The translations under genes and the position numbers were made by a program. Shown piece after piece: positions 1 to 64,000 of a stretch of 64,000 nt of DNA (the stretch's first letter is position 1; each line of letters opens with the position of its first letter). The DNA comes from Jiangella anatolica (GTDB lineage Bacteria; Actinomycetota; Actinomycetes; Jiangellales; Jiangellaceae). The stretch covers positions 1 to 64,000 of the forward strand of contig NZ_POTW01000012.1 of assembly GCF_003236295.1 (NCBI RefSeq), in the 5' to 3' direction. The notes beneath the pieces were generated by a model. The model was not told where the DNA came from. It saw only the letters and a list, made by a program, of their open reading frames with translations, and searched no databases.

Positions 1-22
1 ACCCGACCCCTAGCGTCGGCAC

Positions 23-1129
23 ATGGTCACCCCCACGTCCGTCGCGCCGCCGCATCAGGCGCTCGCGGCGGTCTCCGCAGCCGACGTCTCCGCGCTCGCC
101 GCCGGCGCCGCCATCTTCGGCACCGGCGGTGGCGGCGCGGTGCAGACCGCCCAGCTCGCCGCCGAGGACGCGCTGCGCCGGCACGGCCCGGTCCCGCTGC
201 TGTCACTGGACGACCTCACCGCCGACGACGCGGTCATCATGATGTCCGGCATCGGGGCGCCCACCGTCGGCATCGAGATGCTGTCGTCGGCGACCCAGGT
301 CGAGGCGATCATGCGCGAGGCCGAGATCGTCGCGGGCCGCCGGATCACCGCGCTGATGCCGGCCGAGATCGGCGGCAGCAACGGCGTCAGCCCGATCGGC
401 TGGGCCGCGCGCCTCGGGCTCAAGGTGCTCGACGCCGACGGCATGGGCCGGGCGTTCCCCGAGGCGACGATGATCGCGCCGAACGTCGCCGGCGTGCCCT
501 GCGACTTCACGGTGATGGGCGACGTCATCGGCAACATCGTCGTGCTCCGGACCGTCGACCTGCGCTGGCTCGAACGGCACGCACGGGCCATCACCGTCTC
601 CAGCGGCGGCGTCTGCCTCGGCGCGCACTACCTGCTCACCGCCCAGACGGCGCCGGGCGCGGTCATCGCGGGCACCGTGAGCCGTGCCGTGGCCGTCGGC
701 CGGGCACTGCTCGCCGCGACCGAGCCGGTCGCCGCCGTCGCCGCCGAGCTGGCCGCCACGGTGCTCGTCACCGGCAAGGTCGTCGACGTCGCCCGCCGCA
801 CCGAGGGCGGCTTCGTCCGCGGCTCGGTCACGATCGCCGGCACCGGGACCGACCGCGGCCGGCTGCAGCGCATCGAGCTGCAGAACGAGAACCTCGTCGT
901 GCTCGAGGACGGCGAGGTGCTGGCCACCGTGCCCGACCTCATCTCGATCGTCGACGCCGAGACCGGCCACGCGATCTCGACCGAGCTGCTCGCGTTCGGC
1001 CAGCGGGTGGCGGTGCTCGCCTGGGCCTGCGACCCGCTCTGGCGCACACCGCGCGGCCTGGAGCTGGCCGGCCCGCGCGCGTTCGGCTACGACCTGCCGT
1101 ACGTGCCGTTCGAGGGCGGTGCGCGGTGA
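23..1129 (+). CDS. DUF917 / S-methyl-thiohydantoin desulfurase-like protein
   Basis: This 368-residue protein looks like the DUF917 family (PF06032), whose characterised member is an S-methyl thiohydantoin desulfurase. The visible hallmark is a glycine-rich stretch GTGGGGAV at residues 33-40, as usual near the start of this family. The ATG at 23 follows only 22 bases of window, so the promoter cannot be judged. Its stop overlaps the start of the hydantoinase/oxoprolinase gene by four bases (GTGA), and the two families are often paired. Together they suggest ring opening or desulfurisation of a hydantoin-like compound imported by the downstream ABC transporter. The substrate is an inference; family membership is fairly secure. 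Confidence 0.85.
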   Translation: MVTPTSVAPPHQALAAVSAADVSALAAGAAIFGTGGGGAVQTAQLAAEDALRRHGPVPLLSLDDLTADDAVIMMSGIGAPTVGIEMLSSATQVEAIMREAEIVAGRRITALMPAEIGGSNGVSPIGWAARLGLKVLDADGMGRAFPEATMIAPNVAGVPCDFTVMGDVIGNIVVLRTVDLRWLERHARAITVSSGGVCLGAHYLLTAQTAPGAVIAGTVSRAVAVGRALLAATEPVAAVAAELAATVLVTGKVVDVARRTEGGFVRGSVTIAGTGTDRGRLQRIELQNENLVVLEDGEVLATVPDLISIVDAETGHAISTELLAFGQRVAVLAWACDPLWRTPRGLELAGPRAFGYDLPYVPFEGGAR

Positions 1130-2715
1130 CGGCGGCCCGGGACCTGTCGGTCGGGGTCGACGTCGGCGGCACGAACACCGACGCAGTCGTCCTCGACGGC
1201 GCCGGCACGGTGCTGGCCAGCACGAAGCAGCCGACCACCCCCGACGTCACCGGCGGCATCCGGCACGCGATCGCGCACGTGCTCGACGGGCTCGGCGACG
1301 ACCGCGCCCGGGTGTCGCGGGTCATGCTCGGCACGACGCACGCGACCAACGCGATCGTCAGCCGGCGTGGCCTGGAACGCGTCGCCGCCATCCGCCTCGG
1401 CGCGCCGGCCGCGACGGAGTACCCGCCGGTCACGGGCTGGCCGGAGGACCTCATCGCGGCCGGGATCGCCGGCACCGCCATGGTGAGCGGCGGTCATCTG
1501 GTCGACGGGGCGCCGATCGCGCCACTCGACCGCGACGGGATCCTCCGCTTCCTCGACGGCCTCGGGGGCCTCGACGGGTTCGACGCCGTCGCCGTCACCG
1601 GGATCTTCGCCCCGTCGTATCCGGAACAGGAGCAGGAGGTCGCCGCCCTGCTGCGCGACCGGCTCGGGCCCGACGTCCGGGTGTTCCTCAGCCAGGACAT
1701 CGGCCCGTCCGGGCTGCTCGAGCGCGAGAACGCCACCGTGCTGAACGCGGCGCTGCACGGCATCGCGCGCGGGGTGACGCAGGCGCTGCGCACCGTCGTC
1801 GACGAGCAGGGCCTGGACGCGGTGACGTACTTCGCGCAGAACGACGGCACGCTGATGTCGCTGGACTACGCCGTGCAGTACCCGGTGCTGACGATCGGGT
1901 CAGGCCCGGCGAACTCCATCCGCGGCGCCGCCTTCCTGTCCGGCGCGGACGAGGCGATCGTCGTCGACGTCGGCGGCACCACGTCCGACCTCGGCGTGCT
2001 CATGAACGGGTTCCCGCGCGAGTCGACGCTGCCGCGCGAGATCGGCGGCGTCCGCACGAACTTCCGCATGCCCGACATCCTGAGCCTGGGCATCGGCGGC
2101 GGCACCGTCGTCGACCTCGCCACCGGCGCGGTCGGCCCCGGCTCGGTGGGCTACACCATCGAGCGGGAGGCGCTGCTGTTCGGCGGCGCCACGCCGACGC
2201 TGACCGACGCCGCCGCGCTGGAGGGCGCGTCGATCGACGGCCGGGCGCTGCCCGGCCTGCCCGGCGCGGAGAAGACCGCGCTGCGCCGGGCGCTGGCGCA
2301 CGCCCGCGAACGCCTCGAGGTCGCGGTCGAACGGCTCTCGCTCGGCCGCGCCGACCTGCCGCTGGTCGTCGTCGGCGGCGGCGGCTTCCTGGTGCCGGAC
2401 GAACTGCCCGGCGCGGGCGCGATCGTGCGACCGGACCACGGCGACGTCGCCAACGCCGTGGGCGCGGCCATCTCGCTGGCCGGCGGCCGCGCCGACCAGC
2501 TGAGCGACGTCGACGATCGCGACGCCGCCCTCGACGCGGCGTCCAAGGCGGCGATCGAACGGGCCATCCAGGCCGGCGCCGACCCGCTGCGGGTCGTCGT
2601 CGTCGACGTCGTCGAGACCCCGATCTCCTACACCACCCGGCCGACCGTGCGGGTCTCCGTGAAGGCCGCGGGGCCGCTGGCGGAGCTGCGGGCCACGGCC
2701 GGCTCACCCACCTGA
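1126..2715 (+). CDS. Hydantoinase/oxoprolinase family protein
   Basis: This 529-residue protein is a HyuA/oxoprolinase-type ATP-dependent amidohydrolase subunit. It begins with the family's nucleotide-binding segment VGVDVGGTNTDAVV (about residues 9-22) and has a second phosphate-binding motif VDVGGTTSDLG near residue 285, as in the actin-like fold. Its length matches the short single-subunit form that partners DUF917 proteins, not the roughly 1200-residue oxoprolinases. The GTG start sits in a four-base overlap with the DUF917 stop, so translation is probably coupled. The likely role is hydrolysis of a hydantoin-, thiohydantoin- or oxoproline-type lactam in the cytoplasm; the exact substrate cannot be read from sequence. 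Confidence 0.88.
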   Translation: MTAARDLSVGVDVGGTNTDAVVLDGAGTVLASTKQPTTPDVTGGIRHAIAHVLDGLGDDRARVSRVMLGTTHATNAIVSRRGLERVAAIRLGAPAATEYPPVTGWPEDLIAAGIAGTAMVSGGHLVDGAPIAPLDRDGILRFLDGLGGLDGFDAVAVTGIFAPSYPEQEQEVAALLRDRLGPDVRVFLSQDIGPSGLLERENATVLNAALHGIARGVTQALRTVVDEQGLDAVTYFAQNDGTLMSLDYAVQYPVLTIGSGPANSIRGAAFLSGADEAIVVDVGGTTSDLGVLMNGFPRESTLPREIGGVRTNFRMPDILSLGIGGGTVVDLATGAVGPGSVGYTIEREALLFGGATPTLTDAAALEGASIDGRALPGLPGAEKTALRRALAHARERLEVAVERLSLGRADLPLVVVGGGGFLVPDELPGAGAIVRPDHGDVANAVGAAISLAGGRADQLSDVDDRDAALDAASKAAIERAIQAGADPLRVVVVDVVETPISYTTRPTVRVSVKAAGPLAELRATAGSPT

Positions 2716-2723
2716 GGAGAGAG

Positions 2724-4316
2724 ATGAGACTCAGCACCGCACCGGTGGCCACGGTCACCCTCGCGATCACCCTGGCCGTCGCCCTGACCGCGTGCTCCGG
2801 CGCCGGCGACGACGGCGACCAGGCCAGCACCGACGTGGTCTCCGGCGGCACGTTCGTCAAGTCGATCGCCGGCGACCCGGGCGACCTGAACCCGATGCAG
2901 GCCGTCACGTTCGACACCTGGGAGGTCATCGGGATGTCCTACGAGGCGCTGGTGTACGTCAACCCCGACGGCGAGCTGGAGCCGTGGCTCGCCGAGGAGT
3001 GGACGGAGACCGGCACCGAGGTCGTCTTCACCCTGAAGGACGGCATCACCTGCGCCGACGGCACCCCGTTCACGGCCGAGACGGCGGCGGCGAACATCGC
3101 CTACAACACCGACCCGGCCAACGCGACGTTCTACTACGGCTCGCAGGTCACCGAGGCGGTCACGGCGACCGCCGACGGCAACACGCTGACCGTCACCAGC
3201 GCCGTCAACGACCCGTTCCTCGTCGCCAACGTCGGCACGATCCTCATGGTGTGCGACACCGGGCTGGCCGACCCGTCGGCGCTGTCCGGGACGACGGACG
3301 GCACCGGCCTGTTCCCGCTGACCGAGGTGGAGCCCGGCGCGTCGTACCGGTTCACCAAGCGCGACGACTACACGTGGGGGCCGGACGGCGTCACCAGCGA
3401 CACCGAGGGCCAGCCCGACGCCGTCGAGCTGCGGGTGATCGCCGACGAGTCGACCGCGGCGAACCTGCTGCTCTCCGGCGAGATCCACGCGTCCAGCATC
3501 ATCGGCGCCGAGCGCGTCCGCGTCGAGGCCGCCGGGCTGGAGTCCGCCGGCGTCCGCAACCCGGTCGGCGAGATCCTGTTCAACGAGCGCAGCGACCGCG
3601 CCGTCGCCGATCCGCTGGTCCGCGAGGCGCTGGCCACCGCGATCGACCGCGACGAGGTCGGCACCGTCATCGCCGACGGCGAGGCGATCCCGTCGGTGTC
3701 GCTGGTCGTGCGCAACCCGCTGCTCTGCGTGCCCGACGAGGCGGCCTGGACGCTGCCCGAGACCAGCCTGGAACGGGCCGGCGAGCTGCTCGACGAGGCC
3801 GGCTGGGCGCTCGCGGAGGACGGCCTGCGCTACAAGGACGGCCAGCCGCTGACGGTCAAGTTCATCTACGACGCGGCGACGCCGACCCACGCGCCGGCCG
3901 CCGAGCTGGTGAAGCAGGCCTGGGACCAGCTGGGCGTCACCACCGAGCTGTCCGCCAACGACGCCGCCGCGTGGTCGGAGCAGCTGTACCAGACCTTCGA
4001 CTGGGACACCGGCTGGGTGCAGGTGGCGCCCGGCGGGCCGGTGGTGCTGTCGACGTTCTTCGCCGGCGCCACGCCGGAGGAGGGCGGCCTGAACTTCATG
4101 TTCGTCGAGAACCCCGAGTACGAGGCGCTCGTCGCGCAGGCCAAGCAGGCCGGTCCGGAGGAGACCTGCGATCTGTGGCAGCAGGCCGAGGCGGAGCTGA
4201 TCGAGCGGTTCGACGTGTTCCCGGTCGCGGACAACATCCTGCCGACCTACATGAACGGCGCCACGTTCGAGATGCCGAACTTCATCATGCCGACCACCAT
4301 CCGGATGCTGGGCTGA
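2724..4316 (+). CDS. Peptide/opine-type ABC transporter substrate-binding lipoprotein
   Basis: This is a 530-residue SBP_bac_5 (DppA/OppA-type) extracellular binding protein. It starts at an ATG eight bases after the hydantoinase stop and behind the purine-rich stretch gaggagag. A lipoprotein signal peptide ends in LTAC with the lipidated Cys at residue 24. The mature part has the family's entry motif GDPGDLNPMQ and ends normally. An in-frame open stretch reaches far upstream to 684, but it overlaps two real genes and lacks family similarity, so the 2724 start is preferred. It opens the transporter block that continues to 7870 and probably presents the lactam or peptide-like substrate of the upstream enzymes. 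Confidence 0.92.
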   Translation: MRLSTAPVATVTLAITLAVALTACSGAGDDGDQASTDVVSGGTFVKSIAGDPGDLNPMQAVTFDTWEVIGMSYEALVYVNPDGELEPWLAEEWTETGTEVVFTLKDGITCADGTPFTAETAAANIAYNTDPANATFYYGSQVTEAVTATADGNTLTVTSAVNDPFLVANVGTILMVCDTGLADPSALSGTTDGTGLFPLTEVEPGASYRFTKRDDYTWGPDGVTSDTEGQPDAVELRVIADESTAANLLLSGEIHASSIIGAERVRVEAAGLESAGVRNPVGEILFNERSDRAVADPLVREALATAIDRDEVGTVIADGEAIPSVSLVVRNPLLCVPDEAAWTLPETSLERAGELLDEAGWALAEDGLRYKDGQPLTVKFIYDAATPTHAPAAELVKQAWDQLGVTTELSANDAAAWSEQLYQTFDWDTGWVQVAPGGPVVLSTFFAGATPEEGGLNFMFVENPEYEALVAQAKQAGPEETCDLWQQAEAELIERFDVFPVADNILPTYMNGATFEMPNFIMPTTIRMLG

Positions 4317-4320
4317 CGGC

Positions 4321-5355
4321 GTGGCGGTCTCCCCACTCGCGCGGTCCGCGACCGGTGACGGCACCCCGTCGCCGGCGCGGCCGCGCGGCCGCGCCGCGGG
4401 GCCGGCGCTGTCGCCCCGGCTGGCGTTCCTGCTGCGCCGGCTCGGACGGCTGGCCGTGTCGCTCGCGGTCGTGGTGGTCGCGACGTTCCTCATCGTCCAC
4501 CTCGTGCCGGGCGACCCGGTGCGCGCGGCGCTGGGGCCGAGCGCGACGCCGGAGCTGGTCGCCGCGACGCGCGCCGAGCTGGGGCTCGACCAGCCCGTCC
4601 TGCAGCAGTTCACCGACTACGTCGCCGGGCTGCTGCGCGGCGACTTCGGCGTCTCGATCCGCACCCAGCGCCCGGTCGGCGAGACGATCGCGCAGCGGTT
4701 CCCCAGCACGCTGACGCTCGCGGTGCTGGCGTTCGTCGTCACCGTCATCGGCGCGCTGCCGATCGGCGTGGCCGCGGCGATCTCGGCCCGGTCCGGCCGG
4801 CACGGTGTCGTCGACGGCGTCGTGTCGAGCGTGCTCGGCGTGCTGATCGCCATCCCGAGCTTCCTGCTCGCCGTCGGGCTGATCGCGGTGTTCAGCGTCT
4901 CGCTGGGGCTGCTGCCGGTCGCGGGCTGGGGGCAGCCGCAGCACCTGGTCCTGCCGGTCGTGACGCTGGCGCTCGGGCCGATGGCGTACCTGGCCCGGAT
5001 CGTGCAGGTCGAGATGTTCACCGTCCTCGACTCCACCTACATGACGACGGCGCGCAGCAAGCGGCTGCCGGCCCGGCTGGTGTACCGGCGGCACGCGTTG
5101 CCGAACATCGTCACCGCCTCGCTGACCGTCGGCGGCCTCATCCTCAGCGGGCTCACGGCCGCGACCGTGCTGGTCGAGATGGTGTTCGCGATCCCGGGAC
5201 TCGGTGAGGTGACCGTCGCCGCGGTCAGCGGCAAGGACTACCCGATGATCCAGGGCGTGGTGCTCGTCTACGCCCTCACGGTGCTCGGCGTGAACCTCGT
5301 CGTCGACCTCATCCTCATCACCGTCGATCCCCGTTCCTCGATCGCGGAAGGGTGA
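4321..5355 (+). CDS. ABC transporter permease, DppB type
   Basis: This 344-residue membrane protein is a DppB/OppB-type permease. It uses a GTG start four bases after the binding-protein stop. A basic, alanine-rich N-terminus is followed by the first membrane helix and the family signature FLIVHLVPGDPVRAALG, then by the usual set of further helices. The ABC-contact loop near residues 230-260 is recognisable (STYMTTARSKRLPARLVYRRHALPN is its region). It forms the channel with the permease half of the next gene. Its gene ends just before the start of the fused permease-ATPase gene, so the two are translationally close. Confidence 0.92.
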   Translation: MAVSPLARSATGDGTPSPARPRGRAAGPALSPRLAFLLRRLGRLAVSLAVVVVATFLIVHLVPGDPVRAALGPSATPELVAATRAELGLDQPVLQQFTDYVAGLLRGDFGVSIRTQRPVGETIAQRFPSTLTLAVLAFVVTVIGALPIGVAAAISARSGRHGVVDGVVSSVLGVLIAIPSFLLAVGLIAVFSVSLGLLPVAGWGQPQHLVLPVVTLALGPMAYLARIVQVEMFTVLDSTYMTTARSKRLPARLVYRRHALPNIVTASLTVGGLILSGLTAATVLVEMVFAIPGLGEVTVAAVSGKDYPMIQGVVLVYALTVLGVNLVVDLILITVDPRSSIAEG

Positions 5356-5357
5356 CC

Positions 5358-7097
5358 ATGGCCGCATCGAAGCGTTCCCGGCTGCGCACGCCCACGGCCG
5401 TCGTCGCACTCGTCGGAGCCGTCGCGCTCGCCGCGGTGGCCCTGCTCGGACCGGCGGTGTGGGGGTCGACGGCCGACACGACGACGGTGGCCGACCGGAT
5501 GCTGGGACCGTCGGCCGCGCACCCGTTCGGCACCGACGAGCTCGGCCGCGACCTGTTCGCCCGGGTGATGGTCGCGGCGCGGCTGTCGCTCGTCCTGACC
5601 CTCGGCGCGACCGCGATCACGATGGCCGGCGGCGTCGTGCTGGGCCTGGTCGCGTCGGTGCTGCCGCGGGTGGCGCGCCGGCTGGTCACCGGCTTCATGG
5701 ACATCCTGCTCGCGTTCCCGTGGCTGCTGCTGGTGCTGTTCTTCTCGGCGATCTGGGGCGCGAGCGCGGTCGGCGCGATGCTGGCGATCGGCTTCGCCGG
5801 CGTCCCGTCGATCGCCCGCCTGGTCTACACCATGTCCTCGTCGCTGTCCGGCCGCGACTTCGTCCGGGCCGCGCGCGTGGCCGGCGTCGGTCCGCTGGGT
5901 GTGCTCGGCCGGCACGTCCTGCCCAACATCCGCGGACCGCTGCTGGTCAACACCGCGGCGACGGCCAGCGTCACGCTGCTGTCGTTCGCCGGGCTGTCGT
6001 TCCTCGGCCTGGGTGTCCAGGCGCCGGACTACGACTGGGGCCGGCTGCTGCGCGAGGGCATCGCCCGCATCTACCTCAACCCGATGGCGGCGATCGGCCC
6101 GGGTCTCGCCATCGTGCTGGCCGGTCTGGTGTTCACGCTGGCCAGCGAGGCGCTGGCGAGCCGGCGCGGCCACGGGCTGCGCACCATCGGCCGGCTGGCG
6201 AAGGCCGCCGCGGGCATCCCGTCCGGCGACGTCGAGCCCTCTGCTCCGGAGCGGGCGCGGCCGGTCGCCGAGGTGCGCGGCCTGCGCGTCGCCTTCCCCG
6301 ACGGCGACGGCGGCCTGGTCGAGCGGGTCCGGGGCGTCGACCTGACCGTCGCGCCGGGCGAGACCGTCGGCATCGTGGGCGAGTCGGGCTCGGGGAAGTC
6401 GCTGACGGCGATGGCGCTGGCCGGGCTGCTGGCGCCGCCGGCCGTCGTCACGGCCGCCGCGCGCACGTTCGACGGCATCGACCTCTCCCGCCCCCTGTCC
6501 CGCGCTGACGCCGCCCGGGTCGGCGCCGGGCTCGGGATGATCTTCCAGGACCCGCTGACCTCGCTGAACCCCGCGCTCACGATCGGCCGGCAGCTCACCG
6601 AGGTGCCGGAGGTGCACCTGGGGATGTCGCGGGCGCAGGCCCGCGAACGCGCCACGGAGGCGCTGCGCGTCGTCAGCATCCCCGAGCCGGAGCGCCGGCT
6701 GCGCCGTTACCCGCACGAGTTCTCCGGCGGCATGCGCCAGCGCGCGATGATCGGGATGGCCCTGACCGCCTCGCCCCGGCTGCTGATCGCCGACGAGCCG
6801 ACCACCGCGCTGGACGTCACCGTCCAGCGGCAGGTCATGGCGGTGCTGCGACGGGCGCAGCGCGACTCCGGCGCGGCGATCGTGTTCATCTCGCACGACA
6901 TCGCGCTGGTGTCGGCGTTCTGCGACCGCGTCGTCGTCATGAAGGACGGGCTGGTGGTCGAGGAGCTCGACGCCGGGCGCATCCGGCAGGACGCCCAGCA
7001 TCCGTACACCCGGGCGCTGGTGGCCTGCCTGCCCGACATGAGCTCGGACCGCAGCCGGCCGCTGCCGGTGATCGCCGGGGACGGGAGCACGGCATGA
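5358..7097 (+). CDS. Fused ABC permease (DppC) - ATPase (DppD)
   Basis: This 579-residue protein joins two transporter parts in one chain. Residues 1 to about 280 are a DppC-type permease with the signature HPFGTDELGRDLF and several membrane helices. Residues from about 300 on are a DppD-type ATPase with Walker A GESGSGKS (about 341-348), signature FSGGMRQR and Walker B LLIADEPTTALD. Both halves look intact. ATG 5358 is chosen because a GGAAGG ribosome site lies six bases before it; a GTG at 5352, overlapping the previous stop, is the alternative. Such fusions recur in actinobacterial peptide importers. With the DppF-like ATPase downstream it gives a complete importer. Confidence 0.92.
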   Translation: MAASKRSRLRTPTAVVALVGAVALAAVALLGPAVWGSTADTTTVADRMLGPSAAHPFGTDELGRDLFARVMVAARLSLVLTLGATAITMAGGVVLGLVASVLPRVARRLVTGFMDILLAFPWLLLVLFFSAIWGASAVGAMLAIGFAGVPSIARLVYTMSSSLSGRDFVRAARVAGVGPLGVLGRHVLPNIRGPLLVNTAATASVTLLSFAGLSFLGLGVQAPDYDWGRLLREGIARIYLNPMAAIGPGLAIVLAGLVFTLASEALASRRGHGLRTIGRLAKAAAGIPSGDVEPSAPERARPVAEVRGLRVAFPDGDGGLVERVRGVDLTVAPGETVGIVGESGSGKSLTAMALAGLLAPPAVVTAAARTFDGIDLSRPLSRADAARVGAGLGMIFQDPLTSLNPALTIGRQLTEVPEVHLGMSRAQARERATEALRVVSIPEPERRLRRYPHEFSGGMRQRAMIGMALTASPRLLIADEPTTALDVTVQRQVMAVLRRAQRDSGAAIVFISHDIALVSAFCDRVVVMKDGLVVEELDAGRIRQDAQHPYTRALVACLPDMSSDRSRPLPVIAGDGSTA

Positions 7098-7870
7098 ACG
7101 CCCTCGAGATCGACGACGTCACGGTGCGGTACCGACGCGAGCTGGCCGTCGACGGCGTGTCGCTGGCCGTCCCGCAGGGCCGGACCGTGGGGCTGGTCGG
7201 GGAGTCCGGCTCGGGCAAGAGCTCGATCGCCAACGCGGTCGTCGGCCTCGTGCGCCCCGCGTCCGGTGATATCCGCGTCGGCGGCGCGAGCGTCGTCGGC
7301 CGCGGCGCCGCCGTCACCCAGGCCCGGCGGCGCACGCAGCTGATCTTCCAGGACCCGTTCTCCGCGCTCGACCCGCTGATGCCCGTCGGCGCCTCGATCG
7401 CCGAGGCCACCCGGGCGACCGGGCGGCGCTGGTCGCGCGAGGCGAAGGCGGCCCGTGTCCGGGAGCTGCTGGGCCAGGTGCACATCGACCCGGCCCGCGC
7501 CGACGAGCTGCCGGCGGCGTTCTCGGGCGGTCAGCGCCAGCGCATCACGATCGCCCGCGCGCTGGCCGGCGAGCCGTCCGTGCTCATCGCCGACGAGGTG
7601 ACGTCGGCGCTGGACGTGTCGGTGCAGGGCGCGGTGCTCAACCTGCTGCGCGAGCTGCAGCGCGATCTCGGCCTGTCGATCCTGTTCATCTCGCACAACC
7701 TCGCCGTGGTGCGCTACATCAGCGACGAGATCTGTGTCATGCGGCACGGGCGGATCGTCGAGGCCGGCGAGACCGAGGCGCTGCTGCGCGACCCGGCCGA
7801 CGGGTACACGCGGGAGCTGCTGAGGGCGGTGCCGGTGCTCGGCCGCCGGATGGAGTTCGAGGACGCCTGA
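7094..7870 (+). CDS. ABC transporter ATP-binding protein, DppF type
   Basis: This 258-residue cytoplasmic ATPase is the second nucleotide-binding subunit of the peptide-type importer. It shows Walker A GESGSGKS at residues 36-43, the signature FSGGQRQR and a Walker B with DEVTSALD, then the switch histidine in FISHNLAVV. It is shorter than classical DppF because it lacks most of the C-terminal oligopeptide-transporter extension. Its ATG overlaps the stop of the fused permease-ATPase gene by four bases (ATGA). Its partner ATPase is the C-terminal half of that fusion. Confidence 0.92.
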   Translation: MNALEIDDVTVRYRRELAVDGVSLAVPQGRTVGLVGESGSGKSSIANAVVGLVRPASGDIRVGGASVVGRGAAVTQARRRTQLIFQDPFSALDPLMPVGASIAEATRATGRRWSREAKAARVRELLGQVHIDPARADELPAAFSGGQRQRITIARALAGEPSVLIADEVTSALDVSVQGAVLNLLRELQRDLGLSILFISHNLAVVRYISDEICVMRHGRIVEAGETEALLRDPADGYTRELLRAVPVLGRRMEFEDA

Positions 7871-7884
7871 CCGGGAGGTTTCCG

Positions 7885-8277
7885 ATGCTGCTCCAGCGTC
7901 GCGGCGACGATCACCACGACTGGTCTCTCTACCGGGGCCGGGCGCCGGTCGGCGTCGAGTGGTACTTCCGGGAGCGGACCGAGCTGCCGACATCGGTCAT
8001 GCTGTACCACCTCGAGCCCGGCGCCGAGGAGGGCTCGCACCTGCATCTGACCGGCGACCCGGCCAGTTGCTCGGAGCTGAGCGAGGACGAGCTGTACCTC
8101 GTGGTGGCCGGCGAGGTCGTCATGACGGTCGACGGCGAGCAGGCCGTCCTCCGCTCCGGCGACGCCGTCTACGTCCCCCACGGCGTCGCGCACGGCGTCC
8201 GCAACGACTCCGGCGCCCCGGCCGAGCTCGTCCTCCTCTTCGGCCCGCCCGGCGGCAACCCGTTCACGACTGACTGA
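7885..8277 (+). CDS. Cupin-domain protein
   Basis: This small protein of 130 residues is a single conserved-barrel cupin. Metal-binding-type histidines appear in the first cupin motif (GSHLHLTG, near residues 52-59) and again in VPHGVAHGV near residues 95-103. The ATG at 7885 follows GGGAGG with seven bases of spacing. It lies 14 bases after the importer ATPase gene and ends the operon that began with DUF917, so it may be an isomerase, dioxygenase or ligand-binding protein of the same catabolic pathway. Its stop codon is part of the Zur-type palindrome that serves the next gene. The reaction is unknown. Confidence 0.8.
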   Translation: MLLQRRGDDHHDWSLYRGRAPVGVEWYFRERTELPTSVMLYHLEPGAEEGSHLHLTGDPASCSELSEDELYLVVAGEVVMTVDGEQAVLRSGDAVYVPHGVAHGVRNDSGAPAELVLLFGPPGGNPFTTD

Positions 8278-8289
8278 GAATGCTTCTCA
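8275..8289 (+). promoter_or_regulatory. Zur-type zinc-uptake-regulator box
   Basis: The sequence TGAGAATGCTTCTCA is a perfect inverted repeat of six bases around TGC. It matches the actinobacterial Zur pattern TGAnAATnnTTnTCA. It lies 20 bases before the CobW-like start, and its first three bases are the stop codon of the cupin gene. It should repress the CobW-like gene and what follows when zinc is plentiful. Confidence 0.75.
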
Positions 8290-8308
8290 TTACTGCTAAG
8301 CTGCCGGC

Positions 8309-9391
8309 ATGCGTACCGTACCTGTCGTCCTGCTCACCGGCGTGGACGCCGATGCGATGGCGTCGGCCACCATCGCGCTGCAGTGGGATCTGCCCAACGC
8401 CGTGGTGATGCACCACCGGATCGACCCCGGGACCAACAGGCTGCTGCGAACGGTGAGCGACGTCACCGGCGTGCTGGAACGGGTCGAGGTGGATCTCGAG
8501 CACGCCTGCGTGAGCTGCGCGGTGCGCGAGGACGTGGTGCCGGCGTTGGACCGGCTGGCCGCGGCGGGGCGCTGGGACGCGATCGTCGCGCAGCTGCCGG
8601 CGGGCGGCGACGCGAGGCAGGTGTGCCGGGTCGTCACGCACGGCGAGCGGCTTCGCCACGTGCGGGTCGCGGGCGTGCTGTGCGCGCTCCACGGCCCGCG
8701 GCTCGTCGACGACCTGCTCGGTGACGAACTGCTCCGGGAGCGTGGCGTCCGGACCGGGGACGACGGACGCGGCGTGGCCGAGGCCGGTGCGGCGCAGGTG
8801 GAGTACGCCGACGCCGTCACGGTCGTCGGCGCCGACGAGGCGACCGGCGCGACCGGCCCGGCGCTCGTGCGGGCGCTGGCCCGGCCGGGTGCGGCCGTGC
8901 TGGTCGACGGCGCGGGGTTGGCGCCCGACCGCTTGCTCGACGGCATCCACGACCACGCGGCCGCTGAGGCGTGGACGGCGCGGGTGCGCTCGGGGCCGCT
9001 TCCGCCGGTTGCCGGCGACGACGTGTGGCGGCTGGACCTGCGGTCGGACCGGCCGTTCCACCCGGACCGGCTGCGTGAGCGCATCGCGGTGATCGGCGGC
9101 GGTCCGCGCCGGTCGCGCGGCTGCTTCTGGCTGCCGACCCGGCCGGGGGTGGCGTGCGCGTGGGACGGCGCCGGCGGCCAGCTCAGCATCGGCGCCGTCG
9201 AAGACTGGGGACGGCGCCGGCCGTTCATCCGGATCGTCGTCACGGGCCTGGACGACGGCCGCGACGAGATCGCCGCGGCCTTCGAGCAGTGCCTGCTCAC
9301 CGACACCGAGCTGAGGCGGCGCGGCCAATACTGGGAGGCCGCCGGCGACGGCTTCGAGGCCTGGCTCGGCGACGTCCACAGCGCGGCCTGA
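8309..9391 (+). CDS. CobW/COG0523-like protein lacking the P-loop
   Basis: This 360-residue protein resembles CobW/COG0523 metallochaperone GTPases, the group that is typically Zur-regulated. The metal-binding region is present as CVSC (Cys67 and Cys70), where canonical members have CxCC. A CobW C-terminal domain is visible from about residue 250, with SRGCFWLPTRPG around residues 271-281. The N-terminal strand PVVLLTGVDADAMAS sits where the Walker A motif GxxxxGKT should be, and the lysine and flanking glycines are missing. Nucleotide use is therefore doubtful, and it may be a degenerate zinc-binding paralogue. The Zur box just upstream supports a role under zinc limitation. Confidence 0.8.
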   Translation: MRTVPVVLLTGVDADAMASATIALQWDLPNAVVMHHRIDPGTNRLLRTVSDVTGVLERVEVDLEHACVSCAVREDVVPALDRLAAAGRWDAIVAQLPAGGDARQVCRVVTHGERLRHVRVAGVLCALHGPRLVDDLLGDELLRERGVRTGDDGRGVAEAGAAQVEYADAVTVVGADEATGATGPALVRALARPGAAVLVDGAGLAPDRLLDGIHDHAAAEAWTARVRSGPLPPVAGDDVWRLDLRSDRPFHPDRLRERIAVIGGGPRRSRGCFWLPTRPGVACAWDGAGGQLSIGAVEDWGRRRPFIRIVVTGLDDGRDEIAAAFEQCLLTDTELRRRGQYWEAAGDGFEAWLGDVHSAA

Positions 9392-9411
9392 CCACACGAA
9401 AGGGATCCCTC

Positions 9412-9489
9412 ATGTCCGCCCGTTGCCAGGTGACCGGAGCCCAGCCGCACCGCGGTGAGCTGCCCGGCGTGACCAAGTCCAGCTGGTAG
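9412..9489 (+). pseudogene. Very short ORF resembling the N-terminus of zinc-independent ribosomal protein L28
   Basis: A 25-codon reading frame starts MSARCQVTGAQP, which is how many actinobacterial L28 (RpmB) proteins begin. The rest (HRGELPGVTKSSW) loses the family similarity and stops at once, while a real L28 has 60-80 residues. A ribosome site AAAGGG precedes the ATG. Zur operons in actinomycetes often carry a spare zinc-free L28 next to a COG0523 gene, so the position fits. I read it as a truncated remnant. A functional leader or small peptide is the alternative. Confidence 0.5.
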
Positions 9490-9495
9490 CCGTCG

Positions 9496-10251
9496 ATGAC
9501 GTGGGAGAACTACGAGCGGCTGGCGGAGTTCCACGATCTGTTCATGACCGAGGCCTGGGAGCGGTTGCGCCCGCGGGTGCGGTCCGCCCTGGCGCACCTG
9601 GGCGAGACCTCTGTCGTCGTCGAGATCGGCGCCGGATCGGGCATCGGCACTCGGACGATCGCGGCCGAGACCCGTGCCCGGATCTTCGCCGTCGAGCCCG
9701 CGCTGGTGATGCGGTCCATCCTCACCGCGAGGGTCGCCGACCACCCGCAGCTCGCGGACCGGGTCACCGTCGTGGCCGGGTCGGTCCCCGACGATCTGGG
9801 GGAGGTCCCCGCGGGCATCGACGCGTTCGTGTGCGCGCACATGCTGGGTCACCTCGACCGGGAGACGCGGCGCGGGCTGTTCGCGTGGCTCGGCTCGCAC
9901 CTGCGGCCCGGCGGCGTCGGTCTCGTCACCACGCAGGAGCGGCCCGAGGCTCCGGCCGGCCGCGACGGCGACACGCTCCTCGTCGAGACGCGGACGATCG
10001 GCGACTACGAGTACCGCGCCCACCACCTCCGGACCGGCCGGCCCGGCCGGCACTCGAGCCGCTACGAGGTGTGGCGCGGGAGCACCCTGGTCCGGTCCGA
10101 GAGCTTCGAGGGACGGTGGGAGGCCGTGACGGCGGGCGACGTCGCCGCCGATCTGCCGCCGTCGCTGGCCCTCGAGGTCGTCGCAAGCGGAGTCGCGCTG
10201 ATCCGCTCACGCGATGGTCGCCCCAGCCGGGACCGCCGCGCGGCCCGCTGA
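9496..10251 (+). CDS. Class I SAM-dependent methyltransferase
   Basis: This 251-residue protein has a class I methyltransferase core. Motif I VVEIGAGSGIGTRT lies at about residues 40-53, and an acidic ribose-binding residue follows in IFAVEPALVM. The C-terminal 80 residues form a less conserved region. The ATG at 9496 is six bases after the L28-like stop. The gene may be read through from the Zur-controlled promoter, but nothing in the protein ties it to zinc. The methyl acceptor is unknown. Confidence 0.8.
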   Translation: MTWENYERLAEFHDLFMTEAWERLRPRVRSALAHLGETSVVVEIGAGSGIGTRTIAAETRARIFAVEPALVMRSILTARVADHPQLADRVTVVAGSVPDDLGEVPAGIDAFVCAHMLGHLDRETRRGLFAWLGSHLRPGGVGLVTTQERPEAPAGRDGDTLLVETRTIGDYEYRAHHLRTGRPGRHSSRYEVWRGSTLVRSESFEGRWEAVTAGDVAADLPPSLALEVVASGVALIRSRDGRPSRDRRAAR

Positions 10252-10275
10252 CCGCCAGACGCGCGCGTCAGGCGG
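10252..10275. terminator. Possible bidirectional terminator between convergent genes
   Basis: CCGCC, GACGCG, CGCGTC and GGCGG are arranged as a nearly perfect palindrome with one A-A mismatch on each side of the core. It begins right after the methyltransferase stop and covers the stop of the convergent LacI gene. There is no T-run, and without an open loop the foldback is tight, so this is only a candidate. Confidence 0.35.
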
Positions 10276-11287
10276 ATGCGCGGCGGACCAGTTCCGTGGG
10301 CAGGATCTGCGCCGGCTCCGGCGTCCGGCCGTCGAGCATCGCCAGCAGCGTCTCCGCGATCAGGCGGCCCGCCTCACGGGTGGGCTGGCGGATCGTGGTC
10401 AGCGGCGGCGTCGCGGTCGAGGCGAACATGAGATCGTCGAAGCCCACGACCGCGATGTCGTCCGGGACCCGGATGCCGCGGCCGCTGAGCTCCTGCAGGG
10501 CGCCGGTGGCCATCAGGTCGGAGGCCACAAATACCCCCTGGAGATCGGGGTGCTCGTCGAGCAGCCGCGCCATCGCGGTCGCGCCGCTCGCCGCGGTGAA
10601 GTCGCCGCCGGCCGTCGCGTCGTCGGCCAGGTTGTGCTCGCGCATACCGGCTCGCCAGCCGTCGAGCCGGTCGATGCCGGCCGGCATGTCGAGCGGTCCG
10701 GTGATCGTGCCGAGTCGGGTCCGGCCGGTGCCCGCGAGGTGATGCGCCGCCAGCCGGCCGCCGCCGGCGTTGTCCGCGTCGACGTAAGGCATGCCGGGGA
10801 GTGTGGCGCCGACCGGCCGGCCGCCGAGCACGACGGGGACGGGGATCTTGCCGAGCGCGTCGGCGTCGAGGTCGGCGCGGTGATGGCTGATGATCATCGC
10901 GCCGTCGACGTGGCCGCCGCGCAGGTAGGAGATCATCTGGTTGCCGTCGCCGGGATGCTGGCCGATGAGCAGGATCAACTGGTTCCCGCTGGGCGCCAGG
11001 CCGGCCGTGATCCCACTGAGCACCGTCGCGAAGTACGGGTCGGAGAACAGGACGTCACCGGTCTCGGGCACCACGAGCGCGACCGAGCCGGTCCGCCGGG
11101 TCACGAGCGTGCGCGCGGCCGGGTTCGGCGAGTAGCCGAGCTCGCGGACGGCGCGCTGCACCGCCTCCACCGTCTCGGGACTGACCCGCGGCTCGCCGTT
11201 GATGGCGCGCGAGGCGGTCGACCGCGATACCCCGGCCGCCGCGGCCACCGTCTGGAGCGTCGGCGGGTCCGGACGAGTACTCTCCAC
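10268..11287 (-). CDS. LacI-family repressor of the cellobiose operon (CebR-like)
   Basis: This is a LacI-type repressor of about 339 residues. An N-terminal helix-turn-helix (TVAAAAGVSRSTASRAING) is followed by a periplasmic-binding-type sensor domain that ends with the usual VVGFDDLMFAS and TTIRQP segments. The GTG at 11287 is chosen because it lies seven bases after the beta-glucosidase stop; a GTG at 11302, overlapping that gene, is possible. The gene is last in the minus-strand operon, after the binding protein, two permeases and the GH1 enzyme. The palindromes upstream of the operon contain GGGAGCGCTCCC, the core of known CebR/CelR operators, so this regulator probably binds there and is relieved by a cello-oligosaccharide. 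Confidence 0.85.
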   Translation of the reverse strand: MESTRPDPPTLQTVAAAAGVSRSTASRAINGEPRVSPETVEAVQRAVRELGYSPNPAARTLVTRRTGSVALVVPETGDVLFSDPYFATVLSGITAGLAPSGNQLILLIGQHPGDGNQMISYLRGGHVDGAMIISHHRADLDADALGKIPVPVVLGGRPVGATLPGMPYVDADNAGGGRLAAHHLAGTGRTRLGTITGPLDMPAGIDRLDGWRAGMREHNLADDATAGGDFTAASGATAMARLLDEHPDLQGVFVASDLMATGALQELSGRGIRVPDDIAVVGFDDLMFASTATPPLTTIRQPTREAGRLIAETLLAMLDGRTPEPAQILPTELVRRASA

Positions 11288-11294
11288 CCCGACA

Positions 11295-12734
11295 TCATCC
11301 ACCGTCGGCAGGGATCGCGTTCGATGCCGCCACGGTCGCGTACCAGTGCCCGCTGTCCTTGATCGTGCGTTCCTGGGTGTCGAAGTCGACGTGCACGATG
11401 CCGAAGCGCTTGGCATACCCCCAGGCCCATTCGAAGTTGTCGAGCAGTGACCAGGCGAAGTAGCCCCGGACGTCGACACCGGCGTCGATTGCCGCGGCGA
11501 GAGCCCGGAGGTGGCCGCGGACGTAGTCGAGTCGGTCGGTGTCGTGGATGCCGTCCACGGTGACGACGTCGTCGAAGGCGGCGCCGTTCTCGGTGACGTA
11601 CACCGGCGGCAGGCCCGGGTAGTCGGCATGGAGGCGGACGAGCAGGTCGCGTAGTCCATCCGGCCGGATCTCCCAGCCCTGAGTGGTGGCCGGCAGTCCG
11701 CGCGAGTGGAACCGGACGTCCTCGGCGCCGACCCACGGCGAGCCCACCACATGCCGGCCGGGCCCGCCGTCGTCGCCCTCCGTGCTCCCGGCGGGTCCGT
11801 CGCCTCGGCCCGACACGACGGACTCGTCGTAGTAGTTGATGCCGAGCAGGTCCAGTGGCGCCGCGATCACGTCGAGGTCGCCGTCGTCCACCACGTCGGC
11901 CAGGCCGAACGGCTCCAGGTGCGTGAGCATGTCGGCCGGGTAGGCCCCGCGCAGCAGCGGGTCGAGGAACATCCGGTTGCGCAGGCCGTCGACGAGGACG
12001 GCCGCGGCCCGGTCGTCGTCGTTCCCCGGATCGCGGGGAAGGATCGTCGTCGGATTGAGCGCGATGCCCACCCGCGACCCGGGGGCGACGGATCGCAGCG
12101 TCCGTGTCGACAACCCGTGCGCGAGCAGCAGGTGGTGGGCGGCGGCGACGGCGGCCTTCGGCTCGCGCCGTCCGGGAGCGTGCTCGCCGCCGGCGTATCC
12201 GATGAACGACGAGCAGAACGGCTCGTTGAGCGTGACCCAGTGGCGCACCCGGTCGCCGAGGCGCGTCGCGACGACCTCGGTCAGGTCGGCCAGCCGGTGG
12301 GCGGTGTCCCGCTCGGCCCACCCGCCCTTCGCCTCCAGCGCCTGCGGCAGGTCCCAGTGGTACAGGGTCAGCCAGGGCTCGATCCCGCGCGCCGTCAACG
12401 CGTCCACCAGCCGGTCGTAGAAGTCGAGGCCGCGTGCGTTGACCGCGTCGCCGTCACCCATGACGCGGGTCCACGACACCGAGAACCGGTACGCGGGCAA
12501 CCCCAGCAAGGCGATCAGGTCGACGTCGTCGGGCATCCGGTGGTAGTGCTCGACGGCTCGTTCCCCGGTGTCGCCCCCGGCCACGGCGCCCGGGATGGCG
12601 CAGAACGCGTCCCAGATCGACGGGGTGCGGCCGTCGGCATCGACCGCACCCTCGATCTGGTAGGCCGCCGTGGCGGCACCCCAGACGAACCCGTCCGGGA
12701 ACCGCTGTGCCGACGATGGAGCCATGTGTGTCAT
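11295..12734 (-). CDS. bglC: GH1 beta-glucosidase (BglC-like)
   Basis: This 479-residue enzyme is a family GH1 beta-glucosidase. The start region FVWGAATAAYQIEGA, the acid/base glutamate in TLNEPF (Glu171) and the nucleophile in VTENG (Glu382) are all present. The aglycone-side segment GYFAWSLLDNFEW is also intact. There is no signal peptide, so it acts in the cytoplasm, probably releasing glucose from imported cellobiose or longer beta-glucosides. Its ATG overlaps the stop of the upstream permease by four bases. The name follows the conserved order binding protein, two permeases, GH1 enzyme, LacI regulator and the CebR-like operators. Confidence 0.93.
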   Translation of the reverse strand: MTHMAPSSAQRFPDGFVWGAATAAYQIEGAVDADGRTPSIWDAFCAIPGAVAGGDTGERAVEHYHRMPDDVDLIALLGLPAYRFSVSWTRVMGDGDAVNARGLDFYDRLVDALTARGIEPWLTLYHWDLPQALEAKGGWAERDTAHRLADLTEVVATRLGDRVRHWVTLNEPFCSSFIGYAGGEHAPGRREPKAAVAAAHHLLLAHGLSTRTLRSVAPGSRVGIALNPTTILPRDPGNDDDRAAAVLVDGLRNRMFLDPLLRGAYPADMLTHLEPFGLADVVDDGDLDVIAAPLDLLGINYYDESVVSGRGDGPAGSTEGDDGGPGRHVVGSPWVGAEDVRFHSRGLPATTQGWEIRPDGLRDLLVRLHADYPGLPPVYVTENGAAFDDVVTVDGIHDTDRLDYVRGHLRALAAAIDAGVDVRGYFAWSLLDNFEWAWGYAKRFGIVHVDFDTQERTIKDSGHWYATVAASNAIPADGG

Positions 12735-13630
12735 CCCTTCACCGCGCCGGACATGATGCCTGAGACGATCTGCCGGCCGAAGACGACGAACAGCACGATC
12801 AGCGGGATCGTGGCCATCGTCGTGCCGGCCATGACCAGCGGCCAGTCCTTCGCGTAGCCGGCCTGGAGCTGGTTGAGCACGGTCTGGACCGTGGGGTTGG
12901 CGGGGCTGAGCACGATCAACGGCCACATGAAGTCGTTCCAGGCCATGATGAACGTGAACAGCGCCAGCATCGCCGCGGCGGGCCGCGCCGCCGGCACCGC
13001 CGTGTGCCAGAACACCCGGATCATCGAGCAGCCGTCCATCCGCGCCGCCTCGATGAGCTCGTCCGGCAGGGCGGACGCGAGGTACTGCCGCATCCAGAAC
13101 ACGCCGAACGCCGTGACCAGCCCGGGCAGGATCACCGCCCAGACCGAGCCGACGAGGCCCACCTCGCGCATCACCATGAACAGCGGGATGATGCCGAGCT
13201 GGGTCGGGATCGCCATCGTCGCGACCACGAACGCCATGAGGCCGTTGCGGCCGCGGAACCGCAGCTTGGCGAACGCGAACCCGGCCAGCGTCGAGAAGGT
13301 CACGACCGACACCGTGATCACGCCGGAGATGAGGAAGCTGTTCGCCAGCGCCCGCCAGAACTCGACGGTGTCGACCACGCGGACCGCGTTCTGCCAGAAG
13401 AAGCCGCCCGGGATCAGCGGCGGGACCTGCTGGTAGAACTTGTCGACCGTGTGGCTGCCGATGAGGAACTGCCAGTACAGCGGGAACATCGAGGCGAGCA
13501 GGATCATGATCAGGCCGAGGTACGTCCAGCGGCTCGCCCGCCGCGATCCCTTTCCGCCGGCGAATCGAGGGCGGCCGCCGGCGACGGCGGCCGGCTCGGG
13601 CAGTGTGCTCGCGGGGATCGTCGCCGTCAT
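12731..13630 (-). CDS. cebG: Carbohydrate ABC permease, MalG type (CebG-like)
   Basis: This 299-residue permease belongs to the CUT1 MalG group. After a basic N-terminus it has about six membrane helices and the ABC-contact loop around EAARMDGCSMIRVFWHTAVP. It ends with the charged tail GAVKG typical of this group. The ATG at 13630 overlaps the stop of the other permease by four bases (ATGA), and its own stop overlaps the GH1 start in the same way. It pairs with the MalF-type permease to import a cello-oligosaccharide. No ATPase gene is in the operon, so a shared MsiK-like ATPase elsewhere is expected. Confidence 0.88.
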   Translation of the reverse strand: MTATIPASTLPEPAAVAGGRPRFAGGKGSRRASRWTYLGLIMILLASMFPLYWQFLIGSHTVDKFYQQVPPLIPGGFFWQNAVRVVDTVEFWRALANSFLISGVITVSVVTFSTLAGFAFAKLRFRGRNGLMAFVVATMAIPTQLGIIPLFMVMREVGLVGSVWAVILPGLVTAFGVFWMRQYLASALPDELIEAARMDGCSMIRVFWHTAVPAARPAAAMLALFTFIMAWNDFMWPLIVLSPANPTVQTVLNQLQAGYAKDWPLVMAGTTMATIPLIVLFVVFGRQIVSGIMSGAVKG

Positions 13631-14652
13631 CGGGTCGCACCGCCCTCGGCCCGGCGCCGCAGCCGGCGGCGGGACGGCGCCACCGAGTCCGACGCGATCA
13701 ATCGGCTGAGCAGGAAGTTCATCAGAGCGATCACCAGGATGATGACGAGCAGCGCGACGGCGATGGTCGCGCCGTAGCCGAGCTTCATGTTGCTGAAGGA
13801 CTCCTGGAACATGAGCATCACCACGGTCTGGTACTGCCGGCTCGGTCCGCCGTTGTTCCCACCCGGGCCCGGGGTGAACAGCATCGGCTCGGTGAACAGC
13901 TGCATCGCGCCGATGGACGAGGTGATCACGACGAAGATCACCGTGCCGCGCACCATCGGCAGCGTCACGTGCCGGAACCTGTTCCACGCGCCCGCGCCGT
14001 CGATCGTGGCCGACTCGTACAGGTCGCGCGGGATCGCCTGCATCGCGGCCAGGAAGATCAACGCGTTGTAGCCGGTCCACCGCCAGTTGACCATGGTCGC
14101 GACGGCGATCCAGCCCGGCAGCTGGTCCCGGTGCCAGCTGACCGGATCCAGGCCCAGTCCCTCGATCACCGCGTTGACCAGGCCGTTCTCGTCACTGAAC
14201 AGGTTGCTGAAGATGACACCGACCGCCACCAGGCTCGTCACGTACGGGAGCAGCACTCCCATGCGGAACGTCGTCCGTGCCCGGATCCGGCTGTCCAGGA
14301 GCACCGCGATCCACAAGGCCGCGGCGATCTGTGTGCTGGAGGAGATGACGAAGATCGCCACCGTGTTGCCGACGGCGTTCCAGAACACCTCGTCGCCCAG
14401 CAACCGGACGTAGTTGTCGAGCCCGAGGAACTCCGGGTCGGGCCCGCCCAGCGTCCACCGGTGCAACGACACCCACACGGTGTACGCGAGCGGGACGAGC
14501 CCGACCAGCAGGAACACGAGGAAGAACGGGGTGATGTACAGGTAAGGGGAGACGGCCACGTCGAGGCGGCTCAGGCGCTGGCGGACGGTGGTCCGCGCCG
14601 GCGTCGGCGTGCTGGACCGGTCCGGTCCACGCTGGGTCGTGAGCGTCGCCAC
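13627..14652 (-). CDS. cebF: Carbohydrate ABC permease, MalF type (CebF-like)
   Basis: This 341-residue CUT1 permease has a basic cytosolic N-terminus, then YLYITPFFLVFLLVGLVPLA as first helix and about five more. The ABC-contact loop is recognisable around ESATIDGAGAWNRFRHVTLPM. It uses a GTG start about 40 bases after the binding-protein stop, with a GGAG-type ribosome site. Its stop overlaps the MalG-type permease start by four bases. The C-terminus carries an unusual Arg-rich tail. Context places it in the cello-oligosaccharide importer. Confidence 0.88.
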   Translation of the reverse strand: MATLTTQRGPDRSSTPTPARTTVRQRLSRLDVAVSPYLYITPFFLVFLLVGLVPLAYTVWVSLHRWTLGGPDPEFLGLDNYVRLLGDEVFWNAVGNTVAIFVISSSTQIAAALWIAVLLDSRIRARTTFRMGVLLPYVTSLVAVGVIFSNLFSDENGLVNAVIEGLGLDPVSWHRDQLPGWIAVATMVNWRWTGYNALIFLAAMQAIPRDLYESATIDGAGAWNRFRHVTLPMVRGTVIFVVITSSIGAMQLFTEPMLFTPGPGGNNGGPSRQYQTVVMLMFQESFSNMKLGYGATIAVALLVIILVIALMNFLLSRLIASDSVAPSRRRLRRRAEGGATR

Positions 14653-14691
14653 CGTCTCCTCCGTTCCTCGCGCTGATCCAGGTCGAATCGG

Positions 14692-16005
14692 TCACTCGAC
14701 GATGCGCGCGGTCTCGTCCAGGAACTGCTGCCAGCCGTCCTCGGCGCTGGTGCCGCCCTCGACCGCCTGGAGCGCCGGGCTGGAGGCGTTCTCCTGGATC
14801 GCGCCGTCGAACGGCCCCTTGTGCTGCGCCTCGCCGTTGGCCTCCGCGCGGGCGGCGAACAGCGATCCGACCTCCTGGCCGAAGTACTCGTTGGTGCTCT
14901 CGAGCAGGTCGGGGCTGTTCAGCGCGTCCACCTGGCTGGGGAACGTGCCCGCGGAGTTGAAGGCCTTGATCTGCTGTTCCGGGGCGGTCAGCCAGGCGGC
15001 CAGCGCGACGGCCTCCTCGCGGGCGTCGGACTCGAGCGGGACGCCGAGCCACGCGCCGCCCCAGTTGCCGCCGCCGTCGGGGAAGACGTCGGCCACGGCC
15101 CACGTGCCCGCGTTGTCCGGGCCCGCGGCTCCCTCGATGACACCGAGCATCCACGACGGGCAGGCCTGCGTGGCGAAGCCGCCGTTGGCGAAGCCCTGGT
15201 TCCACTCCGGGCTCCACGCCGCGAGCTTGGCGGACTGGCCCTCCTCGATGGCCGTCGTGACCTGGTCCCAGACCTCACGGATGGCGGGGTTGGAGTCGAC
15301 GATGATCTCGTTGTCCTCGTTGGTGAACCCCTCCGGGAGCTGGTTCACCATGGCGTTGAACATCTGCGTGGACGAGTCGAACCACGGCTTCCCGGTGGCG
15401 GCGACGTAGTCCCGACCGGCGGAGAAGTAGTCCTCCCAGGTGGTGAACAGCCCGGCGACCTCCTCGGGCTCGGTGGGCAGGCCGGCCGCGGCGAAGAGCT
15501 CCTTGTTGTAGCAGATCGCCAGCGGTCCGATGTCGGTGCCGTAGCCGATCAGCCTGCCGTCGGGCGTGGTGGCCCGCGACGTCTTCCAGTCCAGCCAGCG
15601 CCCGTCGGTGTCCGGCCCGTCGGCGCCGAGATCGACGAACTTGTCCGCCTGCTGGAGCACGCGGCCGATGTGCCCCTCCTCGAAGGCGACGACATCGGCC
15701 AGGCCGCCCCCGGCGGCCAGCTTGGTGAACAGGTCCTCGTGGTACGGGCCGCCGTCGAGGGGCGGGATCGCCTCGATCGTGACGTGCGGGTTGAGCTGCT
15801 CGTACTCCTCGAAGAGGCCGGCCTCCTCGTAGCCGAAGGTGCCGAAGGTCGCGACGCTGAGCGTCACCTCCTCGGGCTCGGCGGAGCCGGACGGATCGCC
15901 GTCCGCGGAGCTGCTGGAGTCGGCGTCGTCGCCACAGGCGGCGAGGACGAGGGCGAGGCCGGCGATACCGGCCACGGTGGCGAACGTTCTCGATGTCCGG
16001 TTCAC
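14692..16005 (-). CDS. cebE: Sugar ABC transporter substrate-binding lipoprotein (CebE-like)
   Basis: This 437-residue lipoprotein is a CUT1 family-1 extracellular solute-binding protein. The signal peptide ends with the lipobox LAAC and the lipidated Cys is residue 24. The mature protein has the usual binding-protein sequence with LAAGGGLADVVAFEEGHIGR near the first hinge. The start is a GTG with a strong AAGGAG site ahead of it; in-frame ATG codons further upstream would place the operators inside the gene and are rejected. It is the first gene of the ceb-type operon and captures the oligosaccharide outside the cell. Confidence 0.9.
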   Translation of the reverse strand: MNRTSRTFATVAGIAGLALVLAACGDDADSSSSADGDPSGSAEPEEVTLSVATFGTFGYEEAGLFEEYEQLNPHVTIEAIPPLDGGPYHEDLFTKLAAGGGLADVVAFEEGHIGRVLQQADKFVDLGADGPDTDGRWLDWKTSRATTPDGRLIGYGTDIGPLAICYNKELFAAAGLPTEPEEVAGLFTTWEDYFSAGRDYVAATGKPWFDSSTQMFNAMVNQLPEGFTNEDNEIIVDSNPAIREVWDQVTTAIEEGQSAKLAAWSPEWNQGFANGGFATQACPSWMLGVIEGAAGPDNAGTWAVADVFPDGGGNWGGAWLGVPLESDAREEAVALAAWLTAPEQQIKAFNSAGTFPSQVDALNSPDLLESTNEYFGQEVGSLFAARAEANGEAQHKGPFDGAIQENASSPALQAVEGGTSAEDGWQQFLDETARIVE

Positions 16006-16044
16006 GATCGTGCTCCTTCGCAATGAACGTGGCCTGCGGGCGGG

Positions 16045-16062
16045 TGCGGGAGCGCTCCCGCA
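16045..16062. promoter_or_regulatory. CebR-like operator, proximal copy
   Basis: TGCGGGAGCGCTCCCGCA is a perfect 18-base palindrome 40 bases upstream of the cebE-like start. Its core GGGAGCGCTCCC is shared with CebR/CelR operators. An identical copy lies 35 bases away, so two repressor dimers could sit on nearly the same face of the helix. Confidence 0.85.
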
Positions 16063-16079
16063 ACGATGCTGAAAGGAGG

Positions 16080-16097
16080 TGCGGGAGCGCTCCCGCA
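16080..16097. promoter_or_regulatory. CebR-like operator, distal copy
   Basis: This is the same 18-base palindrome as at 16045; here the symmetry extends one base on each side (16079-16098). It lies just downstream of the predicted -10 element on the minus strand, the usual place for a repressor that blocks initiation. Confidence 0.85.
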
Positions 16098-16108
16098 CCT
16101 GTGGCTGG

Positions 16109-16137
16109 ACCTTCTCGCGTGCGTCCGGTGATGTCAA
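16109..16137 (-). promoter_or_regulatory. Predicted promoter of the ceb-type operon
   Basis: On the minus strand TTGACA (16132-16137) is followed after 17 bases by GAAGGT (16109-16114). The -35 is perfect and the -10 is a weak match (xAnnnT). The distal operator begins 11 bases downstream of the -10. Confidence 0.5.
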
Positions 16138-16168
16138 CCGTCCGTAACCCATTCGTTACGTGACGGGT

Positions 16169-16196
16169 GGTGTGCTCGGCGTGTGCCGATCACACC
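16169..16196 (-). terminator. Stem-loop terminator of the subtilase-like gene
   Basis: GGTGTG and CACACC enclose CGGC-GTGT-GCCG, giving an 11-pair stem with one mismatch and a four-base loop. It starts 13 bases after the stop of the minus-strand gene at 16209. No T-run follows. Confidence 0.45.
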
Positions 16197-16208
16197 CCAC
16201 CGAACGAC

Positions 16209-18563
16209 TCAGCCCACCTCGTAGGCTCGGATGATCGTCTGCTCGACGGTGTTCCCGGCGGCATCGCGGATGCGGGCCCGGAGTGAGACGAAGCCGTGGC
16301 CGGGATGGTCGAGCCGAAGCGTCCTCCGGTCGCCGGCGCCGCTGACCCGCGCGGGCCGCCAGCTCGCGCCGTCGTCGTAGGAGACGTCGACCGCGACGTG
16401 GGTGAGGCGGTGCGCCGGTGCGCCGCGCTGCCGCTCGACGACGAGCGGGATGCTGACGCCGCGGCGGCCGCCGGGCGCGACGTTGCCGAGGCCGACCCGC
16501 GGGGAGTAGCGGACGGCGAGCAGCGGTGGTGCCGCCGGCGACTCGTCCAGCCGGAACGTCCAGTCCGCACTGATCCTCGTCGACGTCGGCCACCACGGCG
16601 TGAGGTCCGGGGGCCGCCGGTTCTCGACGGTGAGCCGGTACACCCCGGAACGCTCCGGGACGTCGAAGCCGCCGAGGCCGGGGAGGTCCGACGCGCCGAT
16701 CAGCAGGCCGTCGCGGTACAGGCGTGTGGTGCCGTCGTCGATCCCTTCGATCGACCCTGGGGCCTGCAACCGGGCCCGTCCGTCGCCGTCGGAGTAGAGC
16801 GGTATCTCGACCTCGAGGAGGCCGTCGGCCCAGGAGACCGGTGGCCGGTCGGTGCCGTCGATCCGGCTGCCGCCGAAGCCGGGTCCGGCGACCGGGCGGT
16901 TCCAGGCGATTGGCTGCTCCGCCTGCCGCCGGCGCAGCTCGATGCGCTGCTCCGCGCCCCACCACAGCCAGTCGCGCGCATACAGCGTCCACGAGCCGGG
17001 GCTGAAGTACTCGAGCCGCTCGCTGGGCGACATGACGGGGGAGTCCCAGCCCAGCTCCATGTCGTAGCCGCCGGCGTCGAACCTGGCGTCGACGTAGTGG
17101 CGGCCCGTGTTGGCGCCGCCGTGGTACGACGCGCGCATGGCCGCGAGGTCCCGGCGTCGCTCGGCGACCTGCAGGTCCGCCGGGATGGACCGCTCGGCGG
17201 GATAGGCGAGGTCGAACCGGACGTCGCTGGCTGGCCGGCTGGTCAGCGACGCGGTGAGCGGACCGGCCTGGGCGCGGTCGGCGAAGCGCTGAGCCGGACT
17301 GCCGAAGCCGGACATCGTCGGCAGCGCGAAGGGGTTGTCGTCGAGGACAGAGTCGGCTGCGGCAGCCGAGCGGGCCGGCCCAGTCGGGGGCGCCGTCAGC
17401 AGGACCGCCCGGCCGCCGGCGTCCGCGATGCCTCTGATCCGCTCGTGGACGTCGTCCCAGGGGACCTCGCCGGGCAGCCGGAGCACCACCAGCGCGCCGG
17501 CCACCTCCACGTCGGCCAGGTCGTCGGGCCGTCCCGCTCCGGCGTAGACCACGGGCAGTTCGTGCTCGCCGTCCAACCGGAGCGGCTCGCTCTCCCAGAC
17601 GGCCGGGACCTGGAGGCCCGGATCGAGCGCCGTCAGCTCGAGGAGGGGTTGTTCGAGCGTCGACCGGACGTAGAAGCCGAACGCGGCCGACTCCACCCCG
17701 GCGACCGAACCGGCGTACAGCGCGCTGAACCGCGGTTCCGCTCCGACCCAGGTGGTGACCGGCCAGTCGTCCTGCTCGATGTCGACCACGGTGGCGGCGA
17801 TGATCGAGCCGTCCGTCGCCCGCCGGTCGTCGACGGTGGTCAGCACCCGGCTGGTCTCGCGGGCGTCGAGCACGACCTCGCGATCCCGGTCGAGCCGCAG
17901 TTCCGGCAGGGCGACCAGGGAGCTCGCCCACTCCGCCGTGGGGCTGCTCGGCTCCGGCACGGTGGCGGTCACGCTGTACCGCGACGGCGGCAGGCGGAGT
18001 GTGGGGTTCCCTGGGCCGATGAAGTCGACCCGGCCGGACACGAGGTCGACGACGGTGGCGCTCGCCGGCTCCGCGGCGGGCCGGCCGGCGCGGTCGCGCA
18101 TGGAGACGGTGAGGTCGTACAGCTCAGGCTCCTGGTGGGCGCCGAGCGTCCGGCCCGGCGTGCCGCTGACGGCGTCACCGTCGCCCTGCTCCGCCAACTC
18201 GGACACGTTGAACAGCCGCTCGTCGACGGCGCCCGACGCGAGCAGGGCGGCGGCGTCGCTGGGGACGACGTGCCAGTCGCCGTCCTCGACGTAGCTGGTG
18301 AAGGAGACCGGCGGCCAGGCACGACGCGGCTGGATCCGCGGCGCCAGCGCCTGCCCGGCGGGCGGCAGCTGCACGCGATCGCCCGTGATCAGCGTGACGA
18401 CGTCGCCGATCGCTGCTCCGGCACTCGCGGCCGCCGCTGTCGTCACGGGCTCGGCGGCGAGACCGAGCGGCGAGGTTGTCAGCCCTGCGACGAGCAGGCC
18501 GGCGGCCAGGCGTCGCGAGAGCGCCCGGCGGGTCGAGGATCTGGGTGCCGTTCGGTCTCGCAT
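16209..18563 (-). CDS. Secreted protein with subtilase-type flanking domains but no protease domain
   Basis: This 784-residue protein has a basic N-terminus and a signal peptide to about residue 45. Next comes a segment of the type that precedes the catalytic domain in large actinomycete S8 proteases (DVVTLITGDRVQLP, then VDERLFNVSELAEQG). The C-terminal 250 residues also match the tails of those proteases (LLAVRYSPRVGLGNVAPGG, VSYDDGASWRPA, FVSLRARIRDAAGNTV). The roughly 300-residue catalytic domain that should lie between is absent, with no Asp-His-Ser set visible. A good GGAGG site precedes the ATG. It may be a non-catalytic adhesion, inhibitor or decoy protein, or a clean deletion product that is still open. 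Confidence 0.75.
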   Translation of the reverse strand: MRDRTAPRSSTRRALSRRLAAGLLVAGLTTSPLGLAAEPVTTAAAASAGAAIGDVVTLITGDRVQLPPAGQALAPRIQPRRAWPPVSFTSYVEDGDWHVVPSDAAALLASGAVDERLFNVSELAEQGDGDAVSGTPGRTLGAHQEPELYDLTVSMRDRAGRPAAEPASATVVDLVSGRVDFIGPGNPTLRLPPSRYSVTATVPEPSSPTAEWASSLVALPELRLDRDREVVLDARETSRVLTTVDDRRATDGSIIAATVVDIEQDDWPVTTWVGAEPRFSALYAGSVAGVESAAFGFYVRSTLEQPLLELTALDPGLQVPAVWESEPLRLDGEHELPVVYAGAGRPDDLADVEVAGALVVLRLPGEVPWDDVHERIRGIADAGGRAVLLTAPPTGPARSAAAADSVLDDNPFALPTMSGFGSPAQRFADRAQAGPLTASLTSRPASDVRFDLAYPAERSIPADLQVAERRRDLAAMRASYHGGANTGRHYVDARFDAGGYDMELGWDSPVMSPSERLEYFSPGSWTLYARDWLWWGAEQRIELRRRQAEQPIAWNRPVAGPGFGGSRIDGTDRPPVSWADGLLEVEIPLYSDGDGRARLQAPGSIEGIDDGTTRLYRDGLLIGASDLPGLGGFDVPERSGVYRLTVENRRPPDLTPWWPTSTRISADWTFRLDESPAAPPLLAVRYSPRVGLGNVAPGGRRGVSIPLVVERQRGAPAHRLTHVAVDVSYDDGASWRPARVSGAGDRRTLRLDHPGHGFVSLRARIRDAAGNTVEQTIIRAYEVG

Positions 18564-18680
18564 CGGTGCCGCTCCTCCGTCGGGGATCGTGTCGGCCGCA
18601 CTCTTCTCGACACCGATCCGCCGCGGAAGGTTGCCGGCACACCCCCCGGTACTCGCGGGGCCGTGCCGGAGTCGCGTCGC

Positions 18681-19010
18681 TCAGTCGGCGAGGAACCGGC
18701 GGTGCTGCTGCCGGATCTCCTGGGCGGTGAGGTCGTCTGGCCCGTCTCGCCGACCGGGGCGCCGGCGGAGTCCTGGACGAGCACTCGTGCCCGCCCGGAA
18801 CGTGCGCCCGCCGTCGAGCGAGCGTCAGATCCCGAAGCCGCTCTGCTGGCGGGCGCCGGGCTTGTTCCCGTAGACGTAGAGCGCCTTGTCGTCCTCCGCG
18901 GCGCCGACGCCGATCCCGTCCCCGTAGCGTGAGACGCTGTCGATCGAGGAGATCTGCGCGGCGGCCAGGAGGTTGGCGTCGCGCTCGGTCGATGTTCCCC
19001 CGTGATCCAC
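18681..19010 (-). pseudogene. Decayed remnant of an Asp-box (BNR-type) protein
   Basis: On the minus strand a plausible coding stretch (ISSIDSVSRYGDGIGVGAAE, then LYVYGNKPGARQQSGFGI) runs into a TGA at 18825. Directly after it the same frame gives RSLDGGRTF, an Asp-box motif (SxDxGxTF). Coding character then moves to a second frame (ARVLVQDSAGAPVGETG) and back to the first (DLTAQEIRQQHRRFLAD, stop at 18681). One nonsense codon and two shifts fit the broken C-terminus of a sialidase-like or beta-propeller protein. There is no ribosome site or intact start. The reading is mine and rests on short motifs. Confidence 0.45.
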
Positions 19011-19081
19011 ATCGCTCGTTTCGGCATCGGAGTCCGCCGGCGGGCGCCGCGGTCCCTCCGGAGCCGAAACGGGGTGGACGC

Positions 19082-19121
19082 GCCGGCGGAGGCGGGACCC
19101 GGCAGTCCCGCCTCCGCCGGC
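19082..19121 (-). terminator. Strong stem-loop terminator after the GH3 gene
   Basis: Two 17-base arms (19082-19098 and 19105-19121) are perfectly complementary around a six-base loop. The structure starts ten bases after the GH3 stop on the minus strand. It lacks a T-run, as is common in GC-rich actinomycetes. Confidence 0.75.
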
Positions 19122-19130
19122 TCGACCGGA

Positions 19131-22100
19131 TCAGAGGTCAGCGCATTGGCCGGTGACGCGGCCGACCACCTGGTTCGGCACGTCACCGTCGACCGGTGCG
19201 GGCTCGTTGCCCGTGCAGGCCACCGGTCCGCTGATGCTGTTGCCGGACACCACGATCGGCCTGGGCAGGGTCGTGTTGTCGTGGAGGTTCACCGATCCCG
19301 TGATCCGGTTGCCGGAGATCGTCACGCTGCCGGTCGTGCCCTCGACCGTCACGCCGCCGGTGAGCCGGCTGTCGCGCACGTCGACGACGTCGGCGTCGGT
19401 CGCCGTGACCGGCCCGGAGATCGTCGACCTGGAGGCGAGCAGGCCGGCGCCGGCCGCCACCGTCACCGGGCCGATCACCCGGGCGCCGTCGGTCAGGCAG
19501 GTCACGCCCGAGTCGACCTCGAGGGGCCGGGTGTGCGATCCGGAGATGGTCCGGTCGCACTGGACGCCGCGGAACGTGAACCAGTTGATGCCGAGGTCGA
19601 GCCATCCGGCCACCTGGCCGTACGTGCTGGAGATGTCGGTGTCCGGCACCTCCGGCGCCACGTCGAACACCAGGTACACGTCGTGCACGCCAGAGAGCGG
19701 CTCGAGGTCGAGGGTCGTCTCCGCCCACGCGTAGACGGGGTTCGCGTAGTCCTCGGCGGAGGTCAGGTCGTGCTCCCCGGTCAGCGTGACCTCGCCCAGC
19801 TCGACGCCGTCGACCGGGTCGTCGGCCATGACCTTGATGGTCGCCGGCGCCGACGAGACCTTCACGTACCGCAGCGTGAGGTCGAGCAGCTCGGGATCGC
19901 CGAAGTCGACGTTGCGGTACACGGCGTAGTCGCCGTTGCGGATGCGGTTGAGCTGGAGCCCGACGTCATCGCCGTGGACGTTGTCCGCCCGGAGGTTGGC
20001 GGCGGCGCCACTGACGTTGCCCGACGCGTCGAACAGCTCGGCCTGGTAGCGGCCGTCGTACGGGTCGCGGTTCTCCTGGTTCTCGATGACGATCCGCGAC
20101 GTGTAGGACAGGCCGTTCGTCGTCGTGGCGGTGACGTACACCTCGCCGTCGCCGGCGCCGGTGGCGCGCAGCGTGGCGTTGTAGGCCCGGTTGTTGTTCC
20201 CGGAGGTCTGGCCCTCCACGAACCCGGCGCTCGCGTCGCCGATGGTGGCCAGCTCGCTGGGGTTGCCGTCCTCGTCGGTGACGGTGAACGTGACCGGCCG
20301 GGCCGCGTTCGCGAACGGATAGGTCACCGCGCTGAGCAGCAGGCTGCCCTGGTACTGGTCGATCGCGCCGAACCTCGTGAACTGGTTCGGTCCCCACGAG
20401 ATGTCCGGCGGGCGCGAGTCCCACCCGCTTCGGATGATGACGGCCTCCGCCTCGGTCCCGGCCGGCACGCCCTGGTTGCGCAGCTCGACGTCGATCGAGC
20501 CTGAGACCGGACCGGACGAGGTGGCGTAGGTCGCCACCGCGCGCACGGTGCCGTCGCCGGAGCCGGTCGCGGTCAGCTGGCCGGACGGGGTGATGGTGGC
20601 CAGGGGTGTGGCGCCGCCGTCCGGCGCCGTCACCGTCCACGAGACCGGGCCGTCGACGACACCCGTGCCGTCGATGCCCGCCTCCAGCAGCAGGCTGCCC
20701 TGCCGCTGCTGGACGACGGCCGGCACCTCGACGTGGAAGCGGCTCAGCGACGTGCCGACGGTGGTGTTGAAGTGGTTCGACGTCACCGACACCTTCCCGT
20801 TCTCGACGGGGTCGACGTCGCCGAGCCGCAGCCACGCCACCCGCACGCCGGCCGTCGGGAACACCAGGTACAGGTCGTCGTGGCCGCCGGGCAACCCGGA
20901 CAGGGTCGCGCCGACGTTCACGAACGTCTGGCCGTGCCCGGTCGGCGGGACCGAGACGGTCCCGACCTTGACGCCGTCGGCGCCGGGGCCGCCGGTCCAG
21001 ACCTCCACCGGCGCCGGCTGCGGGTTCGGGTTGGCCGCCCGCAGCACGATGCCCTCCTGGTCGTCGGACAGGTTGGCGTCGCCGTACTCGACCCAGGCGC
21101 CGGCCTTGCGCACCTCGATCCCGTACGAGTCGTCCTCGTGGACCGCCGTGGGGACCACGTCGGCGCGCAGCCCGGTCGCCGTCCGGTCGGTGAAGGAGTA
21201 GTCGTCGAAGGCGTGGGCGGGCGTCACCCTGCCGAGGTCGCGGGCCGGCAGCGGCGCACCCGTGACCTCGAGCTCGCCCGTCGCCCGCTCGTCCTGCTCG
21301 GCCGACGACGTGCCAGTGGTCAGCCGGTAGGTGCCCGGCTCGACGTGGAAGCGTCCGGCGTCGACGTCCCAGATGGCCAGCTCGGACAGGTCGACGTCGA
21401 TGGCCACGGCCCGCGACTCGCCGGGCTCCAGGTGCACGCGTTCGAAGCCGACCAGGGTCTTGATCGGGTGCTGCACCCGCGAGTCGCCGCCGTCCTCGTA
21501 CCTGGCGTACAGCTGCACGACCTCGTCGCTGGCGACGTCGCCGGTGTTCCGGACGGTCACCTCGGTGGTGATCGTCGCGTCGGAGCCGTTGTCCACCGTC
21601 GACGGCGACACGGACAGGCCGGTCTGCTCGAAGTCGGTGTAGGTCAGGCCGTAGCCGAACGGGTAGAGGATCTCGCCGTCGTGGTACTGGTAGGTGCGCC
21701 CGCCCTTGATGATGTCGTAGTCGGAAATGGTGGGCAGGCTGTCCAGCCCCGCGTACCAGGTCTGGGTGAGCCGGCCGGCCGGCGCATAGTCGCCGAACAG
21801 CACGTCCGCCACGGCGGTGCCGAGCTCCTGGCCGGCGTGGGTCGTGTACACGATGCCCTTGACGTTCGGGTTGGCCTGCACCGCCCGCAAGTCGAACGGG
21901 TAGCTGCCGACCACCACGACCACCGTGTTCGGGTTCGCCGCGGCGACCGCCTCGATGAGCTCCTCCTGCCGCGGGGCCAGCCCGATGCCGGGCGGGGTGC
22001 TCTGCCGGTCGAACGTCTCGCGCGACGTCATGTGCGGCTGGTCCCCGACGGCGACGACGGCGACCTCGGCGTCCTCGGCCTTGGCCACGGCGTCGGCGAT

Positions 22101-24035
22101 GCCGTCGCGGACGGTCACCAGCTCGAACCGGCGGTTCGGGCTCGACGCGCTGCCGTTGTGCAGGACGTTCGACGACGCCGGGTCGACGAACACGTTGGGC
22201 GCCTGGTCCGGGGTGGCGATCTCGGTCCCCTTGACGAACCGGAGCGACACCAGCCCGTCGGCCTGGCCCACCAGGCCGAGGTTCTGGTCGGTGAACCACT
22301 GCTGGGTGGCGCGGTTCTTCGACTGGAAGCCGGGCGGGTCGGCGCTGGCGACCAGCGTGTTGCCCGGGCCGCGGGCGGCGACGTAGCGGTCGTGCGCGGC
22401 CGAGCGCAGCAGCAGGTTGTTGTAGCCGTAGTCGTACAGGTAGAACTGGGCGTTCGCGTCGTCGGCGGACGCGCCGGTGCCGGTCAGCGACGCACCGGGC
22501 GTGGCGCCGGTGACGACGAACCGGCCGGCCGGGGCCCCGGTCCCGTTCGCCACCTTCAGCGCGACGAGGTCGACGCCGCGGCTGAACGACAGCGCGCCGC
22601 CGTCGAGCTTCGACTCGACCTCGTCCTTGATCAGCGTCGTGTACGGGTAGGTGCCGGCGTAGAAGTCCGTCGAGTTCTCGTCGCCCAGCGGGCCGACCAG
22701 GGCCACGTCGCTGGAGGCCGGCAGCGGCAGGATGCCGTCGTCGTTCTTCAGCAGCACCACCTGCTCGCGCGCGGCCTGCGCCGCGACGGCGGCGCTGGCC
22801 TCGGTGGTCAGGGCGTTGCGCTTGTTCATCCGCTTGTACGGGTTCGTGGGGTCGACGTCGAGGTCGCCGGCGTGCAGGCGGACCAGCAGGACGCCGTAGA
22901 TGACCTCGTCGATGTCCTGCTCGGTGATCATGCCACGCGCCAGCGCCTCGTAGATCCAGCGGCGCGTCGTGGGGGTGTCGGTGTCGGACGGCGTCATCGC
23001 CGCGACGCCGTTCTCGATCGAGTCGGCCATGCTGGCCGCCTGGCCCAGCGTGCTGTTCGGGTAATACGCGTTCGAGCCGCTCAGGTTGTGCGGCGACGCG
23101 GCGTCGGTGACGTTGAAGAAGCTGCCGCCGCTGTAGCCGCCCGGGACCCACTCGTCGTAGACGACCGACCTGAGCTCCGGCATCGTCATGACCGGCTTGC
23201 CGTTGACCAGGTTGTACGACGTCATGACGCCATTGACGGCGCCGGACTCGATGCCGTAGCGGAAGGCGCGGAAGTAGTACTCGTACAGGTTCCGTGGCGA
23301 GGCGTTGGCCGAGTACGACGTCCGCTCCGCCTCCTGCCCGTACGCCGCGAGGTGCTTCAGCGTCGGGATGGTCTGGTAATAGAACTCGTCCTCCTGGCCC
23401 TGCATGCCGCGCGCCATGTGGTCGGCCATCACGCCGGACAGGAAGGCGTCCTCGCCCATGCTCTCCGACGCCCGGCCGCTGCGCGGGTCGCGCGCCAGGT
23501 CGACCACCGGGCCCCAGACGTCGACGCCGTTGAACCGGGCGTCGACGCTGTTGTAGGCGCGGGTCTCGCTGCCGATCACCTCGCCGACGTCGGCCATCAG
23601 CTCCCGGTTCCACGTCGCCGCCAGGCCGGTGTTCTGCGGGAACACCGTCGCCGGGCCGAGCCAGGAGAGCCCGTGCAGGCCCTCGGTGCCGGTCCGGAAC
23701 TGCGGGATGCCCAGCCGGATGATCGCGCCGCTGAACTGGTGGAGCAGGGCGACCTTCTCGTCCAGCGTGAGCCGCGAAATCACATCGCGAACGCGTTCGT
23801 CCGGGCTGAGCGACGGGTCGTGGAACGGGTACTCGTAGCCGCCGCTCCGGTCGGCCGCGGCCGTACCGTCCGCCGGCGCCGCGTCGACGGCGCCGGCCCC
23901 CGGCGCCTGGAGGATCGCGGCGGCCAGCAGCGGGACGACCAGGACGGCCAGGAGCCGTCGACCTGCGTCGACGTGGGGCCACCGGCGGCGGCCGGGCGCC
24001 TGGGACTGGCTCGATGGGCGTGGATTCGGCGCCAT
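19131..24035 (-). CDS. Secreted multidomain GH3 glycosidase
   Basis: This very long enzyme (1634 residues) has an N-terminal signal peptide, a GH3 N-terminal barrel at about 75-340 and a split GH3 C-terminal domain up to about 800. The expected nucleophile is Asp311 in FFNVTDAAS. A beta-trefoil, fascin-like insertion (FYLYDYGYNNLLLRSAAHDR region) interrupts the second GH3 domain. A fibronectin-III-like domain follows (about 830-930), then two CBM6-like carbohydrate modules separated by Big-type modules. The last 150 residues are a repeating strand pattern with ISGPV and ITGSV motifs, suggestive of a beta-helix. ATG 24035 is preferred; GTG 24041 is possible. It probably attacks a beta-glucan or xylan outside the cell. 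Confidence 0.88.
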   Translation of the reverse strand: MAPNPRPSSQSQAPGRRRWPHVDAGRRLLAVLVVPLLAAAILQAPGAGAVDAAPADGTAAADRSGGYEYPFHDPSLSPDERVRDVISRLTLDEKVALLHQFSGAIIRLGIPQFRTGTEGLHGLSWLGPATVFPQNTGLAATWNRELMADVGEVIGSETRAYNSVDARFNGVDVWGPVVDLARDPRSGRASESMGEDAFLSGVMADHMARGMQGQEDEFYYQTIPTLKHLAAYGQEAERTSYSANASPRNLYEYYFRAFRYGIESGAVNGVMTSYNLVNGKPVMTMPELRSVVYDEWVPGGYSGGSFFNVTDAASPHNLSGSNAYYPNSTLGQAASMADSIENGVAAMTPSDTDTPTTRRWIYEALARGMITEQDIDEVIYGVLLVRLHAGDLDVDPTNPYKRMNKRNALTTEASAAVAAQAAREQVVLLKNDDGILPLPASSDVALVGPLGDENSTDFYAGTYPYTTLIKDEVESKLDGGALSFSRGVDLVALKVANGTGAPAGRFVVTGATPGASLTGTGASADDANAQFYLYDYGYNNLLLRSAAHDRYVAARGPGNTLVASADPPGFQSKNRATQQWFTDQNLGLVGQADGLVSLRFVKGTEIATPDQAPNVFVDPASSNVLHNGSASSPNRRFELVTVRDGIADAVAKAEDAEVAVVAVGDQPHMTSRETFDRQSTPPGIGLAPRQEELIEAVAAANPNTVVVVVGSYPFDLRAVQANPNVKGIVYTTHAGQELGTAVADVLFGDYAPAGRLTQTWYAGLDSLPTISDYDIIKGGRTYQYHDGEILYPFGYGLTYTDFEQTGLSVSPSTVDNGSDATITTEVTVRNTGDVASDEVVQLYARYEDGGDSRVQHPIKTLVGFERVHLEPGESRAVAIDVDLSELAIWDVDAGRFHVEPGTYRLTTGTSSAEQDERATGELEVTGAPLPARDLGRVTPAHAFDDYSFTDRTATGLRADVVPTAVHEDDSYGIEVRKAGAWVEYGDANLSDDQEGIVLRAANPNPQPAPVEVWTGGPGADGVKVGTVSVPPTGHGQTFVNVGATLSGLPGGHDDLYLVFPTAGVRVAWLRLGDVDPVENGKVSVTSNHFNTTVGTSLSRFHVEVPAVVQQRQGSLLLEAGIDGTGVVDGPVSWTVTAPDGGATPLATITPSGQLTATGSGDGTVRAVATYATSSGPVSGSIDVELRNQGVPAGTEAEAVIIRSGWDSRPPDISWGPNQFTRFGAIDQYQGSLLLSAVTYPFANAARPVTFTVTDEDGNPSELATIGDASAGFVEGQTSGNNNRAYNATLRATGAGDGEVYVTATTTNGLSYTSRIVIENQENRDPYDGRYQAELFDASGNVSGAAANLRADNVHGDDVGLQLNRIRNGDYAVYRNVDFGDPELLDLTLRYVKVSSAPATIKVMADDPVDGVELGEVTLTGEHDLTSAEDYANPVYAWAETTLDLEPLSGVHDVYLVFDVAPEVPDTDISSTYGQVAGWLDLGINWFTFRGVQCDRTISGSHTRPLEVDSGVTCLTDGARVIGPVTVAAGAGLLASRSTISGPVTATDADVVDVRDSRLTGGVTVEGTTGSVTISGNRITGSVNLHDNTTLPRPIVVSGNSISGPVACTGNEPAPVDGDVPNQVVGRVTGQCADL

Positions 24036-24115
24036 GAGCACGACATCCTCTCGGTCGGGACGGGCCAGCGCTCGGCGATGCCGTCCGGGAGCGGGGAAGT
24101 GGTCGGGGTCTTTGG

Positions 24116-24127
24116 CGAAGCGCTTCG
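24116..24127. promoter_or_regulatory. LacI-type operator upstream of the GH3 gene
   Basis: CGAAGCGCTTCG is a perfect 12-base palindrome immediately downstream of the predicted -10 of the GH3 promoter. The same motif type occurs twice in the composite palindrome before the second LacI gene (25473-25499), so both are probably bound by the neighbouring LacI proteins. Confidence 0.75.
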
Positions 24128-24156
24128 AAACTGGCAGTAGATGTCCGCTATGTCAA
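24128..24156 (-). promoter_or_regulatory. Predicted promoter of the GH3 gene
   Basis: On the minus strand TTGACA (24151-24156) is followed after 17 bases by CAGTTT (24128-24133). The operator begins directly after the -10, so repressor binding would block transcription. Confidence 0.6.
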
Positions 24157-24367
24157 TAGGCCGTGTCATCCGGGTTGCGAGTTCCCCGCGCCACCGAGCA
24201 CGCGGCCGCCGCCCCGGCGTTCAGCTGCCGCCGTTCGAACCTGTGCGATGATTGCGGGGCAATTCGAGGGCGCCAGATCCGCTGGTCATCGACACCATTC
24301 CGGTGCCGGGCCCGGGCCTTGAGCGCTTCCGCCAACCATGCGTCAAAGGCAGTGAGGTGAGCCGTCG

Positions 24368-25399
24368 GTGGCGCCACGGATGATCGACGTGGCACGTCGG
24401 GCGAACGTCGCGTTGAGCACCGTGTCGTACGCGATCAACGGCACCCGGGCCATCTCGGCGCCGACCCGGCGCCGCATCCAGAAGGCGATGGAGGAGCTCG
24501 GCTACGAGCCGAACGCCATCGCCCGTGGCCTGGTCAGCAAGCGGACCCGCATCATCGCGCTGCTCTTCCCGACCCCCGAGCGCGGCATGGGCGTCACCGA
24601 GATGGAGTTCGTCACCGGGGCCGCCGAGGCGGCGCTCGAACGCGACCACCACCTGGTGCTCTGGCCGACCGAGCTGCGCAATCTCCGCCAGCTCGACCGC
24701 CTCACCGGCCAGGGTCTCGTCGACGGCGCCGTGGTCATGGAGGTCCGGCTCGACGACGAGCGGGTCGACCTCCTTCGCCAGGCCGGCCTGCCGTTCAGCA
24801 TGATCGGACGCACCAGCGAACCGGGTTCGATCAACTACGCGGACATCGACTTCGAGCAGGGCGCGCGCGACGCCGTGGCGCACCTGACGGCCCTGGGTCA
24901 CCGCAGCATCGGCTTCCTCAACCACTCGCCGTCGGCGTTCACGGTCGGGTACGGCCCGACCGTCCGGGCGGCCGACGGCTTCCGGCGCGCGGCCATGGAC
25001 GCCGGCGTCGAGCACTTCGAGCGGCTGTGCGGCGACAACGTGGCCGCGGGGCGTGCCGCCTTCCACGAGCTCAGAGCGATGGCGCTGAATCTCACCGCGC
25101 TGGTCGTGATGAACGACCACGCCATCGTCGGCGTCATGGACGCCCTGGACGAGATCGGCTGGCGGGTGCCGGACGACTTCTCGCTGGTGTCGATCGGCTC
25201 GTCCACCCGGGTGAGCGAGATGATGCGGCCCCGGCTCACGACCCTCGAGCCGCAGAGCTCCGAGCTCGGCCGCCTGGGCGTGCACATGCTGATCGACGAG
25301 CTGGAATTCCGCGGCGCCGAGCCGCCCGCTCCGACGCAGGTGCTTTTGCCCTGCCGCCTGGTGGAAGGGCGAAGCTCCGGTCCGGTGCGCCAGCACTGA
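24368..25399 (+). CDS. LacI-family transcriptional regulator, tandem copy 1
   Basis: This 343-residue repressor starts with MAPRMIDVARRANVALSTVS, a LacI helix-turn-helix, and continues with a sugar-binding sensor domain. The GTG at 24368 has a GAGGTGAG ribosome site; ATG 24380 is the alternative. It is clearly paralogous to the next gene: EFVTGAAEAA versus EFVTSAAETA, HHLVLWPT versus NHLVLWPT and QGLVDGAVVMEV versus QGLVDGVVVMEV. It is divergent from the GH3 gene, whose promoter carries a CGAAGCGCTTCG operator. The inducer is unknown and is probably a product of the GH3 or GH31 enzymes. Confidence 0.9.
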   Translation: MAPRMIDVARRANVALSTVSYAINGTRAISAPTRRRIQKAMEELGYEPNAIARGLVSKRTRIIALLFPTPERGMGVTEMEFVTGAAEAALERDHHLVLWPTELRNLRQLDRLTGQGLVDGAVVMEVRLDDERVDLLRQAGLPFSMIGRTSEPGSINYADIDFEQGARDAVAHLTALGHRSIGFLNHSPSAFTVGYGPTVRAADGFRRAAMDAGVEHFERLCGDNVAAGRAAFHELRAMALNLTALVVMNDHAIVGVMDALDEIGWRVPDDFSLVSIGSSTRVSEMMRPRLTTLEPQSSELGRLGVHMLIDELEFRGAEPPAPTQVLLPCRLVEGRSSGPVRQH

Positions 25400-25441
25400 G
25401 ACCGATCTCCGTCACCAAGTTGTGACGCGACCTCTCTTGAT

Positions 25442-25470
25442 TTGACCCGAATCGGGTGTCAACAATGTGC
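25442..25470 (+). promoter_or_regulatory. Possible promoter of the second LacI gene and sugar operon
   Basis: TTGACC at 25442-25447 is a good -35 hexamer. The best -10 candidates in the following AACAATGTGC are weak or have short spacing (CAATGT at 15 bases). The composite operator begins three bases after this region. Treat the -10 as unresolved. Confidence 0.4.
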
Positions 25471-25472
25471 GT

Positions 25473-25499
25473 TCGAAGCGTTTCGACGAAACGCTTCGA
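25473..25499. promoter_or_regulatory. Composite LacI operator (two half-palindromes facing each other)
   Basis: Two 13-base arms, TCGAAGCGTTTCG and CGAAACGCTTCGA, form a perfect palindrome around a single central A. Each arm is itself a near-palindrome of the CGAAGCGCTTCG type found before the GH3 gene. It lies 31 bases before the ATG of the second LacI gene and may bind two repressor dimers, or one dimer in alternative registers. Confidence 0.8.
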
Positions 25500-25529
25500 C
25501 TGTCGCAGGCGCACGAGGAGGTGCGGATC

Positions 25530-26570
25530 ATGGCCACGATGCAGGATGTCGCCCGGCTCGCGGGTGTGTCCGTCAGCACCGTGTCCTACGTCCTCACCGG
25601 AGTCCGCCCGGTCTCCGAAGCCACCCGCCGCCGCGTGCAGACGGCGATGGAGACGCTCGGCTACCAGCGCAACGCGTTGGCCCGGGGCCTGGCCAGCCGG
25701 CGGTCGCACATGCTCGCGCTGCTGTTCCCGGCGATCGAACGGGGTCTGTCGGGCACGGCGCTGGAGTTCGTCACGTCGGCCGCCGAGACCGCTCGGCGGC
25801 ACGGCAACCACCTCGTGCTCTGGCCCACCGCGGCGGACGGCGAGGCGGAGACCCGGGACCTGCTCCGGCAGGGACTCGTCGACGGCGTCGTCGTCATGGA
25901 GGTCAAGCTCCACGACGTCCGCGTCGCCGAGCTGCAGCGCGGCGACACGCCGTTCACGCTGATCGGGCGCACGGCCGACCCGGACGGCCTGCCCTACGCC
26001 GACATCGACTTCGACGCCACGGTGCGAGCCGCCCTGGACCACCTGACCGGGCTGGGGCATCGGCACATCGGCCTGCTCAGCCACTCCAGGGCGAGCCTGC
26101 GGGCCGGCTACGGGCCGACGGTCCGCGTGCTGGCGGCGTTCGAACGTGAGGCGCGGGAGCGTGGCCTGCTCACCGCCGTCCGGCACTGCGACGAGACGGC
26201 CGACGCCGGGCGGGCGGCCGTCGCCGACCTGCTCGGCGAGCGCCCGGATCTCACGGCGTTGGTCACCCTGAACGACAACGCCACCTTCGGCGCCGTGGCG
26301 CAGATCGTCGACGGCGGCCGGCGCATCCCCGGTGACGTGTCGGTGCTGTCGATCGTGTCTTCACCGCAGGTGGGTGCCCTGAGCCACCCGCGGCTGACCA
26401 CCATGGCCGCGCCAGGCGACCGGCTGGGCCGTCTCGGCGTGGAGTCCCTGCTCGCCCAGATCGAGGGATCGGCGGCCGCCGTGGCCGCGGGCGCCTCCAC
26501 CCTGCACGAGCTCATCCCGTGCCGGCTCGACGTCGGGGCCACGACCGGTCCGGCACCCACCACGAGCTGA
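25530..26570 (+). CDS. LacI-family transcriptional regulator, tandem copy 2
   Basis: This 346-residue LacI repressor starts MATMQDVARLAGVSVSTVSY, with a strong GAGGAGG site ahead of the ATG. An upstream in-frame start at 25467 would put the composite operator inside the coding region and is rejected. The sensor domain is close to that of copy 1 along its whole length, so the pair arose by duplication. It is the first gene of a probable operon with the binding protein, two permeases and the alpha-xylosidase, and the operator upstream implies autorepression. Confidence 0.92.
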   Translation: MATMQDVARLAGVSVSTVSYVLTGVRPVSEATRRRVQTAMETLGYQRNALARGLASRRSHMLALLFPAIERGLSGTALEFVTSAAETARRHGNHLVLWPTAADGEAETRDLLRQGLVDGVVVMEVKLHDVRVAELQRGDTPFTLIGRTADPDGLPYADIDFDATVRAALDHLTGLGHRHIGLLSHSRASLRAGYGPTVRVLAAFEREARERGLLTAVRHCDETADAGRAAVADLLGERPDLTALVTLNDNATFGAVAQIVDGGRRIPGDVSVLSIVSSPQVGALSHPRLTTMAAPGDRLGRLGVESLLAQIEGSAAAVAAGASTLHELIPCRLDVGATTGPAPTTS

Positions 26571-26598
26571 TCAAGACCGTCCCAGACCGAGGAGTGAC

Positions 26599-27912
26599 AT
26601 GTTCACCAGGACAAGACTCGCCGGCGCAGCCGTGCTCGCCTCCACCGCTCTCGTCCTCGCCGCGTGCGGCGGTGACGACGACAGTTCGACCGGCGGCAGC
26701 GAGGGCGACGGCCAGACGCTGCGGCTGTGGCACTACGAGGGCGCCAACAGCGCGATGGGCGTCGCCTGGGCCGAGGCGATCCGGATCTTCGAGGAGGAGA
26801 CCGGCGCCACGGTCGAGTTCGAGGAGAAGGGGTTCGAGCAGATCCGCCAGACGGCGAACATGGTGCTCAACTCCGACGAGGCGCCGGACATCATGGAGTA
26901 CAACAAGGGCAACGCCTCTGCCGGCCTGCTGGCCTCGCAGGGGCTGCTGACCGACATCACCGACGCCGCCGAGGAACGCGGCTGGGACCAGCAGCTGTCC
27001 GAGAGCCTGCAGACCACCGCCCGGTACGACGAGCGCGGCGTGATGGGCTCGGGCTCCTGGTACGGCGTACCGAACTACGGCGAGTTCGTGATGGTCTATT
27101 ACAACGAGGATCTCTTCGCCCAGCACGGCGTCGAGGTGCCCACCACCTATGACGACCTGATCGCCGCGATGGACGCCTTCGTCGCCGCCGGCGTCACGCC
27201 GCTGGCGATGTCCGGAGCGGAGTACCCGGCCGGCCAGCTCTTCTACGAGTTGGCGCTGACCCAGGGCGACCGGCAGTTCGTCAACGACTACCAGTTGTAC
27301 GAGAACCCGGTCGACTTCAGCGGCCCGGAGCTGACCTACGGCGCCGAGACGTTCGACGAGTGGGTCAAGGCCGGCTACGTCAGCGGCGAGTCGGCCAGCC
27401 TGACCGCGGAGGACATGGGCACGGCGTTCATGGCCGGCGAGTACCCGATGGTGTACTCCGGGTCCTGGTGGTACGGCCGGTTCGTCGACGAGATCGCCGA
27501 CGGCTTCCAGTGGGGCGTGTTCCCCTTCCCCGAGTCCGACCTGCACCCCGGCTCCAGCGGCAACATCTGGGTCGTGCCGACCGGCTCGGACAACAAGGAC
27601 CTGGCCTACGAGTTCATCGACATCACCATGCGCCCGGAGATCCAGGCGCTGCTCGGCAACAACGGCGGCGTGCCGGTGGCCGCCGACCCGGCCGACATCA
27701 CCGACCCGAAGAGCCAGGAGCTCATCACCCTCTTCAACGAGGTCAACGACTCCGACGGGCTCGCCTTCTACCCGGACTGGCCGGTCGCCGGCTACTACGA
27801 CGTCCTCGTCGCCGGGCTGCAGCAGCTGATCAACCAGAGCGCTTCGCCCGCGGACGTCCTGGAGGAGCTGAAGGCGCCCTACGAGGCCGGCGTCGCGGAG
27901 ATCACCGGCTGA
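26599..27912 (+). CDS. Sugar ABC transporter substrate-binding lipoprotein
   Basis: This 437-residue family-1 binding protein carries a lipoprotein signal peptide ending LAAC with Cys23 lipidated. The mature protein begins with a GDDDSS-rich linker and then binding-protein sequence (LRLWHYEGANSAMGVAW). An AGGAG ribosome site precedes the ATG, 28 bases after the LacI stop. It stands before two permeases and a GH31 enzyme, so its ligand is probably an alpha-xyloside such as a xyloglucan fragment or isoprimeverose. Confidence 0.9.
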   Translation: MFTRTRLAGAAVLASTALVLAACGGDDDSSTGGSEGDGQTLRLWHYEGANSAMGVAWAEAIRIFEEETGATVEFEEKGFEQIRQTANMVLNSDEAPDIMEYNKGNASAGLLASQGLLTDITDAAEERGWDQQLSESLQTTARYDERGVMGSGSWYGVPNYGEFVMVYYNEDLFAQHGVEVPTTYDDLIAAMDAFVAAGVTPLAMSGAEYPAGQLFYELALTQGDRQFVNDYQLYENPVDFSGPELTYGAETFDEWVKAGYVSGESASLTAEDMGTAFMAGEYPMVYSGSWWYGRFVDEIADGFQWGVFPFPESDLHPGSSGNIWVVPTGSDNKDLAYEFIDITMRPEIQALLGNNGGVPVAADPADITDPKSQELITLFNEVNDSDGLAFYPDWPVAGYYDVLVAGLQQLINQSASPADVLEELKAPYEAGVAEITG

Positions 27913-27927
27913 TCGCCGGGGCTGACC

Positions 27928-28887
27928 ATGGTCGCGACACCATCGACCCCGCACGCCCGGCCGCGTTCGCGCGGCCGGGTGGCCTCCGGCATCGGCGAGG
28001 GCGGCCGGGCCTACTGGCTCTACCTCCTCCCGGGCGGCCTGCTCTTCCTTGGCGTCATCGTCGTCCCGTTCGTCATGAACCTCGGCCTGAGCTTCGCCAA
28101 GTGGCCGGGCGTGGGCGAGCTCACCTGGGTCGGGCTCGACAACTACACCGAGCTGTTCGCCGACGACGCGTTCTGGGCGTCCTTCCGCAACTCGATCGCG
28201 ATGATCGTCGCGATGGTGATCGCGCCGACGGTGATCGGGCTGTTGCTGGCCGCGGTCCTGTTCGACGTCATCGGCAAGCGGTTCGGCGGCCGCAGCGCCA
28301 GCGCGCTGCGGGCGATGTACTACCTGCCGCAGATCGTCCCGGTGGCCGTCGCGGGCATCGTCTGGGGCTGGATCCTGCGCCCGGAGAACGGGGCGCTGAA
28401 CCGGCTGCTCGAGGCGGTCGGCCTGGGCGATCTGGCGCAGAACTGGCTCGGTGACCCCGACACGGCGTTGCCGAGCGTCATGGCGATCATGGTCTGGGTC
28501 CAGATCGGCTACCCGGTCGTGATCTTCATGGCGGCGCTGCAGCGCGTCGACCCCGAGCTGTACGAGGCGGCGGAGATCGACGGGGCCGGCTGGTTCCGGC
28601 GGTTCCGGGCCATCACCCTGCCGCAGATCCGGCCGGAGACGTTCGTCGTCACGCTCACCTGCACGATCGCCGCCCTCAAGGTCTTCGGCCCGATCTTCGT
28701 GCTGACCAGGGGCGGCCCGGGCAACGCGACCAACGTGCCGTCGTACTTCGCGTACCAGAACTTCTTCGAGAAGGCGCGCGTCGGCTACGGCGCCGCCGTC
28801 GCCACGATGCTGACGCTGATCATCGTCGTGCTGAGCATCGCCTTCATCCGTGTGCAGGCGGCGAGCGAGCGAAAGGAGCGCGGGTGA
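27928..28887 (+). CDS. Carbohydrate ABC permease, MalF type
   Basis: This 319-residue CUT1 permease has a basic cytosolic N-terminus, about six membrane helices and the ABC-contact loop EAAEIDGAGWFRRFRAITLPQ. It starts 15 bases after the binding-protein stop and overlaps the next permease start at its own stop. It forms the channel of the presumed alpha-xyloside importer. No ATPase gene is nearby. Confidence 0.9.
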   Translation: MVATPSTPHARPRSRGRVASGIGEGGRAYWLYLLPGGLLFLGVIVVPFVMNLGLSFAKWPGVGELTWVGLDNYTELFADDAFWASFRNSIAMIVAMVIAPTVIGLLLAAVLFDVIGKRFGGRSASALRAMYYLPQIVPVAVAGIVWGWILRPENGALNRLLEAVGLGDLAQNWLGDPDTALPSVMAIMVWVQIGYPVVIFMAALQRVDPELYEAAEIDGAGWFRRFRAITLPQIRPETFVVTLTCTIAALKVFGPIFVLTRGGPGNATNVPSYFAYQNFFEKARVGYGAAVATMLTLIIVVLSIAFIRVQAASERKERG

Positions 28888-29792
28888 TGACGGCCCTGGA
28901 GTCGACGCCGACCGTGGCGGGGCCGCCGGCGGGTGCGGCGCGGCCAGCAGGTCGTCGGCGCGATCGCCATCATCGTGGCGCGCTGCGCTGGATCGTGCTG
29001 GCGGCCGTCGTCGCCGGCGCGGTGGTGATGCTGTTCCCGTTCGGCATCCTCGTGCTGAACGCGTTCAAGTCGCCCGCGGAGTACTCCACGTCCGGGCCGC
29101 TGAGCCTGCCCACGGAGATCTACACCAGCGGCATGGTCGACTTCTGGAACCGGGTGAACTTCGGCCAGAAGCTGTGGAACTCGTTCTTCATCGCGGGCTC
29201 GGTCGCCGTCCTCGGCGTTCTCATCTCGCTGTTCAACGCCTACGCGCTCGGCATCGGCCGGGTGAAGGGCCGGCTGTCGATCGTCGTGCTGTTCCTGATG
29301 GCGAACATGCTGCCGCAGGAGACCCTGATCTACCCGCTGTACTACATCGCGAAGGAGATCGGCCTCTACAACACCCAGCTGGCCGTGATCATCATCTTCA
29401 CGGTCATCCAGAGCGCGTTCGGCACCTACCTGCTGGCCTCGGTGTTCGGCACCTTCCCCAAGGAGGTGCTCGAGGCGGCCGCGCTCGACGGGGCGAGCAA
29501 GTGGCAGACGCTGTGGCGCGTCGTCTTCCCGATCAGCCGCCCGACGCTGTCGGTCCTGCTGATCTTCTTCTTCATCTGGACGTGGAACGAGTTCTTCATC
29601 CCGTTGATCTTCCTGATCTCCAACGACAACCAGACCGTGCCCGTCGCCCTCGGCGTGCTGGAGGGCGACCGGTTGATGGACGCGACCACGACCAGTGCCG
29701 CGGCGCTGCTCGGCGTCGTCCCGGCGATCGTCTTCTTCCTCATCTTCCAGCGCACGCTCGCCCGGGGCATCACCGCCGGCGCAGTCAAGTGA
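28887..29792 (+). CDS. Carbohydrate ABC permease, MalG type
   Basis: This 301-residue permease has six predicted helices after a proline- and arginine-rich N-terminus. The contact loop is EAAALDGASKWQTLWRVVFP and the C-terminus is TAGAVK. ATG 28887 is favoured by an AAAGGAG site eight bases before it; GTG 28884 is the alternative. It pairs with the preceding permease. The GH31 gene follows after 13 bases. Confidence 0.9.
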   Translation: MTALESTPTVAGPPAGAARPAGRRRDRHHRGALRWIVLAAVVAGAVVMLFPFGILVLNAFKSPAEYSTSGPLSLPTEIYTSGMVDFWNRVNFGQKLWNSFFIAGSVAVLGVLISLFNAYALGIGRVKGRLSIVVLFLMANMLPQETLIYPLYYIAKEIGLYNTQLAVIIIFTVIQSAFGTYLLASVFGTFPKEVLEAAALDGASKWQTLWRVVFPISRPTLSVLLIFFFIWTWNEFFIPLIFLISNDNQTVPVALGVLEGDRLMDATTTSAAALLGVVPAIVFFLIFQRTLARGITAGAVK

Positions 29793-29805
29793 AAGGAACC
29801 GCAGC

Positions 29806-32079
29806 GTGAAGTTCACCGACGGCTACTGGGGCATCCGGTCCGGCGTCACCGCCCTGCACCCGGCCGAGGCGTACGACGTCGAGGCGACGGAGAACAGCCT
29901 CACGGTCTACGCGCCGACCCAGCGCATCCGCAAACGCGGCGACGTGCTCAACCGGCCGCTGGCGACCGTCCGGCTCTCCTCGCCCATGCCCGACGTCGTC
30001 GCGGTGCGGATCCTCCACCACGCCGGCGGGCTGCAGCGGCCGCCGTCGTTCGAGCTGCCCGGCGCCACCGCCACCCCCGTGACGACCCGCGCCGGTGACG
30101 ACGTCGCCGAGCTGACGTCGGGCGGGCTGACGGCGCGCGTGGTCCGCGGTGAGGACTGGCGGCTCGACTTCGTGGCCGGCGACCGCGTCCTCACCTCGTC
30201 GAGCACCAAGGGCATGGGCCTCATGACCACGCCCGACGGCGTCCACCACGTGGTCCAGCGACTGGACCTCGGGCCCGGCGACGTCGTGTACGGCCTGGGG
30301 GAGCGGTTCGGGCCACTGGTGAAGAACGGCCAGACCGTCGACATCTGGAACAACGACGGCGGCACCGCCAGCGAGCAGGCCTACAAGAACGTCCCGTTCT
30401 ACCTGACCAACGCCGGCTACGGGGTCTTCGTCAACCACCCCGGCCTGGTGTCGTTCGAGGTGGCGTCGGAGCTGGTGTCGCGCACCCAGTTCAGCGTCGC
30501 CGGCCAGGAGCTGGAGTACCTCGTCATCCACGGGCCGAGCCCGAAGGAGATCCTGCGCCGCTACACCGCGCTCACGGGCCGGCCGGCCCGGGTCCCGGCC
30601 TGGTCCTACGGCCTCTGGCTGTCGACGTCGTTCACCACCGACTACGACGAGGCGACCGTCACCTCGTTCGTCGAGGGCATGGCCGAGCACGACCTCCCAC
30701 TGAGCGTGTTCCACTTCGACACGTTCTGGATGCGCGAGTTCAACTGGTGCGACTTCGAGTGGGACCCCCGGACCTTCCCCGACCCCGAGGGGATGCTCGC
30801 CCGGCTCAAGGCCCGCGGACTGCGCATCTGCCTGTGGATCAACCCGTACATCGCGCAGCGCTCGCCGCTGTTCGCGCAGGCCGCCGCGAAGGGCTACCTC
30901 GTGCGGCGGCCCGACGGGTCGGTCTGGCAATGGGACCGCTGGCAGGCCGGCATGGGGCTGGTCGACTTCACCAACCCGGAGGCACGCGACTGGTACGCCT
31001 CGCACCTGCGCCGGCTCATGGACATGGGCGTGGACGCGTTCAAGTCCGACTTCGGCGAGCGGGTGCCCACCGACGTCGTGTGGGACGACGGCGCCGACCC
31101 GCAGCGCATGCACAACTACTACACGCAGCTGTACAACCAGACGGTGTTCGACGCGCTCAGGGAGCGGCACGGCGACGGCGGCGCGGTGGTGTTCGCCCGG
31201 TCGGCGACGGCCGGCGGCCAGCGCTTCCCGGTCCACTGGGGCGGCGACAACGACTCCACGTTCCCGTCGATGGCCGAGAGCCTGCGCGGCGGGCTGTCGC
31301 TGGCGATGTCGGGGTTCGGGTACTGGAGCCACGACATCGGCGGCTTCGAGAACCTCCCGGACCCGGCGGTGTTCAAGCGCTGGATCCCGTTCGGGATGCT
31401 CTCCACCCACAGCCGGCTGCACGGCTCGACGTCGTACCGGGTGCCGTGGGACTTCGACGACGAAGCGGTCGACGTGCTGCGCAGCTTCACCCGGCTGAAG
31501 ATGCGGCTGATGCCGTACCTGTCGGCCATGGCCCGGGAGGCCTACGAGGACGGCGTGCCGGTGCTGCGGCCGATGGCCCTGGAGTTCCCGGACGACCCGG
31601 CGACGACCTACCTGGAACGTCAGTACCTGCTCGGCGACCGGCTGCTGGTGGCGCCGGTGATGAGCGCGGACGGCACGGTGTCGTTCTACGTGCCGGCCGG
31701 GACGTGGACGTCGCTGCTGGACGGCACGCAGGTGACCGGGCCGGGCTGGGTGACGCAGAGGCACGGCTTCGACAGCGTGCCGGTGCTGGTGCGCCCGGAC
31801 ACGGTGCTGCCGTTCGGCGCCGTCGACGACCGGCCCGACTACGACTACGCCGACGGCATCACGCTGCGTCTGTACGAGCTGACCGACGGCCACGACTCCA
31901 CCCTGGTCGTGCCCTTGGCGGACGGTGACGCGCGGGTCACCTACCGGGTGCGGCGGGAGGGCTCGCGGGTCGACGTCAGCACCGGCCGCGACGACGTTCC
32001 CTGGCGCGTCGAGGTCCCCGGCACCCGCGTCGTCGTGCACGCCGAACCCGGCACGACGGAGCTGTCGCTGGAGGTGTGA
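29806..32079 (+). CDS. yicI: GH31 alpha-xylosidase, YicI type
   Basis: This 757-residue enzyme is close to E. coli YicI along its whole length. It opens with KFTDGYWGIRSG and keeps blocks such as VYGLGERFGPLVKNGQTVDI and SFGLW-type strands. The nucleophile is Asp415 in KSDFGE and the acid/base is Asp481 in HWGGDND. It has no signal peptide and acts in the cytoplasm on alpha-xylosides, typically isoprimeverose or xyloglucan-oligosaccharide ends. It starts at a GTG with an AAAGGAA site and is the last gene of the operon, followed by a strong stem-loop. The YicI call is strong; natural substrate remains an inference. Confidence 0.93.
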   Translation: MKFTDGYWGIRSGVTALHPAEAYDVEATENSLTVYAPTQRIRKRGDVLNRPLATVRLSSPMPDVVAVRILHHAGGLQRPPSFELPGATATPVTTRAGDDVAELTSGGLTARVVRGEDWRLDFVAGDRVLTSSSTKGMGLMTTPDGVHHVVQRLDLGPGDVVYGLGERFGPLVKNGQTVDIWNNDGGTASEQAYKNVPFYLTNAGYGVFVNHPGLVSFEVASELVSRTQFSVAGQELEYLVIHGPSPKEILRRYTALTGRPARVPAWSYGLWLSTSFTTDYDEATVTSFVEGMAEHDLPLSVFHFDTFWMREFNWCDFEWDPRTFPDPEGMLARLKARGLRICLWINPYIAQRSPLFAQAAAKGYLVRRPDGSVWQWDRWQAGMGLVDFTNPEARDWYASHLRRLMDMGVDAFKSDFGERVPTDVVWDDGADPQRMHNYYTQLYNQTVFDALRERHGDGGAVVFARSATAGGQRFPVHWGGDNDSTFPSMAESLRGGLSLAMSGFGYWSHDIGGFENLPDPAVFKRWIPFGMLSTHSRLHGSTSYRVPWDFDDEAVDVLRSFTRLKMRLMPYLSAMAREAYEDGVPVLRPMALEFPDDPATTYLERQYLLGDRLLVAPVMSADGTVSFYVPAGTWTSLLDGTQVTGPGWVTQRHGFDSVPVLVRPDTVLPFGAVDDRPDYDYADGITLRLYELTDGHDSTLVVPLADGDARVTYRVRREGSRVDVSTGRDDVPWRVEVPGTRVVVHAEPGTTELSLEV

Positions 32080-32088
32080 CCAGGTTCG

Positions 32089-32119
32089 CGGGGCGCCGCT
32101 GTCATGTCGCGGCGCCCCG
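32089..32119 (+). terminator. Stem-loop terminator of the alpha-xylosidase operon
   Basis: Arms CGGGGCGCCGC and GCGGCGCCCCG are perfectly complementary around a nine-base loop, ten bases after the GH31 stop. No T-run follows. The remaining gap to 32245 shows no clear promoter hexamers. Confidence 0.7.
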
Positions 32120-32245
32120 TACGACCCGCACGGAGCCGGGGGGTACTGGCAGACCCTGGGAACAACAGGGCCTGGCATGACGGGCACAGCGGCGGCTGAT
32201 CGGCGGTTCTCGGAATCGGAATGCACGTCCGAGGAAGGAACCTCC

Positions 32246-33085
32246 ATGAGCAAGGTCATCGTCGTCACCGGCGCCGGTCGCGGCCTGGGCACGGACATCG
32301 CCCGCGCGGCGCTGGCGGCCGGTCACCGGGTCGTCGCCACCGGTCGCCGGCCCGAGCAGGTCGAGAAGGCTCTGGGCGGGCCGCGGGACGACCTGCTGGT
32401 CACCACGCTGGATGTCACCAGCCTGGAGGACGCGTATGCCGCCGTTCAGGCGGCCGTGGACCGGTTCGGCCGCATCGACGTCCTGATCAACAACGCCGGG
32501 AACTTCTTCGCCGGCTTCTTCGAGGAGATCCCGCCGGACCACCTGCGCCAGCAGATCGAGACGAACCTGTTCGGGCCGATGAACGTGACCCGCGCAGTCC
32601 TGCCGGTCATGCGCCGGCAGCGGGCCGGGCATGTCATCACGATCTCCTCGCTGGCCGGGCTGGTCGGCTCGGAGTTCAACGCCGCGTACGCCGCCTCCAA
32701 GTTCGGCGTCGAGGGCTGGATGGAGTCACTGCACCACGACATCGCTCCGTACGGCATCCGCACCACGATCGTGGAGCCCGGGTTCTTCCGCACCGAACTG
32801 CTCGTGGACGCCTCCACGACCTGGCCCGAGCCGTCCATCGACGATTACGCCGAGCGCACCGCGTCGACGGTCGAGGCGTGGAAGAGCATCAACGGGCAAC
32901 AGCCCGGCGACCCCGCCAAGCTCGCCCGGGCCCTGTTGGCCATCGCCGGCCAGGACGAACCGCCGCTGCGTTTCGTCGCCGGCGCGGACGCCATCGAGGG
33001 CGCGCGGGCCAAGGCGCAGGAGCTGCTCGACCAGGCCGACGCCTCCCGCGAACTCGGCGGGAACCTGGCCCACGACGACACTTGA
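32246..33085 (+). CDS. Short-chain dehydrogenase/reductase
   Basis: This 279-residue classical SDR has the cofactor motif TGAGRGLG at residues 8-15, NNAG in the middle, and catalytic Tyr148 and Lys152 in YAASK. The ATG is preceded by AGGAAGG. It stands alone between the GH31 terminator and the convergent fucosidase gene, so its substrate is not indicated by context. The C-terminal extension with RFVAGADAIEGARAKAQEL is common in a broad actinobacterial oxidoreductase group. NAD(P)-dependent oxidation or reduction of a small alcohol or ketone is expected. Confidence 0.88.
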   Translation: MSKVIVVTGAGRGLGTDIARAALAAGHRVVATGRRPEQVEKALGGPRDDLLVTTLDVTSLEDAYAAVQAAVDRFGRIDVLINNAGNFFAGFFEEIPPDHLRQQIETNLFGPMNVTRAVLPVMRRQRAGHVITISSLAGLVGSEFNAAYAASKFGVEGWMESLHHDIAPYGIRTTIVEPGFFRTELLVDASTTWPEPSIDDYAERTASTVEAWKSINGQQPGDPAKLARALLAIAGQDEPPLRFVAGADAIEGARAKAQELLDQADASRELGGNLAHDDT

Positions 33086-33150
33086 CGGTACCGGGACGCG
33101 CCGGTGCGGCGTGAGTACCGGCTCACCGAGGGTCCAGTCTGATCGCCGTC

Positions 33151-34320
33151 CTAGGCAGGCCGGGGCGAGCTCTCCACGCGGGGGTAGCCGTCCGGCTCGT
33201 CGGCGGCGAGGTGGGCGTAGACGTGGGTGTCGGTCGCCGTCCAGCCGAGGAGGCCGGGCCGGTCCGGGCCCGCCCAGGGGCGGGTGCCATAGACGGCCTC
33301 GCCGTGGGCGGCCAGCCACTCGCCGAGACCGCGCAACGGGGTCAGCTGCTCGTCGGGGATGGTGCCGTCGGCGCGCGGGCCGACGTTGAGCAGCAGGTTG
33401 CCGCCGCGGGTGACGATGTCGACGAGGCGGTGGGCGAGCTGCGGGCCGGTGAGGTGGTGCTCGGCGGTCTCGTTGGCGTTGTAGCCGAACGAGAGGCCGA
33501 TGCCGCGGATGTGCTCCCACGGCCGACCGGTGGTCTCGCGGTCCGCGAGCGCGGAGTACTCGCTGGTCAGGAAGTCCGCCCAGCCCGCCTCCCATCGGTC
33601 GTTCACGACACCGCCGGGTACGGCGTCGTAGTAGCGGCGGAACATCTCGGGCAGGCCGGGCTTGCCGGCGTCGGGCCAGTTGATGTCGTTCCAGAGCACG
33701 TCCGGCCGGTACCGCTCGACGAGGTCCTCGAGCTGCGCGCGGGCGTAGGCCGCGTACTCGGCGTCGACCGGCCGGTGCGTCTCCAGGTGCGCGGCCCGGC
33801 TGATCGGCGGCAGGTCGGACGCGTGCCAGTCCAGCCCGCCGGAGTAGTAGGTGCCGAACCGCAGCCCCGCTCCGCGCACGGCGCCGGCCAGGTCGGCGAC
33901 CAGGTCGCGGCGCGGGCCACGGGCGACGGCGTTGTAGGTCCCGCTGCCCGGCGCGTCCCACAGGCAGATGCCGTCGTGGTGCTTGGTGACGAGGACGACG
34001 TACCGGGCGCCGACGCCGGCGAACAGCGACGCCCAGCCGGACGGGTCGAACCGCTCGGCTCCCCACGCGTCGAGGAACGACTCGTACGGCGCGCCGCCGT
34101 GGACCCGAGCGTGGTGCTCGGCCGCCGGGCTGCCCGGGATCCGCGTCGTGTTCGCGTACCACTCGGCGTACGGGGAGCGGACCATGAACTCGTCGTGGTC
34201 GACGGCGCCCAGCTCACCGATCGGCGTCGCCCAGGCCGGTACTGAGTAGGCGCCCCAATGGACGAAGATGCCGAACTTGGCGTCCGGGAACCAACCGGGG
34301 ATCTCGCGTTCGAGGGTCAT
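33151..34320 (-). CDS. GH29 alpha-L-fucosidase
   Basis: This 389-residue enzyme is a family GH29 alpha-L-fucosidase. The N-terminal WFPDAKFGIFVHWGAYSVPA, the substrate-binding VTKHHDGICLWDAP and the nucleophile Asp212 in VLWNDINWP are all present. There is no signal peptide, so it works inside the cell on imported fucosides. It lacks the C-terminal beta-sandwich of longer GH29 members, and is thus short. It is the last gene of the minus-strand operon after the CUT1 importer; its ATG lies just after the upstream permease stop with a GAAGGG site. Confidence 0.9.
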   Translation of the reverse strand: MTLEREIPGWFPDAKFGIFVHWGAYSVPAWATPIGELGAVDHDEFMVRSPYAEWYANTTRIPGSPAAEHHARVHGGAPYESFLDAWGAERFDPSGWASLFAGVGARYVVLVTKHHDGICLWDAPGSGTYNAVARGPRRDLVADLAGAVRGAGLRFGTYYSGGLDWHASDLPPISRAAHLETHRPVDAEYAAYARAQLEDLVERYRPDVLWNDINWPDAGKPGLPEMFRRYYDAVPGGVVNDRWEAGWADFLTSEYSALADRETTGRPWEHIRGIGLSFGYNANETAEHHLTGPQLAHRLVDIVTRGGNLLLNVGPRADGTIPDEQLTPLRGLGEWLAAHGEAVYGTRPWAGPDRPGLLGWTATDTHVYAHLAADEPDGYPRVESSPRPA

Positions 34321-34321
34321 C

Positions 34322-35212
34322 TCAGCCCTTCAGAGCGCCGGCGCTGCCGGCGCTGTCGAGGAACTGCCGCTGGAACACCAGGAACAGCCCCACCGGGATC
34401 ACGACGGCGATGAACAGCGCCGCCATCTGGACGTCGAGCGGGAAGCTGTCGGCGACCTTGGGCAGCGCGACGGAGATCGGCTGCTTGTCCGGGTCGGGCA
34501 GGACGAGAAGCGGCCACAGGTAGTCCTTCCACGACGCGACGATCGTCAGCAGCGACACCACGCCCAGGATCGGCCGCGACATCGGCAGCACGATGCTGAA
34601 CAGCACCCGCACCGGGCCGGCGCCGTCGATGCGGGCCGCCTCGTACAGCTCTGGCGGGATCTGGTCGAAGAACCGCTTGACGATCAGCACGAGGAACGCA
34701 CTGGCCGCGTGCGGCAGCCACACCGCCCAGTACGTGTCCAGCAGCCGCCAGCCGGGGCCGGGCAGCTCCAGCACCGTCAGGTACAGCGGGACCAGCGACA
34801 CGATGTTCGGGATGAACAGCGTCGCGAGGACGGCGGCCGACAACAGCCCGCCCCACCGCGGCCGCAGCACGCTGAGCACGTACGCGCCGGTGACGCACGT
34901 GATGAGCGTCGCCGCCCAGGAGCCGAGCACCACCCAGGCGGTGTTGAGCAGGTAGTCGCCGACCCGCACGTCGGTCCAGGCGCGGGCCAGGTTGCCGAAC
35001 TCGAACTCGCCGTCGAACAGCATGCCGAACGGGTCGGCGATGATCTCCTGGCTGCTCGACAGCGCCGCCTTGAACAGCCACAGCAGCGGCCCCAGGCAGG
35101 CGACCAGCAGGCCGGCGAGGATCAGCGCCTGGGTGAGGCCGAGCCAGAACCGCACCCTCGGGCTCTTGCGGTCCGCGGGCGAGATCGCGCCGCGCTCGTA
35201 GGTCCGCGACAT
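34322..35212 (-). CDS. Carbohydrate ABC permease, MalG/YtcP type
   Basis: This 296-residue CUT1 permease has six predicted helices, contact loop EAARIDGAGPVRVLFSIVLP, and the tail FQRQFLDSAGSAGALKG. Its ATG overlaps the stop of the other permease (ATGA). A close relative with the same tail motif is at 51495-52400 in this window. It imports the substrate for the downstream fucosidase with its partner permease. Confidence 0.9.
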   Translation of the reverse strand: MSRTYERGAISPADRKSPRVRFWLGLTQALILAGLLVACLGPLLWLFKAALSSSQEIIADPFGMLFDGEFEFGNLARAWTDVRVGDYLLNTAWVVLGSWAATLITCVTGAYVLSVLRPRWGGLLSAAVLATLFIPNIVSLVPLYLTVLELPGPGWRLLDTYWAVWLPHAASAFLVLIVKRFFDQIPPELYEAARIDGAGPVRVLFSIVLPMSRPILGVVSLLTIVASWKDYLWPLLVLPDPDKQPISVALPKVADSFPLDVQMAALFIAVVIPVGLFLVFQRQFLDSAGSAGALKG

Positions 35213-36165
35213 CAGCTCAGCCTCCGGGTGGCGGCGAAGTACACGGCCGAGACCACGCCCAGGAACAGCGCGAGCAGGACCGACAGCGCGGTGGCCGCGC
35301 CGTAGTCGCCCTCGATGAACGCGTAGTCGTAGATCATCAGCAGGATGGTCGTCGAGGCGTTGTTCGGCCCGCCGCCGGTGAACACGAACGGCTCGGTGAA
35401 GACCTGCATCGTGTTGATGATCTGCAGCAGTGCCATGACCAGCACGACGCCGCGGATCTGCGGCAGCGTGACGTGCCAGGTGCGGCGGAGGATGCCGGCG
35501 CCGTCGATCTCGGCGGCCTCGTAGAGCTCCCGCCGCACCGCCGTGAGCGCGGCGAGGTAGATGATCGTCGTGCTGCCGAAGTACGCCCAGGTGGCCTCGA
35601 CGACGATCGCCGGCAGCACCGTGCCGGCCGAGTTCAGCCAGCCGAAGGGGCCGGCGCCGAACCAGCCCAGCACGGTGTTGAACAGGCCGGTCGGCTCCGG
35701 GCTGTAGAAGAACTTCCAGAGCAGGACGGCCACGACCGGTGGGATGATCACCGGCAGGTACGCCAGCACGCTGTACAGCCGCCGGGTGCCGCGCAGCTCG
35801 GCCATGAACGTCGCGAGCAGCAGCGGCGCCGGGAACCCGATCAGCAGCGCCAGCACGGCGAACAGCAGCGTGTTCCCGATCGCCTTCGGGAGCAGCGGGT
35901 CACTGAGCACGTAGCTGAAGTTGCTCCACCCGACGAACTCGGGCGGGTCGACGAGGTTGGTGCGCTGCATCGACATCGCGACGCCGTCGATGATCGGCCA
36001 CCACGCGAAGTACCCGAAGACGAACACCAGCGGCAGCGCGAAGGCGATCTTCGTCAGCCCGCCGCGGGCCACCCACGTCCGCAGCGTGCCGCGCCGCGGC
36101 GGCCGCGGCCGGGCCCGGGGCGCGGCCGCCCCGGCCGGCGGCGCGGCGGACACCGTCGCCGTCAC
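35212..36165 (-). CDS. Carbohydrate ABC permease, MalF/LplB type
   Basis: This 317-residue CUT1 permease has a proline- and arginine-rich cytosolic N-terminus, then about six helices and the contact loop EAAEIDGAGILRRTWHVTLPQ. GTG 36165 overlaps the binding-protein stop by four bases. A longer open frame upstream overlaps the binding-protein gene and is rejected. It is paralogous to the permease at 52397-53338 (both have WWPI near the first periplasmic loop and VAVLLWK in mid-protein). Confidence 0.9.
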   Translation of the reverse strand: MTATVSAAPPAGAAAPRARPRPPRRGTLRTWVARGGLTKIAFALPLVFVFGYFAWWPIIDGVAMSMQRTNLVDPPEFVGWSNFSYVLSDPLLPKAIGNTLLFAVLALLIGFPAPLLLATFMAELRGTRRLYSVLAYLPVIIPPVVAVLLWKFFYSPEPTGLFNTVLGWFGAGPFGWLNSAGTVLPAIVVEATWAYFGSTTIIYLAALTAVRRELYEAAEIDGAGILRRTWHVTLPQIRGVVLVMALLQIINTMQVFTEPFVFTGGGPNNASTTILLMIYDYAFIEGDYGAATALSVLLALFLGVVSAVYFAATRRLS

Positions 36166-37556
36166 CGGCCCAGCAGCCGGTCGACCGCGGTCGCCGCCTC
36201 GTCCAGCACGGCGTCGACGTCGGCGCCCTCCTCGGTGAGCACCTGCTGCACGACGACGTCCAGCTCGCTGTAGACCTCCTGCGCCTTCACCGCCGGCTCC
36301 GGCTGCAGCGTCTGCTCGCCGAACGCCTGGATGTAGGTCTCGAAGTTGGCGACCGGGACGTTGAGGTGCGGCTCGATCCACTCGAAGTACTGGTCGTAGG
36401 CCTCCTGGCTGACCGCCGGGCGCTCCGGGACGGTGACCGCCTGGCCGGCCGCCGCGCCGGCCTGCGCCGCCGCTACCGCGACGGCTTCGTCGGTGAACTG
36501 GCCGAGGTAGAAGAAGTCGATCCACTTCACCGCCGCGACCCGCTCCTCGGGCGTGGCGTCGGGGTTGACGACCTGGATGACGCCGCCGGTGAGCGCGGTC
36601 GGGTCCGCGTCGCCGCCGACCGGCATCGGGCCCATGCCGAAGTTCTCCGCCGGCATCTCGTTGCGGATGACCGCGGGCCGGTAGAGCCCGGAGAAGCCGA
36701 CGAACATCCCGACCCGGCCGGCCGAGAAGTCCTCCACCAGCCCGGCGGCGTTGTACAGGAAGTTGCTGCCCATGGTCTGGTCCTCCCAGCGCATGGCCCG
36801 CAGCAGGTCCAGGTACTGCGCCGCCGGTTCGTCGGCGAACGTCGCCTCGGTGCCGTCCTCGTTCTCGACGGTGCCGCCGAAGCTGTAGATGCCGGCGGCC
36901 AGCATCCAGCCGCCCTGGCCCTCCGTCGTCATGGTGGCGAACCCGGTGGCGCCGGTCGCCTCGGTGATCTGCCGCGCCGCCGCCCGGACGTCGTCCCACG
37001 TCCGCGGCGGGTCGTCGGGGTCGAGGCCGGCCTGGACGAACAGGTCGCGGTTGTAGATGAGGCCCAGCGCCTGGGCGGCGGTCGGGATGGCGTAGACGCC
37101 GCCGTCCTCGGAGCTGACGAGGCCGACGAGGTCCGGGTCGAGGTCGGCGGTCAGCCCGGCGAGGTCCATGGCCTGGGACAGCTCGGCGATCTGGCCGCGC
37201 TCGGCCAGCGAGCCGGCCTCGGTGAACGGCACCGCGAGCACGTCCGGCAGGTCGCCGGCCGCGATCTTGGCCTGGAACGTCTGTGGGTCCCAGAGCTCCT
37301 CGGTCGCCTCGACGGTGATGTTCGGGTTGGCCGCCATGAACGCCTCGACCTGGCCCTCGAAGAACTCCCGTTCCTCGGGCTCGGCGGCCGGCGGCAGGTC
37401 ACCGACGGTGATGGTGACGTCGGCGTCGAGGTCGACCTCCTCGTCGGCGGCCGGCCGGGTCGGGTCGTCCTGGCCGTCGTCGCCGCAGGCCGCGACGCCG
37501 AGGGTCAGCGCGAGCAGGACGGCGAGTGCGGACGAGCGCTTCGTTGCGGTTCGCAT
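36162..37556 (-). CDS. Sugar ABC transporter substrate-binding lipoprotein
   Basis: This 464-residue CUT1 binding lipoprotein ends its signal peptide in VAAC with Cys24 lipidated, followed by an acidic linker. The mature protein is homologous from end to end with the binding protein at 53343-54731 ([16 protein letters not shown] versus LLYNRSLFEQAGLDPD). It is 13 bases after the pyruvyltransferase-like gene and before two permeases and a fucosidase. Its ligand is probably a fucosylated oligosaccharide. Confidence 0.9.
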
Positions 37557-37569
37557 GGCTCACTCCTTG

Positions 37570-38865
37570 TCAGGTCCCCAGCGGGGGAGCGGTACGGCGG
37601 GTCAGTGGTGCGGCGCAGGCCAGGACGTGCTCGGCCATCCCGCGCAGGCGGTCGTGCGCCCGTTCGCGGACCGCCGCGGTCTCCGCGCGAGCGGCCACCG
37701 GATCGTCGAGGATCCGCTGCAGCGCGGTGACCACCGGGACCGGGCCGTCGCCGATCTCGGTGCCGCGGTGCGCGACGCCCAGGTCGGCGAACATCCGGCC
37801 CTTGAGCGTGTCGGTCGGCTGCCGGACGTAGACGGCGGGCGTGCCCTGGCTCAACGCCATGAGCGGTGAGTGGCACTCCAGGCTGACGACGGCCTGGGCG
37901 TCGCGGTACACCGTCATCGCCTCCGGTGCGGACCAGAACCGGTCCAGCACGCGGACGTAGGGCCGGACGTCGGCCGGCAGCGCGTCGCCGAAGTGGCGCT
38001 CGGCCAGCTCGACGGCGTAGGACATCTCGGGAGCGACGAGCACCGGGTGGCCGGTCCGGCGCACGTAGGCGACCATCGCCGCCGCCAGCACGCCGAGGTC
38101 GTGGTCCGCCCACAGCTCGTTGTAGGCGGTGCGGCGGAAGTCCAGCGGGCTGGGCACCTCGCCGCGGATCCGGAAGTACGGGGTCCACCGCAACCGGGGC
38201 ACAGCGCACAGGTACTCGCCGTCGACCAGGCCGTGGCGCGCCTTGGTCGCGGCCGCCGCCTCCTCGTCGAGCAGGTCGAACGCGACGGTCGCGTCCGGCC
38301 CGAACGCGACCGCCGGGCCGGTCAGGCCGAGCGAGCGCAGGAACACCTCGGTGACGGAGTCGCGGCAGTACACGAACGCCGCGCCGTCGAGCACCGCCAG
38401 CTGGTGGTCGTCGACGCCGCCGCGGCCGAGCGAGCGCACCATCGTCTCGATCTCGTCCAACGTGCCGGTGAACATCGGGTTCAGCGGGTCGACGGAGATG
38501 CCGAAGAACCCGTACGGCCGGCCCGTCGCGGCCCATACCCGCACGTCGTCGGCCGCGACCACGCTGGGACCGGACCCGTGCACCAGGACGTCCGCCGCGT
38601 CCAGCGCGGCCGCGAGCTCGGGGGTGGTGGCGGAGCCGTCCGGGCGCAGCTCACCGTCGACGACGTCGACCTGCGGGAACGCGGCCGCGAGCATGGTCCG
38701 CTCCCGCGCCCCGATGGCCACCGGCCAGAGCACCAGCCGCGCGTCCGGCGCGTACCGGGCCAGCGCTCGCAGCGCGCCGGGCGTGTGCGCGACGTCGCCG
38801 ATGTTCGGCGTCTGCCAGGACGATCGCAGCAGGATCGTGGGTCCGTTCGTGGCCGGGTAGGTCAC
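37570..38865 (-). CDS. Polysaccharide pyruvyl transferase family protein
   Basis: This 431-residue protein has the pattern of the polysaccharide pyruvyl transferase family (PF04230). It shows NIGDVAHTPGALRAL near the N-terminus, HGSGPSVVAADD in the middle, RDSVTEVFLRSLGL, and SLECHSPLMALSQGTPAVYV near the C-terminus. The last block corresponds to the usual SxRxHxLI motif, with the histidine kept and the arginine replaced. GTG 38865 has an AAGGAG site. It is the first gene of the importer-fucosidase operon under a LacI operator, an odd place for an enzyme family that normally builds polysaccharide. A role in handling pyruvylated or otherwise modified sugars is a guess. Confidence 0.75.
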   Translation of the reverse strand: MTYPATNGPTILLRSSWQTPNIGDVAHTPGALRALARYAPDARLVLWPVAIGARERTMLAAAFPQVDVVDGELRPDGSATTPELAAALDAADVLVHGSGPSVVAADDVRVWAATGRPYGFFGISVDPLNPMFTGTLDEIETMVRSLGRGGVDDHQLAVLDGAAFVYCRDSVTEVFLRSLGLTGPAVAFGPDATVAFDLLDEEAAAATKARHGLVDGEYLCAVPRLRWTPYFRIRGEVPSPLDFRRTAYNELWADHDLGVLAAAMVAYVRRTGHPVLVAPEMSYAVELAERHFGDALPADVRPYVRVLDRFWSAPEAMTVYRDAQAVVSLECHSPLMALSQGTPAVYVRQPTDTLKGRMFADLGVAHRGTEIGDGPVPVVTALQRILDDPVAARAETAAVRERAHDRLRGMAEHVLACAAPLTRRTAPPLGT

Positions 38866-38885
38866 CGAGGCTCCTTCTGGTTCGC

Positions 38886-38903
38886 TGATGCCACGTTGCA
38901 TCA
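38886..38903. promoter_or_regulatory. LacI-type operator, TGATGC class, minus-strand operon
   Basis: TGATGCCACGTTGCATCA has perfect six-base outer arms (TGATGC/GCATCA) around a central ACG. It overlaps the predicted -10 of the pyruvyltransferase operon. A nearly identical site is at 40023-40040 on the other side of the LacI gene. Confidence 0.85.
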
Positions 38904-38929
38904 AACGCCGGGAGATGCCCACCTGTCAA
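38900..38929 (-). promoter_or_regulatory. Predicted promoter of the pyruvyltransferase-importer-fucosidase operon
   Basis: On the minus strand TTGACA (38924-38929) is followed after 18 bases by TTTGAT (38900-38905). The operator covers the -10, so bound LacI would prevent initiation. Confidence 0.6.
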
Positions 38930-38942
38930 CAGGAAGCGGCGA

Positions 38943-39974
38943 TCAGGTGGTTTCGCGGTGCCGGAGCTCCGGCGGCGGCGAGGTCAGGACCTGCGACGAG
39001 ATGCGCTCGCCCTCGATCGCCCGGGCGAGCAGCGTCGTGCCGGTGTGGCCGAGCTCGTACATCGGCATCCGTACCGCGCTGATCGTTGGTGTGACGTCGG
39101 CCAGCACGTCGATGTCGTGGATCGCGACGACGGCGAGGTCGTCCGGCAGCCGCAGGCCGGCGGCGATGGCGCCGCCGACCACGCCGACGGAGGTGGTGGC
39201 GTTGTTGACGACGAACGCCGTCGGCCGGTCGGGCAACGCCACGATGCGCTCGATGGCGGCCCGCCCGGCGCTCGCGGCGTAGTCGGACTCGATGACGTCC
39301 TCGGCGCGCGGCTCGATGCCGGCCGCGCGCAGGGCGGCGTGGTAGCCGTCGAGGCGGCGCAGGTTGATGTGGCGGAACCCCTCGCGCGGCCGGAACGTGG
39401 CGTGCGGGCGCAGCCAGCCGCCGAGGAACCCGATGCGGGTGTGGCCCCGCTCGAGCAGGTGCTCGGTGGCGACGCGGGCGGCCGCGGCGTCGTCGATGGC
39501 CAGCCAGGGCTGCGCGCGGTCGGGCACCTCGTCGAGCACGACGACCGGCGCGTCGCGCTGCAGCATCGAGCGGACGCCGGCGGAGTCGAGGTCCGCGCTG
39601 GGCCGCAGGATGGTGCCGTCGACCTGCCCGTGGCCGAGGATCCGCTCCAGCATGCGCGAGCCGTCGACCAGCCGCATGGCCTCGGCCAGCATGATCACGT
39701 AGCCGCGCTCCTCGGCGGCGTCGTGGATGCCGTCGAGCATGGGCGTGAAGACCGGGTTGCTCAGCTTCGGCGCGACGACGGCGAGGACGCCGGAGCGGGC
39801 GGTGCGCAGCGAGCGCGCCGCGAAGTTCGTGGTGTAGCCGAGCTCCTCGACCTTGGCGAGGACGAGCGCGCGGGTGGCCTCGCTCATGCGCACGTGCCGG
39901 CTGCCGTGCAGAACGGCCGACACCACCGACGGGGACACTCCGGCGGCGGCGGCGATCTCCTTCACCGTCACCAT
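38943..39974 (-). CDS. LacI-family regulator of the fucosidase locus
   Basis: This 343-residue LacI repressor begins with a helix-turn-helix VTVKEIAAAAGVSPSVVSAV and has a full sensor domain that ends with IHDIDVLADVTPTISAVR and the effector-contact tail. The start at ATG 39974 is taken from homology; GTG 39971 and 40001 are possible. It sits between two divergent units, each preceded by a TGATGCxxCGTTGCATCA-type operator. It should repress both until a sugar ligand binds. Confidence 0.9.
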   Translation of the reverse strand: MVTVKEIAAAAGVSPSVVSAVLHGSRHVRMSEATRALVLAKVEELGYTTNFAARSLRTARSGVLAVVAPKLSNPVFTPMLDGIHDAAEERGYVIMLAEAMRLVDGSRMLERILGHGQVDGTILRPSADLDSAGVRSMLQRDAPVVVLDEVPDRAQPWLAIDDAAAARVATEHLLERGHTRIGFLGGWLRPHATFRPREGFRHINLRRLDGYHAALRAAGIEPRAEDVIESDYAASAGRAAIERIVALPDRPTAFVVNNATTSVGVVGGAIAAGLRLPDDLAVVAIHDIDVLADVTPTISAVRMPMYELGHTGTTLLARAIEGERISSQVLTSPPPELRHRETT

Positions 39975-39994
39975 TGCGCGAATCCTATGCCTTC

Positions 39995-40023
39995 TTGACA
40001 CGGGCGGACCCTGGTGCCAGCCT
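39995..40023 (+). promoter_or_regulatory. Predicted promoter of the Tat-exported protein gene
   Basis: TTGACA (39995-40000) is followed after 17 bases by CAGCCT (40018-40023). The operator at 40023-40040 starts at the last base of the -10. Confidence 0.6.
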
Positions 40024-40040
40024 GATGCAGCGTTGCATCA
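40023..40040. promoter_or_regulatory. LacI-type operator, TGATGC class, plus-strand gene
   Basis: TGATGCAGCGTTGCATCA shares 16 of 18 bases with the site at 38886. It lies 20 bases before the start of the Tat-exported protein, just ahead of the AGGAGG ribosome site. Confidence 0.85.
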
Positions 40041-40060
40041 GCACTCGACGAGGAGGATTG

Positions 40061-42034
40061 ATGGACCCGGACAACACTTCGGCCGCTCCCGGCACGGGCC
40101 TGACCCGCCGGACGCTCATGGGTCTCGGCGCGTCCGCCGTGACGGGGCTGGTGCTCGGCTCGAACGCCGGCACGGCCGCCGCGAAGCCCGCCGCTTCGGC
40201 TGCCGCGGCGGGCGGCCCGCTCGCCCCGGTGGCGCCGTACGATCCCGCGACGCTGGTGCGCGGCCAGTTCGCGCCGGAGGAGCAGCGGCTGGCCCGCTTC
40301 CTGGTGACGCTGCCGGATCTGGCGAACAAGATGGACCTCGAGAACGAGGAGACCTACGGCTGGTTCAACGGCGGCTACTGGCGCACGCCGCTGGTGCCGT
40401 ACAACGCGAACATCCAGCAGAGCGTCTACACGCTGTCCTGGTTCTACACCCAGCAGCGGGAGTGGAATCCGTACTATCTGGACCCCGCGCTGCGCGACCG
40501 CATCTACGCCGGCATCCGGTTCTACCTCTCGCTGCAGGGCCCGGACGGCTGGTTCCCGGCGTGGAGCTACGTCGACCGCAACCGCGACGTCACCGCCTAC
40601 GCCCTGGTGTTCCTCGGCGAGACCGCGCTGCTGCTGGAGAGCGTCGGCTGGGCCGACGACATCCGGTCGGAGGTGCTGGCCGCGCTGGTGCGCGCCGCCG
40701 ACTACGTCCTCGACCCGGCGAACGAGGACGTGTGGACGATCGGCCCGGAGTTCTCCAACCAGGTGATCCCGGCGCTGATGGGCGTCTGGATGGTGCGTCA
40801 CCTGCTGCCGGCCCGCATCCTGCGCGCGTACGAGGACCGCATGACGTACTACGTCGAGAACGCGCAGAGCGAGGGCGCGGGCTACCTCTACGAGTCCGCC
40901 GCGTTCGACGCGCACTACGCGCTCTACGTGACCACGCGGATGTTCGCCCGGCTCTACGGGTTGAACGGCGACGAGCGGCTCAAGCAGATGCAGCTCGAGC
41001 ACTTCGACTGGTGCCGCTTCAACTACCTGTGGGAGCCCGACGGCGCCGGCTTCACCGTCAACGGCATCTCGACCCGGCTGTCGATGCGCTCGCTGCCGTC
41101 CCAGCGGACCACCGACGAGAGCAGCTATCCGGACCTGCTCAACGTGTGGGCGGCGGACAGCCCGGTCGCGGTCGCGCTGAACTGGGACCGCGAGCACGTC
41201 GACGGGCTGCGCTCGGCGTGGGCGGCCGCGACGGAGCCGCTGACGCCGATGGGCAACCCCGTCGACCCGATGAACATCTGGTTCGCCGAGCAGCGGGCGC
41301 AGACGTTCGCCACCCGCGAGCAGCGCATGCAGGCGATCCGCTCGTTCCCGTACTTCGGCCGCCCGTTCGTCGAGGCCCGCAGCGACACCCGCTACGACCA
41401 GCACTACCTGTTCGTCAACCGGCAGGGCTACTACTTCGCCAGCCACCACGGCAACGTCGCCAAGGGCAGCACCGTGCCGAAGGGGCCGTCGTTCTTCTAC
41501 CACCACACGACGGGCGCGTTCGTGGCGACGCAGATGGCGACCGACAGCGTGTGGTCCACCCGGCTGTCGCGCGACTTCGTCGACGCGGAGGCGCGGATGC
41601 TGAAGATCCGCGGCGACGTGCGCCAGACCCTCCCGTTCGACTACACGTACTACACGTACCGGCCCAGCGGCGGCTCGGTCGCGAAGACGTTCCACTGCCT
41701 GCCCGACAAGCTCGCCGTCGACGTCGAGACCAACGAGTCCTCGTTCGTCGAACGGCTCCCATTGGTCATCGCCCCGGACGACGACGTGCGGTGGCTGCTC
41801 GCCGGCGGCGGCACGGCGCCGGTCGAGAACGGCGCCGGCGTCCAGGCGGTGGGCATCAGGGTCGGCCGGACCGGCGGCGCGTTCGAGCTGCGGCTCGCGG
41901 CGCCGCTGCGGCTCTCGCTCACCGCGTCGACGATCACGCTGTTCAGCGGGGCGCGGCAGCGGACGATCAAGGACCTGGACATCGCCGCCACGGCGTCGAC
42001 GCTGAGCTACAGCCTCCAGATCCGGCCCCGATAG
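40061..42034 (+). CDS. Tat-exported protein of unknown family, probably a glycan-active enzyme
   Basis: This 657-residue protein has a twin-arginine signal (LTRRTLMGLGASAV, about residues 14-27) and an Ala-rich cleavage region, so it is exported folded. The next 350 residues are mainly helical and rich in Trp and Tyr (YGWFNGGYWRTPLVPYNANI, WFYTQQREWNPYYL, GPDGWFPAWSY), the pattern of an alpha/alpha toroid. From about residue 450 it turns beta-rich, with an FFYHHTTGAFVATQ segment and a C-terminal sandwich-like part. That layout is typical of polysaccharide lyases and some glycosidases, but I do not recognise the family. An AGGAGG site fixes ATG 40061. The co-regulated importer and fucosidase suggest it releases a fucosylated oligosaccharide. 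Confidence 0.8.
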   Translation: MDPDNTSAAPGTGLTRRTLMGLGASAVTGLVLGSNAGTAAAKPAASAAAAGGPLAPVAPYDPATLVRGQFAPEEQRLARFLVTLPDLANKMDLENEETYGWFNGGYWRTPLVPYNANIQQSVYTLSWFYTQQREWNPYYLDPALRDRIYAGIRFYLSLQGPDGWFPAWSYVDRNRDVTAYALVFLGETALLLESVGWADDIRSEVLAALVRAADYVLDPANEDVWTIGPEFSNQVIPALMGVWMVRHLLPARILRAYEDRMTYYVENAQSEGAGYLYESAAFDAHYALYVTTRMFARLYGLNGDERLKQMQLEHFDWCRFNYLWEPDGAGFTVNGISTRLSMRSLPSQRTTDESSYPDLLNVWAADSPVAVALNWDREHVDGLRSAWAAATEPLTPMGNPVDPMNIWFAEQRAQTFATREQRMQAIRSFPYFGRPFVEARSDTRYDQHYLFVNRQGYYFASHHGNVAKGSTVPKGPSFFYHHTTGAFVATQMATDSVWSTRLSRDFVDAEARMLKIRGDVRQTLPFDYTYYTYRPSGGSVAKTFHCLPDKLAVDVETNESSFVERLPLVIAPDDDVRWLLAGGGTAPVENGAGVQAVGIRVGRTGGAFELRLAAPLRLSLTASTITLFSGARQRTIKDLDIAATASTLSYSLQIRPR

Positions 42035-42056
42035 AGGCGAGTCCGGGATGATGCGA

Positions 42057-42092
42057 CCGGGCGCCGCCCGCCAGACCGTCAGCGGCGCCCGG
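42057..42092. terminator. Bidirectional stem-loop terminator
   Basis: CCGGGCGCCGC and GCGGCGCCCGG pair perfectly across a 14-base loop. It lies between the convergent Tat-protein and SRPBCC genes and could serve both. Confidence 0.65.
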
Positions 42093-42099
42093 CCTGGGA

Positions 42100-42615
42100 T
42101 CAGGCCGAACCGGATGCTGCTTGGTGGTCGAGCGCGTCGGCGGCGGCGCGAGCCCGGGTGGCCGGCTCGGCCTGTCCGGTGTTCGATTCGGGCCGTCCCT
42201 GGCCGTGCTCGGCGAGCATTCGGAGGCTCTCTCCGACGAAGAAGTTCCACGCGTTGGAGCACACGTCGTAGCATTCCTGCTCCGGCATGAGTCCGTGCTG
42301 GGTCAGGGTGACCTTGGTGCCGTCGTGGTCCGGCTGAAGCTCGAAGACGATCCGGTCGCCCACCCATTCACTCTGATCGGTGGTGAACCCGAACTCATTG
42401 TCCACGACCAGCCACTCGACCCGCTGGTGCGCCGAGACCTCGGTGACCCGGATGCGGGTGCGGTGCAGGCCGGTCACTTCGAAGCCGAACTCGTCACCGA
42501 CGTGGGTCGTCGAGCCGTCGATCGCGGTGTTCCACCATCCTCGGGTGTCAAGGATCGCGGCGAACACCGCTTCCGGCGGGCCATCGATGATGATGCTGGT
42601 GCTGAAGTCGTTCAT
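42100..42615 (-). CDS. SRPBCC/AHSA1-domain protein
   Basis: This 171-residue protein is a START-like (SRPBCC, AHSA1) domain protein: FSTSIIIDGPPEAVFAAILD at the start, a mid-region VGDRIVFELQPDHDGTKVTL, and a long C-terminal helix with NAWNFFVGESLRML. The last 30 residues are a low-complexity Ala-rich tail. Such proteins bind small hydrophobic ligands. It lies 52 bases downstream of the short-chain dehydrogenase gene on the same strand and may share its transcript. Function is unknown. Confidence 0.82.
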   Translation of the reverse strand: MNDFSTSIIIDGPPEAVFAAILDTRGWWNTAIDGSTTHVGDEFGFEVTGLHRTRIRVTEVSAHQRVEWLVVDNEFGFTTDQSEWVGDRIVFELQPDHDGTKVTLTQHGLMPEQECYDVCSNAWNFFVGESLRMLAEHGQGRPESNTGQAEPATRARAAADALDHQAASGSA

Positions 42616-42667
42616 GAATCAACCTTCTTTCGAGTGCGATGTTTCGCGTGAGGCAGGACCCGCGGCG

Positions 42668-43393
42668 TCAGGAGGTGACCGGCTCTCCTTGCGCGAGGGC
42701 GGCGAACTGCTGTTCGAGTGCCTTGGCCACGCCATTGCGCCAGCCCTCGGCCACGGAGGACGAGATCGGGTCGGGGAAGATGTCTTCGTCGCCGTTCTCC
42801 ACGGCGTGGAGGATCGCTCGGGCGACGGACCCGGGTGAGGCCTTCGGGATGTCGATCTGTGGGCCCATGTCGGTGTCGACCGGGCCGGGCAGCACGGCGT
42901 GGACGGTCACGCCGTATCGGGCCGCGGCCACGCGAACGGCTTGGGTGAAGGAGAACGCGGCGGCCTTGGACATCGCGTAGGTCGGGTCGAGTGGCACGGC
43001 CGCCAGGGCCGCCAGCGAGACCACGTTGACGATGGCTCCCCGGGAGCGGGTCAGCAGTGGCAGTAGAGCGTGCGTGACGTCGTAGGGTCCGAACAGATTG
43101 ACGGCCAGGTGACGTTCGAGGGCCGCGCGGTCGCTGAGGTCGGCATAGAGGCCCAGCCCGGCATTGTTGATGAGCACGTCGAGCGACTCGATGCTCTCGG
43201 CGGCGGCCCGGATCTGCGCCGAGTCGGTCACGTCCAGTGTGAGCGGCGTGACGCGCTCGTCGGGGTGGGTCAGGGCCTGGCGCGTCCCGGCGTACACCCG
43301 CCTGGCGCCCCTGCTCAGAGCCTCGTCGACGAGCGCGCGCCCGATGCCGCGATTGGCTCCGGTGATCAGAACCGTCTTGCTCTGGACAATCAT
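42668..43393 (-). CDS. Short-chain dehydrogenase/reductase
   Basis: This 241-residue classical SDR has the cofactor motif TGANRGIG at residues 11-18, NNAG in mid-protein and the catalytic pair Tyr139 and Lys143 in YAMSK. The ATG at 43393 follows an AGGAGGAAGG site; the upstream in-frame frame is not coding-like. It is divergent from the ECF sigma gene, and the 153-base gap holds two inverted repeats. That suggests joint control, for example of a stress or secondary-metabolite response. Substrate unknown. Confidence 0.88.
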   Translation of the reverse strand: MIVQSKTVLITGANRGIGRALVDEALSRGARRVYAGTRQALTHPDERVTPLTLDVTDSAQIRAAAESIESLDVLINNAGLGLYADLSDRAALERHLAVNLFGPYDVTHALLPLLTRSRGAIVNVVSLAALAAVPLDPTYAMSKAAAFSFTQAVRVAAARYGVTVHAVLPGPVDTDMGPQIDIPKASPGSVARAILHAVENGDEDIFPDPISSSVAEGWRNGVAKALEQQFAALAQGEPVTS

Positions 43394-43432
43394 GCCTTCC
43401 TCCTGATGGCTCGTATGACGCATTCGGAAGTA

Positions 43433-43451
43433 CAGACGCGGCGCACGTCTG
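43433..43451. repeat. Short inverted repeat in the SDR/sigma divergent region
   Basis: CAGACG and CGTCTG are separated by seven bases. It adjoins the larger inverted repeat at 43451. It may be a regulator half-site pair or part of a promoter. Confidence 0.35.
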
Positions 43452-43481
43452 GAACTGGTCACAGCGGCTGCGACCAGTTCC
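43451..43481. promoter_or_regulatory. Inverted-repeat operator candidate between SDR and sigma-factor genes
   Basis: GGAACTGGTC and GACCAGTTCC are perfect ten-base inverted repeats with an 11-base gap, midway between the two divergent starts. GGAAC also resembles an ECF sigma -35 on both strands, so this could be a pair of back-to-back self-activated promoters or a repressor site. Confidence 0.5.
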
Positions 43482-43546
43482 GGCCTCCGGCGGTGTCAGT
43501 ACCTCTGTCAGGGCGACGAGGATGATGGGGAACGGAGGTGGGCCCG

Positions 43547-44542
43547 ATGTCGGCAGAGTTGCTCCAGCGGGCGCGCGCCGGGGACCGGGAGGCCTTCGCG
43601 GCCCTCACCGAGCCGCACCGTGGCGAGCTGCAGGTGCACTGCTACCGGATGCTGGGCTCGCTGCAGGATGCCGAGGATGCGGTGCAGGAGACGATGCTCG
43701 CTGCCTGGCTCGGACTGGACGGGTTCGAGGGCCGCGCGTCGGTGCGCACCTGGCTGTACCGCATCGCCACCAACCGGTGCCGCAACCAGCTGCGCTCGTC
43801 CGGACGGCGGCCGGTGACCGCGGCGCCGCTACCCGTGCCGACACCGGAGCCGACCCGCTTGGGTGAAGTGCCGTGGCTGCAGCCCTACCCCGACGCCCTG
43901 CTGGAAGGACTGTCCGATCAGGCGCCGGGGCCCGAGGCTCGCTACGAGTCGCACGAAGCGATCTCACTCGCGTTCGTCACCGCCGTCCAGCTGCTGCCGC
44001 CCAACCAGCGCGCCGTGCTGCTGCTACGCGACGTGCTCGGCTACCGCGCCAGCGAGGCCGCCGACGTGCTCGCACTCACCGAGGACGCGGTCACCAGCGC
44101 ACTCAAACGCGCTCGCGCGACGATGGACGCCGCCCGCACGGCCGACCGGCCGCCGCCCACGCCCGGATCCGCTGAGGAGAGGGCGCTGCTCGACCGCTTT
44201 GTCGCAGCCTTCACCGAACACGACATCGACGCGCTCGTCGCGCTGATGACCGACGAGGCCTGGGTGCGGATGCCACCCCTGCCCTTCGAGTACCGCGGCA
44301 CCGAGGCGGTGCGTCGCTTCTTCACCGCGGTCTACCCACACTGGAAGGAGAGCGACCGACTGGTGCCTGTCCGTGCGAATGGTCAGCCGGCCTGGGGCGC
44401 CTACGCCCACGATCCAACCACCGGCATCCTGCACATCACCGGCGTCTACGTGGTCGGCCTCGCCGGCGACCGGATCAGCGAACTGACTCGATTCGAGACC
44501 ACGCTCGCGCCCTACTTCGGCCTGCCCCGAACGCTGGACTGA
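43547..44542 (+). CDS. ECF sigma factor with C-terminal SnoaL-like domain
   Basis: This 331-residue sigma factor has a sigma-2 region at about residues 15-85 (HCYRMLGSLQDAEDAVQETM, then SVRTWLYRIATNRC) and a sigma-4 region at about 130-185 (LPPNQRAVLLLRDVLGYRAS). From about 200 a SnoaL/NTF2-like domain follows (FVAAFTEHDIDALVALMTDE). That architecture fits the actinobacterial SigX5/TIGR02960 type, in which the extension replaces an anti-sigma factor. A GGAGGT site seven bases upstream fixes ATG 43547; GTG 43538 is less likely. It faces the SDR gene across inverted repeats. Confidence 0.9.
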   Translation: MSAELLQRARAGDREAFAALTEPHRGELQVHCYRMLGSLQDAEDAVQETMLAAWLGLDGFEGRASVRTWLYRIATNRCRNQLRSSGRRPVTAAPLPVPTPEPTRLGEVPWLQPYPDALLEGLSDQAPGPEARYESHEAISLAFVTAVQLLPPNQRAVLLLRDVLGYRASEAADVLALTEDAVTSALKRARATMDAARTADRPPPTPGSAEERALLDRFVAAFTEHDIDALVALMTDEAWVRMPPLPFEYRGTEAVRRFFTAVYPHWKESDRLVPVRANGQPAWGAYAHDPTTGILHITGVYVVGLAGDRISELTRFETTLAPYFGLPRTLD

Positions 44543-44550
44543 CCCGGCTG

Positions 44551-45396
44551 TCACACCCGGTGGCGGCGCCGGTACTGCGACGGCGACTGGCCGAGGTGGG
44601 CGCTGAACACGCGGCTGAGGTAGTAGGCGCTTCGGTACCCGGAGCGCTCGGCGATCGCCTGGAGGGTGTCGTCGGTCTCGACGAGCAGGCGTTGCGCGTG
44701 CTGCAGCCGCACCGTGCGCAGGAACGCCACCGGTGTCGTGGCGCGGGCGGCGCGGAACCGGCGGGTGAGCTGGGCCGGGCTGAGGTGCAGGTGCTGGGCC
44801 AGCCGCCGCAGGGAGAGGTCAGGGTCCGCGAAGTGCCGGCGCAGGTGGGCGACGGCCCGCTCGATGAGGGGGTCGTCGCTCCCGGCCGCGTCGGCGCGTT
44901 CGGACAGCACGAGCAGGACGATGTCGCTGACCAGGTGCGTCGTGACGAGGCCGGCGTCGAGAGCGTGGGGGCCACGTTCCGCCGGGAGGTGGGCGGCCCG
45001 GAGCCGGCGCAGGTCGGCGGCCAGCCGGGCGACGTCGGCGACGGGGGTGCGGCCGGCGGGCAGGTCGAGGCCGGTGTGGAACCTGGCCCAGAAGAACGAC
45101 GACGGCGTCAGCAGCTCGCGGCGCAGGACGGCGTGCGGCGGCGCGATGACCACGTCGCCGAACTCGCAGCGGCCGTCGCCCGCGCCCTCGATCGAGAAGC
45201 GGAACGAGCCGGTCTGAGCGGTCAGCAGGCACCAGCCCTCGTAGGCGTCGGCGGCCCGGCTGAACCGCTCGCGGCCCACGGCGAAGAGGCTGCCGTCCAG
45301 CGTCACGGCCGGGTGCGTCATCGTGGCGTCCCCGCCGGCAAGAAAGTGCATGCGCACGTCCCGCACGGCCATTCTCCCTGCCCGCGCTGCGGCCAT
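44551..45396 (-). CDS. AraC-family transcriptional regulator
   Basis: This 281-residue regulator has an N-terminal cupin-like sensor (GEFGDVVIAPPHAVLRRELL region) and a C-terminal AraC double helix-turn-helix at about 185-281 (LSLRRLAQHLHLSPAQLTRRF, then IAERSGYRSAYYLSRVFSAH). The start is uncertain: ATG 45396 and ATG 45372 are both possible. It is divergent from the FAD oxidoreductase gene with only about 40 bases between them, so it probably controls that gene. Its 3' end converges on the sigma-factor gene. Confidence 0.9.
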   Translation of the reverse strand: MAAARAGRMAVRDVRMHFLAGGDATMTHPAVTLDGSLFAVGRERFSRAADAYEGWCLLTAQTGSFRFSIEGAGDGRCEFGDVVIAPPHAVLRRELLTPSSFFWARFHTGLDLPAGRTPVADVARLAADLRRLRAAHLPAERGPHALDAGLVTTHLVSDIVLLVLSERADAAGSDDPLIERAVAHLRRHFADPDLSLRRLAQHLHLSPAQLTRRFRAARATTPVAFLRTVRLQHAQRLLVETDDTLQAIAERSGYRSAYYLSRVFSAHLGQSPSQYRRRHRV

Positions 45397-45437
45397 AGCG
45401 TTCCCGCGGACCAGCCGGACCGGACGAAGGGTGCGAC

Positions 45438-47000
45438 ATGACGGCTGACGTGTGTGTCTATGGCGGGACGCCCGCCGGGTGCGTGGCGGCGGTGGCCGTT
45501 GCCCGCGAAGGAGCGTCGGTGGTGCTCGTCGAGCCCAGTCGGTGGCTCGGCGGCATGCTGGGCGCCGGCATCAAACCCCTGCAGGACTGCCCGCTCCCTG
45601 ACGCGGCCGGCGGGCTCACCCGCGACGTCGTGCTCGCGATGGGCGAGGATCCCCGGGCGATCCCGAGCGCGTTCCACCGCTGGGTCCGCGACGCCGGGGT
45701 CGACGTCCGGTTCGAGCGCCGGGTGCGGACGGTCACCATGGCCGGCCAGCGCGTCGAGGCGATCCGGCTGGAGACGTCGGCGCCGGACGCCTGGGGTGTC
45801 CCGCTGCCCGCGTCCGAGGCGGTCGCGGCCGAGGACGTGCGTGCCCGGGTCTTCGTCGACGCCTCGTACGAGGGCGACCTGATGGCGGCCGCCGGCGTGC
45901 CCTACCGCACGGGACGCGAGGCGCGGACGGCGTTCGGTGAGGCGCCGGCCGGGGTCGGCGAGGTGACGAACTGGACGCCGGTCGACCCCTACGTCGTCCC
46001 CGGCGACGCGACCAGCGGCCTGCTGCCGTTCATCGACGACGACCACGGACGCGCGATCGGGGCGGCGGACGAGTTCACGCAGGCGTACAACTTCCGGTTC
46101 TACGTCACGACGGACCCGGCCAGGCGCGAGCCGCTCACGCCGCCGGAGGGCTACCGCCCGGAGCGGTTCGAACTGGTCCGCCGCTACGTGCGCCACCTCG
46201 TCGCGGCCGAGCGGGATCCGGCGGCGCTGGCCGGCCGGCTGCGCGGCATCTTCCCCGGCTGGCTGAACTCGGGGGAGTACAACTACCAGCGCGACGCCCT
46301 CGTCACCATCGCACCGCTCGGCGTCAGCCGCGAGTACCAGGACGGCAACTGGGACGTGCGCTCGGCGATCTGGCGCGAGCACATCGACTACCTGCGCGGC
46401 CTTCATCATGTCCTCTCGACCGCTCCGGAGGTCCCGGCGTGGTTCCGCGCGGAGACGGCGGCGATCGGCCTGGACCGGGACGTCTTCCCGGCGACGTCGG
46501 GGTGGCCGCACCAGCTGTACGTGCGCGTGGCGCGCCGGCTGGCCGGCGCCTACACCCTCACCCATGCCGACGTCCTCAACCGGACGTCGGTGGCCGACGC
46601 CGTCGGCCTGGCGCTGTTCGGCGTCGACACCTATCCGGCCCGCCGGATCGCCCGGCGCGGCCCGGGTGGCGAGGGGATGGGCGTCGCGACCGAGGGGAAC
46701 ATGTTCATCGGCGGTCACCTCGGCACCGGCGTCCCGTATCCCGTCCCGTACCGCGCCCTGACGCCGCGGCCCGGCGACTGCGCGAACCTGCTGGTGCCGG
46801 TCTGTCTCTCCGCGACGCACATCGCCTACGCCGCGACCCGGATGGAGCCGGTGTTCTGCGTGCTCGGCGAGTCCGCGGGGGTCGCGGCGGTCATGGCGCT
46901 GCGCGCCGGTGCGCCGGTGCAGGACGTCGACGTCGAGGGTCTGCGCGACCGGCTGCGCGAGCTGGGCCAGGTGCTGTCCTGGCCGCCCGCCGCGCGCTGA
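45438..47000 (+). CDS. FAD-dependent oxidoreductase (PF12831 type)
   Basis: This 520-residue protein has an N-terminal Rossmann FAD-binding motif (GGTPAG at residues 9-14, then VVLVEPSRWLGGMLGAGI). It continues with GYRPERFELVRRYVRHLV and, near the end, CLSATHIAYAATRMEPV and a second FAD-contact segment. This layout is typical of the FAD_oxidored family often found next to sugar-degradation genes. No signal peptide is visible. The divergent AraC gene is its likely regulator. The electron acceptor and substrate cannot be told from sequence. Confidence 0.85.
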   Translation: MTADVCVYGGTPAGCVAAVAVAREGASVVLVEPSRWLGGMLGAGIKPLQDCPLPDAAGGLTRDVVLAMGEDPRAIPSAFHRWVRDAGVDVRFERRVRTVTMAGQRVEAIRLETSAPDAWGVPLPASEAVAAEDVRARVFVDASYEGDLMAAAGVPYRTGREARTAFGEAPAGVGEVTNWTPVDPYVVPGDATSGLLPFIDDDHGRAIGAADEFTQAYNFRFYVTTDPARREPLTPPEGYRPERFELVRRYVRHLVAAERDPAALAGRLRGIFPGWLNSGEYNYQRDALVTIAPLGVSREYQDGNWDVRSAIWREHIDYLRGLHHVLSTAPEVPAWFRAETAAIGLDRDVFPATSGWPHQLYVRVARRLAGAYTLTHADVLNRTSVADAVGLALFGVDTYPARRIARRGPGGEGMGVATEGNMFIGGHLGTGVPYPVPYRALTPRPGDCANLLVPVCLSATHIAYAATRMEPVFCVLGESAGVAAVMALRAGAPVQDVDVEGLRDRLRELGQVLSWPPAAR

Positions 47001-47003
47001 CGA

Positions 47004-47045
47004 GCGGAGGATCCGGGGGCGGTTGCGGTACCCCGGATCCTCCGC
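47004..47045. terminator. Bidirectional 15-base-pair stem-loop terminator
   Basis: GCGGAGGATCCGGGG and CCCCGGATCCTCCGC are perfect complements with a 12-base loop. It lies between the convergent FAD oxidoreductase and the large secreted glycosidase genes. Confidence 0.75.
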
Positions 47046-47072
47046 GGCAGGTGGCGGCCGGTCAGCCGTCGG

Positions 47073-50000
47073 TCAGCCGTCCGTCAGCCGGAGCGGGCTG
47101 AACAGCGCGCCGTCCTTGGTCTCGGCGACGCCCGCGCCCCACGTGAACCAGCCACGCCGCCCGGCGCCGTCGTTCTCGTTGAGCACGGCGGTGAGCCCGA
47201 GCAGCCGGTCCTCGGGGTGCACGCCGAGCGCCGCCCAGGTGACCGACAGCTCGTAGACGGTCGTGTCGCCGGCCTCGTCGCGGACGACGGCCGACCGGAC
47301 CCCGGTGGTGTCCGGCGCGAGGTCGGTCGGCAGCCAGCGGGCGACGTCCACCGCGCCGGCGTCGGTGAGCGCCGTGCCGATCTCGTGGACGACGGAGCGT
47401 TCGCCGGGCACGCCCGCGGCGGCGCCGAGCTGGATGCCGTCGCCGGCCCAGATGTCGGAGCCGCGGCCGGGCTGGGCGTGGACGTCGTCGGTGATCTCGG
47501 CGGTGAGGTACAGCGCCTCGGCGTCGTGGGTGAGCCAGAGCCGGCCGGAGAGGTCGGCGTCGCCGCCCCACCCGTCGACCACCTGCCGCGCGTCGTCGGT
47601 CAGTGAGATCGGCGGCAGCGCCGCGACCGCGGGGTCGACGGCCCCGTCGACGGACACCGAGGCGGCCGGGACGTCGTGGGCCGTCCCGACGGGGAACAGC
47701 GTGCCGTTCGCGGTGGTCGTGCTGGCCGCGACGGCGGTGGCGGTCCACGGCGTCGCCTCGGCGACGGTCACCGGGACGTCGAGGCTGACGACCGCGCCGG
47801 GCTCGACCACGGTCCCCTCCAGCCCGCTGGTGTGCTCGCCGGCCACGTCGACCTGCACGGACGTGAGCTCCACCGGCACGCCGGCGTTGTTCGCCGCCCG
47901 GACCCGCAGCACGTGCGTGCCGTCGTCGAGCTCGGCGTGGCTGCCGGTGAGGGCGATCGCCTCGACGACGTCGGCCCGGGCGGTGAGGTAGGCGACGGAG
48001 GCCGTGCCGCTGGTGACGGTGGCCGACCAGACCCGCTCGCCCGGCGTGGCCGTCGCGGGCAGCTCGACGTCGAGCGTGGCCGCGCCGTGCGGCTTCACCC
48101 GGGCCCGGGTCGTCTCGGCGCCGGTGTCCAGCTGCACGTTCAGGACCCGCCGGCCGTCGGTGTTGTCGACCGTCCAGCGGGCCGGCACCGGAGCGCCGAC
48201 GGCGCCGCCGGAGGTCTCCAGGGCGTAGGTCGTCGAGACCTCCACCCCGGTGATCGGCCCGGACACGTACACCGGCTCCGGCCCGACCGCCACGTGCACC
48301 GCGCCGTCCGTGCCGGGCGAGAGGACGTGCTCGGCGCCGTAGAGGTCGGTGACGGTGACCGCGCCGGTCGTGCTGAACGCCAGCGCGCTGGTCTGCGCGC
48401 CGGACGTGGCCCACGCCGCGTGCAGCTCGTCGCCGGAGCCGGCGTCCAGGACGACGTCGTGCACGCCCGTCGCCGGCGTCTCCTCGCGCAGGAACGGCTT
48501 GCCGGCGATGGTCCTGGTCAGGATCGCGTTGGCGACGTAGGCCGGCTTGGGCGTGTAGGCGCCGCGCTCGTCGGCCTCGTTGCGGATGATCCCGAACCGG
48601 TGCTCCAGCTCGTCGGAGTCTGTGCCGTCGTCCTTGAAGTCGTACGTGGTGTAGCGCTCGACGCCGTTCGCGATCGCCAGCAGCTGCGCCCGCGTCAGGT
48701 TGCGGGCCTGGACCGTCTCGCTGACGGCGCGCGGCGACGTGCCGGTCGGCCAGCCGTGCTCGGTGATGAGGATCGGCATGTCGGCGTGCCCGGCGGCCGC
48801 GAAGATCGACCGGAGGATCTGCAGGTGGGCCAGATACGCCTCCGGCTCGCCGGGGAACACGTACGGGTGGGTCGAGAACGCGTCGACGTGGTCCAGGCCG
48901 CCGAGGTCGACGAACTCCTGCACCCAGGCCTGCCAGTCGTCCATCGGCGCGAGCGCGCCGGCCACCAGGTAGGCGTCCGGGTACTGCGCGCGTACCGCCT
49001 GGCTCGTCGTGCGGACCAGGCCGAAGTAGTTCGCCGCGGTGGCGCCGGCCGGGCCGGAGCGGTCCCGCCAGTTCCACTCGTTCCACAGCTCGTAGATGGT
49101 GTCGTCGGTGCCGAACCGTTCCATCGAGGCCAGCGCGTAGCGGGCGTAGGCGTCCCAGCCCTCCTGCGTCGCCGGCGCCTCGCCCGCGTGGTAGAGCGGG
49201 TTGCCGTAGGCGAGGATGTTGAGGAAGTCGATCCCGTTGTCCTCGAACGCGTTCGCGTAGGTCTCCACCTTCGGGGTCCAGGCGAAGACGCCCGGGGTCC
49301 GTTCCTGCTGCGCCCAGTAGGCCTCGTCGCGCGCCGAGGAGAACCCGGCTCGGGCGATCAGCGGGATGGTGACCGGATCCCAGGCCTGGCCGTAGTGCGT
49401 CGAGACACCGATCCGGCGGTCCGTCGTGGCGCCGGGGTCGAACGGCTCGAGAATGGACAGGTCGGTCCCTCCGGTCGTGACGACGCCGCCGGCGGCGGTC
49501 GCGACCAGGTCGACGGCGTACCAGCCGACCGCGGAGACCTGGAGCGGGATCTCGCCGCCCAGGCCGGCGACGGCGGCGGAGCCGGTCTCGACCCGGTTGC
49601 CGTACGCGTCGCGCACGGTCCAGGACACCCGCTCGGCGTTCGACGCGAAGCCGATCCGCACCGGCTGCCCGGCGTCGAACGCGTTCCCGACGACGACCGG
49701 CTCGATCGTGAGCGTCGGCGCCGTGCCGGGCGGGGTGACGGCCAAGACGTCGTCGACCAGCAGCGTGCCGGTCGGGCCGTCGGTCAGCCGGAAGTAGTCG
49801 ACGAGCAGCGAGACCTGGGTGAGCGGGCCCTGCCAGACGCCGTCGCCGTCACCGCCCCAGGTGATGTGCTCGGTGCCGCCGCCGAGGTCGGCGACGGTGA
49901 GGTCCTGCCAGGCGCCGTTCGCGGGGTCGAGGTCGATGCGCTGCTGGTGCGCCTCGCCGCCGGCCTCGACCGCGCGGACCACGATGGCCCGGAGGTCGGT

Positions 50001-50327
50001 CGTGCGCAGCGAGAACCGCAGCTGGTCGGTGTCGATCGACGGCACGCCGCGGACCAGCTCGACGATGCCGCTGGGCATCTGGACGTCGAGGCGGGCCGAC
50101 GCGGCGCCGGTGCGGGCGTCGTCGGTGGTCCGCGTGACCGTGCCGGTGGCGCCGCCCGCCGTGGCGACGAACCAGGGCGACGTGCCGGTCTCGAAGTCGC
50201 CGAGCGGCACGCCGGACGTGGCGGACGATTCGGCCGCGGCGCCGGGGGCGAGTCCGGCCAGGGCGGCGATGGCGGCGGCGGCCGTGACGGCGGCCATGAG
50301 TCGGGTGAGGCGGGGTGGGGGCGACAT
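47073..50327 (-). CDS. Large secreted clan-A glycosidase (GH39/GH5-like) with CBM9-like C-terminus
   Basis: This 1084-residue protein has a signal peptide (cleavage near residue 33), an N-terminal sugar-binding-type beta-sandwich, then a TIM barrel with acid/base Glu417 in ELWNEWNW and nucleophile Glu523 in ITEHGWP. These match clan GH-A, with GH39 or GH5-like layout. Further beta domains follow, and the last 190 residues resemble a CBM9/DOMON-like module (SLTDDARQVVDGWGG, LSGRLWLTHDAEALYLTAEI). It is the only secreted glycosidase of the locus under the GCAAGCGCTTGC-class operators. It probably cuts a beta-linked plant polymer, but specificity is open. Confidence 0.88.
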   Translation of the reverse strand: MSPPPRLTRLMAAVTAAAAIAALAGLAPGAAAESSATSGVPLGDFETGTSPWFVATAGGATGTVTRTTDDARTGAASARLDVQMPSGIVELVRGVPSIDTDQLRFSLRTTDLRAIVVRAVEAGGEAHQQRIDLDPANGAWQDLTVADLGGGTEHITWGGDGDGVWQGPLTQVSLLVDYFRLTDGPTGTLLVDDVLAVTPPGTAPTLTIEPVVVGNAFDAGQPVRIGFASNAERVSWTVRDAYGNRVETGSAAVAGLGGEIPLQVSAVGWYAVDLVATAAGGVVTTGGTDLSILEPFDPGATTDRRIGVSTHYGQAWDPVTIPLIARAGFSSARDEAYWAQQERTPGVFAWTPKVETYANAFEDNGIDFLNILAYGNPLYHAGEAPATQEGWDAYARYALASMERFGTDDTIYELWNEWNWRDRSGPAGATAANYFGLVRTTSQAVRAQYPDAYLVAGALAPMDDWQAWVQEFVDLGGLDHVDAFSTHPYVFPGEPEAYLAHLQILRSIFAAAGHADMPILITEHGWPTGTSPRAVSETVQARNLTRAQLLAIANGVERYTTYDFKDDGTDSDELEHRFGIIRNEADERGAYTPKPAYVANAILTRTIAGKPFLREETPATGVHDVVLDAGSGDELHAAWATSGAQTSALAFSTTGAVTVTDLYGAEHVLSPGTDGAVHVAVGPEPVYVSGPITGVEVSTTYALETSGGAVGAPVPARWTVDNTDGRRVLNVQLDTGAETTRARVKPHGAATLDVELPATATPGERVWSATVTSGTASVAYLTARADVVEAIALTGSHAELDDGTHVLRVRAANNAGVPVELTSVQVDVAGEHTSGLEGTVVEPGAVVSLDVPVTVAEATPWTATAVAASTTTANGTLFPVGTAHDVPAASVSVDGAVDPAVAALPPISLTDDARQVVDGWGGDADLSGRLWLTHDAEALYLTAEITDDVHAQPGRGSDIWAGDGIQLGAAAGVPGERSVVHEIGTALTDAGAVDVARWLPTDLAPDTTGVRSAVVRDEAGDTTVYELSVTWAALGVHPEDRLLGLTAVLNENDGAGRRGWFTWGAGVAETKDGALFSPLRLTDG

Positions 50328-50363
50328 GTTCGTGCTCCTCGCTCAGTCATCGTCGACAGGTGA

Positions 50364-50380
50364 GCAACCGCTTGCGCAAC
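50364..50380. promoter_or_regulatory. LacI-type operator, CGYTTGCGCA class, secreted glycosidase
   Basis: GCAACCGCTTGCGCAAC contains a near-palindrome GCAACCGCTTGC and the CGYTTGCGCA core shared with sites at 57117 and 57207. It is downstream of the predicted -10 of the minus-strand glycosidase gene and faces the LacI gene at 50477. Confidence 0.75.
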
Positions 50381-50388
50381 CAGGCCCG

Positions 50389-50418
50389 AGTGTGGCTCAG
50401 CGGCCGCTGCCGTGTCAA
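50389..50418 (-). promoter_or_regulatory. Predicted promoter of the secreted glycosidase gene
   Basis: On the minus strand TTGACA (50413-50418) is followed after 18 bases by CACACT (50389-50394). The operator lies about 9 bases further downstream. Confidence 0.55.
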
Positions 50419-50476
50419 GGGTGGTGTGATCGTTGCGGTCGCGCCGGCCGGCCGTTCGACGCACTAGGATGGGCGC

Positions 50477-51475
50477 ATGGCAACGGAGGAGAACGTGACG
50501 TTGAGCGACGTTGCGGCGGTTGCGGGGGTGTCGGTCTCGACCGCCTCCAGGGCGCTCAACGGGACCGGCCGGGTCTCGGTCGAGACGCGCGAGCGCATCG
50601 AGGTCGCGGCCCGCCGGCTGAACTTCCGTCCGAACGCGCTTGCACAATCGCTTGCGCTGGGGCGGAGCCGCACGGTCGCCATCCTCACCGATCGTGCGTC
50701 GAACACCTTCTCGATGCCCGTCCTCATCGGCGCCGCGGGCCATCTCGGGGCACAGGCGCAGGCGGCGCTCGTGTGTGATGCGCGACTCAACCGCCGGAAC
50801 ATGGCCGAGCACATCGCCGAGCTGCGCGCGCGGCGCATCGACGGCGTGGTCGTCGTGGGCGACGGCCTACGGGGGCTCACACGTTCCGTGACGGCCGAGT
50901 TCACCGTCCCCGTCTCCTACGCGTTCACGCTGTCCGACGACGCCGACGACGCGATGTTCATCCCGGACAACGAGGCGGTGGGGCGGATCGCGGCAGAACA
51001 CCTGCTGGGGCTCGGACGCACCCGGATCGCCCACGTGACCGCCGAGGACGACGATCTCGCGGTGCGCCTGCGCGCCGACGGGCTCCTGCGGACCCTCGAC
51101 GACGCCGGTGTACGGCTGGCCGGCGAGGTCCTCCACGGCGCCTGGCGCGAGAACTGGGGCCGCGACGCCGCGCAGCGCCTGGTGGCCGAGGCGTGGGACG
51201 TCGACGCCGTGTTCTGCGGCAACGACCACATCGCCCGCGGCGTCGAGAGCGCGCTGGTCGCGGCCGGCCGACGGGTCCCGGACGACGTCGCACTGGTCGG
51301 GGTGGACAACTGGGAGGGGCTGATCCTCGATCAGAGCACCCGGCACCTCACCACCATCGACGTCGGGCTCGGCGCCATGGGCGCGGCGGCCGCCGCGCAC
51401 GTGCTCGCGGGCGAGGAGAGCCCCGGTGTGCACCATCAGCCACCGACCCTGATCGTCGGCGACACCAGCGAGTGA
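50477..51475 (+). CDS. LacI-family regulator of the clan-A glycosidase locus
   Basis: This 332-residue LacI repressor has the N-terminal helix-turn-helix TLSDVAAVAGVSVSTASRAL and a complete sensor domain (DDVALVGVDNWEGLILDQ near the end). The ATG at 50477 has a weak ribosome site (GATGGGCGC region). It is divergent from the secreted glycosidase gene, and the gap carries one of the three shared operators. Its 3' end converges on the importer operon. It probably controls this secreted enzyme, the importer operon and the 57265 enzyme. Confidence 0.9.
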   Translation: MATEENVTLSDVAAVAGVSVSTASRALNGTGRVSVETRERIEVAARRLNFRPNALAQSLALGRSRTVAILTDRASNTFSMPVLIGAAGHLGAQAQAALVCDARLNRRNMAEHIAELRARRIDGVVVVGDGLRGLTRSVTAEFTVPVSYAFTLSDDADDAMFIPDNEAVGRIAAEHLLGLGRTRIAHVTAEDDDLAVRLRADGLLRTLDDAGVRLAGEVLHGAWRENWGRDAAQRLVAEAWDVDAVFCGNDHIARGVESALVAAGRRVPDDVALVGVDNWEGLILDQSTRHLTTIDVGLGAMGAAAAAHVLAGEESPGVHHQPPTLIVGDTSE

Positions 51476-51494
51476 CCGCGCGGCGCGCATGCCG

Positions 51495-52400
51495 TCACTC
51501 CTTGATGGCGCCGGCGCTGCCGGCGGCGCGCAGGAACTGCCGCTGGAAGCCGAGGAACAGCAGGACGGGCAGCACCACCGAGATGAGCAGCGCCGCCATG
51601 AACACCCCCAGATCCGTCGACGACTCGATCCGCGGCAGCGCGACGGAGATGGGCTGCAGGTCCGGGTCGGGCAGCACCAGCAGCGGCCAGAGGAAGTCCT
51701 TGTACGCGCCGATGACCGTCAGCAGCGACACGACGCCGATGATCGGCCGCGACAGCGGCAGCACGAGGCTCCAGAAGATGCGCACCGCCCCCGCGCCGTC
51801 GATCCGCGCGGCATCGAACAACGCCGGCGGGATCGACTGGAGGAACCGCGAGACCAGCAGCACGTTGAACGCGTTCGTCGCCGCGGGCAGCCAGACGCCC
51901 CAGAACGTGTTGAGCAGGTTCACGTTCAGCACCGGCAGGTCGATCACCGTCAGGTACAGCGCCACCAGCGAGATGACGCCGGGGATGAACAGTGTCGCGA
52001 GGACCGCCGCCGACACCACCCGCGCGTACGCCGGCCGGAGGATCGCTATGCCGTAGCCGCCGGTCAGGGCGATGAGCAGGCCGAAGAACCAGGTGCCCGC
52101 GCACACGATCAGCGTGTTGAGCAGGTAGGTCCCGAACCGGACGGAGGTCCAGGCCTCGGTGAGGTTCTCCCAGTGGATGCCGCTCGGCCAGAACCCGAAC
52201 GGGTCGGCCAGCGTCTCCGACGACGTCGACGTAGCCGCCTTGAACAGCCAGAACAGCGGCCCCGCGCACGCGACGCCCAGAGCCAGGACGATCAGGGCGC
52301 CGACGACGGTGACGGCGACCCGCACGCGGGGGACCCGGCGGTCCATCCCGGACAGGATGCTGCGCTCGGTGTCCAGCGCGCGGACGCCGGTGGTCGTCAT
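51495..52400 (-). CDS. Carbohydrate ABC permease, MalG/YtcP type
   Basis: This 301-residue CUT1 permease has six helices, contact loop DAARIDGAGAVRIFWSLVLP, and the tail FQRQFLRAAGSAGAIKE. It is closely paralogous to the permease at 34322-35212. The upstream open frame to 53192 overlaps the other permease in another frame and is rejected; ATG 52400 overlaps that permease's stop (ATGA). It ends the importer-dehydratase operon. Confidence 0.9.
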   Translation of the reverse strand: MTTTGVRALDTERSILSGMDRRVPRVRVAVTVVGALIVLALGVACAGPLFWLFKAATSTSSETLADPFGFWPSGIHWENLTEAWTSVRFGTYLLNTLIVCAGTWFFGLLIALTGGYGIAILRPAYARVVSAAVLATLFIPGVISLVALYLTVIDLPVLNVNLLNTFWGVWLPAATNAFNVLLVSRFLQSIPPALFDAARIDGAGAVRIFWSLVLPLSRPIIGVVSLLTVIGAYKDFLWPLLVLPDPDLQPISVALPRIESSTDLGVFMAALLISVVLPVLLFLGFQRQFLRAAGSAGAIKE

Positions 52401-53338
52401 GAGGTGCTCCAGCGCCGGGTCGCCCAGAGATAGACGGCGGAGAGTACGCCGAGCGCGAGCGCCAGCAGCAGGCTCAGCGCCGTCGCACGCCCGAAGTCGC
52501 CGGAGACGAACGCGTACCGGTAGATGAGCAGCAGCAACGTGAGGCTGCGGTTCTCCGGTCCGCCGTCGGTCATGATGTACGGCTCGGTGAACACCTGGAA
52601 CGTCCCGATGAGCTGCAGCAGCAGCATGATCAGGAGGATCCCGCGCAGCTGCGGGAGCGTGACGTGCCAGAACCGCCGGACGACGCCGGCGCCGTCGATC
52701 TCGGCGGACTCGTAGAGCTCCGTGCGGATCGTCATCAGCGCGGCGAGGTAGATGATCACCGCGGTGCCGAAGCTCGCCCAGGTCGCCTGGACGACGATCG
52801 CCGGGATGACCATCGCGCCGCTGTTGAGCCACTCGTACGGGCCGAGGCCGGCCCAGCCGAGCACGGTGTTGAACAGGCCGGCCTCGTCGGGCCGGTAGAA
52901 CGTCTTCCACAGCAGGACGGCGACCACCGGCGGGATCACGACGGGGAGGTAGACCAGCACCGACGCCAGGGCGCGGGTGCGGCGCAGCTCCGCGACGAAC
53001 ACCGCGAGCAGCAGCGGGACCGGGAAGCCGATCACCAGGGCGATCAGCGTGAAGACCGTCGTGTTCCAGACAGCCGTGCCGAGCAGGGGGTCGGCGAGGA
53101 CGCGCTGGAAGTTGTCCAGGCCGACCCACTCGGTGACGATGAAGTTCGTCTGCTGCAGGCTCAGGACGAGGCTGCGCACGATCGGCCACCACGAGAACAT
53201 GCCGAAGCTCAGCAGCAGCGGCAGGAAGAACAGCAGCGTGGTGAGGCCGCCGCCGCGGACCCAGGAGACCGGGGTCCGCGGACGGCGTGCCGTGCCGGGA
53301 GGAGCCGCCGTGCGCGGCTCGGTGTCGAGGACGACCAT
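52397..53338 (-). CDS. Carbohydrate ABC permease, MalF/LplB type
   Basis: This 313-residue CUT1 permease has a basic N-terminus, about six helices and the contact loop ESAEIDGAGVVRRFWHVTLPQ. It resembles the permease at 35212-36165 (both carry FFLPLLL-type first helix and VAVLLWK). Its ATG is four bases after the binding-protein stop. It works with the MalG-type permease of the same operon. Confidence 0.9.
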   Translation of the reverse strand: MVVLDTEPRTAAPPGTARRPRTPVSWVRGGGLTTLLFFLPLLLSFGMFSWWPIVRSLVLSLQQTNFIVTEWVGLDNFQRVLADPLLGTAVWNTTVFTLIALVIGFPVPLLLAVFVAELRRTRALASVLVYLPVVIPPVVAVLLWKTFYRPDEAGLFNTVLGWAGLGPYEWLNSGAMVIPAIVVQATWASFGTAVIIYLAALMTIRTELYESAEIDGAGVVRRFWHVTLPQLRGILLIMLLLQLIGTFQVFTEPYIMTDGGPENRSLTLLLLIYRYAFVSGDFGRATALSLLLALALGVLSAVYLWATRRWSTS

Positions 53339-53342
53339 GCGA

Positions 53343-54731
53343 TCAGCCCGCGTCGATGGCTGCCTGGTGAGTGCTCTGCGCGTCGCCGAGCAGTTGTGCG
53401 ATGTCGGCGTCCTCGCGGGTGAGCACGGCCTGGACGACGGTGTCGAGCGTCGCGTACAGCTCCTGGGCCTTGACCGGCGGCTCCGGGATCAGCGGCAGCT
53501 CCTCCACGGTGGAGAGGTACAGCTCGAAGTTCTCCCGCGGGACGGTGACCTCGCCGGCGATCCAGTCGAGGTACTGGGCGTAGAGCTCGGCGTCGACGAC
53601 CGGCAGCTCCGGTGCGCCGACCGCCAGCCCGTCGGCCGCGGCCGCCTCGGCGTTCGCGACCGCGACGGTCTCGTCGGTGTACTTCTGGAAGTGGTAGAAG
53701 TCGATCCACTCCAGCGCGGCCGCGATCTCCTCCGGGGTCGCCCGCGGGTTCACCACGGCGACGCTGCCGCCGCCGAGCGTGCCGATGCCGTCGTCGGTCT
53801 GCGGCAGCGGCGCCACCCCGAAGTCCTCGGCCGGCATGCCGCGGTTGACCACCATGTTCGAGTAGTTGTCCGCGCCCTGCACGAACATGCCGACCTGCCC
53901 CGACGCGAACGCGTTGACCGCGTCGTCGTAGTTGAGCAGGAAGTTCGAGCCCATCGCGTCGTCGTCCCACCGCAGCGAACGGTAGAACTCGAGGACCTCC
54001 TCGGTGGCCGGGTTGTCGACCGTCGCCGTCTCGCCGTCGTCGCTCTCCAGCGTGCTGCCGAACCCGTAGGACATGGTGGTGAGGATCCAGCCGCCGGTGT
54101 TGTCCAGCGTCATGGTCGCGAAGCCCTGTGCGTCGGTGGCGGCGTCGATCGCCGTCGCGGCGGCCCTGACGTCCTCCCAGGTCTGCGGCGGCGCGTCGGG
54201 GTCGAGACCGGCCTGCTCGAACAGCGACCGGTTGTAGAGCAGGCCCATCGTGTAGGCCGCGATCGGCACGCCCCACACCCGGTCCTCGTCGTCGGTGACG
54301 ACGTCCATCACGGTGGGGCTGAGCCGGCCCAGCGCGTCGGTCCGATCGAGCTGATCGGTGACGTCGGCGACCTGCTCACGGCCGATCAGCGCGCCGATCT
54401 CGGTGAACGGCACCTGCATAACGGTCGGCATCGTGCCGCCGGCGAGCATGGCCTGGAAGGTGTCGGCCTCCCATTGGACCTCCTGCGCGTCGACGGTGAT
54501 GTTGGGATGGTCGGTGGTGAACTCCTCCAGGCGGCGCTCGAACGCCTCCCGCTGCTCGGGGAACTCGGTGGTGGGCTTGTTGCTCACGCTGATGGTCACC
54601 GGCGCGTCGGTGTCGGCCGGTCCGCCGCTGGAGCTCGGCTCGGAGTCGTCGCCGCAGGCGGAGAGCGCGAGCGCGGCAGTGAGGGTGATCGCGAGGGTGA
54701 GGGGCAGTCGCCGGTGGCGTCGTCTCGTCAT
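53343..54731 (-). CDS. Sugar ABC transporter substrate-binding lipoprotein
   Basis: This 462-residue CUT1 binding lipoprotein has a basic signal peptide ending LSAC with Cys26 lipidated. The mature part is a full-length paralogue of the binding protein at 36162-37556 (DPDAPPQTWEDVRAAA versus [16 protein letters not shown]). A GAAGGAG site precedes the ATG. It sits between the dehydratase gene and two permeases. Ligand is likely an oligosaccharide released by the 1084-residue secreted enzyme. The 119-base gap upstream shows no convincing promoter, so it is probably cotranscribed with the dehydratase. Confidence 0.9.
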   Translation of the reverse strand: MTRRRHRRLPLTLAITLTAALALSACGDDSEPSSSGGPADTDAPVTISVSNKPTTEFPEQREAFERRLEEFTTDHPNITVDAQEVQWEADTFQAMLAGGTMPTVMQVPFTEIGALIGREQVADVTDQLDRTDALGRLSPTVMDVVTDDEDRVWGVPIAAYTMGLLYNRSLFEQAGLDPDAPPQTWEDVRAAATAIDAATDAQGFATMTLDNTGGWILTTMSYGFGSTLESDDGETATVDNPATEEVLEFYRSLRWDDDAMGSNFLLNYDDAVNAFASGQVGMFVQGADNYSNMVVNRGMPAEDFGVAPLPQTDDGIGTLGGGSVAVVNPRATPEEIAAALEWIDFYHFQKYTDETVAVANAEAAAADGLAVGAPELPVVDAELYAQYLDWIAGEVTVPRENFELYLSTVEELPLIPEPPVKAQELYATLDTVVQAVLTREDADIAQLLGDAQSTHQAAIDAG

Positions 54732-54850
54732 CGAGACTCCTTCGGGGTCGGCCCGGATCGCTTCGTCCGGGGTCGGCGGGGTCTGAGGTTCTGGCGGGGA
54801 AGAGACGCGGTCTCACCTCCCCGGTGGGTTCGGACGGTGCCTGCTGTCGT

Positions 54851-56137
54851 TCACGGCGCGATCAGCCCGCCGTCGAGCCCGCGCACGCCGGCCGCCCACG
54901 CGTCGTGGCCGCTGAGCCCGGCGGGGAAGCGAGCGGCGGCGGTCTCGTCGAGGTCGATGCCCCAGCCCGGCGCCTCGTTGGGGGTGAGCCAGCCGTCGCG
55001 GATGCGCAGCGTCCCGGGGAACACCTCGTGCACCGCGTCGGAGTAGACGTGGCCCTCCTGGATCCCGAACGCCGCCGACGTGACGTCCAGCGCCACGTTC
55101 GCCGCGGCGCCGACGGGCGACGTGTCGCCGGGGGAGTGCCAGGCGGTGCGGACGCCGACGAGCTCCGCGGCGGCGGCCAGTTTGCGGGCCGGCGTCAGCC
55201 CGCCGATCGCGGAGACGTGGGAGCGGATCAGGTCCACCCCGCCGCCCAGCACCAGGCGCGTCGCGTCGGTCATCGACGTGGTCAGCTCGCCGACCGCGAT
55301 CGGCACCGGGGAGGCGCGGCGCACCTCGGGCAGCGCGTCCCAGTGCTCCGGCGGCAGCACGTCCTCGAGGAAGAACAGCCGGTAGGGCTCCAGCGACCGC
55401 GCCAGCAGCACCGCCTGCTTGGGCGTGAGCCGCGAGTGCACGTCGTGCAGCAGCGCGACGTCGTCGCCGAGCCGCTCACGGGCCGCGGCGAACAGGGCGG
55501 GGGTCGTGCGCAGGTAGTGCTCGACGCTCCAGCCGCGCGGGAACGGCGCGCCGGAGAGCGTGTCCCCGTCCAGCCGCGGGCTCCCGTAGGTGCCCGAGCC
55601 CGGCTGCGACACCTGGATGCGGATGTGCCGCCAGCCCTCGGCCACGTAGCGTTCGGCCTCGTCCAGCGCGCTGCCGACGTCCGCTCCGGCTGCGTGGATG
55701 TAGGTGTCGGCGGCGGCGCGCACCTTCCCGCCCAGCAGCTCGTGCACGGGACGGCCGGCCCGCTTGCCGGCGATGTCCCAGAGCGCCTGGTCCAGCCCGG
55801 AGATCGCGTTGTTGCCGACCGGGCCCTCGCGCCAGTACGAGGAGAACCGTGCCAGCCGGGTGAGGTCCTCGATGTCGCCGGGATAGCGCCCGATCACCAG
55901 ACGGGCGAGGTGCTCGTCGACGTAGCTGACGACGGCCTTCCAGCGCTGGGTGAACGTCGCGCAGCCCAGCCCGTAGAGGCCGTCGTCGGAGGTGTCGACG
56001 CGCACGACCACCAGCGGGATGCCCTCCGGCGCGGTGACGATCGCGCGCACCCCGGTGATGTGCACGTCCTCGGGGGCGGCCCAGGGCGCGGCGAAGGCGG
56101 GATCGCTCGCGACGAGCTCGGAGACGGTGGCGGTCAC
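54851..56137 (-). CDS. Enolase-superfamily dehydratase, ManD/RspA type
   Basis: This 428-residue protein is a mandelate-racemase/enolase superfamily member of the ManD (D-mannonate/D-gluconate dehydratase) subgroup. Metal ligands are Asp232, Glu258 and Glu284; His234 in LLHDVHSRL fits the ManD catalytic His pattern. A second His lies in WHSPGDTSPVGAAAN. GTG 56137 overlaps the stop of the upstream SDR gene by four bases. It probably dehydrates a sugar acid to a 2-keto-3-deoxy acid. Next to an SDR it suggests an oxidative, non-phosphorylating sugar-acid route, but ManD-like proteins include weak gluconate enzymes, so the exact substrate is open. Confidence 0.87.
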   Translation of the reverse strand: MTATVSELVASDPAFAAPWAAPEDVHITGVRAIVTAPEGIPLVVVRVDTSDDGLYGLGCATFTQRWKAVVSYVDEHLARLVIGRYPGDIEDLTRLARFSSYWREGPVGNNAISGLDQALWDIAGKRAGRPVHELLGGKVRAAADTYIHAAGADVGSALDEAERYVAEGWRHIRIQVSQPGSGTYGSPRLDGDTLSGAPFPRGWSVEHYLRTTPALFAAARERLGDDVALLHDVHSRLTPKQAVLLARSLEPYRLFFLEDVLPPEHWDALPEVRRASPVPIAVGELTTSMTDATRLVLGGGVDLIRSHVSAIGGLTPARKLAAAAELVGVRTAWHSPGDTSPVGAAANVALDVTSAAFGIQEGHVYSDAVHEVFPGTLRIRDGWLTPNEAPGWGIDLDETAAARFPAGLSGHDAWAAGVRGLDGGLIAP

Positions 56138-57078
56138 GGTGTCACTCCTGCGGTGGTCGGGGCCGGGTCGGGATCGTCCGCCGCCACGTGGATCGAGTAG
56201 CGGGCGGTGAACCCCAGGGCGGTGCGGGCACGGGTCGTGTCGATCAGGCTGGTGCGGCCGGTGATCGCGCGGCGGCGGGGCACGCCCGGCGCGTAGGTGT
56301 CGAGCAGCTCGCCGGAGTCGGCGTCCACCAGGGTGTCGCGGGCCGACACCCCCACGACCAGCGCGCCGCTGACCGGCGCCGTGAGCGCGGCGAGGGCCAC
56401 GTCCACCGCGTCGCGCAGGTCGAGGTAGGACCAGCCCTCGCGGACCAGCTGCGGGGTGCCGGGCGCACGGCCGACGCGCTCGGCGTGTGCCCGCAACTGG
56501 CGCCAGGTGTCGACGTGGGGGTAGCGCAGCGCGATGACGGGCAGCCCCCAGTGGCTGGCGACCATCCGCGCGGTCAGCTCGTCGCTGTACTTCGACAGCG
56601 AGTACCAGTCGTCGATCTCGGCCGGGACGTCCTCGTCGATCGGGTAGTAGGCGGTGGCGACGGCGTGGTGGTTCATCGGGACGCCGAAGGCGTTGATGCT
56701 GCTGGCGATGACCGCGCGGCGCACGTGCCCGGCGGTCGCCGCTTGCGCGAGGACGTTGAAGGTCGCGCCGGTGTTCGTGCGGTAGACCTCGTACGGGCGG
56801 CCCAGGTCGCGGTGCGGGATCGCGGCCAGGTGGACGACGGCGTCGGCCCCGGCCAGCGCGTCGGCCACGTCGTCCTCCGCGGTCGCGTCGCCGGTGACGA
56901 TCCGGTCCGCCCGGGACGGCGACGTCCACGCCGTCGACAGCGCGGTCGTCCGCACGCCGAGATCGCTCAGCGCGTCGACGACCGCCCGGCCGATCTTGCC
57001 GTCCGCCCCGGTGACGAGGACCCGCCGGGGCAGTGGCAGCCTCGGCCCGGCGGCGGATCCGGCTGGCCCGTTCGTCAC
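56134..57078 (-). CDS. Extended SDR (NAD-dependent epimerase/uronate dehydrogenase-like)
   Basis: This 314-residue extended short-chain dehydrogenase has cofactor motif TGADGKIG at residues 23-30 and catalytic Tyr159 and Lys163 in YSLSK. HLAAIPHRDLGRPYEVYRTN is the typical mid-region. It may be an epimerase or a uronate-type sugar dehydrogenase feeding the ManD-like dehydratase, whose start it overlaps by four bases. GTG 57078 has a CGGAGGA site. It is the first gene of the minus-strand operon that continues to 51495, and an operator lies just upstream (57117). Confidence 0.87.
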   Translation of the reverse strand: MTNGPAGSAAGPRLPLPRRVLVTGADGKIGRAVVDALSDLGVRTTALSTAWTSPSRADRIVTGDATAEDDVADALAGADAVVHLAAIPHRDLGRPYEVYRTNTGATFNVLAQAATAGHVRRAVIASSINAFGVPMNHHAVATAYYPIDEDVPAEIDDWYSLSKYSDELTARMVASHWGLPVIALRYPHVDTWRQLRAHAERVGRAPGTPQLVREGWSYLDLRDAVDVALAALTAPVSGALVVGVSARDTLVDADSGELLDTYAPGVPRRRAITGRTSLIDTTRARTALGFTARYSIHVAADDPDPAPTTAGVTP

Positions 57079-57116
57079 CCGGTCCTCCGATCGACGGCGT
57101 CAGTGGCTCGATGTGT

Positions 57117-57128
57117 GGAAGCGCTTGC
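57117..57128. promoter_or_regulatory. LacI-type operator, CGYTTGCGCA class, SDR-dehydratase-importer operon
   Basis: GGAAGCGCTTGC, followed by GCA, matches the core at 50364 and 57207. It is 39 bases upstream of the SDR start and just downstream of a minus-strand promoter. Confidence 0.75.
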
Positions 57129-57135
57129 GCATCGC

Positions 57136-57165
57136 AGTCTGGCCCGGCCGTCGTGGACCTGTCAA
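57136..57165 (-). promoter_or_regulatory. Predicted promoter of the SDR-dehydratase-importer operon
   Basis: On the minus strand TTGACA (57160-57165) is followed after 18 bases by CAGACT (57136-57141). The operator lies seven bases beyond the -10. Confidence 0.6.
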
Positions 57166-57202
57166 GGGGTGGTGAACGGCTCTTTTCTGGCGGTGGCGTG
57201 AC

Positions 57203-57233
57203 TTGACCAAGCGTTTGCGCAGACCGGTAGGGT
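57203..57233 (+). promoter_or_regulatory. Predicted promoter of the 57265 glycosidase gene
   Basis: TTGACC (57203-57208) is followed after 19 bases by TAGGGT (57228-57233). The spacing is long, but the LacI operator sits inside the spacer, which fits repression. Confidence 0.45.
57207..57218. promoter_or_regulatory. LacI-type operator, CGYTTGCGCA class, plus-strand glycosidase
   Basis: CCAAGCGTTTGC, followed by GCA, carries the same core as 50364 and 57117. It overlaps the end of the predicted -35 of the 57265 gene. Confidence 0.7.
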
Positions 57234-57264
57234 GCGCGACGGGAACGACATCGGAGGAGCTCAC

Positions 57265-58530
57265 ATGACCGACACCAGCGCGAGCGCGGACACGGGACCG
57301 GCGCCGGCGCGCGACGTCCGCTTCGGCGTCAACTACGTGCCGTCGGGCCAGTGGTGGTACGCGTGGGTGGACTGGGAGCCGGCGGCCATCGCCGCCGATC
57401 TCGCGGCGATCGCCGGCCTCGGCTTCGACCATGTGCGCGTGCACTGCCTGTGGCCGCTGTTCCAGCTCGATCCGGGCCGGCCGAGCGCCGCCATGCTGGG
57501 CCGGCTGTCCGAGCTGGTGGCGCTGGCCGGCGACGCGGGCCTGGACGTCTGCGTCACCGTCCTGGACGGCTGGCTCTCCGGCACCGACTTCCGGCCGCAC
57601 TGGCTGCCGGCGCGGGCCAACGTCTTCACCGACCCGCTGGCGATCGCCGCCCAGCGGCAGCTGCTCGCGGCCGTGCTGGACGCCGTCGGCGGGCATCCGC
57701 GGTTCCTCGGCGCCGACATCGCCAACGAGCCGAACGTGCTGGTCGACGTCGCCGGCAACGCGGGCACCACGACCGCCCAGGGCGACGCCTGGGTGACGCA
57801 GCTGCTCGCGCTGTGCGAGGAGCGGGCGCCGGGGAAGCTGCACGTCGCCGGGTTCGACCACCAGCCGTGGCTGGCGGACTCACCGTTCAGCCGCGAGGTG
57901 CTGGCGACCACCGGCGCCGCCACCGCGATCCACGCGTGGACGTACTTCACCGGCGCGCTGGAGCGGTACGGCGCGGCGGGCACCGGCACCACGCACCTCG
58001 CCGAGTACATGATCGAGCTGGCCAAGGCCTACCACGCCGATCCGCGCCGCCCGGTGTGGCTGCAGGAGTACGGGGCCTCGGCGGACTGGTTGCCGGAGCC
58101 GGCGCTGCCGGCCCACGCCGCCGCGTTCACCGAGGCGGCGCTGTCGTGCGCGAACCTCTGGGGCGTCACCTGGTGGGCCTCGCACGACATCGACCGCCGG
58201 TTCCGCGGCTTCGCCGAGCTCGAGTACGGTCTCGGGCTGCTGACCACCGCCAACAGCGTCAAGCCGGCGGGCGCGCGGCTGCGCGAGCTGATCGCGGACC
58301 ATCGGGCGGCGCCCGTGGCCGCGCCGGCCCGCCCGGTCGCGCTGGTCCTCGGTCGCGGCCGCCGGCCCGGCCTGGACTTCGCCGATCGCTTCTTCCAGCT
58401 GGTCGACGACGGCGTGCGGCCGGCGATCGTGCGCGCGGAGCGACGCCATGACGAGGGTTACCTCGCCGAGCGCGGCATCACGCAGCTCGTCGAGGAGGCG
58501 CCGGCCCGCCCGGTTCACCCGGCGCCTTAG
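57265..58530 (+). CDS. Intracellular GH5-like (clan GH-A) glycosidase
   Basis: This 421-residue protein has no signal peptide. It is a TIM-barrel glycosidase with an acid/base Glu155 in IANEPN and a nucleophile Glu268 in WLQEYGA, as in GH5-type clan A enzymes. The family start block is FGVNYVPSGQWWYAWVDWEP. The ATG at 57265 follows GGAGGAG. It is divergent from the SDR-dehydratase-importer operon and shares the LacI operator class, so it probably finishes intracellular cleavage of the imported sugar. The last 60 residues are poorly conserved. Specificity unknown. Confidence 0.87.
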   Translation: MTDTSASADTGPAPARDVRFGVNYVPSGQWWYAWVDWEPAAIAADLAAIAGLGFDHVRVHCLWPLFQLDPGRPSAAMLGRLSELVALAGDAGLDVCVTVLDGWLSGTDFRPHWLPARANVFTDPLAIAAQRQLLAAVLDAVGGHPRFLGADIANEPNVLVDVAGNAGTTTAQGDAWVTQLLALCEERAPGKLHVAGFDHQPWLADSPFSREVLATTGAATAIHAWTYFTGALERYGAAGTGTTHLAEYMIELAKAYHADPRRPVWLQEYGASADWLPEPALPAHAAAFTEAALSCANLWGVTWWASHDIDRRFRGFAELEYGLGLLTTANSVKPAGARLRELIADHRAAPVAAPARPVALVLGRGRRPGLDFADRFFQLVDDGVRPAIVRAERRHDEGYLAERGITQLVEEAPARPVHPAP

Positions 58531-58854
58531 CGGCCGGGCGAGGCGAAATGTGTGGCAATGATCAGCAGCATGACTATGGGGCCTCTTCTGCTGCTTCCGT
58601 GGGGTGGCCGGGCCGGGCAGCGCGACGCCCGTGGCGGCAACGGTGTGAGGCCACTGCAGCGACGGTGTGAGATCGCTGTGGCCCCCACGACAGCGATGCC
58701 GCAGTGTTCTTGCAGTGATCCCACATCGTTGCCGGGCGTCGCGCTCTTGCGCGACGTGCTCACCGGCGAGTGCGAAGGGCGGGCGACGGCGAGACGGGCG
58801 CCAGTGTGGTGAACAGCGTCGGTGATAGGCGATCTGGCTCGGCGCCGGTCCTGA
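58531..58854. other. Intergenic region between convergent genes
   Basis: This 324-base gap separates the GH5-like and iron ABC ATPase genes. Its middle is occupied by the 100-base imperfect palindrome (separate entry). Short open frames on both strands overlap the palindrome and lack ribosome sites, so I call no gene here. No clear T-rich terminator is visible. Confidence 0.6.
58635..58734. repeat. 100-base imperfect palindrome
   Basis: The two 50-base halves are complementary in register with no gaps: 34 of 50 positions match as DNA. On a plus-strand transcript five more would be G-U pairs. The inner part is a perfect eight-base hairpin ATCGCTGT/ACAGCGAT, and the ends read CGGCAACG and CGTTGCCG. 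Within each half GTGTGAG-like motifs recur. It may be a REP/MITE-like element or a large terminator. Confidence 0.6.
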
Positions 58855-59679
58855 TCACCGGGTGGCGCCGGCGGTGGGGCTGGGCACCCTCGCGCGTCCG
58901 ATCGGCGCGACGGCAGGGGTGCCGGTCACGGGGTCGGGGTACACGACGCAGGGCAGGCCGAAGACCTCCTCGACGAGGTCGGCGGTGACGACGGCGGCGG
59001 GCTCGCCCTGCGCGACGATGTGCCCGTCCTTCATGGCGACGAGGTGGGTGGCGTAGCGGCTGGCCTGGTTGAGGTCGTGCAGGACGGCGACGATGGTGGT
59101 GCCGGTCCGGTGCAGGTCGGTGAACAGCTCCATGAGGTCGATCTGGTGCGCGATGTCGAGGAAGGTCGTCGGCTCGTCGAGCAGCAGGATCGACGCCTGC
59201 TGGGCCAGCGCCATCGCCACCCAGACGCGCTGGCGCTGGCCGCCGGAGAGCGCGTCGACGCGGCGGCCGGACAGGTCGGTGATCTCGGTCGCGGCCATGG
59301 CGGCGGCGACGGCGGCCTCGTCCTCGGGGCTCCAGCGGCGCAGGACGCCCTGGTGCGGGTAGCGGCCCCGGGCCACGAGGTCGGCGACGGTGATGGCGTC
59401 GGGCGCGATCGAGCTCTGCGGCAGCAGGCCGAGCTCGCGGGCGATCTCCTTCGGCCGGTACGACGCGATCGCGCGGCCGTCGAGCAGCACGTGGCCGTCC
59501 GTCGCCGGCAGCAGCCGGGTGAGCGCCCGCAGCAGGGTCGACTTGCCGCACGCGTTCGGGCCGACGATCACGGTGAAGGACCCGTCGAGGACGTCGATCG
59601 AGAGGCCGTCCAGGATCGTCGCGTTGTCGTAGCCGGCGCTGATCGCGTCGGCGCGCAGGCGTGCGGGGGAGGGGGTCAT
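58855..59679 (-). CDS. Iron-siderophore ABC transporter ATPase (FepC type)
   Basis: This 274-residue ATPase has Walker A GPNACGKST at residues 40-48, signature LSGGQRQR, Walker B ILLLDEPTTFLD and switch His in VLHDLNQASRYA. The ARGRYPHQG segment is typical of ferric-siderophore importers. Its ATG overlaps the permease stop by four bases. It is the last gene of the iron operon. Confidence 0.92.
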   Translation of the reverse strand: MTPSPARLRADAISAGYDNATILDGLSIDVLDGSFTVIVGPNACGKSTLLRALTRLLPATDGHVLLDGRAIASYRPKEIARELGLLPQSSIAPDAITVADLVARGRYPHQGVLRRWSPEDEAAVAAAMAATEITDLSGRRVDALSGGQRQRVWVAMALAQQASILLLDEPTTFLDIAHQIDLMELFTDLHRTGTTIVAVLHDLNQASRYATHLVAMKDGHIVAQGEPAAVVTADLVEEVFGLPCVVYPDPVTGTPAVAPIGRARVPSPTAGATR

Positions 59680-60719
59680 GCGGTTCTCCGTGCTTCGCGG
59701 ACGAGGAGCCAGACGAGGTAGCAGCCGCCGATGACGACCGTCACGACGCCGACGGGGAAGGGGACGGGGAGGGCGTGCTGCGCGACGGTGTCCGACACGG
59801 TCAGCAGCAGGGCGCCGACGAGGCCGGCGGCGGCGAGCGAGATGCCGGCGCCGCCGGTCAGCCGCCGCGCGATCTGGGGCGCCGCGAGCGAGACGAACGC
59901 GATGGGCCCGGCCGCGGCGGTCACGACGGCGGTCAGCGCGACGGCACAGACGAGCAGCGCCAGCCGCGATCGCTCGACCGCGACGCCGAGCGCGTGGGAG
60001 GCGTCGTCGCCGAGCTCCAGCTGATGCAGTGGCCGCGACAGCACGACGAGGAGGATCAGCGCCGCGGCGATGACGGCCGCCGCCGGGAGCAGTTGCGGCC
60101 ACCCGACCGGCGTCAACGAGCCGGCGCCCCACGCGGTGGCGGTCATGGCCACCTCGACCCGGGCTCGCAGCAGCAGGTAGGTGGACAGCGCCGAGAGCAT
60201 GGCGCCCAGGCCGATGCCGACGATGATCAGCCGGAAGCCTTGGACGCCCCGGCGGTAGGCCAGCAGGTACACGGCGATCGCCGTCGCCAGGCCGCCGATC
60301 AGGGACCCCATCGCCGTCGCCGTGAACCCGCCGCCCAGCAGGACGATCACGACCAGGCCGCCGGCGTACGAGCCACTGGAGATGCCGACCACGTCCGGGC
60401 TCGCGAGCGGGTTGGCCGTCAGCGTCTGCAGCACCGCGCCGGACACGCCGAGCGCGAGCCCGAACAGCACCGCCGCCGTCGTCCTCGGCAGCCGCCACTC
60501 GCGCACGACGGTGCCGGCGAACCCGTCGTCGGCGCCGAACAGCGCGGTGACCACCTCGGCGGGGGAGAGCGGCAGGTCGCCGAGGCTGAGCGCGACGATC
60601 GCGGCGGCGGCGAGTGCGGCCGTCAGCGCGAGGCAGGCCACGAGCGTGCGCAGGTGCAGGCGCGCGGACAGGCCGCCGCGGCGCACGACGACGTGCGCGG
60701 CGCCGAAGTCGACGCTCAC
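59676..60719 (-). CDS. Iron-siderophore ABC transporter permease (FepG/FecD type)
   Basis: This 347-residue BtuC-type permease has about ten membrane helices, the motif LPRTTAAVLFGLALGVSGAV and the conserved GANPLASPD-type block (TANPLASPDVVG). GTG 60719 overlaps the stop of the partner permease by four bases. Upstream in-frame open sequence overlaps that gene and is not used. It forms the channel with the 356-residue partner. Confidence 0.92.
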   Translation of the reverse strand: MSVDFGAAHVVVRRGGLSARLHLRTLVACLALTAALAAAAIVALSLGDLPLSPAEVVTALFGADDGFAGTVVREWRLPRTTAAVLFGLALGVSGAVLQTLTANPLASPDVVGISSGSYAGGLVVIVLLGGGFTATAMGSLIGGLATAIAVYLLAYRRGVQGFRLIIVGIGLGAMLSALSTYLLLRARVEVAMTATAWGAGSLTPVGWPQLLPAAAVIAAALILLVVLSRPLHQLELGDDASHALGVAVERSRLALLVCAVALTAVVTAAAGPIAFVSLAAPQIARRLTGGAGISLAAAGLVGALLLTVSDTVAQHALPVPFPVGVVTVVIGGCYLVWLLVREARRTA

Positions 60720-61786
60720 AGCGCGCTCGCCCTGGCCCGGCGTGCGAGCGCGATCAGCACGGGGGCGCCGACGAACGCCGTCACGATCCCGACCGGCAGC
60801 TCGCCGGGCGCAAGCACGAGCCGGCCCACGACGTCGGACGCCAGCACCAGGGTCGGGGCCAGCAGCATCGAGAGCAGCAGGATCCGCCGCTGGTCGGGCC
60901 CGATCAGCCAGCGGGCCACGTGCGGCACCATCAGCCCGACGAACGCGATCGGGCCGGCGATCGCGGTCGCGCCGCCTGCGAGCACGGTGATGGCCACGAC
61001 GCTCAGCAGCCGGGTGCGCGCGACGTTCACGCCGAGCGCGGTCGCGGCGTCCTCCCCGAGGCCGACGGAGTTGAGCGCGCGGGCGAGCGCGAGTGCCAGC
61101 AGGGCGCTCGCGGCGAGGAACGGGACGACGGGCAGCACGACGTCCCAGCCGCGTTCGACGAACGTGCCCGCCTTCCAGCCCTGCAGCCGGTGGAACGAGT
61201 CCGGGTTGAGCAGCATGAGCGCGGTCGTGATGCCGGTGAGGACGGCGGCGACGGCGATGCCGGCGAGGGTCAGCCGGATCGGGTCGGCGACGCCGCGCAC
61301 GGACCCGATGCCGGCGACCGCCGCCGTCACCACCAGCGCGCCGGCCACCGCGAACGCGAGGTCCTGCAGCGGCGTCACCGTGCCGAACACGACGACGCCG
61401 ACGGTGACGAACACCGCCGCGCCGGCGTCGACGCCCAGCAGTCCCGGGTCGCCGAGGGGATTGCGCGTCAACGCCTGGATGACGGCGCCGGCGAGGCCGA
61501 GCGCGACGCCCACGACGATCCCGGTGACGGTGCGCGGAAGCCGCAGGTCCAGCACGATCCGCACGTTCTCGCCGCCGGCGCCGGGATCGGTGAACGCGTC
61601 GACGACCTCGGCGAGCGGGATCGGCTTGGACCCCAGCACGATGCTGGCGAGGCAGACGCACAGCAGCGCGCCGGCGGCGAGCGCGATCCCGATCGCCCGG
61701 CGACGTGCCGCCGGCCCGCCCGGGCGCTGACGGCCGGGGCGGCGCCCCGCGGCAGGCGCGGGCGAGGCGTCGGCCACTGCCGTCAT
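60716..61786 (-). CDS. Iron-siderophore ABC transporter permease (FepD/FecC type)
   Basis: This 356-residue BtuC-type permease starts with an Arg- and Pro-rich tail, then about ten helices, with LPRTVTGIVVGVALGLAGAV and LTRNPLGDPGLLGVDAGAAV. Its ATG is two bases after the lipoprotein stop. It pairs with the permease downstream. Confidence 0.92.
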   Translation of the reverse strand: MTAVADASPAPAAGRRPGRQRPGGPAARRRAIGIALAAGALLCVCLASIVLGSKPIPLAEVVDAFTDPGAGGENVRIVLDLRLPRTVTGIVVGVALGLAGAVIQALTRNPLGDPGLLGVDAGAAVFVTVGVVVFGTVTPLQDLAFAVAGALVVTAAVAGIGSVRGVADPIRLTLAGIAVAAVLTGITTALMLLNPDSFHRLQGWKAGTFVERGWDVVLPVVPFLAASALLALALARALNSVGLGEDAATALGVNVARTRLLSVVAITVLAGGATAIAGPIAFVGLMVPHVARWLIGPDQRRILLLSMLLAPTLVLASDVVGRLVLAPGELPVGIVTAFVGAPVLIALARRARASAL

Positions 61787-61788
61787 GG

Positions 61789-62853
61789 TCAGCCCTCGAC
61801 GCTCTGCGGCGCCTCGCCGGCCACCGCGTCCTCCAGCCGCGGCACGAGCTCGTCGATCACGTACTTCTGGCTCAGCGGCGTCATGAAGTAGATCGCGCCG
61901 GCCAGGGTCGCGTCGGTGTAGACGGCGCGGTTGCCCTTCACCGCGTCGAGGTCGGCCAGCGTGCCGAACTCCAGCAGCGGCCCGATCGCGTCGGCCGACT
62001 CCGTCGCGAACACGATGACGTCGGTGTTCAGCATGCCGACGTTCTCCGCCGACACCAGGGCTTGGGAGCCCTCGTCCTCACCCCCGTCGGGGACGAGCGC
62101 CTCCAGCCCGGGCGTCATCGTGAAGCCGAGCTCGGTGAGGAAGTCGGTGTTCAACCCGTCCGGGTAGACGTACAGATTCCCCTCCGACGACCCGCCCTGG
62201 GAGAACGTGGCGGTGAGACCCTCGAACTCCGGGTGCGCCGCCCGTGCCTCGGCATAGGCCTCCTCGACGCCGGCGATCAGCTCCTCGCCCGCGTCGGAGC
62301 GCCCGAGCGCGGCGGCGACCTGCCGGGTCTGGTCCTGCCAGCTGGAGAACCACTGCGTCGACCCGTCGACGCTGGCGATCGTCGGCGCGATCTCGGACAG
62401 CCGGTCGTACTCCTCCTGGAGCAGCCCGGCGTTCGTCCCGATGATGAGGTCCGGCTCCAGCGAGGCGATCTTCTCGTACTCGAACCCGTCGGCCGTGCTC
62501 AGCACCGTGGGCTCCGCGTCGCCGAGCAGCTCGCTCGCCCAGGGCCAGGTCGCGTAGGGCTGCTCGCCGTACCACTCGGTGGTCGCGATCGGCGTCACGC
62601 CCAGCTCCAGCACGATGTCCTGCTCGGTCAGGCCGACGACGACCACCCGCTGCGGCTCGGCCGGCACCGTCGTCTCGCCGAACTTGTGCGTCACCGTCAC
62701 GGGGAACGAGTCCGTCGCCTCCGACCGCGCGGTGTTCTCCGCCGGCGCCGACGTGGGCTCCGACGACGAGCCGCAGGCGCCGAGCACGGCCGCGGCGAGC
62801 ACCGCGGCGGCGATGGCCGCGCGGCGCCTGCGAAGGACGGGGGACTTTCGCAT
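61789..62853 (-). CDS. Iron-siderophore binding lipoprotein
   Basis: This 354-residue protein belongs to the periplasmic-binding-type-2 (FepB/FecB-like) ferric-siderophore family. An Arg-rich signal peptide ends LGAC with Cys27 lipidated. The mature protein has the signature HKFGETTVPAEPQRVVVVG and later ASLEPDLIIGTN. A GAGAGG site precedes the ATG. It is the first gene of the operon and lies 47 bases downstream of an iron box. The siderophore type cannot be told. Confidence 0.92.
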   Translation of the reverse strand: MRKSPVLRRRRAAIAAAVLAAAVLGACGSSSEPTSAPAENTARSEATDSFPVTVTHKFGETTVPAEPQRVVVVGLTEQDIVLELGVTPIATTEWYGEQPYATWPWASELLGDAEPTVLSTADGFEYEKIASLEPDLIIGTNAGLLQEEYDRLSEIAPTIASVDGSTQWFSSWQDQTRQVAAALGRSDAGEELIAGVEEAYAEARAAHPEFEGLTATFSQGGSSEGNLYVYPDGLNTDFLTELGFTMTPGLEALVPDGGEDEGSQALVSAENVGMLNTDVIVFATESADAIGPLLEFGTLADLDAVKGNRAVYTDATLAGAIYFMTPLSQKYVIDELVPRLEDAVAGEAPQSVEG

Positions 62854-62899
62854 GCTGAACCTCTCCGGAGGGCGATGGCCCTCGTCAGAGGGCGTGGGC

Positions 62900-62918
62900 A
62901 AAGGTGAGGCTAGCCTTA
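62900..62918. promoter_or_regulatory. DmdR/IdeR-type iron box
   Basis: AAAGGTGAGGCTAGCCTTA matches the actinobacterial iron-box pattern TWAGGTWAGSCTWACCTWA at most positions, including GGT-AGGCTA-CCT. It lies between the lipoprotein and AraC starts, so both directions may be iron-regulated. Confidence 0.75.
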
Positions 62919-62976
62919 TTTGTTGGGATATGCGATGCTGCGGACCGGACGGCGATAGCGCTGAGAGGACGACCTC

Positions 62977-63810
62977 ATGGCCGGTGGACGACACAATCGC
63001 GCGGTAGCGGCCGAACAGCGGGCGGCGGCTGTCGTCGAGCGGACATCGGACAATCTCGAGGTCGAGGCGCTGGTGCTCGACGCGGGGACGGGCTACGCCT
63101 TGCACTACCACTCGAAGGACCAGCTCGCCTGGATGGGCTCCGGCGCGATGTCGTTGTCGATCGGCGGATCGACGTGGCACCTGCGGCGCGAGCACTTCGC
63201 CTGGATCCCCGCCGGCATGCTGCACGAGATGGCGATCCTGGCGCCGCGTGAGCTCATCAACGTCTACACCGACACCCGGCTCCGGCCCGCCGGCGCGCGG
63301 TGGTCGCGCCCGTGCGCCCTGGTGGTGGACCGGCTCGCGCCCGCCCTGCTGTGGCACCTGGCCGAGGAGCCGCGCAGCCTGTCCCGTCGCGACCTGTGCC
63401 ACCGCCTGCTCGTCGACGTGCTCGAGAGCGCCGAGACCCGCGACGACGTCATCGCGCTGCCCACGCACGACCGCGCCCGGGCGGTCGCGAAGGCGATCCT
63501 CGCCGACCCGGCCGATCCCCGCGACCTCGCCGCCTTCGCCGCCGAGCTCGGCGTCAGCGAGAAGACCCTCTCGCGCGCGTTCGTCGCGCAGACCGGGTCC
63601 ACGTTCCGGCGCTGGCGGGTCGCGGTGCGGCTCAACGCCGCCGCCGGGATGCTCGTCGACGGACAGCCGGTCGCCGCCGTGGCCGACGCGGTCGGCTACG
63701 CGGCCACCAGCGCGTTCATCGCCGCCTTCGCCGAGCGGTTCGGGTGCACCCCCGGCCGGTACGCACAGGTCGCGGCTGGTCAGCCCCCGGAGGTGAGGGC
63801 AGACGTGTAG
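62977..63810 (+). CDS. AraC-family regulator with cupin sensor
   Basis: This 277-residue regulator has an N-terminal cupin domain (YALHYHSKDQLAWMGSGAMS, then WIPAGMLHEMAILAPRELIN) and a C-terminal AraC helix-turn-helix pair at about 180-260 (LAAFAAELGVSEKTLSRAF, VADAVGYAATSAFIAAFAER). A GAGAGGA site precedes the ATG. It is divergent from the siderophore lipoprotein gene with the iron box between them. It probably activates the importer when ferric siderophore is present. Its 3' end overlaps the partial phosphatase gene by 31 bases on the other strand. Confidence 0.9.
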   Translation: MAGGRHNRAVAAEQRAAAVVERTSDNLEVEALVLDAGTGYALHYHSKDQLAWMGSGAMSLSIGGSTWHLRREHFAWIPAGMLHEMAILAPRELINVYTDTRLRPAGARWSRPCALVVDRLAPALLWHLAEEPRSLSRRDLCHRLLVDVLESAETRDDVIALPTHDRARAVAKAILADPADPRDLAAFAAELGVSEKTLSRAFVAQTGSTFRRWRVAVRLNAAAGMLVDGQPVAAVADAVGYAATSAFIAAFAERFGCTPGRYAQVAAGQPPEVRADV

Positions 63811-64000
63811 TGCCAGCCCTCCCGCCAGTCGAACGGCGCGTCGACCAGGTCCTCGAGCGAGGCGCCGGACAGCAGGCAGTCCAGCGCCCACTTGGTGGCC
63901 GAGTGGCCGATCACGAGCACCCACTCGCCGTCCCGCTCGGCGGCCAGGTCGTGCAGGAAGCTCCTGGTGGCGTCGACGACCTGGCGATAGCTCTGGCCGC
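63780..64000 (-). CDS. Histidine phosphatase family protein, C-terminal part (5' end outside window)
   Basis: On the minus strand from the window edge 72 codons end with TGA at 63780. The translated segment has SYRQVVDATRSFLHDLAAE, then VLVIGHSATKWALDCLLSG and DLVDAPFDWREGW, matching the C-terminal half of phosphoglycerate-mutase-like histidine phosphatases. The His in GHS is the second catalytic histidine. The N-terminal RHG motif lies outside the window. Its end overlaps the convergent AraC gene by 31 bases. Confidence 0.75.
   Translation of the reverse strand, partial: GQSYRQVVDATRSFLHDLAAERDGEWVLVIGHSATKWALDCLLSGASLEDLVDAPFDWREGWHYTSALTSGG

Follow-up and report, generated by a model that had tools for sequence, protein, structure and literature searches.

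We describe a protein of 657 residues, encoded in the 64-kb window (the whole stretch of Jiangella DNA that was analysed), which on balance we read as an exported glycan lyase of an unclassified family and a distant homologue of the lyases that combine an (alpha/alpha)n toroid with an antiparallel beta-sheet domain. That it is an unrecognised polysaccharide-degrading enzyme is probable, because its family carries the active-site signature of such lyases and because its gene has a control site in common with a sugar importer. The parts of this reading differ in strength: it is very likely that the protein is an extracellular carbohydrate-active enzyme and likely that its toroid is homologous to that of the Hep-type lyases, and the best single mechanism, towards which we lean, would be beta-elimination on a uronate glycan. 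The toroid and beta-sheet lyase families PL12, PL15, PL17, PL21, PL33, PL35 and PL39 appear to be distant relatives.

Gene product and putative export signal

The reading frame and its length were confirmed, with an ATG at 40061, shortly preceded by an AGGAGG ribosome-binding site, and a stop codon at 42032-42034.

40061..42034, plus strand: lyase-like gene, 657-aa protein with a Tat-like leader, unclassified toroid-lyase-like family
40061..40219, plus strand: residues 1 to about 53 (predicted end), comprising the twin-arginine leader with its Ala-rich stretch
40757-40759, plus strand: codon of N233, proposed active site
40916-40918, plus strand: codon of Y286, proposed active site

At its N-terminus the protein has the motif LTRRTLM and then a hydrophobic stretch rich in Ala, which is Tat-like, as the earlier note on this DNA had claimed. 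By a lenient count an RR pair is present within the first 40 residues in 47 of 48 distinct family members (that of L021 looks accidental), and the Pfam model TAT_signal (PF10518) was found in 3 of 19 members searched one by one (best E 8e-4), the window protein's own Pfam matches not including it. We thus infer that this protein of a soil bacterium is exported by the Tat system and acts outside the cell. The same note took Tat export as a hint at a cofactor; since the profile of PL8 lyases from the same class starts with a similar SRR leader, Tat export is no argument for one.

Family membership and distribution

Searches with the single protein gave no family in Pfam (best E 0.18) and nothing near the cut-off in NCBIfam (best E 0.017). 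Against PDB sequences the best E was 0.13 with the single protein and 1.5 with a profile of 19 rows, and none of these matches was a lyase or glycosidase. None of the 19 members searched one by one matched the Pfam Hep model (PF07940) at E <=1. With the 19-row profile no lyase chain of the PDB appeared at E <=10, in a library that contains the PL17/33/35/39/40-type chains 4nei, 8r70, 8khv, 6jp4 and Uly1040. For the libraries searched, the claim that the protein belongs to no recognised family therefore stands, and there was also no confident match to a family of known non-glycan function in Pfam, NCBIfam or the PDB sequences. The family is unnamed by Pfam and NCBIfam; a CAZy entry that has no Pfam model would escape these libraries.

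A scan of genome contigs gave one close relative, in Jiangella endophytica. Members were present in 9 of 22 genomes of the window's own taxonomic family (10 of 22 by alignment, the tenth through a match of the signal peptide only), in 11 of 393 genomes of the class sample and in 1 of 396 of the phylum sample, which is the window's own genome. The taxonomic family of genome G717 has members in 13 of 24 genomes, six matches being the most in any one genome (five of all the matches are without a locus), and the largest number, seven, was found in one Jiangella genome. A plasmid collection added six records, from Streptomyces (4), Nonomuraea (1) and Gemmatirosa (1), the last belonging to Gemmatimonadota and not to Actinomycetota; viral contigs held no relative. 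Few genomes per sample together with the Gemmatirosa member show a family that is sparse but crosses phyla. The set used here comprised 51 rows, all of which entered the profile comparisons, and after removal of three duplicates 48 distinct members from Jiangella and its relatives, another actinomycete family, Streptomyces, Nonomuraea and Gemmatirosa; L007, L008, L009, L010 and L015 (near-copies or truncated members) were left out after the first alignment.

In all 48 members 22 residues are invariant, including R108, R133, N136, N233, G274, Y286, R339, R454 and W498. E74 is the sole invariant acid, with E278 (39 E, 9 D) and E325 nearly invariant. H481 is present in 46 members and is replaced by D in L080 and by I in L081, and therefore may not be catalytic. 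L040, L102, L107, L109, L110 and their relatives are extended at the C-terminus by about 200 residues containing repeats (e.g. LWWGxNAxxxRLxENG), which look like carbohydrate-binding or Ig-like modules.

Predicted fold and probable relationship to toroid lyases

The earlier note had proposed an aromatic-rich helical toroid followed by beta-rich modules. The aromatic enrichment was confirmed in a mild form, F, W and Y making up 15.3% of residues 51-350 vs 11.1% of residues 351-657. AlphaFold reached a pLDDT of 31 with the single sequence and a mean pLDDT of 33, which is low confidence, when the J. endophytica orthologue was added. The second model has nine helices of at least 12 residues within 72-322; past 322 strands predominate, with some further helices as far as 427. 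Compared with the PDB by Foldseek, this model had no match at E <=0.001 and no lyase among the best 50 matches listed, which were mainly designed helical repeats and toroids at E 0.03 or worse. The helical-then-beta layout is thus a prediction that agrees with the secondary structure of this low-confidence model and with the toroid profile match described below.

Profiles of toroid families were built from actinomycete genomes and compared by hhalign with the profile of the mature family, with block-shuffled controls as the null. The rows kept were 29 of 30 loci for Heparinase II/III (Hep; L112, read in a wrong frame, was dropped), 28 of 30 for PL8, 25 of 30 for GH127, 10 of 10 for PF05426, 12 of 15 for GH88 and 17 of 17 for DUF2264. 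The Hep profile scored 40.1, a value reached by 0 of 100 shuffles (null maximum 26.8); for comparison, the two lyase profiles Hep and PF05426 reach 44.8 against each other. The relation to toroid lyases that the lyase-like layout had suggested has thus gained statistical support. The scores of PL8 (19.7, reached by 57 of 100 shuffles with the mature protein), of PF05426 (PL5 type; 13.5, 88 of 100, in a profile of only 10 sequences), of GH88 (PF07470; 27.1, 10 of 60) and of DUF2264 (PF10022; 18.8, 37 of 60) lay within the null. An early PL8 score of 40.8 came from the shared Tat leader alone and was gone once mature proteins were compared. Since the GH127 profile also matches locally, generic toroid similarity seems to contribute to these matches. 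The hhalign probability of the Hep alignment is 27%, which alone is insufficient; together with the residues described next we take the match as homology of toroid and active site.

Proposed active-site signature

The earlier note saw no catalytic motif in the single sequence. Aligned relatives revise this, displaying N233, G274, E278 and, after a small insertion, Y286 as the signature of Heparinase II/III. N233, G274 and E278 align at a constant offset to the Hep columns N, G and E, each of which is invariant in 29 of 29 rows, and Y286 falls two columns off the invariant catalytic Tyr column. The spacing from G to E is 4 in 48/48 family rows and 29/29 Hep rows, and that from N to G is 41 in 46/48 family rows and either 41 (15/29) or 45 (10/29) in the Hep rows. 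From E to Y there are 8 residues in the family vs 5 in the Hep set, i.e. three extra. Both N233 and Y286 are found in 48 of 48 members and lie 53 apart in 45 of them.

Solved structures anchor the Hep set: when 14 of its 29 members were made into a profile and searched against the PDB, Heparinase III chains were found at E 2e-41. By manual count, the invariant N and Y of the set correspond to an Asn and a Tyr 54 apart in 4mmh, which equals the distance between the catalytic N240 and Y294, given as neutraliser and base/acid in PMC12088678. Table 4 of that paper lists a distance of 54 for PL12, PL15 exo-heparinase and PL35 and of 53 for PL39, and PL33 has N238 and Y291, 53 apart (PMC11848413). 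A spacing of 53 is not a strict rule, since PL17 (57), PL8 chondroitin AC lyase (59) and PL23 (63) differ (PMC12088678). As active site we propose N233, E278 and Y286, possibly with H481.

A common operator with a sugar importer

A palindromic LacI-type operator is located upstream of the lyase-like gene, and a second site lies before a divergent operon.

40023..40040: palindromic LacI-type operator, TGATGCAGCGTTGCATCA, before the lyase-like gene
38943..40001, minus strand: divergent LacI-family regulator (Pfam LacI 7.8e-11, Peripla_BP_3 1.3e-29)
38886..38903: second operator-like site, one mismatch, before the divergent operon
37570..38922, minus strand: polysaccharide pyruvyl transferase family protein (PF04230 5.5e-10)
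36162..37556, minus strand: ABC sugar solute-binding protein (SBP_bac_1 1.7e-32)
35212..36165, minus strand: ABC permease (BPD_transp_1 4.7e-15)
34322..35212, minus strand: ABC permease (BPD_transp_1 1.6e-12)
33151..34320, minus strand: alpha-L-fucosidase (Alpha_L_fucos 6.2e-84), which we take to be GH29

The 64-kb window was scanned for the 18-bp pattern TGATGCA-N4-TGCATCA with up to three mismatches, which gave four strand matches at two sites, and 0 of 100 shuffles had as many. The pattern is exact before the lyase-like gene and has one mismatch before the operon of the PF04230 gene and the importer; judged from the position of this second site, the PF04230 gene probably has its true start at 38865, on the downstream side of the operator. 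The orthologous loci L003 and L043 share the order of the PF04230, solute-binding protein, permease and fucosidase genes, and in each of them the operator occurs, with one or two mismatches, at both equivalent places but at no other position within about 20 kb. These matching operators, kept in both loci, support a single regulon of the lyase-like protein and the sugar importer, and this support is independent of homology. The LacI protein would be the one that binds the 18-bp operator.

The 64-kb window is a carbohydrate-use island. Two more loci with a LacI regulator and ABC sugar import flank the one described (24380-32076, with a GH31 glycosidase at 29806-32076, and 50477-54731). A 1084-aa open reading frame on the minus strand (47073-50327) has a C-terminal CBM9-like domain (PF06452, 4.5e-7), and its remaining residues, about 890, match nothing in Pfam at E <=0.001; NCBIfam gave no match for the frame.

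Gene neighbourhoods

Neighbourhoods of 41 family loci, many of them from other actinomycetes than the window's genus, were compared with 20 control loci around GH127, PL8, Hep or DUF2264 genes, 19 of which are from that genus. An ABC sugar importer (at least 60 bits and 300 bases) accompanies 30/41 family loci vs 10/20 controls, or 34/41 vs 11/20 without these filters, and a LacI or IclR gene 34/41 vs 10/20. GH88 genes, which would be expected for unsaturated uronates, were found in 0 of the 41 family loci and also in 0 of the 20 controls.

FAD_oxidored (PF12831) genes were detected in 26/41 family loci vs 0/20 control toroid-CAZyme loci. The HMM used was trained on genes of the family loci and is thus biased toward finding them in those loci. 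The difference is also seen within importer loci (24/30 vs 0/10) and within Jiangellaceae (9/14 vs 0/19), and the distance to the family gene ranges from 1.0 to 7.7 kb. As several family loci are orthologous, they are not independent events; on the family tree 10 changes of the FAD label are needed. In the orthologous loci L003 and L043 FAD_oxidored was not seen.

45438-47000: FAD_oxidored gene of the window, 3.4 kb from the lyase-like gene, behind unrelated genes
Other loci with FAD_oxidored: L042, L044-L048, L050, L054-L057, L079, L244-L250, L252, L254, L256, L257, L261, L262
Loci with PF04230: window, L003, L043, L053, L251, L253, L256, L258, L259; control L276

PF04230 genes occur in 9/41 family loci vs 1/20 controls, which is not significant by itself (p 0.14); a match of 81 bases in L046 was left uncounted and would make it 10/41. 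On the family tree they fall on two or more distant branches, and the sole control with one, L276, is a Hep-type lyase locus laid out like that of the window. Either gene is present in 33/41 family loci vs 1/20 controls; both are found in the window and L256, neither in 8 loci, and PF04230 in 7 of the 15 loci that lack FAD_oxidored. In rows with a readable frame (e.g. the window, L044, L047, L050, L057, L253 and L256) the Rossmann motif or the PF04230 domain starts near the N-terminus without a leader, so both partners look cytoplasmic. The PF04230 gene lies inside sugar-import loci that look catabolic, an odd place for a biosynthetic transferase. The Gemmatirosa member adjoins a LacI-like gene and genes for a 3-keto-disaccharide hydrolase, SusC and SusD, and in L046 and L055 ADP-ribosylglycohydrolase-family genes (PF03747) adjoin family members. 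Among the titles and abstract openings of the papers listed, none concerned a role of PF12831 in such loci, a Brucella flavoproteome being the only match for PF12831, and those on Jiangella polysaccharide lyases or carbohydrate-active enzymes contained nothing on the lyase-like protein.

Proposed mechanism and alternative explanations

Taken together, the enzyme would cut a uronic-acid-containing glycan outside the cell by beta-elimination, the substrate being best read as a glycan that is acidic and perhaps fucosylated. The enolate of the +1 uronate would be stabilised by N233; Y286, placed in the toroid cleft, would be the general base, the general acid or both, and may be activated by H481 from the beta-rich part. 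The adjacent ABC importer would take up the products for trimming inside the cell by the fucosidase and other enzymes, with the LacI repressor controlling enzyme and importer jointly through the two matching operators. A variant of this scheme is an oxidative-eliminative route in which FAD_oxidored, or elsewhere PF04230, handles an unusual product or substrate such as keto or pyruvylated sugars. It would explain the FAD_oxidored count (26/41 vs 0/20), the PF04230 genes in 7 of the 15 other loci and the Gemmatirosa member beside the 3-keto-disaccharide hydrolase and SusC/SusD; we consider it unlikely, and slightly more so than the hydrolase discussed next.

The same fold might be used for hydrolysis instead of elimination, e.g. 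in a toroid glycoside hydrolase distantly like GH127. The GH127 profile scored 38.6 over 79 columns with 0 of 100 shuffles reaching this, PF07944 (GH127) was the commonest weak Pfam match of the members (5 of 19, best E 0.048, beside three single weak ones) and the window's genome has 8 PF07944 matches. However, the margin to the null maximum of 36.6 is thin, and the model looks unspecific since it weakly matches a LanC-like protein too (E 2e-4). GH127 enzymes use a Cys/zinc site for catalysis, and this is absent from the family, in which the best-conserved Cys column reaches 12/48; the scarcity of invariant acids, limited to E74 with E278 and E325 nearly so, also argues against a hydrolase, which we hold to be unlikely. 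A protein that only binds carbohydrate, or a catalytically dead toroid of the locus, would be compatible with the variable H481, and the enzyme activity is a prediction; but the N, the Y, four Arg and three Trp are invariant from Actinomycetota to Gemmatimonadota, which fits an active site better and makes a dead protein distinctly improbable. The N/Y signature alone does not mean cleavage either, because human dermatan sulfate epimerase 1 (DS-epi1) has the fold and the catalytic features common to these lyases (PMC11848413), and a uronyl C5-epimerase or another non-cleaving enzyme of this kind would be compatible with the signature. The family loci with importer, repressor and glycosidases look catabolic, however, and one genome can hold up to seven members, so that we regard a non-cleaving enzyme as the least probable of these explanations.

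If the lyase reading is right, a lyase family unnamed in Pfam and NCBIfam, with up to seven members per genome among some actinomycetes, comes with a probable regulon, an importer and two candidate catalytic residues, and the flavoenzyme family PF12831 could be tied to glycan breakdown.

Comparison with known systems

Because sequence membership was not found, the protein is not filed under PL12, PL33 or another of the families listed. With PL12 heparinase III and Pfam Hepar_II_III_C it shares the toroid profile similarity, the N/G/E/Y signature and an N-Y spacing of 53 vs 54, whereas no Pfam or PDB sequence match connects them; for the Hep set's His columns in the beta domain (HxH and H) no alignable counterpart was found in the family, H481 not being aligned there. 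GH127 beta-L-arabinofuranosidases share a weak local profile similarity in their toroid, but the family lacks their conserved Cys. PL35 and PL39, with an Asn/Tyr/His triad, are similar in their Asn-Tyr distances of 54 and 53 (PMC12088678, Table 4), and differ in the missing sequence match and in the residue after the Asn, which is Gln in 47 of the 48 lyase-like members (His in one). PL33 was without a sequence match, though 8r70 and other PL33 structures were in the PDB searched, and the distance from Tyr to His is 153 in BtPL33HA (N238/Y291/H444) vs 195 in the lyase-like protein. The two are nevertheless alike in the N-Y spacing of 53 and in length, the domains of BtPL33HA ending at residue 635 (PMC11848413).
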